Part shown: positions 1-64,000 of the stretch, piece by piece
Layout of the letters: each line of letters begins with the position of its first letter
How positions within the stretch are numbered: position 1 is the stretch's first letter
Assembly: GCA_015179125.1 (NCBI GenBank)
Contig: WHVA01000219.1
Coordinates: 111,162-175,161, forward strand
DNA from: Gautieria morchelliformis
Taxonomy: Eukaryota > Basidiomycota > Agaricomycetes > Gomphales > Gomphaceae
Direction of reading: 5' to 3'
Length of the DNA: 64,000 bases
Program-made: the position numbers and the translations under genes
The notes under the pieces: model-generated
Told to the model about the DNA's origin: nothing
The model's input: the letters and a program-made list of their open reading frames with translations, nothing else
The model's database searches: none

Positions 1-122
1 GCTATGATTGTTGAGTCGGCGGCCATGTATTCATCCTTCGCCCTGCTATTTCTTGTCCCATTCGCCCTCCATAGCCCAATATCACAAATCTTCATTCAGT
101 CGCTACCACCGGTACAGGTACG

Positions 123-366
123 TATATAAACCATTCCTCATTCACTACAGAAACTCACAAGTGAACGTTCTTCCAGAATGTCTCGACGTTCCTTATCATC
201 TTCCGCATTGCCCAGGGCAAGGGATGGTCACAGGACACGATCACACGGACCTTGGCAGGACAGACGACAGAGTATGGACGTAGTGGTCCAAGGGAAGAAA
301 GGCAGATCCGCTTCCGCACGATCAATACAACGTCCACGGAGTCACAACTTAGACCAGAGACTCTAG
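123..366 (+). CDS. possible small gene with TATA box (62 codons)
   Basis: A TATATAAA box at 123-130 is followed 48 bases later by an ATG at 178, which opens a 62-codon frame rich in Ser and Arg. A second overlapping frame (252-470) stays open further downstream, so a spliced product is possible. I recognise no domain. The TATA-to-ATG spacing resembles that of the complete P450 at 30.4 kb and is the only real support for a gene here. Confidence 0.22.
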
Positions 367-480
367 ACCTCCCGAACTTGAAGGCGGATGAGGTGTCGAA
401 TACAGCGTCTTCTGGATTTATCGAGTCCGGAGTGGAGAAACTACGAACCGATCACCTGGAAGGCTCGTGAATGGCATTCT

Positions 481-1639
481 ATTCCCTCACCCCTCTTTCG
501 CCAACTCCGCCATAGTCACAAATGGTCGTTTTGGTTTTGTATGACACTTCACAATAACGTTGGGTAGTTATCTAATGCGTTACATCATACCCGCATCTGC
601 CTCGATGGATGTTGTTTGTGCTGTTTGGGGACGTATTGTCAGATGGTGGCTTTTCTAGAAGTACTCTAGGCACGCAAGATCGCCGTCCGCTTTGATCGTC
701 TCGCCTATTATCATCCCGTAGCGGCGCATGCAGGAAGGACCCCTCACAAGTCATATTGTGCCTGACACGGAACTCACCCGTCGATCTTTTTTGCCCGGAC
801 AGAAGAATCGCCTTTCGGCCGCACCCCATCAGGCATTCAGGATAGGCCAAATCTTGCCTTGAGGGTGCCTCGGGCCTCGGACCTCCGGGAGGTTAGATTT
901 TGCGGACCGCCGCATCAGGCTTCCGGTGCGTACCAGGGTTTGTCGCCCGCACCACCACCCTTAGGTCTCATAAGTGGACCACCCTGTATAATTTGCTAGC
1001 TCCGCTCAGACGAACAGAAGATTAATGTAACTAATGTACTTATTTAAAATTAAGAAACCTTCCAACGTCACATACCTAGTATGGGCAAATTATTGACGTG
1101 GTGTGGGTGTGTGGTGATTTGTCAGTGAAAAAATTGTTGGTTATTGCCATTCGTGTAAATGTTACCGAAATATAGCGTCAGAGCTATCTACAGTGTCAAG
1201 GACATGCAACCGTTAGAGTTAGGTACTAGGTGTCCACGGGCTAAGTACCATAATCTCCCAGCTAGCCTAGCAAGGATTTCTTGTGTCGACCGTGCCCTTC
1301 TGGCACACCTCAATACATCGCCCTTATGTTCTACTGTTACCTCGACCCAAAATGGAATGGGGCGTTGTTGAGAATGATTCGATGGTGATGACTCGAGGTA
1401 ACTGAGTAACTCGGATTTCCCCGAGAATATTGTCTGGGCAGTTGCGGCGCCTGCCAGTGACTCAAAGCTGAAGGATAGGGAGGGAGGATACGGGAATCAA
1501 ATCCATGAACAAATTACAGAAAAAAGGAGTGTTCATGCAATTTGTTCTCATCGGATTGGTACTCACGGTGAGATACAGTTGGACCTAATTCTTCCTGGAA
1601 TGTTCATTGCTAACCGAGCCAACCTAATTGAATGTGGCA
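481..1639. other. no gene seen
   Basis: Open frames here are short, overlap on both strands and show no recognisable family. The stretch ends where homology to the inverted copy near 56.99 kb begins (about 1640). Confidence 0.5.
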
Positions 1640-4225
1640 CGTCGGTCCCGACACGTCAAACTGGTATAAGTCTAAGTGCACCGCGACACCACTCAGGACA
1701 GCACCGCGACAGCGACATGATTCTCTCCATCGGCCTGCCACTGCTGCTACTTAGTTTCCTGCTGCGTGCCATTATTCGGCGTTACCTCAGTCGCTCGATC
1801 TCACACCTTGCTGGACCAGCGCCTGGCCCTTGGCTCGTCGGTGATGTCATCATATATGTACAGCAAATGACACTTTCACTTACTAATATAAACAGGAAAT
1901 ATCCCTGAGCTACTTCGACCCGACAACGTAGGAGAGGCCGAATTTGCGTGGATCAAGAAATATGGGACTGCTATGAAGATCAAGGGAGCTTTTGGGGTGT
2001 GTGCTAGTGTTGCTGCCAATAGGCATTTCTCCCTAATAGTGGCGAGTGCAGGTCGATGTACTTTTCATAGCGGACCCAAAGGTACTAGAACACCATGCAT
2101 ATTCCATCATTTCAGCCATCCTGAGCACAATGGCAGGCCATGCAGTACATCTTCAACACCGCCGGTTACAACTTTCCTAGAAACCCGCAAGCAGTCGCAA
2201 TGTCAAAGCTGATTGTGGGCCCAGGCATTCTATTTGCCCAAGGCCCCTACTTCTACTTGTCGTTCGCGACAACCTGCTTATACCTATCTTTTACGTAGGC
2301 GCTGAACACGCCAGGCACAGAAAGATCATGAATCCTGCTTTCTCTTACAGTTCCTTGCGGCTCTTTGTACCCATATTCCGGAATATCTCGGAAAAGGTTC
2401 CCGAATGGATCTCTACGGGTAATCTGTACTCAACGTGTGTCTCTAGACTGTAGCCAAATGGAAGGACGCTGTAGCACAGAGCGGCGGCCTATCCACAGTA
2501 ATCGATATCCCGTCGTGGTTGGCTCGCACTACTTTAGACGCCATCGGACGAGGTTATTCCTTTCCCGTCCAACGGTACTGGGTTTTACTGACTTATTACA
2601 GCCGCTTTCGATCACGATTTTGCAGCCATAGATGAAAAGGAAGACGAGCTCTCGGTCGTCTACAAAAATCTCTTGTAAACAGAGCCTATCCTTCAAGTGG
2701 AGATTTCTCCATTAATGTCTGTGGTTTAGTGCCGACTCGTTCTTCAAGCGCTCCGACCTCGCGATCGCATTTGAAGCTCTCTGGGGTTATATACCTCTAT
2801 GGGTGGTGTCGGCCATGCAACTGCTACCGACCAAGCAGCTCAGGAGGTTGCGGAGGTATACAAAGGTTGCACACCGCGTAGCCAAAGGTATCGTGCAGAC
2901 GCAAACAGAGTCATATTCCAGCGGCAAGGAAGGCGGAAAGGATGTTATGAGCATTCTCAGTAGGTGTCAAGTGGCCTTGTTTATGGTATCGCGATCTGAA
3001 CCAAGTCCTAGTCAGGGCCAATCTGTCAGAAGATCCGAAATCGAAGTTGAGCGAGACCGAGGTAATGGCACAATTGAAGTCGGTTTGCATCGCATTGCCA
3101 GAGAACGCATTCCCTGACGATTTGACTAGGACATTGATGATTGCAGGCCAGGAAACTACTGCGTCGACGTTAACTTGGGCGTTCTACGAGCTCTCACGGC
3201 ACCCCGGGTTTCAGACTCGTGTACGGGAGGAGATTAAGACCACTCGTGCTCAGGCAGGACAAAGGGGCAACGGGGAACTTACCGTCGCTGACCTGGACTC
3301 TATGCAATGTCTGCTTTCTGTCATGAAGGTGGATGGTTTACATGTCATCTGAGCTAATACTAATCCCTGATGCAAAAGGAAACACTGAGATATCACCCAA
3401 TTGGACCAACATTGGCGCGTGTGGCGGGTCGCGAGGATATCATTCCGCTGTCGGCCCCACAGACAACGAAGTCGGGTGAGGTCGTTACCAGCATCCCTGT
3501 GAGTAAGGGACAACGGGTATTGATTTCCATCGGGGCCTATAACAGGCGAGTTCAATGTCTGCATATGCAGTGTCGTAATAATAATAGCACATAGACTGCC
3601 ATCGGTCTGGGGTGATGACGCCGATGTGTGGAGGCCTGAGCGTTTCCTGGAAGGTGTCCATGCCAAGCAGCAGACAGGGCTTGGCGTGATAGCTAACCTG
3701 TGCGAGGTAACCTATTCCGTGCACGCATAGCGGCTAATTCTCCTCATGCAGCGCGACGTTCAGCAGCGGAATACGTAATTGCATAGGGTGCGTGAGGACC
3801 TCTGGACTGTGTACCATTCCATGAAATAATGGCGTGTTTCAGGTGGCGCTTTGCGTATGATTATTATTCTTTGAAGGTTCTTCGTTCTCAGTGTTTTACA
3901 GATTGCTTGAGATGCAGACAATACTCATTGACTTTCTTGAAAACTTTGAGTTCTCCCCTGCCCCAGGAAATCCGGAGATAATCAGGAGTGCTACGGCGGT
4001 TATGAGTCCCATGTGCGTTTTTTCGACAATTGTCAAGCAATGTGAATGACTTTTTATTTAGGGTCAAGGGACAACCTGGCCGGGCTCAGTTGCCGCTCAC
4101 AATAACAGCGCTGAGGTGAGAAGCTCGGGGTCACGCCTGCCTCGATGGAGTCCTCCATATCATGACGAATCGCTTTTCTTATTACCCGTATCTTTCTGTG
4201 ATTTGCGATGTCCCTTATTCTATGA
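1640..4225 (+). repeat. long inverted duplication, arm A (P450 gene plus flanks)
   Basis: This segment matches the reverse complement of about 54415-56985. Homology starts roughly 75 bases before the P450 start codon and runs about 175 bases past its stop, including noncoding sequence on both sides (for example AGGTGAGAAGCTC near 4115). The two arms are separated by about 50 kb of transposon-rich DNA. By eye the identity is close to 90 percent in exons and lower in introns. Confidence 0.9.
1717..4049 (+). CDS. cytochrome P450, copy A, 14 exons, 551 aa
   Basis: Microsomal P450 monooxygenase, probably bound to the ER by an N-terminal hydrophobic anchor (residues 1-21) followed by a Pro-rich hinge (GPAPGPW). 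Exons by hand: 1717-1840, 1896-1996, 2052-2081, 2137-2242, 2299-2399, 2447-2552, 2602-2674, 2730-2963, 3016-3328, 3379-3545, 3595-3699, 3752-3787, 3843-3854, 3902-4049. Together they give 1656 nt with no internal stop. Key motifs are the I-helix AGQETTAS, K-helix ETLR, WRPERF, and the haem loop FSSGIRNCIG with its axial Cys (exon 12). Exon 13 is only 12 nt. Introns 4 and 10 begin with GC; intron 10 does so in both copies, whereas intron 4 begins with GT in copy B. The substrate cannot be told. The open frames look broken only because introns are about 50 bp. Confidence 0.88.
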
Positions 4226-4421
4226 AATGCTTCTCTGGACGACGTATCAACAATTTTTTTAAGACTGGAGCCCCGTGCTGTACTCCAGTGGAGGATAACG
4301 TGTCTGCTACATGTTAATTAGGTGAAATGATCTTTGGCAACCGCGCCCTAATATGTGCAAAGACCTGTGTAGTAGAGGAATGCAAACGACATCCTGGAAG
4401 ATCTCAAAAGGAATGATTCTT

Positions 4422-4940
4422 TCAAAAGCTAATAATTTGTCTAACCCATTGCACCCATTCATACTCACAGATTCGGCGAAGAAGTCTGATCTGAAATGTC
4501 AGCTGCGGCTCACGGAAGTGACCCCAATCCTTGATAAATTTGTCTGGAGTACCTGCCCAACGATCATAAAGTTCATATTCAGGGTAGTCCCTAGGTGGCG
4601 CAGGAAACTGCAGTTGCTCTTCCATCAACTCGGAGGCCAATCTTTCCAAGAAATCGAGGGCTTGACTAGCTGTAAATCGGCGACTGATATCACGCGTCGT
4701 CATTTAATCCATTAGCGGAGCAAACATTGGAACAATGCGGGTAAGTTGCTGTGGCAGAGCACATGGATTAGTCACTTCACTTAGGACTGCACCGCACAGC
4801 GAATGGAAACGGACTTGAAAGTGTTTGCAGAAGAGAACGTCAAGGCACCCTACATCAAATGCGAACGGGTCATAATTGGGTTCGCCCTGCCTGGTGTTGT
4901 AAGGTTGGTCTTGTCCACCAATCCAAGACATGTAATTGGG
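4422..4940 (-). pseudogene. fragment of a fungal protein-kinase-like C-lobe
   Basis: Reading down the minus strand, a segment with GQDQ...YDPFAFDVGCLG (about 4820-4935) is followed by PMFAPLMD and then TTRDISRRFTASQALDFLE. That order is typical of the C-lobe of basidiomycete FunK1-type kinases, where the Asp in DPF.FDV corresponds to the F-helix Asp and RRFTASQAL to the last helices. A TAA at 4704-4706 separates the two parts. The N-lobe, HRD and DFG regions are not found upstream. It is most likely a broken gene fragment; the alternative is that TAA lies in an unrecognised intron. Confidence 0.5.
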
Positions 4941-4959
4941 AAGCTGACATTCTTTGCAC

Positions 4960-5890
4960 TTCCTGCATGGTGTGTGTGAGCTGCTTGTCAGGTTGCTGAG
5001 CGGTGTGGCTCTGGGCCATGGCTCCTCGCCAGCAGCTCAAGGGCCTGTGTGTGGCGGTGCACTGCAGCGGCTTCTTTCCACTGCCAGTGCATGGCTTCAA
5101 GCTCTGAGCTCTCTGCCATGGTCTCAGAGTCTGGCTCTGAGATGACTCGTTCTCTGACGATCTGTTGGAAATCTTGTGGTTGTAGGGGCAGCCGGTTCTG
5201 TGTGCAATTCATTTCTGAATTGTACATCCTGTTCAACCAGGGCATCCAGCAGTGGCATCCACTGTCGGTCTCGTTCTTCAGGCTGCTGGTCCTCAGTGGC
5301 ATGACTGCATTCACTCACCATTGATGGGTGTGAGCTCTGGCATGGTGCTCCCGGCTCTTCGCAGAAGTGAAGTGCTTTTGGGTCATCTTCAAGAGTGGCT
5401 GCAGCCTGTAGCCTGATCTCTTCAACCTGATGGAGGTCCTTGCTGAACCCCATCAAGGTGGCTCCTAGATCATTGAGCCGCACAACAATATGCTCATGCT
5501 TGTGGCCTGTGAGGGCGTTTCTGTGCAACATGTGCTGCACTTGCTTAGCCATTGCATCTGCCATCTCATTGTCAATGGTGTGTGTCCTTGAGCTCTTATG
5601 ACTTGAGCTTGAGTATTCTTAGGCCTGACTATTGTCGGGTGCTCATCTTTTGTGCCATTGTGCCCTGTCAGGGACAACTCTTCCTTGACTTCTCGAGAAA
5701 TAACCTGACTCTTAACTTTGAGCTTGTCTCAAAGTCTGTCCTGATCAAGATTCTCTGCCATCTGACAACAGTGAGACTTCTCTTCCTGTGCCTTCTCCAT
5801 GGGCAAGGGGGATTGGGGCGGGGATGCTGGCTTGTTGCCTGGAGAAATTTTTATAAGCTGGATTTCAATAAAATAGCACCATAGAGTTGT
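4960..5890 (-). CDS. unrecognised open frames, possibly an old mobile-element ORF
   Basis: The main frame (5124-5564) encodes about 146 aa, rich in Gln, His and Glu, with a helical run around MADAMAKQVQHMLHR. Neighbouring minus frames (4988-5314, 5465-5677) show similar composition and may belong to the same former gene with frame changes or introns. I recognise no domain. It runs directly into the kinase fragment on the same strand. Confidence 0.25.
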
Positions 5891-5899
5891 TGAATAGTG

Positions 5900-6949
5900 T
5901 CTTATGAACAAACCTATGGTCTTACTTTTTTGAAATTTCGAGTGTCTACAATTGGGAATGTGTTCTGGAGAGATGGCTTAGATGGGCACTTAGAGGGTGC
6001 GCGGTTTATACTGCCGCTATCTTATCATAGTAATTCAGGGCCTGTTTGGTGCCTGCAAATTAGATTTTGTGAATGATTCACATCACCCAAAACATGTGAA
6101 CTTGTTGTTTGTAAAAATTCTGTGGATTGTGACTGTTCAGCATGCAGTTTTGCAACTTTTTGAGATGTGCTTTTGCAAAGGTTTTCCTACTATTTCTGGG
6201 AATTGCTCAGAGCAGTTCAGATGATTTATAACTTGACTCCTTTGTTCTGAGATTCCCTTGTTGAGGAGAAGGGCTTCTAACCCCAGGAATTATAGATCCA
6301 GGTTCCTGTCTCTTTTTTTTTAAGTTATTTTTGAGGGGAAATATATACTGTATGAAGTAAATTTTTTGAATTTTATAATTTCAATGGTGCTGCATATGGT
6401 ATCCTTTCCTTACTCGGAGCTGGAATTCCTAACCATTTGGAGACCTTTGGCAGCATCTATCTTCTCTTCGACTGTCTTTGGGTTTTGGGGCATGAGCACT
6501 GGGTTATGTCATCATCATTGTAGATGCCATTGTGTGTTCTGCCTAGGGAACGTCCTTGCCATTTACTATACTCATTGGTGAATGCTGCCTTCGTCTACAT
6601 GCAGCGGTTTCTGGTTGTGTAAATAACCATTTACCCACATTGCCCTTAAGACAATGCTTGATGCTAGTACATTACCTAATGCCAGTGGGTTCCACATGGA
6701 CCCACTGTATATTTCTTGCATAGGAACCAGGTGGCAGTTCCCCATTGAACCTTTACCTACTGTCACTAAGTAGCATCAGAATACCAGAATACCACATATT
6801 GGTTGAATTCTGCTGCCCTTGTGATACAAGGTAATAAGATCAATATCTTTACACCTTTTTGAACTTATTGCAGCTGTTCACCCAGCAAACAGCTGAACTG
6901 TGGAATCTGTGGAATCCTGAAAAGGATCGCTGCTTCAATGACTTTTTGC
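5900..6949. other. noncoding, AT-leaning stretch before the copia LTR
   Basis: No convincing gene. There is a T-run at about 6310-6320 and only short shadow frames. It ends at the TGTTG that opens the copia LTR. Confidence 0.5.
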
Positions 6950-7117
6950 TGTTGAACACCCTCCAGTAGACCCCTCTACTGTTGACTGCGCACACAATGA
7001 TCCTGTTGCAGTACTGCCAATGACACAGTCGGTCACGTGATCACCCTAATCTAGCATCTGAGTTTGAAGAGAGAACTATACAGTTCTTCCTCTTCGAACT
7101 CAGTCCTGCACGCAACA
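6950..7117 (+). repeat. 5' LTR of a Ty1/copia element (168 bp)
   Basis: It begins TGTTGAAC and ends CGCAACA, giving TG...CA ends with a TGTTG/CAACA inverted pair. It is followed at 7119 by GGTTATGGGCCCC, close to the GGTTATGAGCCC primer-binding site seen in fungal copia elements. A CACGTGATCAC motif lies inside the LTR. Confidence 0.7.
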
Positions 7118-10100
7118 GGTTATGGGCCCCGCACTCTGAATGAGGAAGAAAATTATTGTCATGTCAGACTCAGAGACTGAAAAGCATGCGAGAAGTGTTA
7201 AGCTTACCAGGTCGAACTATAGTGTTTGGGCAGTGGCTCTGCAAGGGAAACTCATGATGGTAAATGCATGGCGGATAATACCGAAGACCTCAAAAGGCCG
7301 GTGGATACCATACAGGCAGAAAAGTGGCTACTAAAGCAAGAGGAAGCCGCCGGTATTATCTTGAAATCCTTAACTCCAACGCAATATGTCCATATCGAGG
7401 GGATCATGGATATCCCATCGAGATGTGGAATAGGTTGAGAGCCGCGCACCAATCGCAGGTAGCAAACAGCTGTTTCCACGCTATGCAGAAGCTGCTAAGC
7501 ATACGAAAAGATGATGGGGAATCGCTCACAGACTATATTACCCGAATAAATACAGCCACCAACGATCTCGTTTCACTCGCACCGAGCACACTTACTGTCC
7601 AGAACGTCGTTGATGAGATCGGGATACACGCTGCAATTGCCGGACTCGACCACGTCAAATACGGCGTCTTCACGTTGTGCATCCTCTTGCTCAGTACCCT
7701 CGACCGTGCGGCCATTGCCACAGCCTTCTGGAATGAGGACTTGAAATGCCAGGCCTCCTCAGCATCATCAGCAGCGGCGCTATCAACAATCTCCAAAAAA
7801 AGGGAAAACATCGCAACTTGTGCCGTCTGCAAGAAACGAGGTCATACAGCGGACCAATGCTGGATAGCACATCCGGAACTCAAACCATGCCGGGGCGAAG
7901 AGGTTGGAGGAAGTAATGGTGCAAATCAAGCGAGGAGCGAACCCAGAGTGAAATCACACAGGAATTCGCAGGAAACGCAAGTCTATGGACCCTGTCCCCT
8001 TCCTCCACTGGCAGCGACACTGACCTGCATTGGAACACAGATACAGGGGCCACCAGTCATATGACGCCCCACCGTCATTGGCTGTGAGATTACGAAGCTT
8101 ACCGCGTACCCATTCGACTAGCCACCAATGAGATTGTATATTTGGCGGGAAGGGGGAAAGTCTTATTCATCCCTGAGATTGATGGAAAATTAGCACAGCA
8201 CAAAATGTTATTTTCTCCCAAGTCTTACACGTACCTGCGCTGCAAAATAATCTACTCGCAGTCCTCCATTTAACTACCCAACACGGATTCACAGTTAACA
8301 TCATGAAGGATCGCATCTCATTCTCACAAAATGGACAACTACGCTTCTGTGCTACCGTACAAAATGGGATAGGCTTATTAGCTGGGAATACGATGTTAAA
8401 CTCAGTATGCGCACTCGCCACTTCACTGTCCACCATAGATGGCCCACTACTACACAAGCGACTTGCCCATATTGGTCGAGCGTGCCTGGAGAGACTCTTG
8501 ATGGAGGATATGGCAAATGGAATACACGTAAGCGACAGTGCAGAAATTCCCCAGATCTGTGAACCCTGCATTGCTGCTAAACAACATCATCATCTCTTTC
8601 CAAAAAAGAGCACCAACTGCGCACCCAGGCCACTTGATCTGATTGTCTCCGACGTGCATGGTCCCCTCCCCGTCTGCACACCATCTGGGTATCGATACTG
8701 GATCACCTTCATGGATGACTGCACAAGGTACAGATGCGCCTACCTCCTTAGAACAAAGGACGAAGCATTTGATGCCTATCAATTGTATGAGGCAATGGCA
8801 GAGAATCAGACAAATTCCCGAGTGCGATGATTTCGGGACGATAAGGGGGGCGAGTACATCGGTCATAAATGGATGCTGCACTTCCAGCGTCGAGGCATAA
8901 TCCACGAACATAGAACAAAGGGAACACCACAGCAAAATGGCATTTCAGAAAGAACCAACCGGACACTTATGGAAGGGATAGTCGCTTTACCGCAGCAAGC
9001 TTGCTTACCAGCATCAATGTGGGGAGAGGCTCTAAAATTACTGATCAGAATTATTAATGCCACCCCAACCTCTGCTCTCCCTGACAAGACACCCTACCAA
9101 GCATGGTATAGGTGCAAACCAGACCTAGGAATGCTACACACTTTTGGTTGTGCCGCATACCTCCACATCCAGAGCAAGGAGAGGGATGGGCTACAGCAGT
9201 CCCATAAATGCATCTATCTTGGTTTCGAGGATGGATACAAAGGATGGTGCTGCTTAGATCCCATCACAAAACGCACCATAATATCCCGCAACGTTATCTT
9301 CGACGAATCTGATTTCCCAGGCCTCTCTATCACTGCAAGTACAAGTGAACCAAACGTTCCCCTACCTACTCTCTTCCCCATCGAGGCCGGTGTGGCACTG
9401 AACATGCAGACCCCTCCAGACCCTGTCCCACCTGAAGCCGATCCCGACATTTATGTCCCACCCCCTCCCGAACTGGTCCCAGACCCAGAACCCCTCCCAC
9501 CTGACCCCCCTGCTCCTCCTGACCCACCACGACGATCCAGTCATGCCACGATCTGCCAGGATTATCTCCAACTCCACGACCCATTCCTCCAACCCCGCCC
9601 CACCCCAGATCCCCAGATCATGACAATCCTGGCCCTGAGGGGGGTGCAGCAGCTAGCGCATCAACCATCCAGGCCCTAGAATTCGTCTACAGTTGTTCAA
9701 ACATCTTCAGCAAAAACGAAACCTCACCAGATATTGAATTAGTATTCAATGCAACCATCAAGGATGATCGAGTGCCTAAAACATTTGCGGAAGCAATGCG
9801 ATGCTCGGATGCACCATTGTGGAAAAACTCAACAGATGCAGAAATCCATGCACTACTAGAAAATGGAACATGGGAGCTTGAAAGATTACCACCTGGAAAA
9901 AAAGCCATTGGCTCACGCTGGGTATTCCGAATCAAACTCCATTCGGACGGATCGCTCGACAAGTACAAGAGCCGCCTGGTTGCAAAAGGTTATACTCAGC
10001 GACGGGGTATTGATTACGATGAAGTGTTTGCCCCCACGACATGATGGCCAGCACTACGCGTGATACTAGCTCAAGGGGCACTTCAAGGGGCACATATTGA

Positions 10101-10872
10101 GTCTGTAGACATATCCAACGCATACCTGAATGGAGTCCTAGATGATGATGCACGCATATACATGCAACAGCCAGAAGGCTATCATCAGGGGGGAGCAGAT
10201 TGGGTCTGCAGACTAAAAAGGGGGCTCTATGGATTGAAGCAGAGTGGTAGACTGTGGTACGAACGATTGGGAGCAGCCTTAGAAGGCATGGGATTCAAAC
10301 GCCTCCAATCCGACCCGAGTGTTTATATATGGATGACCGATGCGACAAAAGTCATAATCCCTGTTTTTGTCAACGACCTCACTCTAGTATCAGATTCTAA
10401 GCAGGAACTGGATAGAGTGAAGGATGAACTGAGCAAAATCTTCAAGTTGAAGGACCTAGGGCCGACAACGTCACTACTGGGGGTAGAAGTGAAGTATGAT
10501 TGCTCACAGAAGACACTGAAATTATTGCAGAAGCAATATATTCAGGAAATCTTAGAACGATTCCAAATGTTGGATTGCCAACCCGTATTCACACCTATGA
10601 CCCCGGGCCTGCACCTAAACTCTAGTATGGGACCTTCAACTCCAGAAGAGATAGAAGAAATGCAGAACGTACCATATCTGAATGTGGTCGGAGCGCTGAA
10701 TTACCTAGCGGTCGCAACGCGCCCCGATATCGCATATGCTGTCGGTCGCCTTGCCTGTTTCAACTTGAACCCGGGACCGACGCATTGGGCAGCAGTAACT
10801 TTTCTCACGCTTACCACCACCACCAAACTTAAAAAATACCAATCCACGCTCGCACACAAACAACTGCAGTAG
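6950..10872 (+). mobile_element. Ty1/copia retrotransposon, broken, 3' end missing
   Basis: Parts in copia order: LTR; gag-like start (RSNYSVW) from 7140; CCHC zinc knuckle (CAVCKKRGHTADQC, about 7815-7860); aspartic protease region (DTGATSH, about 8040); GAG-pre-integrase and integrase core (8440-9300) with TKGTPQQNGISER; Pro-rich linker (9400-9600); reverse transcriptase (9770-10800). The integrase-before-RT order defines copia. The copy is a fossil with about five breaks and no 3' LTR. It stops where LINE sequence begins, consistent with truncation by, or insertion of, the LINE. Confidence 0.88.
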
Positions 10873-11169
10873 CTATTTCCTCAAAAACAGATCCTAGATG
10901 CAGTACCAAAAGCTCTACAGAGAGAAAAGCGAAAAGGGTCATGCCACCCAATGCAGACCCCCAGGCGACAGCCATGACGCCAACCCCTCAAATGAGAGCC
11001 AACAGCCAGCAGGCGACCGCCAGAAGCAGAGCAGACCTGCTGGCAGACCCATACGCTGCGGTAAGAGCAAGCTAGAGCCTTCCTCGACAGGCACAGTTTC
11101 CTTGCCAAGGACACCCCTGCCAGCCCAGACCAACTTAGCTACGTATTTCTGTCCCTAGCACACAGCTCC

Positions 11170-12625
11170 TTGGGCAAGACTATGGAGGAGGGCGTCAGGG
11201 CCGTGGCCATACTAATGGTCGAGGACGCAGCAAGGGAAGTTAGCAAAGCAATACAACAGTACGTGGAAGAGAAATTGGCGCCCGTGCTCACCAAGCTCGA
11301 CAACGTCGTGGAGTCGGCGTGGGAAGTCACGGATGCCACCAAAAGCATCACAGAGGAGGTGAGTCTTGCCGTTGAGGAAATATGCAGCGTGCAGAGAATA
11401 AGAAGCGAGATTAGGGAAGAGAAGGTGGCAGGGACGACATATGCAGCTGCGTTAAAAGGTAATGTACCCCTCTCCCACCCCAACAATCTAGCCAGGGCAA
11501 AAGCCCGGGAGTGCCAGCTGCTAATAGACAAGGACCCCATGACAGTGGACAATGCGCTCGACAAGCTCACGGAACAGGAGCTGGTAGTGAAGGCCAACGA
11601 AGCTATAGCACAAATTGCAGACACCCACCAGCAGATGGAAGTCGGCTTTGTGGGAGCGAAAATTCTGGAGAACAGTGGAGTTGTGTACGAACTCAACAGT
11701 TTGAGCGCAGCTGCCTGGGTACAATCAAACAAGAAAGCTTTCGCAGAGAAGTTGGGTGGGACCTCGGTCGTCAAGGACCGAGCCGTCTCAGTCCTGATAG
11801 AATACGTACCAGTAACACTCACCCGAAGCCATGGGCGAACTCAGAAAAATAGGGAGAGACTTGAAATTGGCAAGCGGCACCCTGATCTCGACTAGATGGA
11901 TCAAACCAGAGAGCAGAAGAATGCAAGGGCAAAGATCGACACATCTAATAGCTAAGTCTTCATCTATAGAATCGGCCAACCTAAGCATAAGGGACGGGCT
12001 AATCATTTCAGGAAAGTGCGTGTGGGCCAGGCGGATGAAAAGAGAGCCAAGGCGCTGTTTAAAATGTCAGAAACAAAACGCAAGACACATGGCAGCGGAC
12101 TGCAAGGGAGAGGAATGTGTGGAACATGCGCCCAAGGGCCACAGAACGGCGGGGTGCGAAGAAATCGACCCGGCTCGCTACAAGTGTGTGAACTGCGACA
12201 AAGAAGGCCATGCATCGTGGGACCGAACATGCCCCAAGTTTATAGCGGCGTGTCAGATGATAGAGAGCGCAGATCCGGAGGGAACATACAAATACTTTCC
12301 CAACGAGCAGCCGTGGACCTGGGAGCAACACAATCAGACAGGCCCAACCATGGATACAGACGGGATCACCCAACAAGTCAACACCACATACGTCAGGAGC
12401 AGCGTTGAGCAACAACCACAAGAGAGTGGCAGAGGGAGCGGCAGAGAAGGAAGAGAAGCAGGAAGCAGAAGCAGGAGTAGGCCCAATACAAACCCGACGC
12501 TGGGGCACAGAGATCAGGGGTGGACAGGTGGTGGAACGAGGCAGAGGACTCTGGACGAGTACAAGCAAGGGGCGGATCGACCAAACATAACCGATGGAGA
12601 CAACCACGCCACACGACCCCAATGA
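11170..12625 (+). pseudogene. LINE ORF1, gag-like with zinc knuckles
   Basis: The first part (11170-11895) is helical and Glu/Lys-rich. After a frame change near 11825, the second part runs to 12625 with clustered Cys/His motifs: CLKCQKQNARHMAADC, a CKGEEC...H...C cluster and CVNCDKEGHASWDRTC, an RNA-binding arrangement usual in LINE ORF1. The C-terminal third is low-complexity (GRGSGREGREAGSRSRS). The stop TGA at 12623-12625 overlaps the ORF2 ATG at 12622. Confidence 0.7.
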
Positions 12626-15092
12626 CGGAGGAAGATAACGGAATAACACAATTACGGATCAGACAACAAAACACCAACAAGTCGCTAACGGCCACATCTG
12701 ACATACTATCGACAAGCACGCCGGACAAGTATGACATAATTGCAATACAAGAACCATACATAGATTTCCTAGGGAACGCTCGGGCAACACCGAACTGGTA
12801 CACGGTCTACCCAAAGACACACTACATAGACAGACAGAAGAGGACTAGAGCGACTATCCTAGTCAACAAAAGGATCGCAACCAACGTGTGGGCAGCTATA
12901 GATGTCGGACGTCACAGCAATCAGAGTGAAAACGGGCACAGGCAACATCATAATAGCAAACATTTATTGCGACTGCAACAACTCCGACAGCATACATGCA
13001 ATGAAGACATTCATGCGGGCACAGGTTATGTTGGGTGCCAACAGACAGACCTGTTGAAAGTCATGCAGGATAGGTTGCGTATGTGTGGGGGAATCGTAAG
13101 GTCGTAGAGAGACATGGATAGAATAGAGATGGGAATACAACTTCGGTTATATGCGCTAACACCGCGCGCAGTGACAACAACAGACACACCGACCGACACC
13201 AACGTCCAGTCAAGGATAACACGGGTGACTTCACTGAGTCAACAAGATGGAGATTATACTGCCTAGATTGTTATTGTACAGTAGCTAGCTATTTAACTAC
13301 TTGGGACGAAGCTATACTAGGATAGAAGTGGAAAGGGGTTGTGGAGCGATCAAGTGCCGCCGGTGTGTGATGCATGCACCGGCGCCGGAGCTATGCCTAT
13401 CATATGGAATTTAATGTATGCATCAGAAATGATGGAGCGCCTTCCGCGCTCCATCGGATCTGTGCCTCGGTCAACCCCGGAACCCGGCTCAGGGTCAAAG
13501 CCACCGGTTAGAGGCACGCGCGAGTGACAGCGCGCGTGCATGCCCTAGAGTGCGCCGGGATTGCATATGGGTGTAGATATGGAGTCAGAAGGTCGTTAGG
13601 AGTTTGTTAGTGATGAATATGAATGTATAGCTCGATTTTCCTATTCATAACAAGACCGACACGGGAATGATATGGTTGGGTGACTTCAACCGTCGTCACC
13701 CGCAATGGGATGAAGAACGGAATAACCATCTATTTACAAGAAGCAACCTGGACGATGCCCAGCTGTTAATAGATACGACAGTGGAGTGGGGACTGCATAT
13801 GGCACTGCCCAAAGGCATCCCAATGCTGAGAGCCATGTCAACAGGCAACAATACATGCACAGACAACGTTTTCCTCACACCTGATTTAATGGAAAGGCTA
13901 ATACATTGTCATACAGCACCAGAAGACCAACCTACGAAAAGCGACCACTACCCAATCGACACAACAATCGAAGTCAAAGTGGAGGCTGTGAACACTGTGC
14001 AATGACGGAACTACCGACAGGTAGACTGGAAACAGTTTAACGAAGCACTTGAAGGAAGACTAAGACAGGCCATAACTGAACCAAACCCGATAGACAAGCA
14101 ACATTTTTCACAAATCCTAGAAGAGATGACTAACGCAATCACACAGATGATGGAGGAACTAGTCCTGGTAATGAAGCCATCCCCATTTATGAAGCGCTGG
14201 TGGTCCAAGGAGCTAGCTCAGCTAAGGAAGGAAGCCAGACGAGCAGGTAGGAGGGCCTATCAACTCAGAGGCAATCCGACGCATGAGGCACACCGAAAAT
14301 ACAAGAAGGCTAGGAACAAGTATGCGGAAACGATAGAGAAGTCCAAATGAGAACATTGGGAGGATTTCCTGGAGAGAACCAATCAGTCAACGGTATGGAC
14401 AGCGCACAAATATGCGTCCGCTGACCCCTCAGATGGAGGACAAGCAAGAGTACCGACGCTATCAGTCAGCCAAGCGCAGCAATGGCATGGCATGGGTCGC
14501 TGACACGAACGAGCAGAAGGCTGAGATGCTATTCCACACATTCTTCCCAGAATCAACCAACGACCCCACAACGTACCTGGACGAACAGCATTATCTGCCA
14601 GAAGCTTTTGAGTACACCGGTATACCGGATGAACAGATACGGCGAGTGGCGGAGAAGTTAAACTCGTTCAAAGCACCTGGCGCCAACGGTATCCCCAATG
14701 CAGTAATAAAACAATGTATTGACATACTGTTGCCCTACATAGGACCCCTGTTCCGCGCCACCTTCGAGCTGGAAGTGTACCCGGCCGAATGGAAAGACTC
14801 AATCACAAAAGTATTGAGGAAGCCGGGGAAAAAATATTACTCCGTCCCTGGCGCTTATAGACCAATCGCTCTACTCGACACGCTAGGCAAAGTACTATCA
14901 GCATGTGTAGTGGAAGACATGGTCAAGATGGCAGAAAGGTACTTTCTACTCCCAAACAACCAGTTCGGGTGCTGCCTGGGGTGAACAACAACAGACGCCA
15001 TACACTACATGGTGGGAGCAGCTAAGGACGCGTGGCGCAGGGGAAAGGTACTGGGGATACTGTTCCTAGACATAAAGGGTGCCTTCCCAATG
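12622..15092 (+). pseudogene. LINE ORF2, endonuclease plus start of reverse transcriptase
   Basis: ORF2 begins with QQNTNKS...YDIIAIQEP (exo-endo-phosphatase fold with catalytic QEP Glu). After the solo LTR it continues with MIWLGDFNRRHPQWDE and KSDHYPI (catalytic Asn/Asp and terminal SDH motif). RT starts around 14650 with FKAPGANGIPN and GAYRPIALLDTLGK, and ends inside LFLDIKGAFP, the first RT catalytic block. In-frame stops and frame changes occur around 12.9, 14.0 and 14.35 kb. The two endonuclease halves read on in frame if the LTR and one target repeat are ignored. Confidence 0.75.
13052..13652. repeat. solo LTR, 601 bp, with 5-bp target duplication AGACC
   Basis: It starts TGTTGAAAG and ends CATAACA and is flanked by AGACC at 13047-13051 and 13653-13657. 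It sits inside the LINE endonuclease. It carries hairpin-prone GC-rich segments: GATGGAGCGC/GCGCTCCATC around 13430-13455 and GCACGCGCG/CGCGCGTGC around 13513-13540. It is the scar of an LTR element that inserted after the LINE and then lost its interior by LTR-LTR recombination. Confidence 0.85.
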
Positions 15093-15469
15093 TAAGAATG
15101 CAAGGTACTGCAGGTGTAGATGCAACGATAATGTCGAGTGACCTCAAGATCGCACAAGCTAGCTTATGAGTGCGAGCAAGGTGCGTAAGATAAGATGATT
15201 CTCTAAAGCTGCGTACAAGCCTAGTTATAGGGAAAGGACAATGAGCTGCACAGTGGCACGAGTGGAAAGTGGATCAGGGCAGAAGGTGGACATATGCAGA
15301 CACAATACCATCAGTGGACTGCATCAAAATAAGGCACGCGTGTGTGAGACAAAAGAAAAGAGGAATAGTGTCCGAATCCTAATCACTATGAATCTAAAAA
15401 TAGAACATCGAGACAAATCGAGACATAGACTGTATCTGAAATCACCGTACAGGGAGTGTAACTCCCTTA
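15093..15469 (-). repeat. 3' LTR of gypsy element 1 (377 bp)
   Basis: Read on the minus strand it opens TGTAAGGGAG and closes CATTCTTACA, so the ends form a TGTAAG/CTTACA inverted pair. It is preceded on that strand by a purine-rich CGGGGAGA tract, as expected for the polypurine primer of plus-strand synthesis. The other end sits in the LINE RT codon following GAFP. Confidence 0.7.
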
Positions 15470-18400
15470 CATCTCCCCGGGACTAAAATATTGACCGTCC
15501 CCGGTCAATCGTAAGGCTGGGAAGGCAGACGTCAACTGGAGATGGAGGCATCCGAAGGGATATCGCTATTGTCAACGACTGACGTTACGGGAATGATGGT
15601 GTGCGAATGGGGATAATAGGGGACCAAGCGAAAAGCGGCGAAAGGCAGCTTATGAACAGACCCATCGAGCTCGGTGAGGATATACGCGCCATTACGGTTG
15701 CGTCTGACCACAAGGAGAGGCCCCAGATAACGCGGCTTTGTCTTTCGAAATAGGTCAGCCTCAATCCTCGTGTTACGGACCAGAACAAGTGAGCCAGGCA
15801 CGAAGTTGTAGTCCTTAATGAGATTTGCATTCCCCTTCTCGAACTGAGCAATGGACGCATAGCGGGCTTTCAGGACGCGGTCTTTCACTGCCGCCAAGTC
15901 TTCCTCCCTCTTCTCGAGCTGACGAGCACGGATCGCAATGAGGTTGACATAGGAGAGGGGTTTGTCAAGCTTCAGCACCAGGAAGGTGGCTTCAGCGAGG
16001 TCGAAGGGAAGCATGGGGTCAATACCGTGTGCCATGTAGAAGGGAGAAAGCCCCGTGTCTTTGCGTACCGTAACACGATCCGCCCAAAATACGTGGGGCG
16101 TAACGGAGGGCCAGCAGGTGATATCGCCATCGCAAGCCTTAACGATGGATTCTCTGATGCTCCTGTGACTTCGCTCTACAATCCCATTAGCCTGTTTGTT
16201 ATAGGGAGAGATTCGGATATGAGTAATGTGGTATTTCTTCGCCAGCCAGTCCAGTCCCGCAATGATCGGCGCCCCATTATCCATAACAATCTCCTCCACC
16301 ACACCCCACCTACACAGCAGATCCTCGAACACAAACTTCCCCACTGCCACACCCATTTCCTTCGCCAATATCCTGAACTCGGGATATGAAATCAAAGAAC
16401 ATCGGCCCTGCAAAATATACGACACTCCCGCGACCTTCGGCATATGCATCGTATCAATGTGAACCCTGTGAAAAAGAGGGGCAGGCCATGCGACAACTGG
16501 CGGAATGTGGACGTGCTGTGTAGAGCGTATCTGGCACTCGTGGCAGGTTTTGATAAACCACGCCACATCACGGTCGATGCCCGGCAACCAGAAGCGATCC
16601 GCCAGGGTGCGGCGCATCGAATAGAAGCCCTTATGGCCAAGCTGGTCGTGCGCCTGAAGAATGAAAGAAAGACGGTCGGCAGGAAGAAATATGACGAGTT
16701 GATGGATTTTAGTGGATCTGCGCCGCCAGAGTTGGCCATTGCGCACGAAGAATTTAGTGGCACGTCTAATAAACTTTTTGAGCTGAGTGTCATCAAAACC
16801 AGCGGGCTTCAGGGCAGTAGTCAAAAATTCTTTGATTCGGGGCAATTCCAGATCATCGCGAATGTCTGTGTCCGAGCGAGGGATGGTGAGATCAGGTCTC
16901 GGAGCAGGCAAGGAGCGCATAGTAAACGTGAGGAAAGGGGAGGGGTACACCGGGAGCGGGAGAGATTCTGGCGGCACCTGTTCATCAGCCACCTCTTCAA
17001 GAAAATTACTTGCCGGCATCAACACTTGCCCCTGGTCGGATAACCAACACTTCGTTGGAAGTGCGGTAGCGTTGACCCGGCCTTCTCCACTGCCTGTGCC
17101 CCTACCCAAGAATTTACCCAAACCCCCAATTCCAAAACCTCATCTACCCAATCATCCTGCGGCTCCTCCTCGTCCTCCGGCACTGGCCGCCGTCAAGAAA
17201 GACCGTCTGGCCCCGCATGATCCTTGCCTGGCACGTGCACAAGGTCAAAGTCAAAGAGCAGAATCCCGGTGATCCATCGGTTTATGGCATTATTCGGTTG
17301 TATGTCCGGATTGTTCAGCATTCCCTTGATAGATTTTGCGTCGACTTCCAGGCTGAACGTTGGCAGGCCCACAAGATGAATTCGAAGAGCCTTGAGGGTC
17401 CGAAAAACGCCATGCAGTTCCAGCTTTGACTGCGAATATCTAGCCTCGTGTTCCGTCCATGAAATGGAGCCGTACCTCGACGGTTTCCTCCGGCCCCGTT
17501 CATCGAGCTGATAGACAATCCACCCCACCACGATAAATGAAGAGTCCACAGCGAGGATGACTAGACGCTTGCTTAGATAATCGATAGGTGCCAACGCAGG
17601 TGCAGCCACAACACGCTGCTTCAAACAATCCATCGCCTCCTGCTGCTCTTCCCCCCACACAAACACAACATCCTTTCGCGTCAACTGCACCAATGGCCGT
17701 GCAATTTCCGCAAATTTCTCAATGAAGATACGCACAACCCCACAGGTGCCCAAAAATCCCTGTACTTCCGTCAGATCATGACAGACTGGCCAGTTCTTGA
17801 TCTTCGACACTCGAGCCTGGTCCGGGACCCGTCCCTTGTAATTGCAAGTGTGGCCCACTATGTTCACCTCCGGGACCCCTAGGATGAGCTTGTGGGCCGA
17901 AAAGGTGCTGCCTGCATGCTTCATGCGGTGGAAAATCCTGTTGACATCGGTGAAGTGCTCCCAGGCAAACCGTCGTATGTTTGGATTCTCAGCAAGTGTT
18001 TCGTAAGTACTGCCTGGCAGCTCATAGCGTGTTTTCGGACCTAGAACAGGGACGTCATCTAGGAACGGTGGTGCCCTACCAAGTTCGTCTTGCAAGATAA
18101 AAGTGACGTGTCCTTGAAAAATAGATACTGAGTTGGACCATCCCATTGGGAGGGCCATGAGGCGATGAGGACCGAGGGGCGTCTGGAATGTGGTGAGGTC
18201 TCGAGATTCCGGAGCTATGGGCGTGTGGTCATATCCCACATAAATATTGCCAAGCGAGTAGATAGCCCGGCCTGCGCAGTGCTCCGCATACGGCTCCACG
18301 TTCGGCGGAAGACCCGCGTCCTTTATTGTCACGGCATTCAATGGCTGTAGATCATGAACAATACGGAACTTCCCATTTTTCTTCGGCACACAGAAGCAGC

Positions 18401-18495
18401 ACGACCTATAGGAGGAGCCAGATGGTTCGTACGTCCCACTCGAAATCTTGTCCTTTATAAGCTGAATGACTTCGTCCCGCAACCAGAGGGATGCA
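15093..18495 (-). mobile_element. Ty3/gypsy element 1, 5'-truncated
   Basis: Order on the minus strand: reverse transcriptase and RNase H (about 18490-17190), integrase with zinc-binding HHCC-like start and core (about 16800-15700), C-terminal integrase tail (about 15530), polypurine tract, LTR. The integrase frame (15532-17121) is long and continuous. Protease, gag and the 5' LTR are absent; the 5' side stops against an MFS-gene fragment. Broken, with about one to two breaks besides the truncation. The RT differs clearly from that of element 2, so this is a separate family. Confidence 0.85.
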
Positions 18496-18728
18496 CAGCG
18501 CAGTGCTCAGCCACGAGAACCAAGTGACATATAGGTAGTCGCCCAGCTTGCTTATTATAATACCGGTGAAAGCGGACACGAAAGCAGCGCCGAGCAAGAA
18601 TGGGAGCATCCTGCCATATGCGTGAGTGGGCATGTGTGCGCGGAGCGGTCTTGGGGGCCATACCTGATTCCAGAGTCAGTGGCCGACCCACCGAGGACTT
18701 GGAAGTATAAGGGCAGATAGTATGTGCC
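18495..18728 (-). pseudogene. MFS transporter (DHA2-like) gene fragment with an intron
   Basis: On the minus strand the reading YYLPLYFQV..GSATDSGIR (18728-18664) is followed by a canonical GT-AG intron (18611-18663, 53 bp). The frame then resumes as MLPFLLGAAFVSAFTGIII SKLGDY to about 18500. This hydrophobic pattern with conserved Gly and a loop SKLGDY matches one helix-loop-helix of DHA2 drug-efflux transporters. The intron shows it is genomic host DNA rather than a retrocopy. It is wedged between two gypsy fossils, and no other part of the transporter is visible in the window. Confidence 0.65.
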
Positions 18729-21700
18729 TGGTAGAGCGAGGGATTGAAATGCCAGCGAGCAGATTCGGCGAGGGGCACCGGGGTGTGTCCTATAGAACTC
18801 ACGGAGTTTGTCTGGAGTGGAAACATCTTGCTCCGGGACCCACGAATTCTCCTCATACCCATACCCTTCCCATTTCACGAGGAATTGGAGTCGTCCTCGC
18901 ACAAACCGGCTGTCCAGGATCTGTTCCACCACATAGTGCTCTTCCCCATCTACAATTTCTGGCAGAGGTGGCGGACGAGCCTTCCGACCTGGAATTGGGT
19001 CCTCAAGCATAGGGAGTAACTTCACCACGTTGAAGACGGGGTGGAGGCGGGACATGGACATTGGAAGTTGGAGGCGGTATGCATTCCATCCAACCCTCCG
19101 CATCACTGTGAAGGGCCCAAGGTAGCGGTGGGCAAGCTTCTGCAAAGGGCATGTGGTGCGGATGTCACTTGCATCTAGATACACCTTGTCTCCAACTTGG
19201 TACTCCGGGGCAGGAACCCGGCGTTGGTTGTAGTACCTTGCCATGTCATCCTTGGCCTTCGCAAGGGCCGACTTGGCTTCCGAAAGGGTGGAGTCCATGT
19301 GGTCTCGGAACTCATTGACCGTCTCGAGTCAGGACTCTGCCTGGCATGGTTCGAAGCCCATCCGTGGGTGTCGTCCGGAGTCGAGCATGAAGGGAGTCTG
19401 TTGTGTGGCGGAATGTACATGGTTGTTGTATTGGAATTCTGCCAGTGGAAGTAACTCATCCCAGTCATCCTGCCTCTCATTGACAAAGAGGCGGAGATAT
19501 TGCTCCAACTCCTGATTGACCCATTCTGTCTGTCTGTCACCCTGTGGATGGTACGCTGTGGTGGTAGCCAGCTTTATGCCGAGCAGGCGGTAGAGCTCCC
19601 GAGTCAGTTCCACGACAAACTGCGGACCTCGGTCGGAAACAACTTGCTTCGGGAGCCCATGCAACTTCCAGACATGTGCAAGGAACAGGCGGGCCGCTCC
19701 GAGGGCTGTGATTGTCGTGTGCGTCGGAATGAAGTGGGACACCTTGCTTACCGAATCCACGACGTTCATGATCACGTCGTAGCCTTGAGACTCTGGGAGT
19801 TCAATGATGAAGTCGACACTGATGGTGTCCCAGCGGGATTCGGGAATCAGGAGCGGAACAAGTTCTCCAACAGGCGGATGTCGTTGCGCTTTGGTTCGGA
19901 GACAAAGGTCACATGTCTTCACGTACTGTCCAATGTAGCGGGACATCTGAGGCCACCAGTAATTCCAAGCCACTAACTCCAGCGCCTTCCACCTGCCAGC
20001 ATGCCCAGCGACCCGTGTGTCATGGTGCTGGGACACGATGCGGCGGCGGAGGTCCGCCCCACCTGGAACATAGACCTTGCCTCTGAAGTGGAGCAGTCCA
20101 TCATGTTCCAACCATTCTGCTGCCCGTACAGATGGTGAGTGCCCTTTCCGAAGTTCCTCCACCGCCTTCACCACCGGCTCCTCCTTCTCTCCATTCCGGT
20201 ACTGCCTCCGGATGTCCCGGAGCATTTCCGCTTCCGCCCCAACTGCAGTCACTCCCTCTAGGGCGCGGATTGCAAAGAGACTAGGGCAGAGCAGTGTTAT
20301 ATCCGCGTTGTCTCCACTTCCGCTTCCATGATCCGCACGGCGGGATAGGGCATCAGGCTTGCCCATGGTGTGGCCAGGGCGGTGGTGGAGCATGAAGTCG
20401 AACCGGGATAGGTGTAGGGACCACCGTGCTTGTCGTCAGTTCAACTTTTTAGACATGCGGAAGTACTCGAGGTTCTTGTGGTCTGTCCAGATCTCAAATG
20501 GGCATAGAGCACCCTCCAGGAAGTGTCGCCACTCCTCCAGCGCTCGGATGATTGCCAGCATCTCCTTGTCGTGGATCTCATAGTTCCACTCGACCGGACT
20601 AAGGCTTTTAGAGAAAGGCAATCGGATGCCACCCCCCATCTTCTGATGACTGTTGCGACAAGACCGCTCCGGTAGCTGTGTCGGAAGAATCCGCCTCGAC
20701 TCGATAAGGGTGAGAGTCATCGGGGAAGATCAGGACCAGGGCACAAGTGATCAGCTCCTTGAGTTTGTCAAAGGAGGCCTGTTCTGGCTCTCCCCACCGC
20801 CATCCAACCTCCTTCTTGGTGACGTCGAAGAGGGCACGAGCGTGGCAGGAGAAGTCCTTGATGAACCACCGGTTGAAATTGACAAACCCAATGAAGGACT
20901 GGACCTCTTTCTTGTTCCGTGGCACAGGCCAATCCGATACACCGGAAACTTTGACTGGGTCCATTTCCACCTTTCCTTCCGACACAATCACCCCAAGATA
21001 CTCTATCCGCGTCCGCTCAAATTCGCACTTTTCCGGCTTGAGACACAGGTTGTATTCCCGGAGTTGTTCCAGCACTCTCCGCACGACTTCCTGATGTTCT
21101 GACATTGTTTTTGTGAAGATGAGGATGTCATCGAGGTAGACGCAGACAACCCCTTCTGCTATCATGTCATGGAAAATGTCATTCATCATCATCTGGAATG
21201 TGGCGGGACTGTTGGTGAGGCCAAAGAACATGACCTGTGGCTCAAAGAGTCCTTGGTTGGTGCGGAATGCGGCCTTCCACTCATCTCCCTCCCGGATCCG
21301 AACATTATTGAAGCCCCAGCGGACATCCAGCTTAGTGAAGTACCTTGCCCCACGGAGTTGTGTGATTAGTTCGGAAATGAGTGGAATGGGGTACCGGTTC
21401 TTGATCGTGATCACATTCAAGGCCCGGTAATCCTGCACAAGTCTGAGCAAGCTGTCCTTCTTCTTTATGAAGAACACCGGAGATGCCATGGGTGACTTGG
21501 AGGGGCGGATCCTCCCTGTACGGAGGTTTTCCGCAAGGAATGCATCGAGCTCTACCTGCTCCTTGGGTGACAGTGGGTAGACCTTGCAGTTGGTGGGCTT
21601 TGATACAGGCTCCAACTTGATGACAGCTTCCGTGGAGGCAGGGCATCAAATGACTCCTTGGCAAAGACGTCCTCGAACTCCCGCAGGTACTCCAGAATTT

Positions 21701-22640
21701 CTGCCTCCACTCTATCATGCTTCTTGGAGGCTTCAGCAAGACGTTGCGAAATATTTCCGGTGGCGCAGATGTGTTCCGATTCCGGTGGAAGGTTTACGTA
21801 CAGCAAGCGCTCCCCTTCCGCCAGTGTGTCTTCCGGGCCGAGTCGGATGACGTCGGAATCGGAATCGGAATCGGAAGTGGGACCCGGTTCAAATTCCGCT
21901 TCCGAATCTTCTTCTGCAAGCAGTGGATGGGGGCCAGAACGACATGTCTGTATGAGCCGTTCAGTCTTCCGCTGCTCCTGGCGCTCCTTCCGCACTTCCA
22001 ACCGGCACATGTGACACTTGGCTGGGCATTGACTCGTCAGTACCTCCTGAGTCTGCCAATTGATCTCCGGGTTGTGCTCCTGAAGCCAGGTAAATCCGAG
22101 GATGACGTCTTGCTTCCCCAGGCTGGTGACTGCAAAGGAAGTATGTTCTGAGTGTCCATCGAAGCGGAGAATTGTGTCTACTATCTCTGTGATGGACCCT
22201 GCCTCATTGGGGCTTCCATCCACATTGAACACTGGGATTGCACGCTGCAACTTCCGCGTGGTCAGTCGGTTCCGTTCCACATATTCCCGGTCTATAAACT
22301 GACCAGTGGCCCCACAATCAACAAGGGCGGGTCCAGATTTGACTTCCGCTGTATCTGTCATCTGGATCTCCACCTTAATGACTAGTGACTTGGGGCCAGG
22401 GGTGGCAGCAACAACATAGCGCTTCGGGAGGCGTCTCTCCAAGGGCGGATGCAGGATGGATGGGGTGTCGGATTTGGTTTTTGTGTGACTTTATCCGGTG
22501 GGTCTGTACGAAGTGAGGGGTGTGGGGGCTTTTCATTCTCTACTTCAAGACAGGCAAACCGGTTATGTACAGGCAGCAGGGGCACACATCTCACCTGCTG
22601 CGCGTCACAAAATCCGACGCATCTTCCACTTCCGATGCAC
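18729..22640 (-). mobile_element. Ty3/gypsy element 2 (chromovirus), broken, no LTRs
   Basis: Order on the minus strand: gag C-terminal remnant (about 22600-22450), aspartic protease (about 22350, ALVDCGATG), reverse transcriptase (about 21600-20750, VYLDDILIF), RNase H (about 20700-20440), integrase (about 20250-19330) and chromodomain (about 18940-18800, FLVKWEGYGYEENSWVP). About three to four breaks. Both LTRs are missing: the 3' side is replaced by the MFS fragment and the 5' side by the foldback at 22649. A close relative of its tail occurs at 33341-34389. Confidence 0.88.
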
Positions 22641-22648
22641 CATAACTG

Positions 22649-22935
22649 TAAAGATATTTCAAATTTTTTTAGTGTTTTTAATGTAAAAAAACTTTAACAT
22701 AATTTTGTGTTTTTGTTAGAATTTGTTGAACAAGAAAATTGTAAAAAAGTTTAAAGTTTTTTGCAGGGTTTTTTATAAGTTTCTTTGTGAAAATACCAAG
22801 AAACCCATAAAAAACCCTGAAAAAAACTTTGAATTTTTTTACAATTTTCTTTCTCAACAAATTCTAATAAAAACACAAAATTTTATTAGAGTTCTTTTTA
22901 CATAAAAAACACTAAAAATATTTGGAATATCTTTA
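22649..22935. repeat. 287-bp foldback (long perfect-style hairpin), MITE-like
   Basis: Left arm 22649-22785 and right arm 22798-22935 are reverse complements with roughly 85-90 percent match; the loop is 12 bp. Both ends read TAAAGATATT outward. It is very AT-rich, which also produces mirrored 60-codon frames on the two strands that are not genes. It lies at the truncated end of gypsy element 2. No clear target duplication is seen. Confidence 0.85.
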
Positions 22936-23345
22936 GAGTTTTTTGAACAGTTTGTCGGACAAGAAAACTTTTATATGCCTGCAGTGTGATGGTGTTTGTC
23001 CATATGGAAGGTACCCCAGTACTGGGCCTTGTCTGGACTAGCATTTGTTGGATTGGGGTGCAGGGACCTCACAATGCTCCATGCAGATCTCCATGGAGGA
23101 GCTTGGGATGGTGGAGCCGGTTGTGGAGCATAACCTGGGGCAGGTGGACCAGGTGGTGGTGGCAGTGCATGTTAGAATAAATGGAATGGTTATATTTCAT
23201 TCCATTCTAATGATTTACAACAGGTTTAATATTTTTATTCACTGGTAAAACTCACTGTACCAGCCAGTGGGGCCTTCCCTAGAGGCACCTGGACCTGGTC
23301 CTCAAGAAATAAATTGCTAGGGAACTAGCAACTCTGGACAGGGAC

Positions 23346-24085
23346 ATCGGACACAGCAGGAATTATAGGTGAAAGTCCCATATATGGACTGATGAAGTGG
23401 CTACCTCAGGGAGAGGTACAGAGATGTGAATTGCCTTGCCAAGCATGTTGCAGGCATGCAGCACAAGGCACATGACGATAATTCTCTATTCAATTTCCCT
23501 GACTAGTCCCACTGTCTACAAGCTATGTTTCATATGTATGTCATTCCCAAGTCCCCGCTTGGATAGTGATCTGTAGGATCACTACCCACAAGTCTATTCA
23601 TGCTCCACAGCTGTATGCACCCTGTGGAGCATTTCCTATATCAAAACTCACTATTTTGACCTATTCTCTTACTATTTCGAATCCTAGTAGTTACTACCAT
23701 TTTAGCATAAGTAGCTACCACAAAACTGCATGATAGACCATTCAATTATAGATAGCACTTACCTGATAGTCTGCATGTGTGTTTGGTCACTGCAGGACTT
23801 GTTTCCCAGCAGTTTTCTCTGTTTTTTTTTTTATTTTTTTATTTTTTTTTTCATCCAGGGTTTACTATTATATACTGTTCCAAAAGTGAATACTTTTGGA
23901 ACCATCATTCTCTGCTCGAATCAGTCATGTGACTGATGAATTTGATCACCACTGGACATCACAGGCTGAGATTTGTCAGCCCAAGCATAGGCCACACATT
24001 GAGAGTGCATGACACACTCTCTTGTCCCTGAGCAACAGAATTCATTATATTCTGTTTAATCTAATAGATATTACAACAGTGCATG
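23346..24085 (+). repeat. copia-LTR-like repeat, copy 1
   Basis: Shares its block order with 24765-25520 and, in its promoter-like half, with 51900-52330: TAGTAGTTAC, then TAGCATAAGTAGCTAC, then a TTTGGTCACTG..CTT block, then GTCATGTGACTGA. The arrangement (TATA-like core, then CATGTGAC) looks like LTR U3-R. Boundaries are approximate and no target duplication was found. Confidence 0.45.
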
Positions 24086-24159
24086 TGATGGTGCGTGGTT
24101 TTTGATGTCCTCATCATCACTCTCTGGTAGTGCTAATTCAACTAGTTTGTGTGTCAGCA

Positions 24160-24290
24160 ATAATCGAGACTCTAAACCCCCACACAGTTACACATTGATA
24201 TTTGACTAGTTAGTTCAAGAAACTACTCTAAATACTTGGCCTACTCAGTCTGAACCTCGGCATAGAGCTCTGATTCTCAGTTTCATTACA
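24160..24290 (+). repeat. short dispersed repeat, copy 1
   Basis: About 125 bp match 29128-29260 in the same orientation at roughly 85 percent, including TTGATATTTGACT, GAAACTACTCTAAATACT and CTACTCAGTCTGAACCTC. Confidence 0.6.
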
Positions 24291-24764
24291 ATTTTTAACC
24301 TATCCCTATCAATGTCAAACTTGACATGGACTGATCACCTACTGTTGAGTACCACAATCCAAATGTTTTTTTCTAACAAAACTTAATATCAGAAAGAGAT
24401 GTGGTTACTCACTCCTGGAAAGGTTACTCAGAGCCTCTCCACCACCCAATAGTACCATTGAATGGTGGAATCACCCCATGGCACATCAAAGAGTCTTCAG
24501 ATGATCCTAAAATAACCGAGATGAGCCCTCTCACTTTGGTAAGTCATGTTAAAATAAATGGCATAATCAATTCCATTATGTTCTATTGGTTTAAGACATA
24601 GCTAATGGTTTTACTAAAATTGGATAACACTCGATTCAAGCTGGGGTATCAGTCTACAAACTGATGCGATGCACTGGCATTGGTGTCTGCCTCAGAAAGT
24701 AGGCGCCTGGGTGCCGGGTTAGAAAATAAAATACTACAGGACCTATAAGTCCATAAGGAGATCT

Positions 24765-25557
24765 TGGACATGATGGGAATCACAGAAGATAGACCCATAG
24801 AGGGATGTGCCAAGTGGCTACCTCAGGAGAGAGGTACAGAGGTAGCAATTGCCTTGCCAAGTGTGCTGCATGCATGCAGCACAAGACACATGAAGATTTA
24901 TTCTCTATTCAATGTTCAATGCCCCTGACTAGTCCCACTGACTACGAGTTATGTTTCATGTAGACAGGTCTTTGTACATCATTCCCAGGTCCCTTCTTGG
25001 AATAGGATCACTATCCACAAGCCTATTCCTGCTCCACAGCTGAATGCAGCCTGTGGAGCATTTCCCATATCAAAACTCACTATCTCAACCCATTTTCCCA
25101 TTATTTCGAATCCTAGTAGTTACTGACTTTTTAGTATAAGTATATACAATCAAATGTACCATAAAATCATCCAGAAAAAGACTGTTTCACCACTGAAGCA
25201 CCTAGATGCATGTTTGATTGCTATAGAGCTTAATTCTAGATAGTTTTCTTTAGTTCATTGTTGAGAGTCGACTACTATTGGTTACTCTACACTAACCCAA
25301 AAGCAAATGCTTCAGGTTCACCATTCCTCTATCCTTCCCTGTTGCCTCCTTGACCCTGTCATGTGACTGACAGCCTCACGCACTGCCAGACACCCATCAA
25401 GCTTTGTCAGCCTGCGCATATACCCTGGGCAAGGGGTGCACAACATGCACCACTATTGTTTGAGTTCAGATTTCTATCCATTCTGAACTATCTAACAATA
25501 AACATAACAAGCAGTACTAGTCCCATTGGTCCCAACCTGCACAGAGGCTGCAACCAA
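24765..25557 (+). repeat. copia-LTR-like repeat, copy 2
   Basis: Direct copy of 23346-24085. It ends near CTGCAACCA followed by TTATATGAG, which could be a decayed primer-binding site like the one after the copia LTR at 7117. No coding region of the element is recognisable downstream. Confidence 0.42.
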
Positions 25558-26310
25558 TGTTATATGAGTGTGTCCTGAGCATGTGGACCCATTATGGAGT
25601 TGGAGTTTAACAGGTGATAAGTTGTATTATGGATGATGGCATCGACAACCGGGGACCTGATGGGAATTATGGGATCAGCAAATGAAAAAGAGATATTGCA
25701 AAGAATACTTCGGCAAAGTGTTTGAAGATCTGACAGCGGAGATGTTCGTTTCCTGGATATTGATGGCTGGTTCATAGAACAAACAAATCATGACAGCTAC
25801 ACCCTGAAATGCTGTGATGCAGAGATACCCCCCTTAGTAACTCACCTTAGGAGGTTAATCAAAAAGGTCACGTGATACAGTATATATGAGTATATAATAT
25901 ATATTATAAGAGTATTAATAACAACATATAGGAATATATAGTGGTATTTAGAAGGAGAATAATAGACAGTATTAGATAACAAGATAGAGTAACAGATACT
26001 TGGACAGATACTTCTAACAGATATGAGTAGGAGTATTAGTATGAATAGTTATAATGAGAGAGTATCAGAATACAATATGAAGTAATAGTAGTTGGATAGA
26101 TATTTGTAATATATATGAAAAGGAATATTAATATGAATAGTTATAATGATATAGTATATATTAAAAGTTGGTAGAAAAAATAAGAAGATGCGTAAACATA
26201 AGAAGAGGTGTTCTTTTCGGCAGAGCCACTGCTCGGGAGGGACAAAAGTAGAATTATTTATATCCCAACAATAAAATTGCCATATACTTTCACCCTCTTC
26301 TTTTCTATAA

Positions 26311-26913
26311 TCTGAGAATAAAATGGGTGAAGCTACATGTAATAAAAAGTTGCGAGCATCCACCTTACAGTATGCCTGCTTGGACCAGGTCTGAGGTGTC
26401 TGAGGAGAGCTTTTCGGAATGCTATGCCTCCTTTGGCCTCTTCCAACAGGTTAATGACAGAGCTATGGCCAACTATACTCAGTCTTCGACCATGGACAAT
26501 GAGCATTCTGTGGAGGGTGAAGAAGGAGAGGTAGGGGAAGGAGCTCCTCTGATGGTCCACAGCAGGAGAGGGACCATGTCCCCAGGTGAAACCCCAGGAG
26601 CAGTGGCCCTAGCCAGCCCACAACCATCCCCACAACAGCTGTGGCAGCCACACATGCTGCAGCTCCCACACAGGGGCTAAATGCACCTGAGCCTGGTATG
26701 TTCCAGACAGCCCCACGATCAACACTCTCAGCCGCTGAAGAGAGCTTTTGAATCTATAGTCCAACAGATTATCAATGGCATGGTCGGTTTGGCCACTGGC
26801 ACCAAAGAAGACCAAATTCTGGACAATGACTTGATAGCATGGTTAGTTACTCACTTTCTTTGCTTCATGTAGGTATTAGAGGTTCACCACCTTGTAGCGA
26901 AGGAGGGGGAATG
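26311..26913 (+). other. unrecognised frames ending in a polypurine tract
   Basis: Frames at 26327-26680 and 26681-26872 give an acidic stretch (EGEEGEVGEGAP) and a short helical end, with no domain I recognise. They stop just before GAAGGAGGGGGAA and TGTAAGGAACC (26914), the pattern of a polypurine tract followed by an LTR start. This may therefore be the worn 3' end of an LTR element. Confidence 0.3.
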
Positions 26914-27343
26914 TAAGGAACCAGGCTAGCTTGCTATCACCAGCCCCTTACAGACTCTGACCAGACCAAATATAGATCATAGCAGCAGTGGCTGCCACCT
27001 CTGTCCCGGACTCTCTCGCTGTGGATGAGCCCAATGCAGGCGATGTCTGATGTCATTGGGTGGAAACGACAAGCTGTGGTGATATGTTCAACCATGTCAG
27101 CCGATGAAAAGACAGTGAAACAGTCAGGGAAAGGAAAGGATGCGCTACCCAAAAAAAAACTTTTTGTGACGAAGAGGGCCAAAGAATGCAGAAGGGCGCC
27201 ATGTACATACACCTGGAAAAGGAAGCCGTTTGTTACCTTTCACAGAGATGCACATAAAAAAAGCCCCCAAACCACCTCACGGGAATGCAAGGACGGCCCC
27301 TGTCAAGGAGCTTGCACCTCTCATACCAAAAATGAGGGGAACC

Positions 27344-27870
27344 TGTAAGGGCAACCCTAGCTGGCTGTGGAGGTCACACTACCACACGACTGACAAGGGG
27401 AAATCCAAAGTATGTATAAATGAACAGAGTGTACAAGAGAGGGGATTCTCACCTGACAAGGGAAATCCGAAGAGAAAAGTCTAAGGACCCCCAATGTCAG
27501 TGAGCCAGTATTATACTATGCTAGTCCACAGCCAGGGACAACACTCGGCACTCACCATCAACCCTGCATCCCCCTGACCACCCTGACCCTTGATTGACCC
27601 TTGATGCCACATACTACACAAGTTGCTTGACTTCCGACACTGTTCCAAGAGCGGAAGTCAGAGAGTGGAGTGGAATTGGCAAAGCGAACAGAACTGGTGG
27701 AAGTTCTCCAAGCACCAGAATCATTTCCGAAAGCAGAGTCGGAGATTGAAGTGGAACCAGAAGCGGAGTCAGAGATGGAAGTGGAACTGGAAGCAGAGTC
27801 GGAAATGGAAGCGGAACTTGGCATGGTGTCAGAACTGGAAAACAGGGTGTCCCCTGACAGAACCCATGCG
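27344..27870 (-). mobile_element. chromovirus fragment: LTR plus Ser-rich C-terminal tail
   Basis: LTR at 27344-27615 (minus-strand start TGTAGTATG, end GCCCTTACA) with the element's terminal Ser/Thr/Asp-rich coding tail at 27616-27870. Both match the copy at 33341-33860. The rest of the element is absent. It is a broken fossil of the same family as the tail at 33.6 kb. Confidence 0.65.
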
Positions 27871-28029
27871 ATGCAGAGCAGAGGCAACCAGTGAGGGAAG
27901 GGGTGTGGGAGGGGAAGGATATCCAGCACAAGAGTGGGTTTTCTGGCACTCTTGGCATCACGCGCTTGTGAATCATATGTTTCTTGCTCTCATATCTGCT
28001 TTTTCACTTTCTTTTCTTTATTTTTTTTT

Positions 28030-28056
28030 AAGTATATATATATATACTGTATATGG
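28030..28056. repeat. TA microsatellite
   Basis: A short run of TA dinucleotides (AGTATATATATATATACTG). The surrounding 27.9-28.46 kb has no gene I can support. Confidence 0.7.
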
Positions 28057-28467
28057 CAGGTGGAAGCACATTGGGAGGGAATGTGAAGACAGTCACCTCG
28101 ACAAGCATTGCACCATAAAAGCAATGTGAATAACTGCCCTGGGTAAGCAAACCTTGGAATACAACCAATACAACCCCCGCAAAAATCAAAACTCAAAATA
28201 TTTTGTTAAAAAACCAATTTTGGGCTGATAAAATTCCCAACACTTACGTGCAATGTAAGAACACCACAGGTGGACTTCTTCCAATTCTGCCATTTCCTGT
28301 CCACATCCAACCCACAGAGAGGAGGGGATGAAAGGGATCAACAGCCAGGGAGTGTAGGGGAAGGGGGGAAGGGACGCTGGCAAGGAATGTAGGGGAAACC
28401 CACGAGGCCTGACAGGGACGTGTCGGCATTGAATGGCAAAGGACTGCGATGATACGCAGGGAGGAAA

Positions 28468-28965
28468 TGTAGTAGACAGGAATTATAGGCAGTAGGTATG
28501 GACTTGTTGCTCAAAAGAATAGACTAGAAACTAATTCACTCTCTCAGTGAATTTAGTTGTCACTGTAAATATATTATACACTACCTAGAAATTAATTCAC
28601 TACAGAGTATTTCTAGGTCAATAAATCGAAGGAACACTAGACTAATTTACTTGCCTCTCTCAGTGAATTTAGTTGTCACTGAGAGAGGGGGAAATCTGTC
28701 TCACTGTGCATGTACTACTACCCGGCCCTTTAGCGCCCAAGAGCTCACGCGTCGAAGTCATTTCAGACTCCGCTGGGTGCAGCCGCCTGTGAAAATAGAA
28801 ATAACAAAGTGGAATGGAGGGGTAGAGAGTAACTAGAAAACTTCGAAAATTATCAAAGAAATGGATGCATGGTACAAGAACAATGTGAGAAGAGATTGAA
28901 AAATCATACAACAAATTGAATATATTATGCTTGATTTTGGTGCAGGAGCATAAATGCACCCAACA
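28468..28965. repeat. solo LTR family S, copy 1, 498 bp, target duplication GGAAA
   Basis: Starts TGTAGTAGACAGG and ends CACCCAACA, flanked by GGAAA at 28463-28467 and 28966-28970. Inside, CTCTCTCAGTGAATTTAGTTG occurs twice. The copy at 37419-37916 has the same length and is nearly identical by eye, so both are fairly young. Confidence 0.9.
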
Positions 28966-29127
28966 GGAAAAACAAATAGGATGAAGCAGCCAATAAAATT
29001 GATAGAAAATCATCCGCGTAAGTGGAAGATCAGACATTTTGGTCAAACAGGTCCCTCGCTCTCCTTTGGAGAGAGTCAGGGAACAAGAAAAACCCCATAG
29101 AAGATGAGTCCAATTAGCATGTAAATA

Positions 29128-29260
29128 ATTGAGACTCTACACCCCAACACAATTACATGTTGATATTTGACTGGTTACTTTGAGAAACTACTCTAAATAC
29201 TCATCCTACTCAGTCTGAACCTCAACTTAGAGCTCCGATTCTCAGTTTTGTTGGCAGTTA
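29128..29260 (+). repeat. short dispersed repeat, copy 2
   Basis: Same-strand partner of 24160-24290. It lies between the solo LTR and the copia tail. Confidence 0.6.
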
Positions 29261-29274
29261 TGTGCAGTAGCTAA

Positions 29275-29973
29275 GACACAAAGGGCTCAGTGAACGGGTA
29301 CTTCACTGAGGTACAGCTAACTAAAAGTGTGATCTGTATACTTGCCTCGGTCATGTACGACCGAGGATATTATCATCCTCATATTCTGATTGACCGGTCG
29401 CACCCGGTGACCCTGCTACCTGCTGCGTTCTACGCTTACTAACACTGAATCCTAATACTCCCCCTTAAGCTGAATGCAGCCCAACAAGCGTGTTCAAGTG
29501 CAAGACTTTGTGTTGAGGGAGGGCCTTGGTAAACATGTCAGCAGCCATGTCTGCTGTTGGGACATAGTCGATCTGAATGAGCTGCTCCTGAACGGCATGG
29601 CATATGAAGTGATAACAATGTCAATGTGCTTCGTGCGCAGGTGATATTTGTCGTTTTTTGTGATGGAGATAGTGGAGATATTGTCGAGGTGGATGGTGTG
29701 TGGTTTCTCGACTGGGCATGCAATATCAACTAGGAACATACGCAACCATAGTGCTTCCTTCGCAGTGTGTGCGGCTGCAATATATCCAGCCTCTGTGGTC
29801 GAAAGCGCGACAATAGCTTGCTTCTTTGAGCTCCAGGAGATTGCACCACCGTCTATCATGAAGACATACCCTGATATAGAGTGCCCATGCTCCTGTGAAG
29901 CCCAGTCCATGTCTGAGAATTCCGGTCGCGCCCGGCGACCCTGCTACCTACGCTTACCAACGCCGAATCCTAA
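29275..29973 (-). mobile_element. copia 3' end: RNase H, polypurine tract and LTR pieces
   Basis: On the minus strand, copia RNase H (29920-29500: DWASQEHGHSISGY, STTEAGYIAAA, KHIDI) is followed by AAGGGGGAG (about 29457-29465) and LTR-like sequence down to about 29275. A second piece of the same LTR start (TGTTAGGATTCGG) lies at 29934-29973, directly before the RNase H, so nearly all of the interior is deleted. Broken fossil of a different copia family from the one at 6950. Confidence 0.75.
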
Positions 29974-30341
29974 CAAGTTTCGTTACAAATGGCCACCACT
30001 CTGGCGTTGGGTGCGAGCGAGCGATGCAGATCGAGGGTGAGTGGGCACGAGTGCTTGAAATGGTATTTGAGCGCCGAAAGTCAACAGCAGGTGATGCAGG
30101 GCAGGGCCCGCGGGTAGCGCCCACTCCAAATAAAACATGTATCAGGGGATTACTGGGTCACTGTTTCCGGATGTGTCGTGTTTAATTGAACCGAGGTCAG
30201 ATCGCTGCCCTTGGTCAGGCGCTACCCCGGCTTCTTCGAAACTCAGGCGGGGATCGGGCAACTTGCGGCCGCCGGCGTTGATAGATATTGCCAATAATAT
30301 TTGGCTGTAGTAAGTGGCTGAGATAATAACTGCGTTTTACA

Positions 30342-30349
30342 TATATAAA
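30342..30349 (+). promoter_or_regulatory. TATA box of the third P450
   Basis: TATATAAA 40 bases before the ATG at 30389. A second in-frame ATG at 30362 is only 13 bases past the box and would normally lie upstream of the transcription start, so 30389 is the better start. Confidence 0.6.
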
Positions 30350-30388
30350 CGTTCAGTGACAATGCCACAGACGTTGCACTTCAGCACC

Positions 30389-32679
30389 ATGTCTTCCCCA
30401 TCTGTTAATGTTACTCTCTCGGCTCCCCTTGAACCTCCCAACGGCTTATGGCGAGCCAGCCTTCTTCCTCTGAGTACTCTGGCAGGCCTATATGTCCTCT
30501 ACATTTTGTCTACCTACGGGTCAAGAGCGAAACATCTACCTCCCGGTCCGCCCACGCTCCCGGTCATAGGGAACTTAGCTGTATTTCCTAGAGCATTCTT
30601 GCACTTGAAGTTTACCCAGTGGCGTGCGTCCCTCATTGTCCCTTCATGAACTAAGAGGTCCTAATCAGTTGACTGTTGTCTATTCCACCACCAGAGAAAC
30701 AGTATGGCGAGGTGTTCTCCCTCAAAGTCATGGATAACACTATTATTGTCCTCAACACACCATCTGCGGTCCGCGAAATCATCGACAGACGTAGCATCTC
30801 AAGCAGCAATCGCCCCAAGTCCATCATCGCTGACATGATCACACATGGTCTCAACTTTGGAACCTCCCGCTACCGTAAGCGTTCACCTAGTAAACCAGAC
30901 TTTTGGGCTGATTCCTGTGGCGCCAGCGGATGAGAGATGGAGTGTCTTACGCAAATCAGCGATGCGTGTACTCAACAGCCAAAACATACGAAAGCAGCGA
31001 GATTATCAACGCTCAGAAGCGAGCCAGCTTATGTTCGACTTGGTTCACGACCCGCAGGTGCGTTGCCCGCCATGCCATTAGTCATAGGTACCCTGAGCGG
31101 TGTGAAAATATGCATGATTTTATTCAGAATTGGTACACTCACATACAACGAGCAGTCTTCTCCTTCGGTTTCGGGATCGTATACGGCTGCCGCTCGCCGC
31201 TTATTACGTCCGATGATGTATCCGATATCACTCACGTTCATCCACAATTCATCGATGCCCTCGAATTTGGACGACTTCCCCCTGTCGATCTCTTCCCTAT
31301 ATTGAAGCTGGTCCCAGAACGCTTCGCAAAATGGAAGAGAATAGTGAGAAATATTAGCAGGTAACAGATTTGTTGACATGTCTTACAAACCAATTATAAA
31401 CTTATTCAACTTGTCCTTGTTATTCAAACAGCCTACACGACACCATGTATGACCGGCTGCTGCGGAAGGTTGAGTCACGAATGGCGAGAGGAGAGAGCGC
31501 GCCTTGCTTTATGGAAGAAGTGATAAAACAGGCTGACGAATGGGAATTGGACCGTGAATTAATGATGTGAGTGACTGAACCATTTCATTAGACATAGTTC
31601 TCAGCTGAGCCTTCAATTACAGGCACCTCGGAGGTGTGCTCCTCGCTGGAATGGATACATCAGCTGCCGCGCTGCAGGTCGTTATTCTCGCCCTAGTTAA
31701 CTTTCCTGATGCTCAGAAAAAGGCGCAAGAGGAGATTGACCGGGTTGTGGGGAGTGAGCGGGTACCTACTTGGAGTGATATTCCCGATCTTCCGTATACG
31801 ATGGCGTTTTTGGAGGAGGTAAGTTTGTATCCCATCCCTGGAGTTCAAGGCTACGCTCCTCATTGATTTGTGGAAGACTATGCGTTTCAGGCCTGTGGGT
31901 CCATTAGGTCTTCCCCATGAAATGGTAAAAGACGAAAACGTCGACGGTATGCTTTATCCCAAGGGTGCAGTGGTATTTATCAACACCTGTAGTGTCCTTG
32001 CTTAAATGTCTAGCTCTATGCTACTGACGATGCCCGCAGGGGCAATGTTTCACGATGAACGTTATTTTGAAGATGCTGACGAGTTTATTCCTGAACGTTT
32101 CCTGAAGCATGTGTATGGCGTGAAAGACCCTAAAAACGACGATATCGCTCGTCGCCCTAACATGTTGTTTGGTGGAGGTCGGCGGGTGTGTCCAGGTGAT
32201 TCTTCGTGTTTCGTCTGACGAGAGATTATATAAACGGTGACATTCATCTTTCCAGGCATTGCTCTTGCAAGAGATAGTTTGGTAAGAACAAGATAGTATT
32301 ATACTGATCATGCGTCCAGAGACTTACTGTAACACCAAAATCTAAATCACAGGAAATGAACATCTGTAACCTTGTTTGGGCATTCAACTTCTTGCCTGTG
32401 CTTGATGCTACCGGACAACAGAAGTTCCCTGACATTAATGGTTTCTCACCCGTCAGTACTGGAGTGCCCGTCCTACGTCCTCTGAATTAACTTAGTCAAT
32501 ATACACAGGGCCTTACGGGAAGTCCTTTGCCCTTCGATTGCAAAATCAACCCTCGCTCTGCTCAACGTGTCGAGATGATCAAGCAGGAATTTACGAAGGC
32601 TTCCGAGTTTTTGGCCCCATACGAGCTCGAGCTCTCTGGTGAAGAGACCTTGTTTAATTCTACTTGTCGTGGTTCGTGA
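30389..32679 (+). CDS. cytochrome P450, 11 exons, 557 aa
   Basis: A second P450 family, unlike copies A and B. The N-terminus has a membrane anchor (about residues 27-45) and then LPPGPPTLPVIGN. Exons by hand: 30389-30623, 30695-30874, 30927-31057, 31128-31360, 31432-31566, 31623-31818, 31877-31988, 32040-32195, 32256-32281, 32353-32451, 32509-32679. This totals 1674 nt with all introns GT-AG and no stop. Motifs: I-helix LLAGMDTSAAA, K-helix ETMR, FIPERF and haem loop FGGGRRVCPG with its axial Cys. Length is normal for a fungal microsomal P450. It resembles the O-methylsterigmatocystin-oxidoreductase-like P450s common in Agaricomycetes, but the substrate is unknown. It sits alone between a copia tail and gypsy debris, with no biosynthetic partner in view. 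Confidence 0.9.
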
Positions 32680-33340
32680 ATTTTAGGGTCGACTGCCCCG
32701 CATGTATGTATAATATAACTGAACCATCAAAGGTTGAATCGTGTGTGACTGGATAAAATAAGATCATTTGGGTAAATTCACAAACAAATTATCCATAATT
32801 TGTTAAAATCACTAGGCATTTGCGGACAACCAAAGTCAGCTAATTTGGTGACCCCATTTACGCACATTGCCACAAACATTCAGAATAGTCAAAAACTGCT
32901 AAAAATGTATATTAGACCTTGATGAACATAATTATATGAGCCAATTTCCATATATCACTGTAAGAGTGACTCCCTGAGAGAGCCCAATATCATGTGGCCT
33001 GGAAGAGAGATCCAAAGTTAAATACAGGAATCACTATATGACATGGGTCTCACCTGGCAGAGAGGGATCCAAAGAGGAAAAGCTAAGGATCCCTTCTGCC
33101 AGTGAACTACTTACATACCTGTCATGACTCATTTATTCCATCAGCATCTGACTCATCACAATTCAACATGTCCATTCGCTCCATTTGCCATTCAATCGGC
33201 TTGCTGAGTTCCTTTGTTGTTTGCATGATTTGCCTTTGAATCCTTAACCACTGGGCCATCCACAGTCTGGATGTCACTTGTGTCAAGGAGGACACAGTCA
33301 CAGACATTGTACTTGGGGGAAGGGACTTGGCATTGGGTGT
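32680..33340. other. intergenic, with a worn LTR piece
   Basis: No gene. About 33000-33110 resembles the middle of the 33341 LTR (GATCCAAAG...TCTCACCTG.CA...AAGCTAAGGA), so an older relative of that LTR lies here. Confidence 0.5.
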
Positions 33341-34389
33341 TGTAAGGGCAACCCTGGCTAGTCGTGGAGATCACACTACCACACAACTGACAAGGGGAAA
33401 TCCAAAGTATGTATAAATGAACAGAGCATACAAGAGAGGGGGTTCTCACCTGACAAGGGGAAATCCAAAGAGAAAAGTCTAAGGACCCCCAATGTCAGCG
33501 AGCCCGTATTATACTACGCTGCGCAGCCAGGGACAACACTTGGCACCCGCCATCAACCCTGCATCCCCCTGACCCTTGATCGACCCTTGATGCCACCTAT
33601 CATGCGAGTCGCTTGATTTCCGACACTGTTCCGGGGCGGAAGTCGGAAATTGGAGTGGAACTGGCAAGGCGAACGGAACTGGTGGAAGTTCTCCCAGAAG
33701 CAGAATCGTTCCCGAAAGCGGATGCGGAGATGGAATCGGAACTGGAAGCGGAGTCGGAAATTGAGTCGGAACTGGGTGTGGTGTCGGAACTGGAAATGGA
33801 AAACAGGGTGTCCCCTGACATCACCCCCCCTCTAGCGTGCTGCGTCCTCGAAGCACGGGACACAAGGGATTGAAATGCCAGCGAGCGGATTCGGCGAGGG
33901 GCACCTGGATGTGTCCTATAGAACTCCCGGAGTTTGTCAGGAGCGGAAACATCTTGCTCCGGGACCCAAGAATTCTCCTCGTACCCATACCCTTCCCATT
34001 TCACGAGGAATTGGAGTCGTCCTCGCACAAACCGGCTGTCCAGGATCCGTTCCACCACGTAGTGCTCTTCCCCATCTACAATTTCTGGCGGAGGTGGCGG
34101 ATGAGCCTTCCGATGTGGAATTGGGTCCTCAAGCATAGGGAGTAACTTCACCACGTTGAAGACGGGGTGGAGGCGGGACATGGACATCGGAAGTCGGAGG
34201 CGGTATGCATTCCGTCCAACCCTCCGCGTCACTGTGAAGGGCCCAAGGTAGCGGTGGGCAAGCTTCTGCGAAGGGCGTGTGGTGCGGATGTCACTTGCAT
34301 CTAGGTACACCTTGTCTCCAACTTGGTACTCTGGGGCAGGAACCCGGCGTTGGTTGTAGTACCTTGCCATGTCATCCTTGGCCTTCGCA
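33341..34389 (-). mobile_element. chromovirus fragment: integrase tail, chromodomain, Ser-rich tail, LTR
   Basis: LTR at 33341-33602 (262 bp). On the minus strand, the integrase C-terminus (GDKVYLDASDIRT), then the chromodomain (YVVERILDSR..FLVKWEGYGYEENSW) and a Ser/Asp-rich tail run directly into it. It closely resembles the end of gypsy element 2 at 19.3-18.8 kb and reads openly through the chromodomain. The 5' part of the element is missing; it is joined at 34389 to a different gypsy family. Confidence 0.8.
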
Positions 34390-35195
34390 AGTGACCCATA
34401 TATGTAGTCCTCAAATTCATCTAATGTGTATTTCAACGCAGCGAACTCAAGGAGGAATGGCTCATATCGTTCTTTGCTGGGCGGCATGCGTTTTGAACAG
34501 TATGCTACTGGGTGCCAGCACTTCTTCATATCCCCTGTCCTGTCTGTTGTCTTGTGGCATAGTGATAGCATTCCACTGAACCCCATCTTAGACATGTCTG
34601 TCGTGACTCAGAATACCCTTCCATCATACATCAGTGGTTTGAGGATTGGATCTGTCATTAGGAGGGCCTTTATCTTGAAGAAGGCTTCCTGTTGTTCCTC
34701 TCCCCACTTGTCTTTTAACAATGTGGCCTGTAGTATTCTCTCTTGTATGCTCCTTTTTTGGGTTTCATTCCAGTTTTAGGTATGCCTGGATATGTGTCTC
34801 TTGTCAGATCTGTGAGAGGTTGTGCAATCTTAGGGTAGTCTTTAATCATCCTTCTAAAGAAGCCGGCAAGCCCTATGAAGCCCATGAGTTTGAGGGTTGT
34901 CTCTGGTTCTGACCAGTCCAGGACAGTGGCTACTTTGTCCCAGTGCGGTTTAATACCTTCTGGTGTGATAGTAACTCCTGAAAAAAAGCATGATCATCAG
35001 AAACAGTTGACACTTCAATGGTGTGAGGGAAAGCCATCTTTCACGGTATCTGGTGAAGAACTTGCACATCATTGTCATCTTTTCTTTGAACTTGTCGCCG
35101 GCTATGCAAATGTCATCCATCCAGGCCCCCAGTTCATTTCTGAGCATATTGTTCAGTGCTTTTGCTACCATCTCACGGAATGTTCATATAAGCCT
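34390..35195 (-). mobile_element. gypsy fragment of another lineage: RT to RNase H, heavily broken
   Basis: The minus strand shows an RT piece with GAWMDDICIAGDKF (catalytic DD, about 35120), then thumb and connection remnants and an RNase H start (about 34590-34390, WHPVAYCSKRMPPSKERYEP). Several breaks; no LTR. It is joined head-to-head with element 3 at about 35195. Confidence 0.6.
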
Positions 35196-37418
35196 AATCA
35201 GTGTGGCCACCTTCAAACTAATCATGAAACTCAGCGAAGAAGAAACGTTCATGTTAAACATGCACCCTACCATCCCCGAACCGGCTTCGCTTCGCACTGT
35301 AGGCAATGCACCAGCTCCGACTACACTCCTTCACAAAAACCCCCTACGGAAGGATGAGTTAGAGATGTTCAGAACAGTGGTACCAGAGGAGTACCACGAC
35401 TTCTTGGATATTTTCTCGCATGCTAAAGCCAAAGACTTGCCCCCACATCGCCCTTATGACCACACCATCGAAATCGAGAATGATGGCACACCACCTCACA
35501 GTCCCATATACCCACTCTCGAACAGCCAATTAGAAGTGCTCCGCAACTACCTCGAGGATATGCTTGGCAAGGGATTCATCCACTCCTCCCAGTCGCCCGG
35601 TGGTGCCCCTGTTGTGTTTGCGAAGAAGAAGGATGGTACACTGCAAATGTGTGTGGACTACCGAGGGTTGAATCGTATCACGCAAAAGAACAAGTACCCT
35701 ATCCCACTGATTCCAAGCCTTATTGACCAACTCAAAATCACGAACATCTATACCAAATTCGACCTTCGCGCCGGGTTCAACAATGTTCGGATCGCCTCTG
35801 GACAAGAGTGGAAAACAGCCTTCCGAACTTGATATGGGTCCTTTGAATATCTGGTCATGCTGTTCGGATTGACGAATGCCCCAGCTAATTTTCAGCACTT
35901 CATGAATGATATCTTCCAAGACATGGCTGACGTCTTCATTGTAGTCTACCTCGATGACATCCTTATCTTCTCCAAGAACAGGAAAGATCACTTGGAACAT
36001 GTCCAAATCATCCTTGCCCATCTCCAGAAGCACAACCTCTTCATAAAGCCAGAGAAGTGCCTCTTCCATTCAGACTGGGTCGAATTCCTCGGATTCATCA
36101 TCTCTCCTGCTGGGGTCTCCATGGACGTCGAAAAGACAGCTGCCATCACAAAGTGGCCTATACCGATGAACATTCACGAAGTCCAATCGTTCCTGGGCTT
36201 TGCGAACTTCTACAGAAGATTCATCATTTCGTTCTCAGACATTGTCCTGCCACTCACTCGCTTGACCAGAAAGGATACTCCGTTCGCATGGGAAGCGAAG
36301 CAGCAGGAGGCCTTCGAAGCACTCAAAGCTGTGTTCTCAAAATCCCCAGTCCTCATCCACTTCAACCCGAGTAACCCCATCGTCATCGAGACAGACACCT
36401 CCAACTACGCCATCACCGCTATCATCTTGCAGATCACCCCCTCCGATGGCGATATCCACCCAATCGCCTTCTATTCACCAGGAATATGACAAAGAGCTTC
36501 TCACCATCTTCTGTGCTTTCAAACAATGGCGAAACTACCTCGAAGGGGCATCCCACATCATCCTTGTCCTCTCCGACCACAAAAACCTTGAGTACTTCGC
36601 AACTACAAAGCAGCTGACCCAATGACAGGTTCGATGGTCCGAACACCTGGCAGGTTTCAACTACATCATTCGTTACCGAGCTGGGTGACTTGGCACGAAG
36701 CATGATGCATTGAGCTGTCGGGGCAACGTGTACCCTAAAGGGGGGATGGTGCTTACGCATTGGCAAATCCCCACAACTTCCAGTTGATGTTTAAGACCAG
36801 GCAACTCATTCGCGCCATCATCCTTGACTCTGAATCACTGTTGACATCCATCCAACTGGGCCAGTTGACCGATCCCTTGTCCTCAGCCCACATCACTCGT
36901 CTCCAGTCTCAGTCAATGGCAATCACCCTTCCGAACGCGAAGCCAGACCCCTGGTCACTTGGAGAGGATGCCAAAACGCTGTTGTACAAACAGAAAACAT
37001 ATGTCCCCGATCATAATGATATTCGCTTGGACATCCTTCGCTCGCTGCATGACCATCAGTTAGCAGGCCACCCAGGGATCAGCAAGATGATGAAGAACAT
37101 TCGGAGACAGTATCATTGGCCGAATATGTCCACTTTCATCACCAACTACATCGGCTCCTGTTCCAAGTGTCGCCACGCTAAATCTATTCATCACAAACCC
37201 TTCAGTCCTCTTCGCTTCCTGCCCATCAGCCAACGACCTTGGGACTTGATCTCCATGGACTTCATCGAGGGACTCCCCCCGTCAGATGGACACGACATGA
37301 TCCTCGTCATTGTTGACAGACTAACGAAGATGGCTCTGTTCATTCCAACATTCTCAGACATCGATTCAGGAGATGTCGCCATGCTCTTACTTCGCCACAT
37401 ATTCACTAAACACGGTAG

Positions 37419-37916
37419 TGTAGTAGACAGGAATTATAGGCAGTAGGTATGGACTTGTTGCTCAAAAGAATAGACTAGAAATTAATTCACTCTCTCAGTG
37501 AATTTAGTTGTCACTATAAATATATTATACACTACCTAGAAATTAATTCACTACAGAGGATTTCTAGGTCAATAAATCGAAAGAACACTAGACTAATTTA
37601 CTTGCCTCTCTCAGTGAATTTAGTTGTCACTGAGAGAGGGGGAAATCTGTCTCACTGTGCATGTACTACTACCCGGCCATTTAGCGCCCAAGAGCTCGCG
37701 TGTCGAAGTCATTTCAGACTCCGCTAGGTGCAGCCGCTTGTGAAAATAGAAATAACAAAATGAAATGGAGAGGTAGGGAGTGACTGGAAAACTTCGAAAA
37801 TAATCAAAGAAATGGATGCATGGTACAAGAACAATGTGAGAAGAGATTGAAAAACCATAGAACAAATTGAATATATTATGCTTGATTTTGGTGCAGGAGC
37901 ATAAATGCACCCAACA
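37419..37916. repeat. solo LTR family S, copy 2, 498 bp, target duplication GGTAG
   Basis: Same ends and length as 28468-28965, flanked by GGTAG at 37414-37418 and 37917-37921. It sits in the integrase of gypsy element 3, so it is younger than that element's insertion. Confidence 0.92.
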
Positions 37917-39195
37917 GGTAGTCCCAGTGTCATCATCTCCAATCGAGGGAAGCACTTCACATCTCGATTCTGGACCTCGCTCTGCTAAATCCTCAGCATC
38001 AAAGGCAACCTTTCTACAGCCTACCACCCCCAAACCGATGGACAGACCGAACGAGTGAACCAAATCCTAGAGCAGTACCTTCAAGTCTACATCAACTACC
38101 AGCAGGATGACTGGGTCAACCTCCTCCCTCTCGCTGAATTCACCTACAACAACACAGCCAATTCGGCAACCCAGGTCACACCCTTCTTCGCCAACAAGGG
38201 CTTCCATCCGAAGCTCGAAGTATCTCTCACTTCAGTCGCCTCTGAAGATGCTTATCGCTAGTCGGCAGATCTCAAGGACCTTCACCAGTACCTTCAAGAT
38301 CAAATACAGAAATCAATTACCCAGTACACTTCAGCCACAACCAGTCGCCGCATTCCGATCCCTGAATTTCAGGTCGGTGACAGAGTATGGCTTGACTCGC
38401 GAAATATTCGCACAAAACAGCCTTCAAAGAAACTCGACCACCGAAGACTTGGCCCATATCCTATCACAGCTAAAATATCTTCTCATGCGTTTCGCTTAGG
38501 CTTACCTTTGGACCTTTGCGGCACCGCGGGCTCCACCTGCTTGTGACTTGCTGGACCGTAAAGGCAGAGACAGAAACCCATCAGAATCCTCATTGTCAAC
38601 ACTAGTCCGTGCCAAATACTATGCTAGTGTGTTAGTACACAATCAGAGCCGCATGCAAACAAAGGCTTACTTTGTTTTCGTTCACGAAGACTTCAAGACA
38701 CATGAAAGTGCCTTTAGTAAGCCGAGTAGCTTCTTTCGTAGTAGTTAAGAAGTAAGCACGATCGGCACCCTTTGCATAGGTGTCATATCCACCCTGTGTT
38801 TCATGTATCCCTTCTCGAACGCACCACAACATCTACTATCCCAGGGCGACATGCAGACCCTCCACCACCTATCGAAATTGACTCTACCAACGAATACGAA
38901 ATCACGAAATCCTCGATAGCCGCATTCGCCGAAAGAGATTGGAGTACCTAGTAGAATGGAAGGGATACAAACACACCCCCGAGGCTACGTCTTGGGAACC
39001 CTCTTCGAATGTGACTAATTCGGCTTGCAGACTCGCCAAATTTCATGTGAAGTATACCAAGAAACCCAAAGCTTAGAACCTCGTAGAAATCCAAGAAAAT
39101 ATGCCTCTGTTCATATTACATCTAGAAAATCAACTTCATTAATACTCCCGTCACTATCGCCTAGACCCCCTTATTCTACTAAGGTCCCCTTTAGT

Positions 39196-40024
39196 TCATT
39201 CAACTCCACCATCAGACACCCCAACCTCTGAACCATCTTCTCCACCAGCCCTTCGGCGGTTCGCGGGGATGTTCAAAAGCCGTTTGCAATATCTAGCCAT
39301 TGCCTCAAAGAGGCTCCTCGGCCTCGGCACATCGCTTTCCTCAGCAGGGTGAAAGAACATACATGGTCGCTTCGGCCGCATGATGGGTTCTACAGCTGGT
39401 GGCGATTTGCTCGGACCCACGGCCGGTTGCGAGCTAGGCACGGAAACTTCGCCAGGATCAAGAGTGCGGTTAGCTTGCCTATCACACAACGGATTTCAGA
39501 GCCATACAGTCTGAGCCTTCCCCAGTCCTTTCCGCCTCTTTGGACCCCTTTGATGGGTACAGCGACAGAACAGAACACATGGCCAAATCAATCTCAGCCT
39601 CCACAGGTACCAGGTGCAGGACACATGCTTGACTCTCCAGCTGCACCCTCACTTCCCGTATCTCTTTTGCCAACTCCTCCGCCTCGGGTGGTCGTTCAAC
39701 CTTTGGGTCAACCACTTCCTCGACGTGCAGCACCTTCCGAAGTTCAGCCTAGACCTCACGAATGAGCAGACAACTGATGGGGATGGGAAGATAACTACTC
39801 ACCTGAACTTCCACTGCATCGTCCACCCATGGCTCCAAATCTTCATGCGACTCCCCCCAAAACTCAGGCCGAACCTTCAGTATCGCCTGCGATCGATCAA
39901 GGAGTGGTGGGTACCTAGGAGTCGTCATAGGGACCCATGCGTCTAGCTTGGGTGCTTGGATGAGTCCTGAAGTTCCATTCCGTGCAGCATTTTTTAACAG
40001 GAGGCGGAACCATGCACGGACCAC
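39196..40024 (-). other. antisense frames downstream of gypsy pol
   Basis: Minus-strand frames in the gap between the chromodomain and the 3' LTR read like worn protein: PLLDRSQAILKVRPEFWGESHEDLEPWVDDAVEVQV, then an acidic helical part, then PRSLFEAMARYCKRLLNIPANRR near 39300. I recognise no domain. It may be an extra antisense gene of this element family or a captured host fragment. Broken. Confidence 0.35.
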
Positions 40025-40140
40025 ACAACAAGGCAGGGCCCAGACCTTAGAGATCCCATCGGGAGACCCATTATGTCTTTAATGCTCTTCCCCACCCTAG
40101 GATGCAACATCATTGGACTCCGAAGCTAGGAGGGGGGCAC

Positions 40141-41170
40141 TGTCATGACCCATATATTTCCCTTGCCCCACTGTCTCTGTTCCTCCTCTCATCATTCTTC
40201 TTGCATCTTCGCCTGAGTTCGCCATACCCTCCGACCACTCCCCAACTATGTTTGTTCCACTCGCTCTTCACCACATTCGCTGAATGACCATTTGCTAACC
40301 GCATCATTCGCCAGCAGGCACACCATCAGACACGATCGACGCCCTTTACCCGGCATGATGGTTCATCACTGGCCCCATCACCTTCTCGATCCATCCCCTT
40401 TAGGTGTTCATATGGCCGGGATACATTCGCGGGACATCCTACCCATAGATCATGTGGGATCAACACAGCAGACGAAGAGCCCGTGCAGGGTGGTGTATAT
40501 GCAGGTTCCAAGGTGTGTTTTCATACATAGGGGCCTTTGCCCTCTTTCCTCTCCGTCATTTCATGTTCGCACCCTTCTCCCACTCTATTGTATGTTTATT
40601 TCATCTATGTTGTATCATGACTACGCACCCCTATCCAACCCTAACTCACGACGGCCTCTTTCCTATTCGCTGATACCTTACGAGCATTCGATATAAGTAG
40701 TTTACATTCGCATGTATATTCCTCAGTTCAATTATCATACGTCCATCTTGTGCAAACTTGACCTCGCTGTGATCATCGTCTTGAGCCTTCTCCTGTAGAT
40801 TCCTATCTTCGACCAGAAGAGGACTTAGGCATCACTGGTGAGTTCTCATACTTCATCTTCGTTACCTTAGCCTTCGAATTATTTTCTGTGCTGTTGGCGA
40901 AGGGCTCCGAAGGAGCGCCTTTGCCGGCAAAAGGATTGTCACTACTTAGACAACCTTTCCGAGACACCTTGCACGTTACATCGTCAAGTGCCACGGGCTA
41001 TTTCACTATGACTGTAGATAGGGCGAGCTCCGTTCGGGCAGCCCTCTTATCTTGTGCACATTTATTGGTTCACCCCCTTCGCCGAACGGCATACTTATTC
41101 GCACAAGTCATTCGGGCATTCACTGTGTTCACTAATACACGATATTAATGCCTAAAAACCAATCTTGACA
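40141..41170 (+). repeat. 3' LTR of gypsy element 3 (1030 bp)
   Basis: Begins TGTCATGACC directly after AGGAGGGGGGCAC and ends CAATCTTGACA; the TGTCA/TGACA ends are a perfect inverted pair. A TATAAGTAG-like box lies at about 40690. Confidence 0.8.
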
Positions 41171-41486
41171 CCTTGAGACCTGTATACATCTTACCCTGCA
41201 CAGACTCTTGGTCTAACGGGTCGATCCTGCACAATCTATGGGTAGGATGTTCCGTGAATGCATGCTGGCCATAGGAACACCCAAAGGGGTGATGGGGCCA
41301 GTGATGAACCATCACACCAGTTCAAGGATGTTGATTGTGTTTGATGGTGTGACTACTGGCAAACGATGCGAGTAGCCAAATGGTCATTCGGTGAACCTGG
41401 CGGGTGGAGAACAGAGAGAACATAGAGATGGAGGGATGAAAGGGAAAATAGGGGGTAACTTGATACAATAATAAACCGGTCATGAC
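41171..41486 (-). repeat. partial LTR of the same family, inverted against the first
   Basis: The minus strand from 41486 reads TGTCATGACCGG and matches the first 330 bases of the 40141 LTR (GAATGACCATTTG.CTA, GATGGTTCATCACTGGCCCC). It abuts the end of that LTR, giving a head-on pair of LTRs about 0.7 kb apart. Confidence 0.75.
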
Positions 41487-41689
41487 AACGGTGCACCAAT
41501 GGCTAGCACTTGGTGTTGGGTGCAAGTGACATCCAATGGGATGTGTTGAGCGATGGCGCCACCCGTTGTGTGACAATACGCAACAGCATGTGGTGCTTAT
41601 CAAGAGTGGGTAGGAGTGGCCGTGAGCGCTTCAAATGGTTAGTTTCCGGCATTGACTGGCAAAAGTCAGTTGCCATTGATGCTGAGGGG

Positions 41690-42400
41690 CACCAGGGCCA
41701 GTGACCATGTATTACTTGTCTGGCGGTGCATGCAGGTGCCTGGTATGCACTGCACATTCTATGGGCCATGGACACCCTGCTCCCGGCACATGTGCTGCCT
41801 ACTGCATCACTGCTCACAGCGCTTCTCGGATCAAGTTACATGTGCAAGTTCCCCCACATACCTGCTTCATCTACACTTGATCCACTGGTGAATAGTTGAG
41901 TTGCCGTGCACACTAAATCTTATACCGTAATCAACGCTCAGATGCTCATGCATCTACAACTTGCCCGCATGGGCCAAAGTTCCATCCCTACCATCCACCC
42001 TACATGAGCAGATCTCCACCCATCTCTGAGTGGCTATTTCCTTTTCCATTCCATCAACCTCCGAATGACTCAGCTAAATTACCTAATTGCACCCCACATA
42101 TGCTGCTGCAGCATGGGAACTAACAATAGCACCATGTGTATACAGATGGAGGGCCCTAAGATGAAAGGCCCTCATGCTCCAGTGAGTCTGTCTTTCTCCC
42201 AATCCTGTTACCGTCCACATCAAAGACCACTGCAGCAGGCAGGCTGAACAACTGTAAGGGCAATGATAAGGGCACCTTAGTCTAGTAGCCCAATCCTTGA
42301 CTCTCCACCCTGAAGCATTCCTGCAGGAATGAGGGCAATCAAAGTTGTAGGAAAGCCTCTTTCAATGCATGTATAATATGCCAGAAGTCAAATTACTATG
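41690..42400 (+). repeat. duplicated receptor 5' flank, copy 1
   Basis: Matches 48880-49540 in the same orientation (CTTATACCGTAATCAACGCTCAGA, CATCTACAACTTGCC, GAGCAGATCTCCACCC, AAAGGCCCTCATGCTCCA). Its last 150 bases also match the 5' end of the receptor gene (CATTCCTGCAGGAAT...AATCAAAGTTG..GGAAA). It is thus a third, very short remnant of a receptor gene start on the plus strand, cut at about 42400. Confidence 0.75.
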
Positions 42401-42409
42401 ATAGCAGGA

Positions 42410-42715
42410 GATCCAGTATCTGTGTATCAATGAGTATTTGCCCTGGGAAACTTATGGGGCCTCTCTGCACTGCATCCATGAAGTCCCATGCTCAAACTGG
42501 CTGAGGTCAAGCTTTGTGGGCCCCTTCCCAATGACAGCAGTATTTGTTGGCCAGTACAAACCTAACTGAGACCAGGGTGGGACCCAGAATAAATGTTTTG
42601 AGGGTGAGTTGAGTATCCAGCCATTTTGGAGCCATGAGTCATGTCGAAACCCAGGCCCTGTACCTGTACAAAGGGTATTAGCAGATGTCGTCATGTCCCA
42701 ACAAATAAAGATAAC
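42410..42715 (+). repeat. dispersed 3'-flank repeat R, copy 1
   Basis: Shared with 52440-53320 (split by an MITE) and 60950-61170: TTTGCCCTGGGAA, GTCCCATGCTCAAA, GACCCAGAATAAA, CAGCCATTTT, GAGTCATGTCGAAACCCAG. Here it lies directly behind the stop codon of the receptor gene, in opposite orientation to it. Confidence 0.75.
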
Positions 42716-42717
42716 AG

Positions 42718-45700
42718 TTACTGACTAGCCTGACTGGCAAATGGCGCTGCAATGAGCTCCCCGATGTCTGCATTCCACACACGGATCGTCTGGTCAAAAG
42801 AACCGGAGACAATCCGCTTGCCGTCGTGCGAGAACCCCACCGACCTGACCCAGTCGGTGTGGCCTTCGAATGGTGCTGAAATCGCGTCCCCGGTGTCTGC
42901 ATTCCACACACGGATCGTCTTGTCAAAAGACCCGGAGACGATCCGCCTGCCGTCGTGCGAGAACGCCACAGACGTGACCCAGTCGGTGTGGCCTTCGAAT
43001 GGTGCTGAAATCGCCTCCCCGGTGTCTGCATTCCACACACGGATCGTCTTGTCATAAGACCCGGAGACGATCCGCCTGCCGTCGTGCGAGAACGCCACAG
43101 ACGTGACGCAGTCGGTGTGGCCTTCGAATGGTGCTGAAATCGCCGCCCCGGTGTCTGCATTCCACATACGGATCGTGTCATCATAAGACCCGGAGACGAT
43201 CCGCTTGCCGTCGTGCGAGAACGCCACAGACGTGACGCAGTCAGTGTGGCCTTCGAATGGTGCTGAAATGGCCTCCCCGGTGTCTGCATTCCACATACGG
43301 ATTGTGTCGTCATCAGACCCAGAGACGATGCGCTTGCCATCATGCGAGAACGCGACCGACGTGACCATGTCGGTGTGGCCTTCGAATGGTGCTGAAATCA
43401 CCTCCCCGGTGTCTGCATTCCACACACGGATCGTGGCGTCATCAGACCCGGAGACGACGCGCTTGCCATCATGCGAGAACGCGACCGATGTGACCACGTC
43501 GATGTGGCCTTCGAATGGTGCTGAAATCGCCTCCCCGGTGGCTGCATTCCACACACGGATCGTCTTGTCATAAGACCCAGAGACGATCCGCTTGCAGTCA
43601 TACGAGAACCCCACCGACGTGACCATGTCGGTGTGGCCCTCGAATGGTGCTGAGATCGCCTCCCCGGTGTCTGCATTCCACACACGGATCGTCTTGTCAC
43701 CAGACCCGGAGAGGATGCGCCTGCCGTCGTGCGAGAACGCCACCGACGTGACCATGTGGGTGTGGCCTTCGAATGGTGCTGAAATCGCCTCCCCGGTGTC
43801 TGCATTCCACACACGGATTGTCTTGTCATAAGACCCGGAGACGATCCGCTTGCAGTCGTGCGAGAACGCCACCGACGTGACCATGTCGGTGTGGCCCTCG
43901 AATGGTGCTGAAATCGCCTCCCCGGTGTCTGCATTCCACACACGGATCGTCTTGTCAAAAGACCCGGAGACGATCCGCTTGCCGTCGTGCGAGAACCCCA
44001 CCGACCTGACCATGTCGGTGTGGCCCTCGAATGGTGCTGAAATCGCCTCCCCGGTGTCTGCATTCCACACACGGATCGTCTTGTCATAAGATCCGGAGAC
44101 GATCCGCTTGCAGTCGTGCGAGAACCCCACCGACGTGACGATGTGGGTGTGGCCTTCGAATGGTGCTGAAATCGCCTCCCCGGTGTCTGCATTCCACACA
44201 CGGATCGTCTTGTCATAAGACCCGGAGACGATCCGCTTGCCGTCGTGTGAGAACCCCACCGACGTGACGATGTGGGTGTGGCCATCGAATGGTGCTGAAA
44301 TCGCCTCCCCGGTGTCTCCATTCCACACACGGACCGTCTTGTCATAAGACCCGGAGACAATGCGCCTGCCGTCGTGCGAGAACGCCACCGACGTGACCCA
44401 GCCGATGTGGCCTTCGAATGGTGCTGAAATCGCCTCCCCGGTGTCTGCATTCCACACGCGGATCGTGTTGTCATCAGACCCAGAGACGATGCGCTTGCCG
44501 TCGTGCGAGAATGCTACCGATGAGACATCGAGGTTGTGGCCTACCAAGACGTTTTCAATAGCTGGCCACACCTTTAGTTTCCCTTTCTCTATGCGGAGTA
44601 GTCTTGGAAAGTCTGGGAGGTAGGTCTGTGACACTATGGAACTTTCAGGTGCAAGTGGGAGTGCCGACACATAGAGATGAGGTGTGCTCTCCAAGATAAC
44701 GCTCCAGAAAGTAGCCACAAACTTGCGGGTATCCCGTATGAATGCTGTAGTGTCGTTATCCTGAAGTTCATCAGACTCATGTCGGAGCTCATAACAGCTT
44801 GGGCACTCACCTGACTCCAGTCCAATATTGACAAGAGCGCTGTTGAAGCACCGAGTACCTGCTTGATCAGACTCAAAACTTCCAGCCAGTAGAGTAGCTT
44901 AGTCTCGAAGAACTCCTTGACCTTTGCATTTATGCCCGGCGTAAATGTGGTGCCGCGAACATGGTCCGCCCAAAAACGGCAAGAGTAGGAAAGCTGTAAG
45001 GATATATACCTCTTGGTCCGGGTCTCCAAGTCCACAACATCGTCGTTGCGCAGATGCGAAGTTTCAAGCTGACAAATGTTGAAACAAAGCTCATCCTTCA
45101 TCACGCGCAAGCATGAGAGCGCAAGGCCGACATGGTGTAAAGATGTATCGATGTAGTATGCTTTACTCGAGTTGCGATCTGTTAAGAAGTCACGAAAAGA
45201 CGTGTGCAGCAGACTGATTGTGCCAGATTCTTGAGAAGGAAGGCTAAGCAGAGCACCCATAGGTCCAATTATATGTTGAACCTCGGTACCCGAGTTGCCT
45301 TCCTTGTATAATTTCTGCAGGGCAGAAATCGAGAGTGGTTCTCTGGCAGTCAGGATGCAGCCCATCACCAAGCAAAAGCGATCCTTGACATCGTCCGTCA
45401 ATTCATCGTCATCACCGAATATCTGCTTGAGGATACCGACATACAGGTTATCCATCCCACTAAGGTTCTTGACCAAAAGTTTCTGCAGTTGCTGAACGGG
45501 ATCCCGACCACTCTTCCCATCTCCTTTGACAAATCGACAAGCCGTGAACGCCCATTGAAAGTGACCCTCAGATTTATCGACTAATAATTGACACCAGTAA
45601 TGGTTGGGCCATTTGCGTTCGAGGTCCGTAATGTTACCTAGTTGAGCTTCCACAAAGCGTGCGAGGTCATCGGCAGGGTTCGGGTCAATATCCTTCAGGG

Positions 45701-47752
45701 ACATGGAAAGCACGTGCTTCTTCCCAAGTAGGGCATCCAGGATGTCTTTTTCGGCACGGGAGGTGATGAGAACGCGGAAGTTAGGCGGGAGTTCTGCAGC
45801 TTCGTTGCCAAGGACAGACAAGAGACCCTGGCGAGAATCCCGGTCTCCACTCTCATCCAATGCATCAATAACGATAACCGTTGGTCCGACGGACGTTAGC
45901 CCATGGGAGGCGCCTAGAATGAACTTCTGGAACTGCTGACGAGGTATGCGTGTGGTCCGAAGGGCTGTCTGGCCTTTGACCACTTCCACCAACGATGCTT
46001 TGCGTTGTGGGTCCAGATCTGCCAGATCTCGAGCAATAGTGCTAAAGATATTCTCGGGGGATCGCTCTGCCAGACGAGCGCGGTCAAAACAGTATGACGA
46101 TCCGAGACGTTTGAGCCTATTAAATCGTCGAGCGATCTCATGGGCAATCGCAGATTTGCCGGCACCTGCAACATCGTTCAAGAAAAATATCCGGGGGGTG
46201 TCGTCGCTATCCTGGTTGACCCAATCGCAGATCTCCTCAATAACCTTCTTGCGAGTACCCGGTAAACAGCCTTTTTCAGGATCGCATCCAGCTGACCCTG
46301 CATAGGGCATCTCGCTCAGCAGAACTACTTCAGCTGGTTGCAAGGGGTCTTAGGCTCGGGAAAGGCACAAAGTCAGAAAACTCACACAGGTCGCCGATGG
46401 TATCCAGAACACGTAGTACAGAGATTTCGGTATGAATGATGGCGTGTTCCTGTAACGCCGACCTGAGATTCTTGAACGTTTCCCGGTATTGGTCGACCTT
46501 GCTGTCGTCCGACCATAGATTTTTCACGCCTCTTTTCCCTGAACAAAGATCGTCAGCTATGTCCACCTGACAGGGATTCAACATACAGAAATCCCTTTCT
46601 TTTGCGTAGGCGCGAATAAAGTAGCTGCACTCTACCGTCTGATTCGTCAAGGATATGATAATTGGCCTTTGCGATTCAATTTTCTTCAACGGCTCTGCCA
46701 AGTGGACGAACGCATATGTGTCTCCAATGAGTTCCGCCAGCGCATTGATGCTATTATCCCGGTCCCTCTGAGCAATGATCGCCTGGGCCAGACGTCGGAT
46801 ATGTCAACTCAGCTGGTGCATGGGATAGATCTACCTTTGGCACACTAGACAGGATAGACCATGCCATTTTTGCGTAAGGATGGACCTAGAATTAAGTAAA
46901 CCGTGTACATGAGATGATCTGGGAGACCGCCGGCGTTTGAACCATACCTGGGAGATCCCATCCACGATCTCGGTAAACAGCTTGATCCTGTCCAGAAGTG
47001 GATCCCAAGCCGTCATTGTCGGGATGACCGTATTATTGGTGGTGGAAATGACGCCGTCAACAACATTCCCTGCTTCAATAATTCCGGACGGCGCTGGGTT
47101 CATACTATCGACCACTTTCACGTCGCTGACTGCTTCGCTCAACTGGGCCTTCCGCGCCTCGTCGGACGTCGCGAAAGACGTGATGGTGAACTCTAGGACA
47201 GTCTGAACATCATGCATGTTCCCTGCCTTATCCGGCTTTCGTAGTTTCGGAGCAACGGCCCGTGTCCAATGTGTACACGTCATTCCGTCGATGAGCGAAA
47301 AGGACCGACCTCCAGTTGCTCCTTCTGCAAGCAGAAACTCAATTCTTTCCTTCGTACCGCCTATGAAATCATCAGGTCGGATGGTATGATGCCCATATAC
47401 TTCAATTTCCAACACAGAAGACCGAGTCAAGTTGAAGCTGTGGACAGATTTAAGATCACATTGAGACGCTAACGCTGGAATTCACGCACAAATAGAATAG
47501 CTCGTTCCACGAGGCAGTATTGCCTCTCGCAGAAAACGTGGTCTTCTGGGGGGCGTTCTTATCGACGACGAGTTTCACGAAGAACTGACTAGGACGCTTG
47601 CGGAACAGTGAGACATTGGGAAGGTGCTCGCATTTCAAGCCTGTTATCGATCGGCAAGAGTCAGTATACAATAGATAGCGCAACGAAAGAGTCTTTCCAG
47701 CAACTTTGATTCCTGCAGGAATACTTCGGGGTGGAGTGAACAGTTGGCTCAC
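42718..47752 (-). CDS. C2-NACHT-WD40 STAND receptor (HET-E type)
   Basis: Intracellular NLR-like sensor. On the minus strand, exons are 47752(or 47712)-47490, 47437-46948, 46885-46835, 46782-46386, 46333-44811 and 44760-42718. All introns are 50-62 bp GT-AG and all joins keep frame (4767 nt, TAA at 42718). The C2 domain comes first (KCEHLPN..., SVLEIEVYGHH), then the VHPYAKMAWSILSSVPK linker motif encoded by its own 51-nt exon. The NACHT NTPase follows with Walker A NDVAGAGKSAIA and Walker B VIVIDALDE, then a helical part, then 14 WD40 repeats. Nucleotide-driven oligomerisation with the WD40 array as ligand reader is the family model; the ligand is unknown. The start is unresolved: the C2 exon has no in-frame ATG. 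A candidate first exon is 48054-47889 (ATG, GTGAGT donor, matching phase), giving about 1630 aa. Confidence 0.9.
42745..44560 (-). repeat. array of 14 WD40 repeats, 129-bp unit
   Basis: Each unit encodes 43 residues with the consensus GHTDxVTSVAFSHDGKRIVS, then GS.DxTIRVWNADTGEAISAPFE. The units are almost identical at DNA level. Differences cluster at a few sites: the two residues after GHT (DM, HI, DW, DC, HM), A/G in SVAF/SVGF, G/C in HDG/HDC, the residue pair before TIR (YDK, FDK, DDN, DDA, DDD, YDD, FDQ). Fourteen blades suffice for two seven-bladed propellers. Such arrays also create long antisense open frames, which are artefacts. Confidence 0.95.
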
Positions 47753-47888
47753 TAGAGAAGCGATCGTGGACTTACGGTGCTGTCACAGTGCCCTCAGCGT
47801 TGTTCATTGTGCGCAGTGTTCGAGGTGGGTGGTAGACGGAAAAAGACGACGACTCAGAGCTCCGTACTTCGGAACTGTCAGCACTCAC

Positions 47889-48240
47889 GCAGCTTCTCAC
47901 GTATTCCCGGCGTCAATGTGAAGCGCCCGTCGATTTGGCTCGGCCGTCTTGCTAAGTACAGCCTGGTCCGTGTCTCAGAGGCAACACGGCGTGAGTGAGC
48001 TCCGTGCACTGGGAAAATTTCCTTGATCCGTTGCCGCGCACACAACATGTGCATCAACGTTCTACATATGAATAACACGTTCACACCTGCAGTTTTTTCG
48101 ACTTGTTCCCATTCCCAAAGCAGCGCTACCAGAACTCCAAATGCGACACTTGTCCATCCAATCCATCTTCCCTCCCAATATTTCACCAGTACTCCCTCAG
48201 CGGCTAGCGACCGTATAGTCCCCAGGGACTCCTTCTCCAA
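47889..48240 (-). other. open frame upstream of the receptor, candidate first exon
   Basis: A minus-strand frame opens after a stop near 48244 and contains ATGs at 48054 and 48048. It ends in a GTGAGT donor at 47888 with phase 1, the phase needed by acceptors CTCTAG (47756) and CTGCAG (47713) in front of the C2 exon. The 55-residue product is basic (ARQRIKE, RRVASETRTRLYLARR). The implied intron, 132-176 bp, is longer than the others, so the call is tentative. Confidence 0.35.
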
Positions 48241-48743
48241 ATCTTATCAAGCCCTCGTCCAACACCATCCACTTCCGAATCGTCCAGTACCAAACCCCCC
48301 GCAAATGGTCCACCCTTCCTTCCCCGCCAACTTGTCTCTATTACCCCGCAAGCCGCTGTCTTTACGGGCGTGTCACGAAACAAATCCAGCCGCTTCCAAG
48401 CCCCACACGCACACCGTCCGCTTCTCAGCCGACGGGTGAGTCCCGGCCAGGCTCTTCGCAGCTACTTATACGACGGTCACCCGAGAAAGCCCTGTACACG
48501 CGCGGCACGAAACCGCGCGAGAGATAGAACACAACCCCCACCACGTCCAATCCGAAACTGTCCAGTACCAAAAACAACACCACAACGAAACGCGATCCAA
48601 GGATGTGGGGGGCGTGGGGAAGGAGGAGAGCAGCGGGCGGGAGGAGGAGAAGGCGGCCATTGCATAATAAGTAGCGCGTGATCTACAATTCAGTGCTAGC
48701 GCATCATTTGGCAGCGCGCGTAGGGAGATACGAAAGAGGGCGA

Positions 48744-48838
48744 AAGAGTTGCAAGGCGAGAGAAGAGTTGCGAGCCAAGAGAAGAGCTGCGAGCCGAGAG
48801 AAGAGTTGCGAGACGAGAGAAGCGTTGCGAGCCGAGAG
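48744..48838 (+). repeat. 19-bp minisatellite, five units
   Basis: Tandem units of AAGAGTTGCGAGCCGAGAG with few changes, plus a partial sixth. It lies upstream of the receptor gene and at the edge of the duplicated flank. Confidence 0.85.
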
Positions 48839-48879
48839 AAGAATGGCAAGTTACCGGAGGCAAGTTACCGGAGCCGTGC

Positions 48880-49540
48880 CTGCTCCTGCCACGTGTGCTC
48901 ATTGTGTTACTGCTGACATGATCAAGTACCGCCCACAGATCGGGTCCCGAGTTCACCCACGTGCCCTGTGGCAGCAGCCACTGCTTCATCCACACGTGAT
49001 CCACCGGTAAATAGTTGAGTTACCGTTGGGGTTGGGGTTGGGATTGGGGCGAGTTACCGTGCGCACTCTTATACCGTAATCAACGCTCAGACGCTCGCGC
49101 ATCTACAACTTGCCTGCGTGGACCAAAGTTCCATTTCCACCATCCACCCTACGTGAGCAGATCTCCACCCGTTTCTGATGGCATGAGTGACTATTCCCTT
49201 TCCCATTCCATCAACTTCCGCGTCGCTCAGCCAAATTACCTAATCGCCCCCCGCATACGCTGCTGCAGCACGCGAATTAACGATGGCACCTTGCGTATGC
49301 GGATGGGAGGGCCTGGTAATCCCGTGGGCCTAAGGTGAAAGGCCCTCATGCTCCATTCTCCGATCCTGTACCTTCCACATCGAAGACCACTGCGGGGGGC
49401 AGGCTGAACAACTGCAAGGGCATTGTAGCGTAAGTCCACGATCACTTCTCTAGTAACCCAACCTTGACTCGCCACCCTGAAGCATTCCTGCGGCAATAAG
49501 GGCAATCCAAGTTGCAGAACAGCCCCTTTTGTTTCGCTGT
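48880..49540 (+). repeat. duplicated receptor 5' flank, copy 2
   Basis: Plus-strand partner of 41690-42400. It leads into the decayed receptor paralogue, so it is probably that gene's native 5' flank. It also has a short GGGGTTGGGGTTGG run at about 49025-49045. Confidence 0.75.
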
Positions 49541-50700
49541 CTATTGTACTGACCCTTGGCGATCGACAATAGACGTCAAATGCAACCACCTTCCCAATGG
49601 CGGACAGTTCGGCAAGCGCTACGCGAAACTCTTTGTCGATAAGGATGTCCAGAAGACGGCGGTAGCTGCGAGAGGCAATGCTGTCTCGTGGAAGGAGACA
49701 TTCTATTTGTGCGTTCAATTCTAGTGGTATTGTGTTTACGCCATTTTTACCGCATGGCCAGCAAGAACTTTCATCAGTCTTCCGTATTGGAGATTGAAGT
49801 CTATGGGCATCATACATTTTCAGCTGACGACAGGACTAAGGCAAGAACTGAGTTGCTGCTTGCTGAAGGAGCAACAGGCGGTCTGTCCTTTCACTCATCA
49901 ACTGAATGCACGCGTATTCATCGAACGCAGCAACCATTCCCCGCAACCTGAATAAATCCGATACGTCAGGGAAGATGTACCAAGTTCGAACCATCCTAGA
50001 ACTCACAATTGCGTCTTTCGTGACGCCCAATGACACGCTGGAAGACCAGCTGAACGAGGCAGTCAACGAAGCGAACGACGGTGATAATATGAACCCCGCA
50101 CCGTCCTTAATCATTGGTGCAGGGAATGTGGTCAACGCCGCCACTTCGACCACCAATACTATCAATCCAATAACGGCGGCTTGGGATCCCCTCCTGGACA
50201 CGATCAGGCGGTTTACCGAGATTGTGGATGGAATATCAGAGGTTTGGTTCAACATTCGGTCGTCTCTCAGGTCATCTCATGTACACGGGTTGCTTGATTA
50301 TAGGTTCATCCTTATGCAAGAATGGCATGGTCCATCCTGTCTATTGCACACAAGGTACATCTATGATATACACCAAACGGATACATATATCTGACGTCTG
50401 GGGTTGACTACATCCAGCCGATTATTTCTCAGAAGGACCGAGACGATAACATCAATGGGCTAGTGAAAATCATTGGAGACACCTATTTCTTCGGGGTTGG
50501 GGTTAGGTCAAGGAGTTCTTCGAGCCCAAGCTACTCTATTGGCTTGAAGTGTTGAGTTTGATCAAGAAGATACCCGATGCATCAGCGGCGCTCTCGTCAA
50601 TAATGGACTGGAGTCAAGTGTGTGTGCCCAACTTGTTGTGAGTTCCGGCGTAAGTTTAGAGAACTTCAGGATAATGACATTGTCGGTACCTGAAAGGTCG
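49400..50700 (+). pseudogene. decayed C2-NACHT receptor paralogue
   Basis: A plus-strand relative of the 42.7-47.8 kb gene. The C2 domain is recognisable (KCNHLPNGGQFGKRYAKLFVDKD, with a GT-AG intron at about 49710-49760, then SSVLEIEVYGHHTFSADD), as is the region before NACHT (TEIVDGISE, 50215). Reading frame is lost near 49945. From about 50495 the sequence jumps straight to the segment that precedes the WD40 array in the intact gene (LLYWLEVLSLIKK...DWSQV, about 50540-50620). The whole NACHT domain is therefore deleted, and no WD40 repeats follow. Confidence 0.85.
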
Positions 50701-51779
50701 AAACTATACGAGACTTACCTACCGCGACGAAAGGTGACACGGTTCTGCGGTGAAAAACCTTTCCGGAACGACCTGCACAACTGGACCAGCCGAGAACAAT
50801 ATGAGGGGAACCAATACTCCACTATGGGGATTGGAGATAGCTTGAGGCCGTCTGACGACTTCGTCTCAATAAGCCTGCGACGTCCCCAGATGACTTTCTC
50901 GTCCGCAATCTCTGCGACGGCCATATATTCATTTATGAAGCTTTTGGGTGGATCATGAAATGAGGTGCATTCTAGGACGAGCTTCAGACAAGGGAAAAGG
51001 CGTTGGAAGGGTGCTGCGTAAATGGAGCGGCTGAGCAACACCCCACCGTGCCCTCTTTCTAATCACACCAACACCTGGTTATTGCAAATCATGGAGGACG
51101 ATGATAGTGAGTCACACAAACCACCTGAGTCTCACATTGACAGCTCAGAATCGGACGGTGACTCCCATACCAAAAAGACAGATGAAGTGAGTAAGACAAA
51201 TTGGGCTAACGATCTAAATGGTATATATTTATGTTTTCCTATTCAGCCTGAGGGGTCAAGTACCACTGCCACCAAAGGTGTCCGTCACCAAGTGCTTGAT
51301 AAGATCAAGCACTTTGTGCACATAAACCTTCCCAAACTTCACAGAATAGTTACACTTCTAGATGATGCACATCATGGGATCACACATGTGGGGGTGTGTT
51401 ATGATAGACGCAACTATTCTATTTCAAGTCATCTATGTACAAAGGAACTAATAAAAGAAAACAAAGAAAAAAGTTTAAAAAGAAATAGGAACGACACTTA
51501 CGACGGACATCGGCACAGACGACAGACACACGACATCATGAATAGCTATCTTATCTACAGATTAGATAAGATACAGGGATACGGGCATCGACCACATGCG
51601 GCCAATCAGAGACAGCGCGCCTATCGACTGATGGCATCGGCCATGACGTCAACAGGCGCCAAGCCACAGGCACCAAGGAGGTGCGGGCATCAAACGCCGC
51701 AGAGAGATGCAGACTGCACTGGAGCATTGTGGAGTGACTTGAGAATGTCATCCACAATACATGTACTCAATTAGCTGCC
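50700..51779 (+). other. unrecognised; one 250-codon open frame (51022-51774)
   Basis: The frame from ATG 51022 is acidic at first (MEDDDSESHKPPESH) and basic later. It shows no domain I know, and there is no sign of conserved codon use. A perfect hairpin TCTTATCT...AGATAAGA lies inside it at about 51549-51571. It could be a young gene, a transposon ORF or chance. Confidence 0.25.
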
Positions 51780-52340
51780 CCACAGAAGAGGCACAGAGAC
51801 AGCGGCCCCATCACGAAGCCTAGCATTTATGCTAGGCAGGGCAGATTTGATTTCCGTTCTCTATTGGACTCCATGACACGACCAGCTGATTATTATCTTG
51901 ACACCATGTGGACAGGGGCTTTGTATGCTAAGTACAAGACTCTATTCCAAAGTTTAAATAACCCTGATACTATCTCCATCACCCCCATGATTTTATGACT
52001 ATAATTAGTCACCCCTTTAGTTACAAGTAGTTTTTCGACCCATGTGCTCACTATCTTGAACACCAGTAGTTACCACTAATATAGTATAAATAGCTACTAC
52101 AAATGTATGAACGAAATCATCCAGAATCAACTGTTTCACCCCCTATAATCACTGTAGTCTTGTTTGATAGCTACAGAACTTAAATCTTGATAGTTTACTC
52201 CAATTCTTCGTTGAGAGTTCACTATTACTGCTTACTCTAGACTACCTCAAAAGCGAACTCTTTTGATTTAGTTGTTCTTTAGATCAACACCATTTTCCTG
52301 TCGACACAGTCACGTGACCTCCATCCATCAGTGTCGGACG
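51780..52340 (+). repeat. copia-LTR-like repeat, copy 3
   Basis: Related to 23346-24085 and 24765-25557: CCAGTAGTTACCACTAATATAGTATAAATAGCTACTAC, AAATCATCCAGAA..CTGTTTCACC, and CAGTCACGTGACC at the end. It probably is a solo LTR; exact ends are not determined. Confidence 0.45.
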
Positions 52341-52439
52341 CATCTCAAGGGGCTTAGTCAGCACACAGAGGAGGGACGAACATAGCGGTCCCAACCGCTA
52401 AGCAATAGAACTTGTTTACTAAAGGCATCATTTAACATC

Positions 52440-53320
52440 TTAATCCAAAACTCTGCACTGCATCCTGAAGTCCCATGCTCAAACCGGCTGAGATTAGTGA
52501 TGGGCACGGCCCGGCCCAGGCCGCGGCTTAGCCCGAGCCGAGCCCCCGAAAGCCCGAGCCGGGCCAGGCCCAAGCCGTTGACCCGCCGGGCTTCCGGGCC
52601 TGGCTCGAGTTTTGACAAGCCCGAGCCGGGCGCTGAAGCCGCGGCCTCGTAGGCGCCCGACGGCACCGCTGCCCCCCGGCGCTTCTCCTCCTTCCGCCCC
52701 ACCATCCCGCCAGCGCCTTGAAAATCCCGCCCCCACCCCCGCCGTCTCCTTCCTTCACCTGTACCCTGCAGCGAGAGCAGCGCGGTACGGGCCTAGCTCC
52801 TCCGCGTGGGTGTGCGGGTGCGTGCGGGCGTCTGCGTGGGGGTGGACGTGCACATGCGGCTGCGTGTGCGCGTGCGTATGGGGCTGCAGGTGCGTGGAGG
52901 GGGGGTGGGGGGGATGGGCATGCTTGTTTGGCCGTGCCAGCGGCGGCGGCGGCGGGTGGTGGTGCTGTTGTTGGAGGTGCAACACATGTCTAGTTCCCCA
53001 CCAACAGGCCGCGGCCCAAGCCGGGCTTAGCCCGAGCCGAGCCGGGCCTGCTGATGAGGGCCTGGCTCAGGAAGCCCGAGCCCGAGCAGGCCGGGCCCAA
53101 GCCCGGGCTTTGGGGCCGAGCCGGGCCCTGCCCATCACTAGCTGAGATCAAGCTTTGTGTACCCCATCCCAATGACAGTGGTATTTTCTGGCCAACACAA
53201 ACCTAACTGAGACCAGGGTGGGACCCAGAATAAAAGTTCTGAGGGTGAGTTGAGTATCCAGCCATTTTCTAGCCATGAGTCATGTCGAAACCCAGGCCCT
53301 GTAGCTGTACAAAGGAGCAC
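52440..53320 (+). repeat. dispersed 3'-flank repeat R, copy 2, split by an MITE
   Basis: Same blocks as 42410-42715, interrupted at GGCTGAGAT by the hAT-type MITE and resuming at GCTGAGATCAAGC. Confidence 0.8.
52495..53140. mobile_element. hAT-type MITE, 646 bp, target duplication GCTGAGAT
   Basis: Ends are a perfect 11-bp inverted repeat (TAGTGATGGGC / GCCCATCACTA), flanked by the 8-bp direct repeat GCTGAGAT at 52487-52494 and 53141-53148. An 8-bp duplication with TAGTGATGGGC-like ends indicates the hAT superfamily. The interior is extremely GC-rich with many AGCCCGAGCC units near both ends, possible transposase sites, and a GTGCGGGTGCG-like microsatellite around 52805-52900. There is no transposase. 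Long frames on both strands result from GC richness. Confidence 0.92.
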
Positions 53321-53322
53321 TC

Positions 53323-53523
53323 AGGTGCATGACACATTGGTGTCGTCGAAGGATCTTCAATAATCTTCAGCAGAGAAGGGTAGGTCGGTCAGGACACTGT
53401 CCGGGAAGACGTTCGATAGGCTTCAACAGAAAAGGGTAGGTCCGGACAGTGTCCTGACCGACGTACCCTTATCTGTTGAAGATTACTAAAGACCCTTCGA
53501 CGACACCAATGCGTCACGCACCT
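53323..53523. repeat. 201-bp imperfect hairpin (arms about 82 bp)
   Basis: The left arm runs from AGGTGCATGACACATTGGTG to CAGGACACTGTCCGG; the right arm, from CCGGACAGTGTCCTG to CACCAATGCGTCACGCACCT, is its complement. The spacer (about 53406-53440) contains a further partial unit, CTTCAACAGAAAAGGGTAGGT. No coding capacity. It may be a foldback element or a hairpin-RNA source. Confidence 0.85.
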
Positions 53524-53691
53524 AAGTACTTTTTTTTTCACTTGACGGCACCAATGTGCCAGGCACTTGATATACTTTACCAGCCTTTTTCGAAGGTACA
53601 GGGTTTCAAAGTATCTTTTCGTTTTCCTATCCTCGTCCACTCTCAGCGTTCTTTCTGTTCGTCTGCGTCGAACAGCGAACAGGAGGGCGGG

Positions 53692-53884
53692 TGTAAGGAA
53701 CCGGCATCACAGGTCTATAAGGGAAGTTCAATACGGCCGACTGCCAACGTACACCAGCGTCCTAAGAGTACATATACATGTACGGCAGAGAACCCCCCCT
53801 GACCTCATGCACTTGGTTCTGACTGGTTATCCAGTCCACCATTACTGTAGGTGGTTTCAAGGTCCACTCTAACACCCTCTTACA
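53692..53884 (+). repeat. possible solo LTR, 193 bp
   Basis: It begins TGTAAGGAACC after a purine-rich AGGAGGGCGGG and ends CACCCTCTTACA, so the ends pair as TGTAAG/CTTACA. The same TGTAAGGAACC start follows a purine tract at 26914. No target duplication is visible. Confidence 0.45.
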
Positions 53885-54414
53885 ATATTTCACTGATCTT
53901 GAGTTTACTGGTTATGCAAAGCGCTGTAAAAGCTTATGCCCGTGCTTGGTGTAGGAGGAAATGGCAGCGTTTAGCATTTTGTGGTGTGTTTTCCCCATGA
54001 TATACCCGAGCGCCTGAGCCTCACACCCTGGGGGAAGTTGGATCGATTGTACATTCTCCGCAGTGACCAGTCCTCGTATATGCCATATTCCTCAGCACTC
54101 CTCAGATTTCTTCTTGCCAGGCCACAGGTACCACAACTCTCTGAAAATATATATATTTTTAAACTCATTTTTATGCAGAACTGACGCAGGCCGCATGGGA
54201 GCTACCTGATATTTGGGACTCTTAACTATTCCAGCATGATATCATTCCATCCATTCCGTTGGGACCATGCAAGACTCGGTCATCAGAGACTGCCCCATGA
54301 GTCGTGGTCGACTGCAGACGTCACGGGCACTGTGCTCCTAACTGGCAGTCGATTGATTCTCAACAGTACTCAATATGATTGACAAATCACAACCCGGGAA
54401 GGAAGTAAATTCAA

Positions 54415-56985
54415 CAAAGTATAAGGAACATCGCGAATCGATACCGGTAATGAGAAAGCGATTCGTCATGATATGAGGACTCCATCAAGGCAGGCGTGAC
54501 TCTGAGCTTCTCACCTCAGCGCTGTTATTGTGAGCGGCAACTGAGCGCGGCCAGGCTGTCCCTTGACCCTAAATAAAAAGTCATTCGCATTGCATGACAC
54601 TTGTCGAACGAACGCACATGGGATTCATAACCATAGCCGCACTTCTGATTATCTCGGGATTTCCTGGGGCCGGGGAGAACTCAAAGTTTTCAAGAAACTC
54701 AATGAGCATTGTCTGCATCTCAAGCAATCTGTAAAACGTTGACAACGAAGAACCTTCAAAAAATAACAATCATACGCAAAGCGCCATCTGGAACGCGCCA
54801 TTATTTCACGGAATGGTACACAATCCAGAGCACGCACCCTATGCAATTACGTATTCCGCTGCTGAACGTCGCGCTGCATGAGTAGAGTTAGCCGCAATGC
54901 GTGCACGGAATAGGTACCTCACAGGTTAGCTATCATACCAAGCCCTGTCTGCTGCTCGGCATGGACACCTTCCAGGAAACGCTCAGGCCTCCACACGTCG
55001 GCGTCATCACCCCAGACTGATGGCAGCCTTATGTGCTATTATTATTATGACACTGCATATGCAGACATTGAACTCGCCTGTTATAAGCCCCGATGGAAAT
55101 CGATACCCGTTGTCCCTTACTCACAGGGATGCTGGTAACGGCCTCACCCGTCTTCGTTGTCTGTGGGGCCGAAAGCGGAATGATATCCTCGCGACCCGCC
55201 ACACGCGACAATAATGTTGTAATCGGGTGATACCTCAGTGTTTCCTTTTGCATCGGGGATTAGTATTAGCTCAAATGACATGTAAACCATCCACCTTTAT
55301 GACAGAATGCAGACATTGCATAGAGTCCAGGTCAGCGATGGTAAGTTCCCCGTTGCCCCTTTGTGCTGCCTGGGCGCGAGTGGTCTTAATCTCCTCCCGT
55401 ACACGACTCTGAAACCCGGGGTGCCGTGAGAGTTCGTAGAACGCCCAACTTAGCGTCGACGCAGTAGTTTCCTGGCCTGCAATCATCAGTGTTCTAATCA
55501 AATCGTCAGGGAATGCGTTCTCTGGCATTGCGATGGAAACCAACTTCAATTGTGCTATTACCTCGGTCCTGCTCAACTTCGATTTCGGATCTTCTGACAG
55601 ATTGGCCCTGACTAGGACTTGTTCTGATTCGATACCATTAACAAGGGCACTTGACACGTACTGAGAATGCTCATAACATCCTTTCCGCATTCCTTGCCGC
55701 TCGAATATGACTCTGTTTGCGCCTGCACGATACCTTTGGCTATGCGGTGCGTAACCTTTGTATACCTTCGTAACCTTCTGAGCTGCTTGGTCGGTAGCAG
55801 TCGTATGGCCGGCACCGCCCAAAGAGGTATATAACCCCAGAGCGCTTCAAATGCGATCGCGAAGTCGGAGCGTTTGAAGAACGAGTCGGCACTAAACCAC
55901 AGAAATTAATGGAGAAACCTCCAAGGATAGGCTCTGTTTACAAGATATTTTTATAGACGATCGAGAGCTCGTCTTCATGTTCATCTATGGCTCCAAAATC
56001 GTGATCGAAAGCGGCTGTAATGAATCAGCAAAACTCAGTACCGTTGGACCGGAAAGGAATAACCTCGTCCGATGGCGTCTAAAGTAGTGCGAGCTAACCA
56101 CGACGGGATGTCGATCACTGTTGATAGGCCGCCGCTTTGTGCCACAGCGTCCTTCCATTTAGCGACAGTCTAGAGACATACGATGAGTAGAGATTGCATC
56201 TAGAGATCCCTTCGTGAACCTTTTCCGAGGTATTATGGAATATGGGTAGAAAGAGCCGCAAGGAACTGTAAGAGAAAGCAGGATTCATGATCTTTCTGTG
56301 CCTGGCGTGTTGAGCACCTACGTAAACGATAGGTATAAGCCGGTTGGAGCAAACAGCAAGTAGAAGGAGAGGACCCTGAGCAAATAGCATGCCTGGGCCC
56401 AAAACCAGCTTTGCTGTAGCGATTGATTGCGGGTTTCTAGGAAAGTTGTACCCGGCGGTATTAAGGATGTATTGAATGGCCTGGCATCATGCTCAGGAAG
56501 ACTGAAATGATGGAATATGGGGTTCTGGTACCTTTAGGTCCGCTGTAAAAAGTACATCTACCTGCACTCGCCACTATCAGGTAGAAATGTCTATTGGCAG
56601 AAACACAAGGACACACCCCAAACGCCCCCTTGATCTTCATAGCAGTCCCATACTTCTTGGTCCATGCAAATTCGGCCTCTGCAGCGTTGTCGGGTCGAAG
56701 TAGCTCAGGGAGGTTTCCTGTTTATATAAGTAAGTGAAAGTTCCATTTGCTGTAGATATATCTTGACATCACCGACGAGCCAAGGGCCAGGGGCTGGCCC
56801 AGGAAGATGTGAGATCGAGCGACTGAGGTATCGGCGAATAATGGCACGCAACAGGACACTAAATAGAAACAGTGGCAGGCCGAAGGAGAGAATCATGTCG
56901 CTGTAGGTGTGCTGTCCTGAGTGCGGTATTCCCCCTCAACAGTGTCGCGGTACACTTGGACTTATACTTATCTGCTTGACGGAAC
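54415..56985 (-). repeat. long inverted duplication, arm B (P450 gene plus flanks)
   Basis: Reverse-complement partner of 1640-4225; see there. Both ends of homology lie outside the gene. Confidence 0.9.
54581..56896 (-). CDS. cytochrome P450, copy B, 14 exons, about 551 aa
   Basis: Inverted paralogue of the 1717-4049 gene with the same exon plan. The ATG at 56896 opens MILSFGLPLFLF; the final exon ends at TGA 54581. I checked every exon against copy A: lengths match and splice sites are present. Exon 6 uses the shared acceptor CTCTAG before ACTGTCGC, and exon 11 uses an AAG acceptor one base from that of copy A. Intron 4 starts GT here but GC in copy A; intron 10 starts GC in both. Motifs kept: AGQETTAS, ETLR, WRPERF, FSSGIRNCIG. 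The substrate-recognition region after ETLRYHP differs (ITTLLSR against IGPTLAR), so specificity may have diverged. It looks functional. Confidence 0.85.
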
Positions 56986-57900
56986 CGACGTGATTAAGTA
57001 GGGTCGGCCATCTTGTCCGTAGTACGTTTGAAACTCAGTCAGATCCCGACCAGACATATTTGGACGTCCGAAACCACCACCTAGGTCGTGTGTCGTGTTG
57101 AGTCTATTCCGCGACACCTTCCCTCGAACAGGATCCAATCCTTAGTTTCAGCTATGAGCCATGTGGTACCTGGGACAAGCTTCACGCCTCGGCTTCAACA
57201 TATAGTCACACGCGCTCCGTCGACAAAGACGACCACGGCTTCACTGTAGAAGTCCATGAAAAAAAATATGAAAAAAAAAAAAAAATAGTAAAGATATGTA
57301 CTCGTCGAGCAGAATATAAATCTAGGGCTCAGATTGGCACTCGTGCTCGTCGTCAAGGACAACGACGAAGACGGGAGTAAGGTGAGGTCATAGACTAATC
57401 GAGGGATGACGAAAGCCTTGGAGCAATGGCTTCAAGCTTTCGTGTAGAGAGATCGCAAATTGAATAGTTTCGGCTGATGTCATCGCTGGGAAACGAAGCT
57501 GCGCATCCGGTTCCATGGTTGACTAAGCTTCGGTATTACTAACAGAACAGATACTTAAACTTTCTTGAATTTTTGTTAAGACAGTGCTCCAAGAGGCAGG
57601 AACGAGTCAATGACAGTATGTGGGTGCCTTTTGTATTTCGACCAAACTACCGGATTTGATTAGCTGCTCGGTCGAGCATCCCCGAGAAAACATGATGTAT
57701 CTCACTGGTATACTATATTCTTTTATCTGCGTGCAGCAACGCAACGTAGCCGTCTGTTTCTTTGGTCTCGGAGTCGTCGTCGGCGCACAGGATGCGTAAG
57801 GCACGTTCCTGCCTGGTGGCCACTCTGTTCTAAGTGCCGATTTGGGGCCGGTACTCAATTGTGGCTTGTAAATCACACAAATCAACGACCTGCACTAGTC
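56986..57900. other. no gene seen
   Basis: Intergenic sequence with a poly-A run at about 57270-57290 and short frames without recognisable content. Confidence 0.5.
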
Positions 57901-57921
57901 CCATAGACAGGGTCCATGGGA

Positions 57922-58010
57922 ATCAGAGTGTGGATAAGACCGTGGCGGGCTGTCAGCAATATGATGCTCCCTCTGCTGACAGCCCGCTACGGTCTTATCC
58001 ACGCTCTGAT
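57922..58010. repeat. 89-bp hairpin, 37-bp arms
   Basis: Arms 57922-57958 and 57974-58010 are reverse complements with about two mismatches (ATCAGAGTGTGGATAAGACC against GGTCTTATCCACGCTCTGAT). The loop is 15 bp. It lies in a gene-poor, GC-rich stretch and could be a tiny foldback or a small-RNA precursor. Confidence 0.85.
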
Positions 58011-58259
58011 CCGCAGCCAACCCAAGTCCCAATGTGCGTTCATGGAGGAATAGCACTCACAGGGGAGTTGGAACCCGACCCTTCGAACTGCTGGGGCGTG
58101 CAACCCTTGGCACGTCGCGAGCGCGGCTTTTCGGGGCCTGGGACACGGCAGGTGCTAGATCTGCGTCTGGCCTAGGCGCTGGGGCTCTGGGTTCTCGGGA
58201 TCGTTGTTCGGCTCGGGTGTTTCGTCACGCATATCAACAGAGGGCGCACCCGCGCTCCC

Positions 58260-58600
58260 GTCCCACGCGTGCGCAGCCTCGGTCTCCTGCATCGTTCCGC
58301 GCGGATACGGCTTTGCTCGTGTCGGTTGTAACCCTGGGAGACTGGGAGGCGGTTGGCCGGGGGGGCGGAGTCGCTTACCACTGCTGGCACGGGGAGTGTA
58401 AAGGGGGTGGGCGCGGGGGCGCGGGACATATTTATTGTGGCTGTGGCACTGCTGTTGGTGTTTCCCTCGTACAGCAACGAAAGCGGGAGGGCGAGGGTAA
58501 CAAGCCGTGGGAGACTGGGAGGCGGTTGGCCGGGGGGAACATCCGGAGTGCCTCCCGCCGCGCGGGTACGGCGTTGCTCGCGTCGGCCCCCGGCTCATCC
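58260..58600. repeat. GC-rich segment with duplicated modules
   Basis: GGGAGACTGGGAGGCGGTTG occurs at about 58337 and 58519. CGCGCGGATACGGCTTTGCTC at about 58296 recurs as CGCGCGGGTACGGCGTTGCTC at about 58559. The order of the modules is swapped between copies. Long frames on both strands reflect GC content; I do not call a gene. Confidence 0.6.
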
Positions 58601-58741
58601 GTCGCAGAACCTGCACCAACCCACAAGGACAACATAAATATGAGTCACTGTCGGTTTTGCTTTCGCTGCTGCCTTGATTTCCAGAGGCGTCCTGAGGGTG
58701 GGTGAGTCACAGAGGTGACAGTCACGTCGGCGGTTTGAGAC

Positions 58742-60730
58742 ATGGACGCGATTGTTTACGTCGCAAATGTTGACCCAATGAGAGCCTCACCGTTTCCCAC
58801 CCCTCAGTCTAGTGCTTTCAAATTTCGTGTCCTACAGCCATGGAACAGCATCAACTTTTTGTCATTGCTAAAATACCCCATAGCCGTTATCAACGCATCG
58901 CAGCTGTCAGTTCTAGCTAGCTGGTCCTCTCAAACACTAATTTATGAACTAGTTTCGCCACAATTATCTGTGGCGCCGCGATCCACTAGCAGTGTGCTCA
59001 AATTTCATCACTCTCGTAAAGAATAAAGACAATGCCCTCATCGTCGAAGCTGAGCTCGCAGCCATCGGATCCACTCAGTATCAGGAGCTTCCTGAGACAC
59101 CAGCGCCGTTCATATCATCCATGCTAGCCATGGTTCTCGCGATTCGTTTGGAAGACCAATACTGCGAGGGTTTTACGGCTCGTCCTCTCGATCCGAACAG
59201 GAGCAGTTTCGGTGCACGTCAGATAAGCTCCACTGTGTGTTATGGGACTCTGTGTTTACACTGTCCTCTCAGGAAATAATGACGCTATAACCGTCATTGA
59301 CGTAACTGATCCATCTTCACCAGCATACTGTTTTGTTTTAGTTGCTGGATTGGAGCATGCGAAGGTCGAGGTCCCTAGGGACGTTCTTCTGGCTGCTGAA
59401 ACGTATGTGAGAGCATTCTACCCTCTCCTCTCCGAGAAAAACATGCCTTATATGGAAGAGAATGAAGAAGGGAATGAACGATATAATGAGGAGGTGCAGC
59501 AGGATGTGGAGAAACATATCAACCTCTTCAAGGACATAAGGGTGATTGAACGTTGGATGCTAGACGAAACGTGGCCTTGTGATGGATATGGAACAGACGA
59601 GCGAGACACACAAGAGCCTGAGTCGGCCGACACGGAGCCAGACATACCACCGTGACTGAGCTTTGCCTCCAAAAAGCAGTGCACCACGCAACTTCAAAAG
59701 ACAGTGCTGCTCTCGAAGCTGCCATCTCTTTTCCTGGCGTAGGTGTAAGGCTGTTGGACATACTTGCCAAACGTGACCGCCTCTCAAATGCAGTCACGAG
59801 TGCGATGACCACGGCACTCTCTGACCATCCAGAGCGTGATCAGTCAGTGCTGGACCTCTCTCCGTATTCCCTCACTGCGAAGCAGGTGATACGAGTTGCT
59901 TCTTACTTCCCTCAGATTCAAGTCCTTAACCTGGACAAGAACCCCCATATCACCCATGCAACATTGGCGAAACTTCTTCCATCCCTTCCCGAACTCACTC
60001 GTCTCATCATATATGACTGTCCTGGAATCTCTGCCATGGAAGTACGTACACTTCGTTTTTCTGGATCTTTTCCGAAACTCCTGGCCGTCTATCATCGTGG
60101 TTATATGATGATGTGCGATGAAGAGCTTCGCAAAATGGGCACGAATACCGATATAGCCTCTACTCGGACTTCATTTACGTTTGCGCTCGGATTGCGTAGC
60201 CGTACTTACAGGCAGGATGCCTATACAGGGACTTCTGTACCCTTCCTGTCGCCACGAGCTGTGGTGATCTCCATGTGCGATATCTTCGACTACTTGAGCT
60301 GGGGGGACCATCACGCATTAAAGTTGATCATGGCAGATACGAGCTTGCTTCACTCTCTCCCGCGTCCGCCCATGTTCCATTGCAGAGCTGCTCTCGGAAC
60401 TTTGCCAGGTGATGGCACTCTGTGCCGAGATGGATGTTCCTAATTACTTGACCTACTCGAAGAACTCACCACGAAGAGCATGCTTGTGAATACAGGTTTT
60501 CCAGGTCCTCTCAGCGTCAGCGGACAAAAATTGTCGCTCCCGAAGTGGAGTCACGAACTTGCTGGATGGTTGGAAGCTGTCAAGGCCACGGACAAGGTGG
60601 AGAAAGAATGGATTGAAGATTGACTGGTTATCTCGGCAGTGAGAAGGATTCCTTGATAACCAAAGAGGCGGCTAGGGAACACATTGCTAAAATAATCCAT
60701 GAAACTGCGTCAGTGACGACGCGAGGTTAG
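58742..60730 (+). CDS. Agaricomycete leucine-rich protein, exon structure uncertain
   Basis: The N-terminal block (58742-59020) has FKFRVLQPWNSINFLSLLKYPIAV; the middle block (59035-59640) has VEAELAAIG, RPLDPNRSSFG and DVTDPSSPAYCFVLVAGLEH; the C-terminal block (59650-60440) has TELCLQKAVHHAT, DLSPYSLTAKQV, IQVLNLDKNPHIT and LPELTRLII, i.e. leucine-rich repeats. A clean intron is seen at 59210-59273. Frame changes near 59025, 59620-59650 and 60410 could be introns (44 bp in one case, about 85 bp at 60410-60495) or frameshifts. A last open piece ends at TAG 60728-60730. I think it belongs to a large family of unknown function in mushrooms; whether this copy works is open. Confidence 0.5.
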
Positions 60731-60949
60731 CTCGCTTGGCAAGTGGCCAATTGGTAACGTGATTTCGTTCTACGAGGATCGTACGCACTTCGCAATCTCT
60801 GAAAGGTCAATGTATTGTACAGTATATTCGTTGAGAAGTTGAAGAACATAGTCATGTATTGAATGACATGTAGAGTGCACTTTATTATTTTTCAGCGTTT
60901 ACAGCCATAAATGAACAACATGCTTATAACTGTTGCCGGCTGCCGTTTG

Positions 60950-61170
60950 GCAGATCCATGCATCAATAAGTGTTTGCCCTGGGAATCTCACGCGGCCTCT
61001 CTGCACGCATCAATGAGTCCCATGCTCAAAGGTGGTACCCAGAATAAAAGTCCAGAAGGAGAGTAGAGTTACCAGCCATTTTCTAGTCCTGAGTCATTTC
61101 GAAACCCAGTCCACTCGGCTGTTCAAAGGATATTAGCATATTCCGCCATGTCAACAATCAAAGAGGCTTC
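60950..61170 (+). repeat. dispersed 3'-flank repeat R, copy 3
   Basis: A shortened copy of the 42410-42715 repeat (TGTTTGCCCTGGGAA, GTCCCATGCTCAAA, ACCCAGAATAAAAGT, AGCCATTTTCTAG) on the same strand, 3' of the leucine-rich gene. Confidence 0.75.
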
Positions 61171-61319
61171 TACTACTGTGAAGAACCTTGTGGAAGCTTA
61201 GAGAAGCTTCAGGAAAGGTTTGGAACTATTGGAAGGCTGTGGAAGGTTCTATTGCTATATTGGTTAAAGTCACAGCTCTGTGACAGTAAAGCTAAGAGTA
61301 TGTAAGAAACTCCCACGCT

Positions 61320-61400
61320 CATGTGATTATCATGTGACGAAGGAAAGTCATGTGATAGTCAGGTGACCGTAGATAATCAAGTGACTTTGAGGTCAGGTAG
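61320..61400 (+). repeat. GTCA(T/G)GTGA-rich tract, left
   Basis: Repeated CATGTGA/CAGGTGAC words, matched in the same orientation by 63305-63395 (GTCAGGTGACNGTNGATNATCANGTGACTTTGAG). Confidence 0.7.
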
Positions 61401-61525
61401 ACTCGAACCAGTCTCTATAGTCGTTTTACTTCCTATAGAGACTGGAGGAACTTATGATGTGCGTCGCGGAGTACTATCTCCGCTTGAATTCTTTAATGGG
61501 GACTTAGAATTTTCATGTGTTGGTC
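61390..61525 (-). repeat. inverted repeat flanking the helicase, left copy
   Basis: The minus strand matches the plus strand of 63140-63305: GGGGACTTAGAATTTTC in reverse, TGCGTCGCGGAGT, AACTTATGA, and GGTTCGAGTCTA, a good fit to a pol III B box. It also holds a perfect 13-bp hairpin, CCAGTCTCTATAG/CTATAGAGACTGG, at about 61409-61447. It may be a tRNA-derived SINE or a terminal inverted repeat. Confidence 0.6.
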
Positions 61526-61560
61526 CACCTAAATTAGAGTCTTAGTACCTCAATTTGACA

Positions 61561-62215
61561 ATGTCTCACTATGCTTGCTATGGGCACCTGTCCGTGCCGT
61601 GGCTTCCTTCCGGACACCACTTTGTCGAAACTTGTAGCACAGTGGTTAGCCATGACTGCAACACAGACCTCGGTGAGTTCAGACGTTCCATGCACAAGCA
61701 AATCGCGCATCAGGTGGCCACGATCTACGGCATTCGAGAGATCTACGACTGGCAGTATGAAGTCTGCGACGCTATCTTGGAGGGCAGAGATTGTATACTG
61801 TCTATACCTACTGGAGGGGGGAAAACACTTGCTTTTTATCTGCCTCTCTTTGCGCACTGGAAGCCTGGAGATGTTGACCCCACACATCAGAAAATTATTC
61901 TCATTGTGTCACCCCTTGTTGAGCTTATGAAAGAACAGGCAAGCCTGTATTTTCATTTCAATCTCCACTCACACAGTTGACTGTGTCCAGGCGGCCGACT
62001 TAGAGAGGCATGACGTACCAGCAGTGGTCCTGTGTGCTGAAACTTTGAGTCGAGAGAATATGTTGCACGTAAGAATTGAGGTATGATGTTAAGGAGCGAG
62101 GCTTACACTTCCCACCACCAGGAGGTTGGAAACGGGAAGTTTTGCATTGGGTTTGTGTCGCCAGAGATCACAAAACGTGCAGACTTCCACTCAGCGGCAA
62201 CCCTCAATATTTTGT
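61561..62215 (+). pseudogene. RecQ-like helicase fragment, three exons, 3' truncated
   Basis: Exons 61561-61938, 61991-62068 and 62122 to about 62215 join in frame. The product has YGIREIYDWQYEVCDAILEG (Q-motif region), Walker A SIPTGGGKT, motif Ia IVSPLVELMKEQ and GFVSPEITK. Introns are 52 and 53 bp; the first begins GC (CAG/GCAAGC). DEAD/DEVH box, motifs IV-VI and everything downstream are missing, replaced by a minisatellite at about 62260. RecQ-like genes of this type are numerous in Agaricomycetes and some are telomere-linked. Confidence 0.75.
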
Positions 62216-62264
62216 CTTCTTCCTGCTGCTGCTGCTGTCTGACCAGTACCTCCTGTCAGGGTTC

Positions 62265-62430
62265 ACGCATTTCCTTCCACAAGTTTCTATTTCCTTCCAT
62301 GAGTTTCCGTTCAGTTTCCATAACCTTCCGTCACATTCCGTCACATGTCACATTCTGTCACCTTCTGTCACATGTCACATTCTGTCACATGTCACATTCC
62401 GTCACCTTCCGTAACCTTCTACAGTTTCCG
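62265..62430 (+). repeat. minisatellite of TTCYGTCACATGTCACA-type units
   Basis: Degenerate tandem repeats of TTCCGTCAC, TTCTGTCACC and CATGTCACA. It begins where helicase homology stops. Confidence 0.8.
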
Positions 62431-62502
62431 TCTCCCCTATTATGTAAGCCTTGCCAGCGCTATAAGACTGTAGCCCGTGTGGTGGCGTTTCCTCAGCTTG
62501 AT

Positions 62503-62585
62503 CTCTGAGGATACCCACTACACAGGCAAGTCCCCATGTATCTATCGTTGCTAGAGTTATAAACTGAGGATACCCACTACACAGT
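62503..62585 (+). repeat. 22-bp direct repeat, two copies 62 bp apart
   Basis: CTGAGGATACCCACTACACAG occurs at about 62504 and 62565. Function unknown. Confidence 0.7.
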
Positions 62586-62657
62586 TGGTCATTGTCCTAG
62601 TATCGGCTCTTATCTCCTTGAGTATCTTTGGTTGTGGCTTCGTCATTAGTGTTGCCC

Positions 62658-63089
62658 TCACACCTCCTTCCAAACCTCACTCTGGTGACGCTCGCGCCAT
62701 TCCCTTTCCAACTGCCGGAACGCCTTCACCTCCTCTGCGTTCATGGACTTTTCAGCCTGCTTTTGCAGTTTTTGAGTCCCTGTAGGTCTGCCACATTTCC
62801 GCTTAAGAGGAGAGCCGAGGATGCTAATTGGGGAAGAAGGGGCATGTTGGGAAACCGGAGGTGAGGAAGATCCCCTGGTTGGAGTACTTAGAAAACCGGT
62901 CAGTGTGCGGTCTGATGATGTCAGCGTGTCCGTGTCTTCAGGTTCAGATGAGAACCCATCAGGAATATCAGGCTCTGTGCGCAGAGGATGCATTGCGCCC
63001 AGTATGATAGCGGGCACAGCAGCCTGGCGCAAGATCAGGCAGATATGATGAAACCAAGTACACCAGGGTACAGATTCATCTAAATACAA
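62658..63089 (-). CDS. unrecognised frame with an AT-hook-like motif
   Basis: About 143 codons with an acidic middle (SSEPEDTDTLTSSD), a Ser/Pro-rich part, then KRKCGRPTGTQKLQK, similar to an AT-hook followed by basic residues, and a charged helical end. It may be part of a transposon gene. The first codon is uncertain. Confidence 0.25.
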   Translation of the reverse strand: MYLDESVPWCTWFHHICLILRQAAVPAIILGAMHPLRTEPDIPDGFSSEPEDTDTLTSSDRTLTGFLSTPTRGSSSPPVSQHAPSSPISILGSPLKRKCGRPTGTQKLQKQAEKSMNAEEVKAFRQLEREWRERHQSEVWKEV

Positions 63090-63139
63090 AGGTTTGGTGA
63101 AGGGTCTGAGGGGCCAAAGCCAGATTGGAAGGCAGTACA

Positions 63140-63305
63140 GCGAGCGTGGCAGTGGGACACGCCTGAAAATTCTAAGTCCCCATAAAAGATTTCAAGCAGA
63201 GATGGCACTCCGCGACGCACCTCATAAGTTCCACCAGTCCCTCTGGTAACCTTCAGAATGACTATCTTCTAATCGTTACCATTGCGGGACTGGGTTCGAG
63301 TCTAG
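63140..63305 (+). repeat. inverted repeat flanking the helicase, right copy
   Basis: Reverse-complement partner of 61390-61525. It includes GGGTTCGAGTCTAG (B-box-like) near 63291 and GCGACGCACCTCATAAGTTCC near 63210. Confidence 0.6.
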
Positions 63306-63400
63306 AGGTCAGGTGATTGTCAGGTGACTGTGGATGATCAGGTGACTTTGAGCTGTTTTTGAGGTCATGTGATAGTCATGTGACCGTGGGTGATTCTTAG
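63305..63400 (+). repeat. GTCA(T/G)GTGA-rich tract, right
   Basis: Same-orientation relative of 61320-61400. Together with the minisatellite, it makes GTCAC(A/C)TG words unusually dense across 61.3-63.4 kb. Confidence 0.65.
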
Positions 63401-64000
63401 CTAAACTATCCAGAGATTGTTGTATCTTGTGGACCCAAAGTGAGTGTAGCATAGAAATATTAATGCAACCTTTCTTGAGGACATTTGAAACTAATCAACT
63501 ACTAGTAAATGTTCATAAATAGGTAGCTACTTTGTGAACGATCCCTAACATTCCTGGCTATGTAGATCTTGGCAACTTGCCGCTGTCCTTCCAATCGGAG
63601 TTTGGCACTGGATGCTTCCATTGATTGCCTTTTCTGTTGCTTCCGTCGTCCATGCGCCGGTTGTAGCTCCGCTCCCCACTTGCTGTATGGTGCAACCCCT
63701 TTCGCATTTCGTGGAGGAGGAGTGTGGAGACGTTTATGTGCTATTATTTTCGCCACACCTCATCACTCCTGCCTAGCTTGTTCCCCCATTCTCCGTTGAG
63801 GCATCATGTGTCATATTACAGATTGCGTGCAATTTCTGTCTGCGGGGGTATGTCTGTATATAAATTCTCGCTCTTCACGACTCCGGCAGTACATTCTGAA
63901 TTTTTTTATGAATGCTCGTACATATAAAAATGTCTACTGTCCTCATAAGGCCTATTCAAACATCCCTCTAATTAACGATGAATTCTACCTATTTTTTTCC
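63400..64000. other. no gene seen
   Basis: Short frames only. A minus frame at 63502-63756 is basic and has no recognisable domain. Confidence 0.45.

What the first reader, a model, noticed from the sequence alone, without database searches (positions are those of the whole stretch)
42718..48054. Intact C2-NACHT-WD40 receptor with 14 near-identical WD40 repeats
The splice model is fully in frame. The WD40 array has the high internal identity and clustered variable sites known from HET-E/HET-D type incompatibility receptors, whose specificity changes by repeat shuffling and selection at a few residues. The variable sites here fall on the same part of each unit. This is the best candidate in the window for a non-self recognition gene.
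Basis: partly seen in the sequence, partly recalled or inferred. Interest (0 to 1): 0.78.

Follow-up and report, generated by a model that had tools for sequence, protein, structure and literature searches.

The report
Fungal immune receptor with shuffling sensor
This is a gene for an internal sensor protein of a fungus, one of a very large family in the same genome, whose sensing end is built from 14 swappable, fast-changing repeat units much like the receptors that some moulds use to tell self from non-self; the design is known, but the size and liveliness of this family make it a good place to test how mushroom-type fungi recognise strangers.

Summary
On the minus strand an 8-exon, 1573-aa frame (47807-42718) encodes a C2 domain, a linker, a NACHT-type NTPase and 14 WD40 units of 43 aa. 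The 5' exons are the weak part of the model.

The genome (122 Mb) holds at least 181 near-exact copies of a NACHT motif and 1,878 of a WD40-unit motif. In 43 arrays exactly six codons (4, 5, 7, 23, 25, 37) have clear pN>pS; the other 37 together are under purifying selection. Four of the six match the codons selected in Podospora HET-D/HET-E, and three are known top-face binding positions. Units look exchanged across the family. Two copies almost identical outside the array (2 mismatches in 3,451 bp upstream) carry 14 and 12 differently ordered units. Seven units fold alone (prediction) as a closed seven-bladed propeller, so 14 fits two propellers, although the model of all 14 came out 9+5 at low confidence.

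It works like a HET-E-type sensor but is not a HET-E family member: C2 replaces HET. Such architectures are already described in Agaricomycetes. Allorecognition itself is untested.

The parts
47776..47807 (-). Exon 1 with the conserved start codon (MNNAEGTVTAP)
   Evidence: ATG in 13 of 13 aligned relatives, length modulo 3 kept in 12 of 13; donor GTAAGT
47490..47723 (-). Exon 2, first half of C2; 5' part uncertain
   Evidence: In frame here; stop in the same frame in 11 of 13 relatives
46948..47437 (-). Exon 3, second half of C2 and start of linker; contains a former intron at about 47309-47260 whose acceptor is lost here
47350..47644 (-). C2 domain (residues 38-118, interrupted by an intron; coordinates converted by hand)
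   Evidence: Pfam C2 E=2e-9, 38.0 bits against cut-off 22
46835..46885 (-). Exon 4 (VHPYAKMAWSILSSVPK), linker
   Evidence: conserved in relatives
46587..46782 (-). Exon 5, linker (position of the Goodbye-like domain of Agaricomycete NLRs)
   Evidence: only weak hits, best DUF7708 E=0.0011 in one relative, below cut-off
46386..46538 (-). Exon 6, linker
44811..46333 (-). Exon 7, NACHT-type NTPase with Walker A (GAGKS) and Walker B (VIVIDALDE) motifs, and a winged-helix part
   Evidence: NPHP3_N residues 418-578 E=2.6e-22, HTH_TANC1 706-798; dN/dS median 0.37 among 31 genes. Walker motifs named from recall
42718..44760 (-). Exon 8, link and WD40 sensor, ends at stop 42718
   Evidence: AF2 models
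42736..44541 (-). Array of 14 WD40 units of 43 aa (129 bp); hypervariable positions 4, 5, 7, 23, 25 (and 37 in the family)
49405..50690 (+). Head-to-head relic of the same family: C2 and linker, then a jump to the end of the NACHT exon and the start of exon 8; NACHT core and array missing
   Evidence: tblastn and blastn against the window

Best explanation
It is an intracellular NOD-like receptor (NLR) of a filamentous fungus, most likely an Agaricomycete. The 14 WD40 units form two seven-bladed propellers whose top faces bind a non-self or modified-self ligand. Binding releases the NACHT NTPase to oligomerise. The N-terminal C2 domain and linker then act at a membrane and cause cell death or another defence response. 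Specificity changes because units are duplicated, lost and exchanged within and between the many family genes, while selection diversifies six codons that face the ligand. Shown here: domains, frame, family size (lower bound), six codons with pN>pS, signs of unit exchange, different arrays in copies with almost identical flanks, a closed seven-bladed fold for seven units (prediction). Inferred: ligand binding, oligomerisation, membrane action, cell death, and the host group.
For: Six codons (4, 5, 7, 23, 25, 37) with pN>pS in at least 99% of 500 bootstraps; four HET-type codons pN/pS 1.50 (1.34-1.72), the 37 codons other than the six together 0.31 (0.28-0.35), over 43 arrays and 595 units. Positions 5, 7 and 23 correspond to R1-2, R1 and D-1, the top-face contact positions of WD40 proteins (PMC3419727 passages; assignment mine). 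NACHT exon under constraint: dN/dS median 0.37 in 31 genes; 77 of 85 scored NACHT matches have no stop inside. Unit exchange: 4-fold sites differ by 0.269 in NACHT between genes, 0.151 in units between genes, 0.133 within genes; units less diverged in 446 of 465 pairs. Position memory is lost: 10.44 differences at the same position, 10.45 at any, 9.48 within a gene. L040/L041: 2 mismatches in 3,451 bp upstream, arrays of 14 and 12 units with different combinations; L041 holds an exact three-unit duplication. Seven units alone: pLDDT 93.2, pTM 0.90, 0.7 A to a seven-bladed designed propeller and 0.8 A to one propeller of 2YMU.
Against: No transcript, ligand, phenotype or strain comparison. The 14-unit AF2 model splits into 9+5 blades with pTM 0.52, not 7+7. 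The 5' exons are uncertain and one splice acceptor is lost. The linker reaches no Pfam cut-off. pN/pS by counting ignores codon and mutation bias, and exchange between repeats weakens any site test; codon constraint on the units could also lower their 4-fold divergence. Repeat arrays are prone to mis-assembly (PMC12222747), and I do not know how this genome was sequenced.
Confidence: 0.8

Rival explanations
1. The gene is an allorecognition (somatic incompatibility) gene proper: different alleles recognise variants of a conserved host protein after hyphal fusion, as HET-D/HET-E do with HET-C.
For: Same codons diversified as in HET-D/E; different arrays in copies with almost identical flanks, as expected of alleles.
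Against: With at least 181 motif copies most cannot each be a het locus; no cross, strain or phenotype data; C2 instead of HET. L040/L041 are not shown to be alleles: the non-repetitive end of a probe from C683 gave no match in C450 among the 40 scored candidates.
Confidence: 0.25
2. It is an immune receptor for foreign organisms (viruses, bacteria, other fungi) or transposons, not for conspecifics; the large fast-turning repertoire is an anticipatory panel.
For: Repertoire size: 181 NACHT and 1,878 unit motif copies, and 363 distinct combinations at four codons among 595 units; NACHT is constrained while the sensor turns over.
Against: No ligand or induction data.
Confidence: 0.5
3. The window copy is a decaying or silent copy that only serves as a donor of WD40 units to other genes.
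For: Lost splice acceptor that L039 and the aligned relatives keep, and uncertain 5' frame; broken relatives exist, among them the head-to-head relic.
Against: Frame stays open for 1573 aa despite the deletions; NACHT dN/dS to its closest relative is 0.41; full DHSW tetrad in 14 of 14 units.
Confidence: 0.2
4. The variable sites and array differences come from assembly error or neutral repeat slippage, not selection.
For: Short-read assemblies of such arrays are unreliable (PMC12222747 abstract and passages).
Against: Nonsynonymous excess at six codons only, with purifying selection over the other 37 together; the four HET-type codons fall in the top six of 43 (chance 1.2e-4); 35 of 41 arrays with the exon 8 start are open to the last unit.
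Confidence: 0.07

Closest known systems
HET-D/HET-E (HNWD) incompatibility receptors of Podospora anserina (PMC1805685: passages and section 9 seen; PMC12222747: abstract, section 17 and passages seen)
   Same: NACHT plus highly conserved WD40 array; same four diversified codons around two conserved ones; unit exchange within and between loci; variable repeat number; active alleles modelled as 14 blades in two propellers
   Different: N-terminal C2 and linker instead of HET; 43-aa units instead of 42; 14 canonical units instead of 11 plus 3 cryptic; two more codons (4 and 37) with clear pN>pS here; at least 181 motif copies instead of 10 genes; no incompatibility phenotype known here
C2 and 'C2 Goodbye-like' NLRs of basidiomycetes / Agaricomycetes (PMC4986451 and PMC9815663, passages seen)
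   Same: C2 at the N-terminus and NACHT; WD40 is the prevailing repeat of basidiomycete NLRs
   Different: Goodbye-like domain not detected by Pfam here; host group inferred, not tested
2YMU, highly repetitive 14-repeat WD40 protein B2J0I0_NOSP7 (PMC5587647 passages; that NOSP7 means Nostoc is recalled)
   Same: 14 repeats; one propeller superposes at 0.8 A over 287 residues
   Different: Bacterial; 40-43% identity
Apaf-1
   Same: NTPase protein with WD40 propellers, among the structural and sequence matches
   Different: CARD and NB-ARC instead of C2 and NACHT, divergent repeats (recalled)

Membership tests
Fungal NLR with highly conserved WD40 repeats | NACHT or NB-ARC NTPase | tested here: met
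   NPHP3_N E=2.6e-22 above cut-off; the NACHT model itself is below its cut-off
Fungal NLR with highly conserved WD40 repeats | C-terminal repeats of high internal conservation | tested here: met
   14 units, mean nucleotide identity 89.1%
Fungal NLR with highly conserved WD40 repeats | N-terminal effector domain | tested here: met
   C2 E=2e-9; its function as effector is not tested
C2 Goodbye-like Agaricomycete NLR | C2 domain | tested here: met
C2 Goodbye-like Agaricomycete NLR | Goodbye-like domain between C2 and NACHT | tested here: inconclusive
   No Goodbye hit; weak DUF7708 in three of four linkers, best E=0.0011
C2 Goodbye-like Agaricomycete NLR | Agaricomycete host | not tested
   Genome unnamed; inferred from the architecture and introns of about 50 bp
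HET-D/HET-E (HNWD) family | N-terminal HET domain | tested here: not met
   C2 instead; no HET hit at E<=1
HET-D/HET-E (HNWD) family | Positive selection at four codons around two conserved ones | tested here: met
   by counting; paper codons 7, 9, 25, 27
HET-D/HET-E (HNWD) family | Concerted evolution of units within and between loci | tested here: met
   within one genome only, no second species compared
HET-D/HET-E (HNWD) family | Repeat number polymorphism among strains | not testable with these tools
   One genome only; between copies 4-29 detected units
HET-D/HET-E (HNWD) family | Incompatibility with alleles of a partner locus | not testable with these tools
   No strains or phenotype

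The most novel reading that the evidence does not exclude
One fungal genome runs a family-wide combinatorial receptor system: at least 181 C2-NACHT-WD40 type genes share a pool of at least 1,878 WD40 units that are exchanged and diversified at six contact codons, with selection for 14 units (two closed propellers), so that arrays are rewritten faster than their flanking genes diverge. This would make it a candidate for the unknown molecular basis of somatic incompatibility or of innate immunity in basidiomycetes.
Probability: 0.3. Interest if true: 0.8.

Novelty: new member of a known kind. Interest (0 to 1): 0.55.

Why it matters
The mechanism of somatic incompatibility in basidiomycetes was called completely unknown in 2021 (PMC8229728, passage). 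If the host is a basidiomycete, this family is a concrete, testable candidate set. It also shows, in a receptor with a different N-terminal domain, the same diversified codons as HET-D/E, which argues that the WD40 top face is a general fast-evolving sensor of fungal NLRs. The pair L040/L041 offers a direct measure of array turnover against an almost unchanged gene.

Tried and rejected
Exon 2: every GT-AG choice I tried by eye for relatives without the 1-bp deletion leaves the frame off by one; left open. Propeller-sized duplication (units 1-7 copied to 8-14): no lag-7 signal (observed 15.14 against 14.06 expected). Fixed number of 14 units: not so. 14 is the commonest number (20 of 43 arrays), but most arrays were picked by similarity to a 14-unit query, and five (L042-L046) were picked by NACHT among loci absent from that list, which favours short ones. 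Among the 16 best NACHT matches, 13 were counted: 14, 4, 14, 12, 5, 14, 14, 9, 6, 5, 7, 14, 20 (the 5 of L042 and the 9 lie in arrays with frame breaks). The 14-unit AF2 model (9+5 blades, pTM 0.52) was not used as a structure. Allelism of C450 and C683: a flank of 1,201 bp matches at a rounded 100% (2149 against 2167 bits for itself), but one further probe from C683 was a high-copy element, and the non-repetitive end of the other had no match in C450 among 40 scored of 3,550 candidates, so alleles and recent duplication both stay open. L039, the closest NACHT relative (95%), has 4 units and an exon 8 start that looks like another lineage (by eye); a swapped sensor is likely but was not tested with a tree. 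Species: not identified. Paper searches; in their listings I saw no paper on this particular family, but the library holds open-licence papers only and I read listings, abstracts, passages and sections, no paper in full.

Rows dropped: L001, L007 and L008 duplicate L027, L016 and L009. One search used 538 of 556 units (stop-free, distinct); one search used 595 of 618 units (618; stop-free and distinct within a gene). Searches used 31 genes: L002-L006 (fetched too short), L030 and L031 (no homologous 5' part) and L042-L046 were left out; one search also left out first and last units and the six variable codons. flags 9 of 43 arrays; of these L012 is open to the end of the fetched piece, and L030 and L031 lack the exon 8 start, so six of the other 41 are broken (L010, L017, L026, L034, L042, L043). 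Unit numbers are as detected by a score threshold; L006 (13) has one gap of nearly two units.
Full report
What is there. The window lies in an unnamed 122-Mb genome of 1,113 contigs, at C248:111162-175161. On the minus strand, eight exons joined by seven GT-AG introns of 48-62 bp give an open frame of 1573 aa from an ATG at 47807 to a stop at 42718. The spliced protein has a C2 domain (residues 38-118, E=2e-9, above Pfam's cut-off), a linker of more than 200 residues, a NACHT-type NTPase (best Pfam model NPHP3_N, 2.6e-22; the NACHT model itself is below its cut-off), a winged-helix stretch (HTH_TANC1) and, in one exon, 14 WD40 units of exactly 43 aa. The linker sits where many Agaricomycete NLRs have a Goodbye-like domain (PMC9815663, passage), but only weak, sub-threshold hits such as DUF7708 were found.

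How intact it is. The ATG at 47807 is kept in 13 of 13 aligned relatives and the length of exon 1 modulo three in 12 of 13. Two points weaken the word 'intact'. Exon 2, read in the window's frame, has a stop in 11 of 13 relatives; the window frame is open there with a 1-bp deletion shared with close relatives, and I found no intron that makes the others fit. The relatives also seem to splice out an intron at about 47309-47260; by eye 13 of 13 keep an AG at its end, and so does L039, but the window gene lost it through a 2-bp deletion. The frame stays open by reading through, or another acceptor is used. The NACHT exons of the window gene and L039 have pN 0.025 and pS 0.059, dN/dS 0.41, so constraint has acted.

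The family. A search with the NACHT exon scored 85 of 407 candidates; all 85 match at 73% identity or more, and 77 of 85 contain no stop inside the match. A 29-base motif of the NACHT exon occurs 181 times with up to 2 mismatches, its reversed control 0 times. A 29-base motif of the WD40 unit occurs 1,878 times, control 0. For comparison, the Podospora family has 10 genes and 69 units (PMC1805685, passages), and the largest total NLR count in a 2014 survey was 274 in one species (PMC4986451, passage); a later paper speaks of numerous species with hundreds of NLR genes (PMC9815663, passage). So a large family as such is not new. The counts say nothing of how many copies are complete or expressed.

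Selection in the units. In the window array the most variable positions are 5, 23, 25, 4, 3 and 7, while V6 and D24 never change. Over 43 arrays and 595 units, six codons have pN>pS in at least 99% of 500 bootstraps over genes: 4, 5, 7, 23, 25 and 37. The four codons that flank the conserved 6 and 24 have pN/pS 1.50 (95% interval 1.34-1.72); the 37 codons other than the six have 0.31 (0.28-0.35), codon 28 alone being about neutral. [quoted passage not shown] That all four fall in the top six of 43 has a chance of 1.2e-4, though the offset was set by the conserved neighbours, so this is not a fully independent test. Positions 5, 7 and 23 correspond to R1-2, R1 and D-1, the top-face contact positions derived from WD40 complexes (PMC3419727, passages); the assignment is mine, from the fingerprint V6-x7-S8-V9 and D24 of the DHSW tetrad.

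Turnover of arrays. Adjacent units are more alike than random pairs (lag 1: 10.92 differences against 14.06, p below 0.0001 in 5,000 permutations; 0.0024 with the six codons masked); lag 7 shows nothing. Between genes the same position is no more alike than any position (10.44 and 10.45 differences per 111 nt; within a gene 9.48; 19 arrays of 14 units). At 4-fold degenerate sites NACHT exons differ by 0.269 between genes, inner units by 0.151 between genes and 0.133 within genes; units are less diverged than NACHT in 446 of 465 pairs. This is what unit exchange across the family would give, although codon constraint on the units was not excluded. A weak correlation with NACHT divergence remains (Spearman 0.22). 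In the youngest pair the order reverses: L040 and L041 have NACHT exons without a difference, 2 mismatches in 3,451 bp upstream and 99.7% identity over 344 bp downstream, yet 14 and 12 units in different combinations (4-fold difference of units 0.058), and L041 carries an exact duplication of three units. They may be alleles or a recent duplicate. The closest NACHT relative of the window gene, L039 (95% aa identity), has only 4 units.

Repeat number and fold. Fourteen is the commonest number, 20 of 43 arrays, but the sample leans towards the 14-unit query; among 13 counted of the 16 best NACHT matches it is 5 of 13, range 4-20. Seven units of the window gene, folded alone without an alignment, give pLDDT 93.2 and pTM 0.90 and superpose on a designed seven-bladed propeller at 0.7 A over 286 residues and on one propeller of 2YMU at 0.8 A over 287. 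2YMU has 14 repeats in two WD40 domains (PMC5587647, passage). A reactive HET-E allele is modelled as 11 conserved plus 3 cryptic blades, again 14 in two propellers (PMC12222747 section 17). The model of all 14 units from 19 sequences split 9+5 with pTM 0.52; I read this as register ambiguity among like repeats, but it is a result against the two-propeller reading.

Verdict. It works like a HET-E-type sensor, with the same diversified codons and signs of the same unit exchange. It is not a member of the HET-D/E family, whose HET domain it lacks; it belongs with the C2-bearing NLRs already described in basidiomycetes. Whether it recognises conspecifics, microbes or something else is open. The scale of the family and the pair with almost unchanged flanks are what a specialist would find worth following.

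Noticed in passing
49405-50690 (+): Head-to-head relic of the same NLR family lacking the NACHT core and WD40 array, about 1.6 kb from the window gene's start.
   Followed up: partly
1638-4224 and 54415-56992: A 2.6-kb inverted repeat of 89.6% identity with one arm near each end of the window.
   Followed up: no
8831-9676 (+), 15535-18506 (-), 21555-22490 (-): Pieces of LTR retrotransposons (Pfam SH3_retrovirus, Integrase_H2C2, RT_RNaseH, RVP_2); 4 of the 7 frames scanned gave a hit.
   Followed up: partly
L047 (C683:29800-30700): A stretch found at 40 places at 99-100% identity in the genome, itself included (40 scored of 763 candidates), so probably a recently active element.
   Followed up: no
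L030 (C759:1-5943) and L031 (C759:56581-64140): Arrays of 26 and 22 like WD40 units without detectable homology of the 5' gene part, in L030 with three odd spacings of 186 bp.
   Followed up: no
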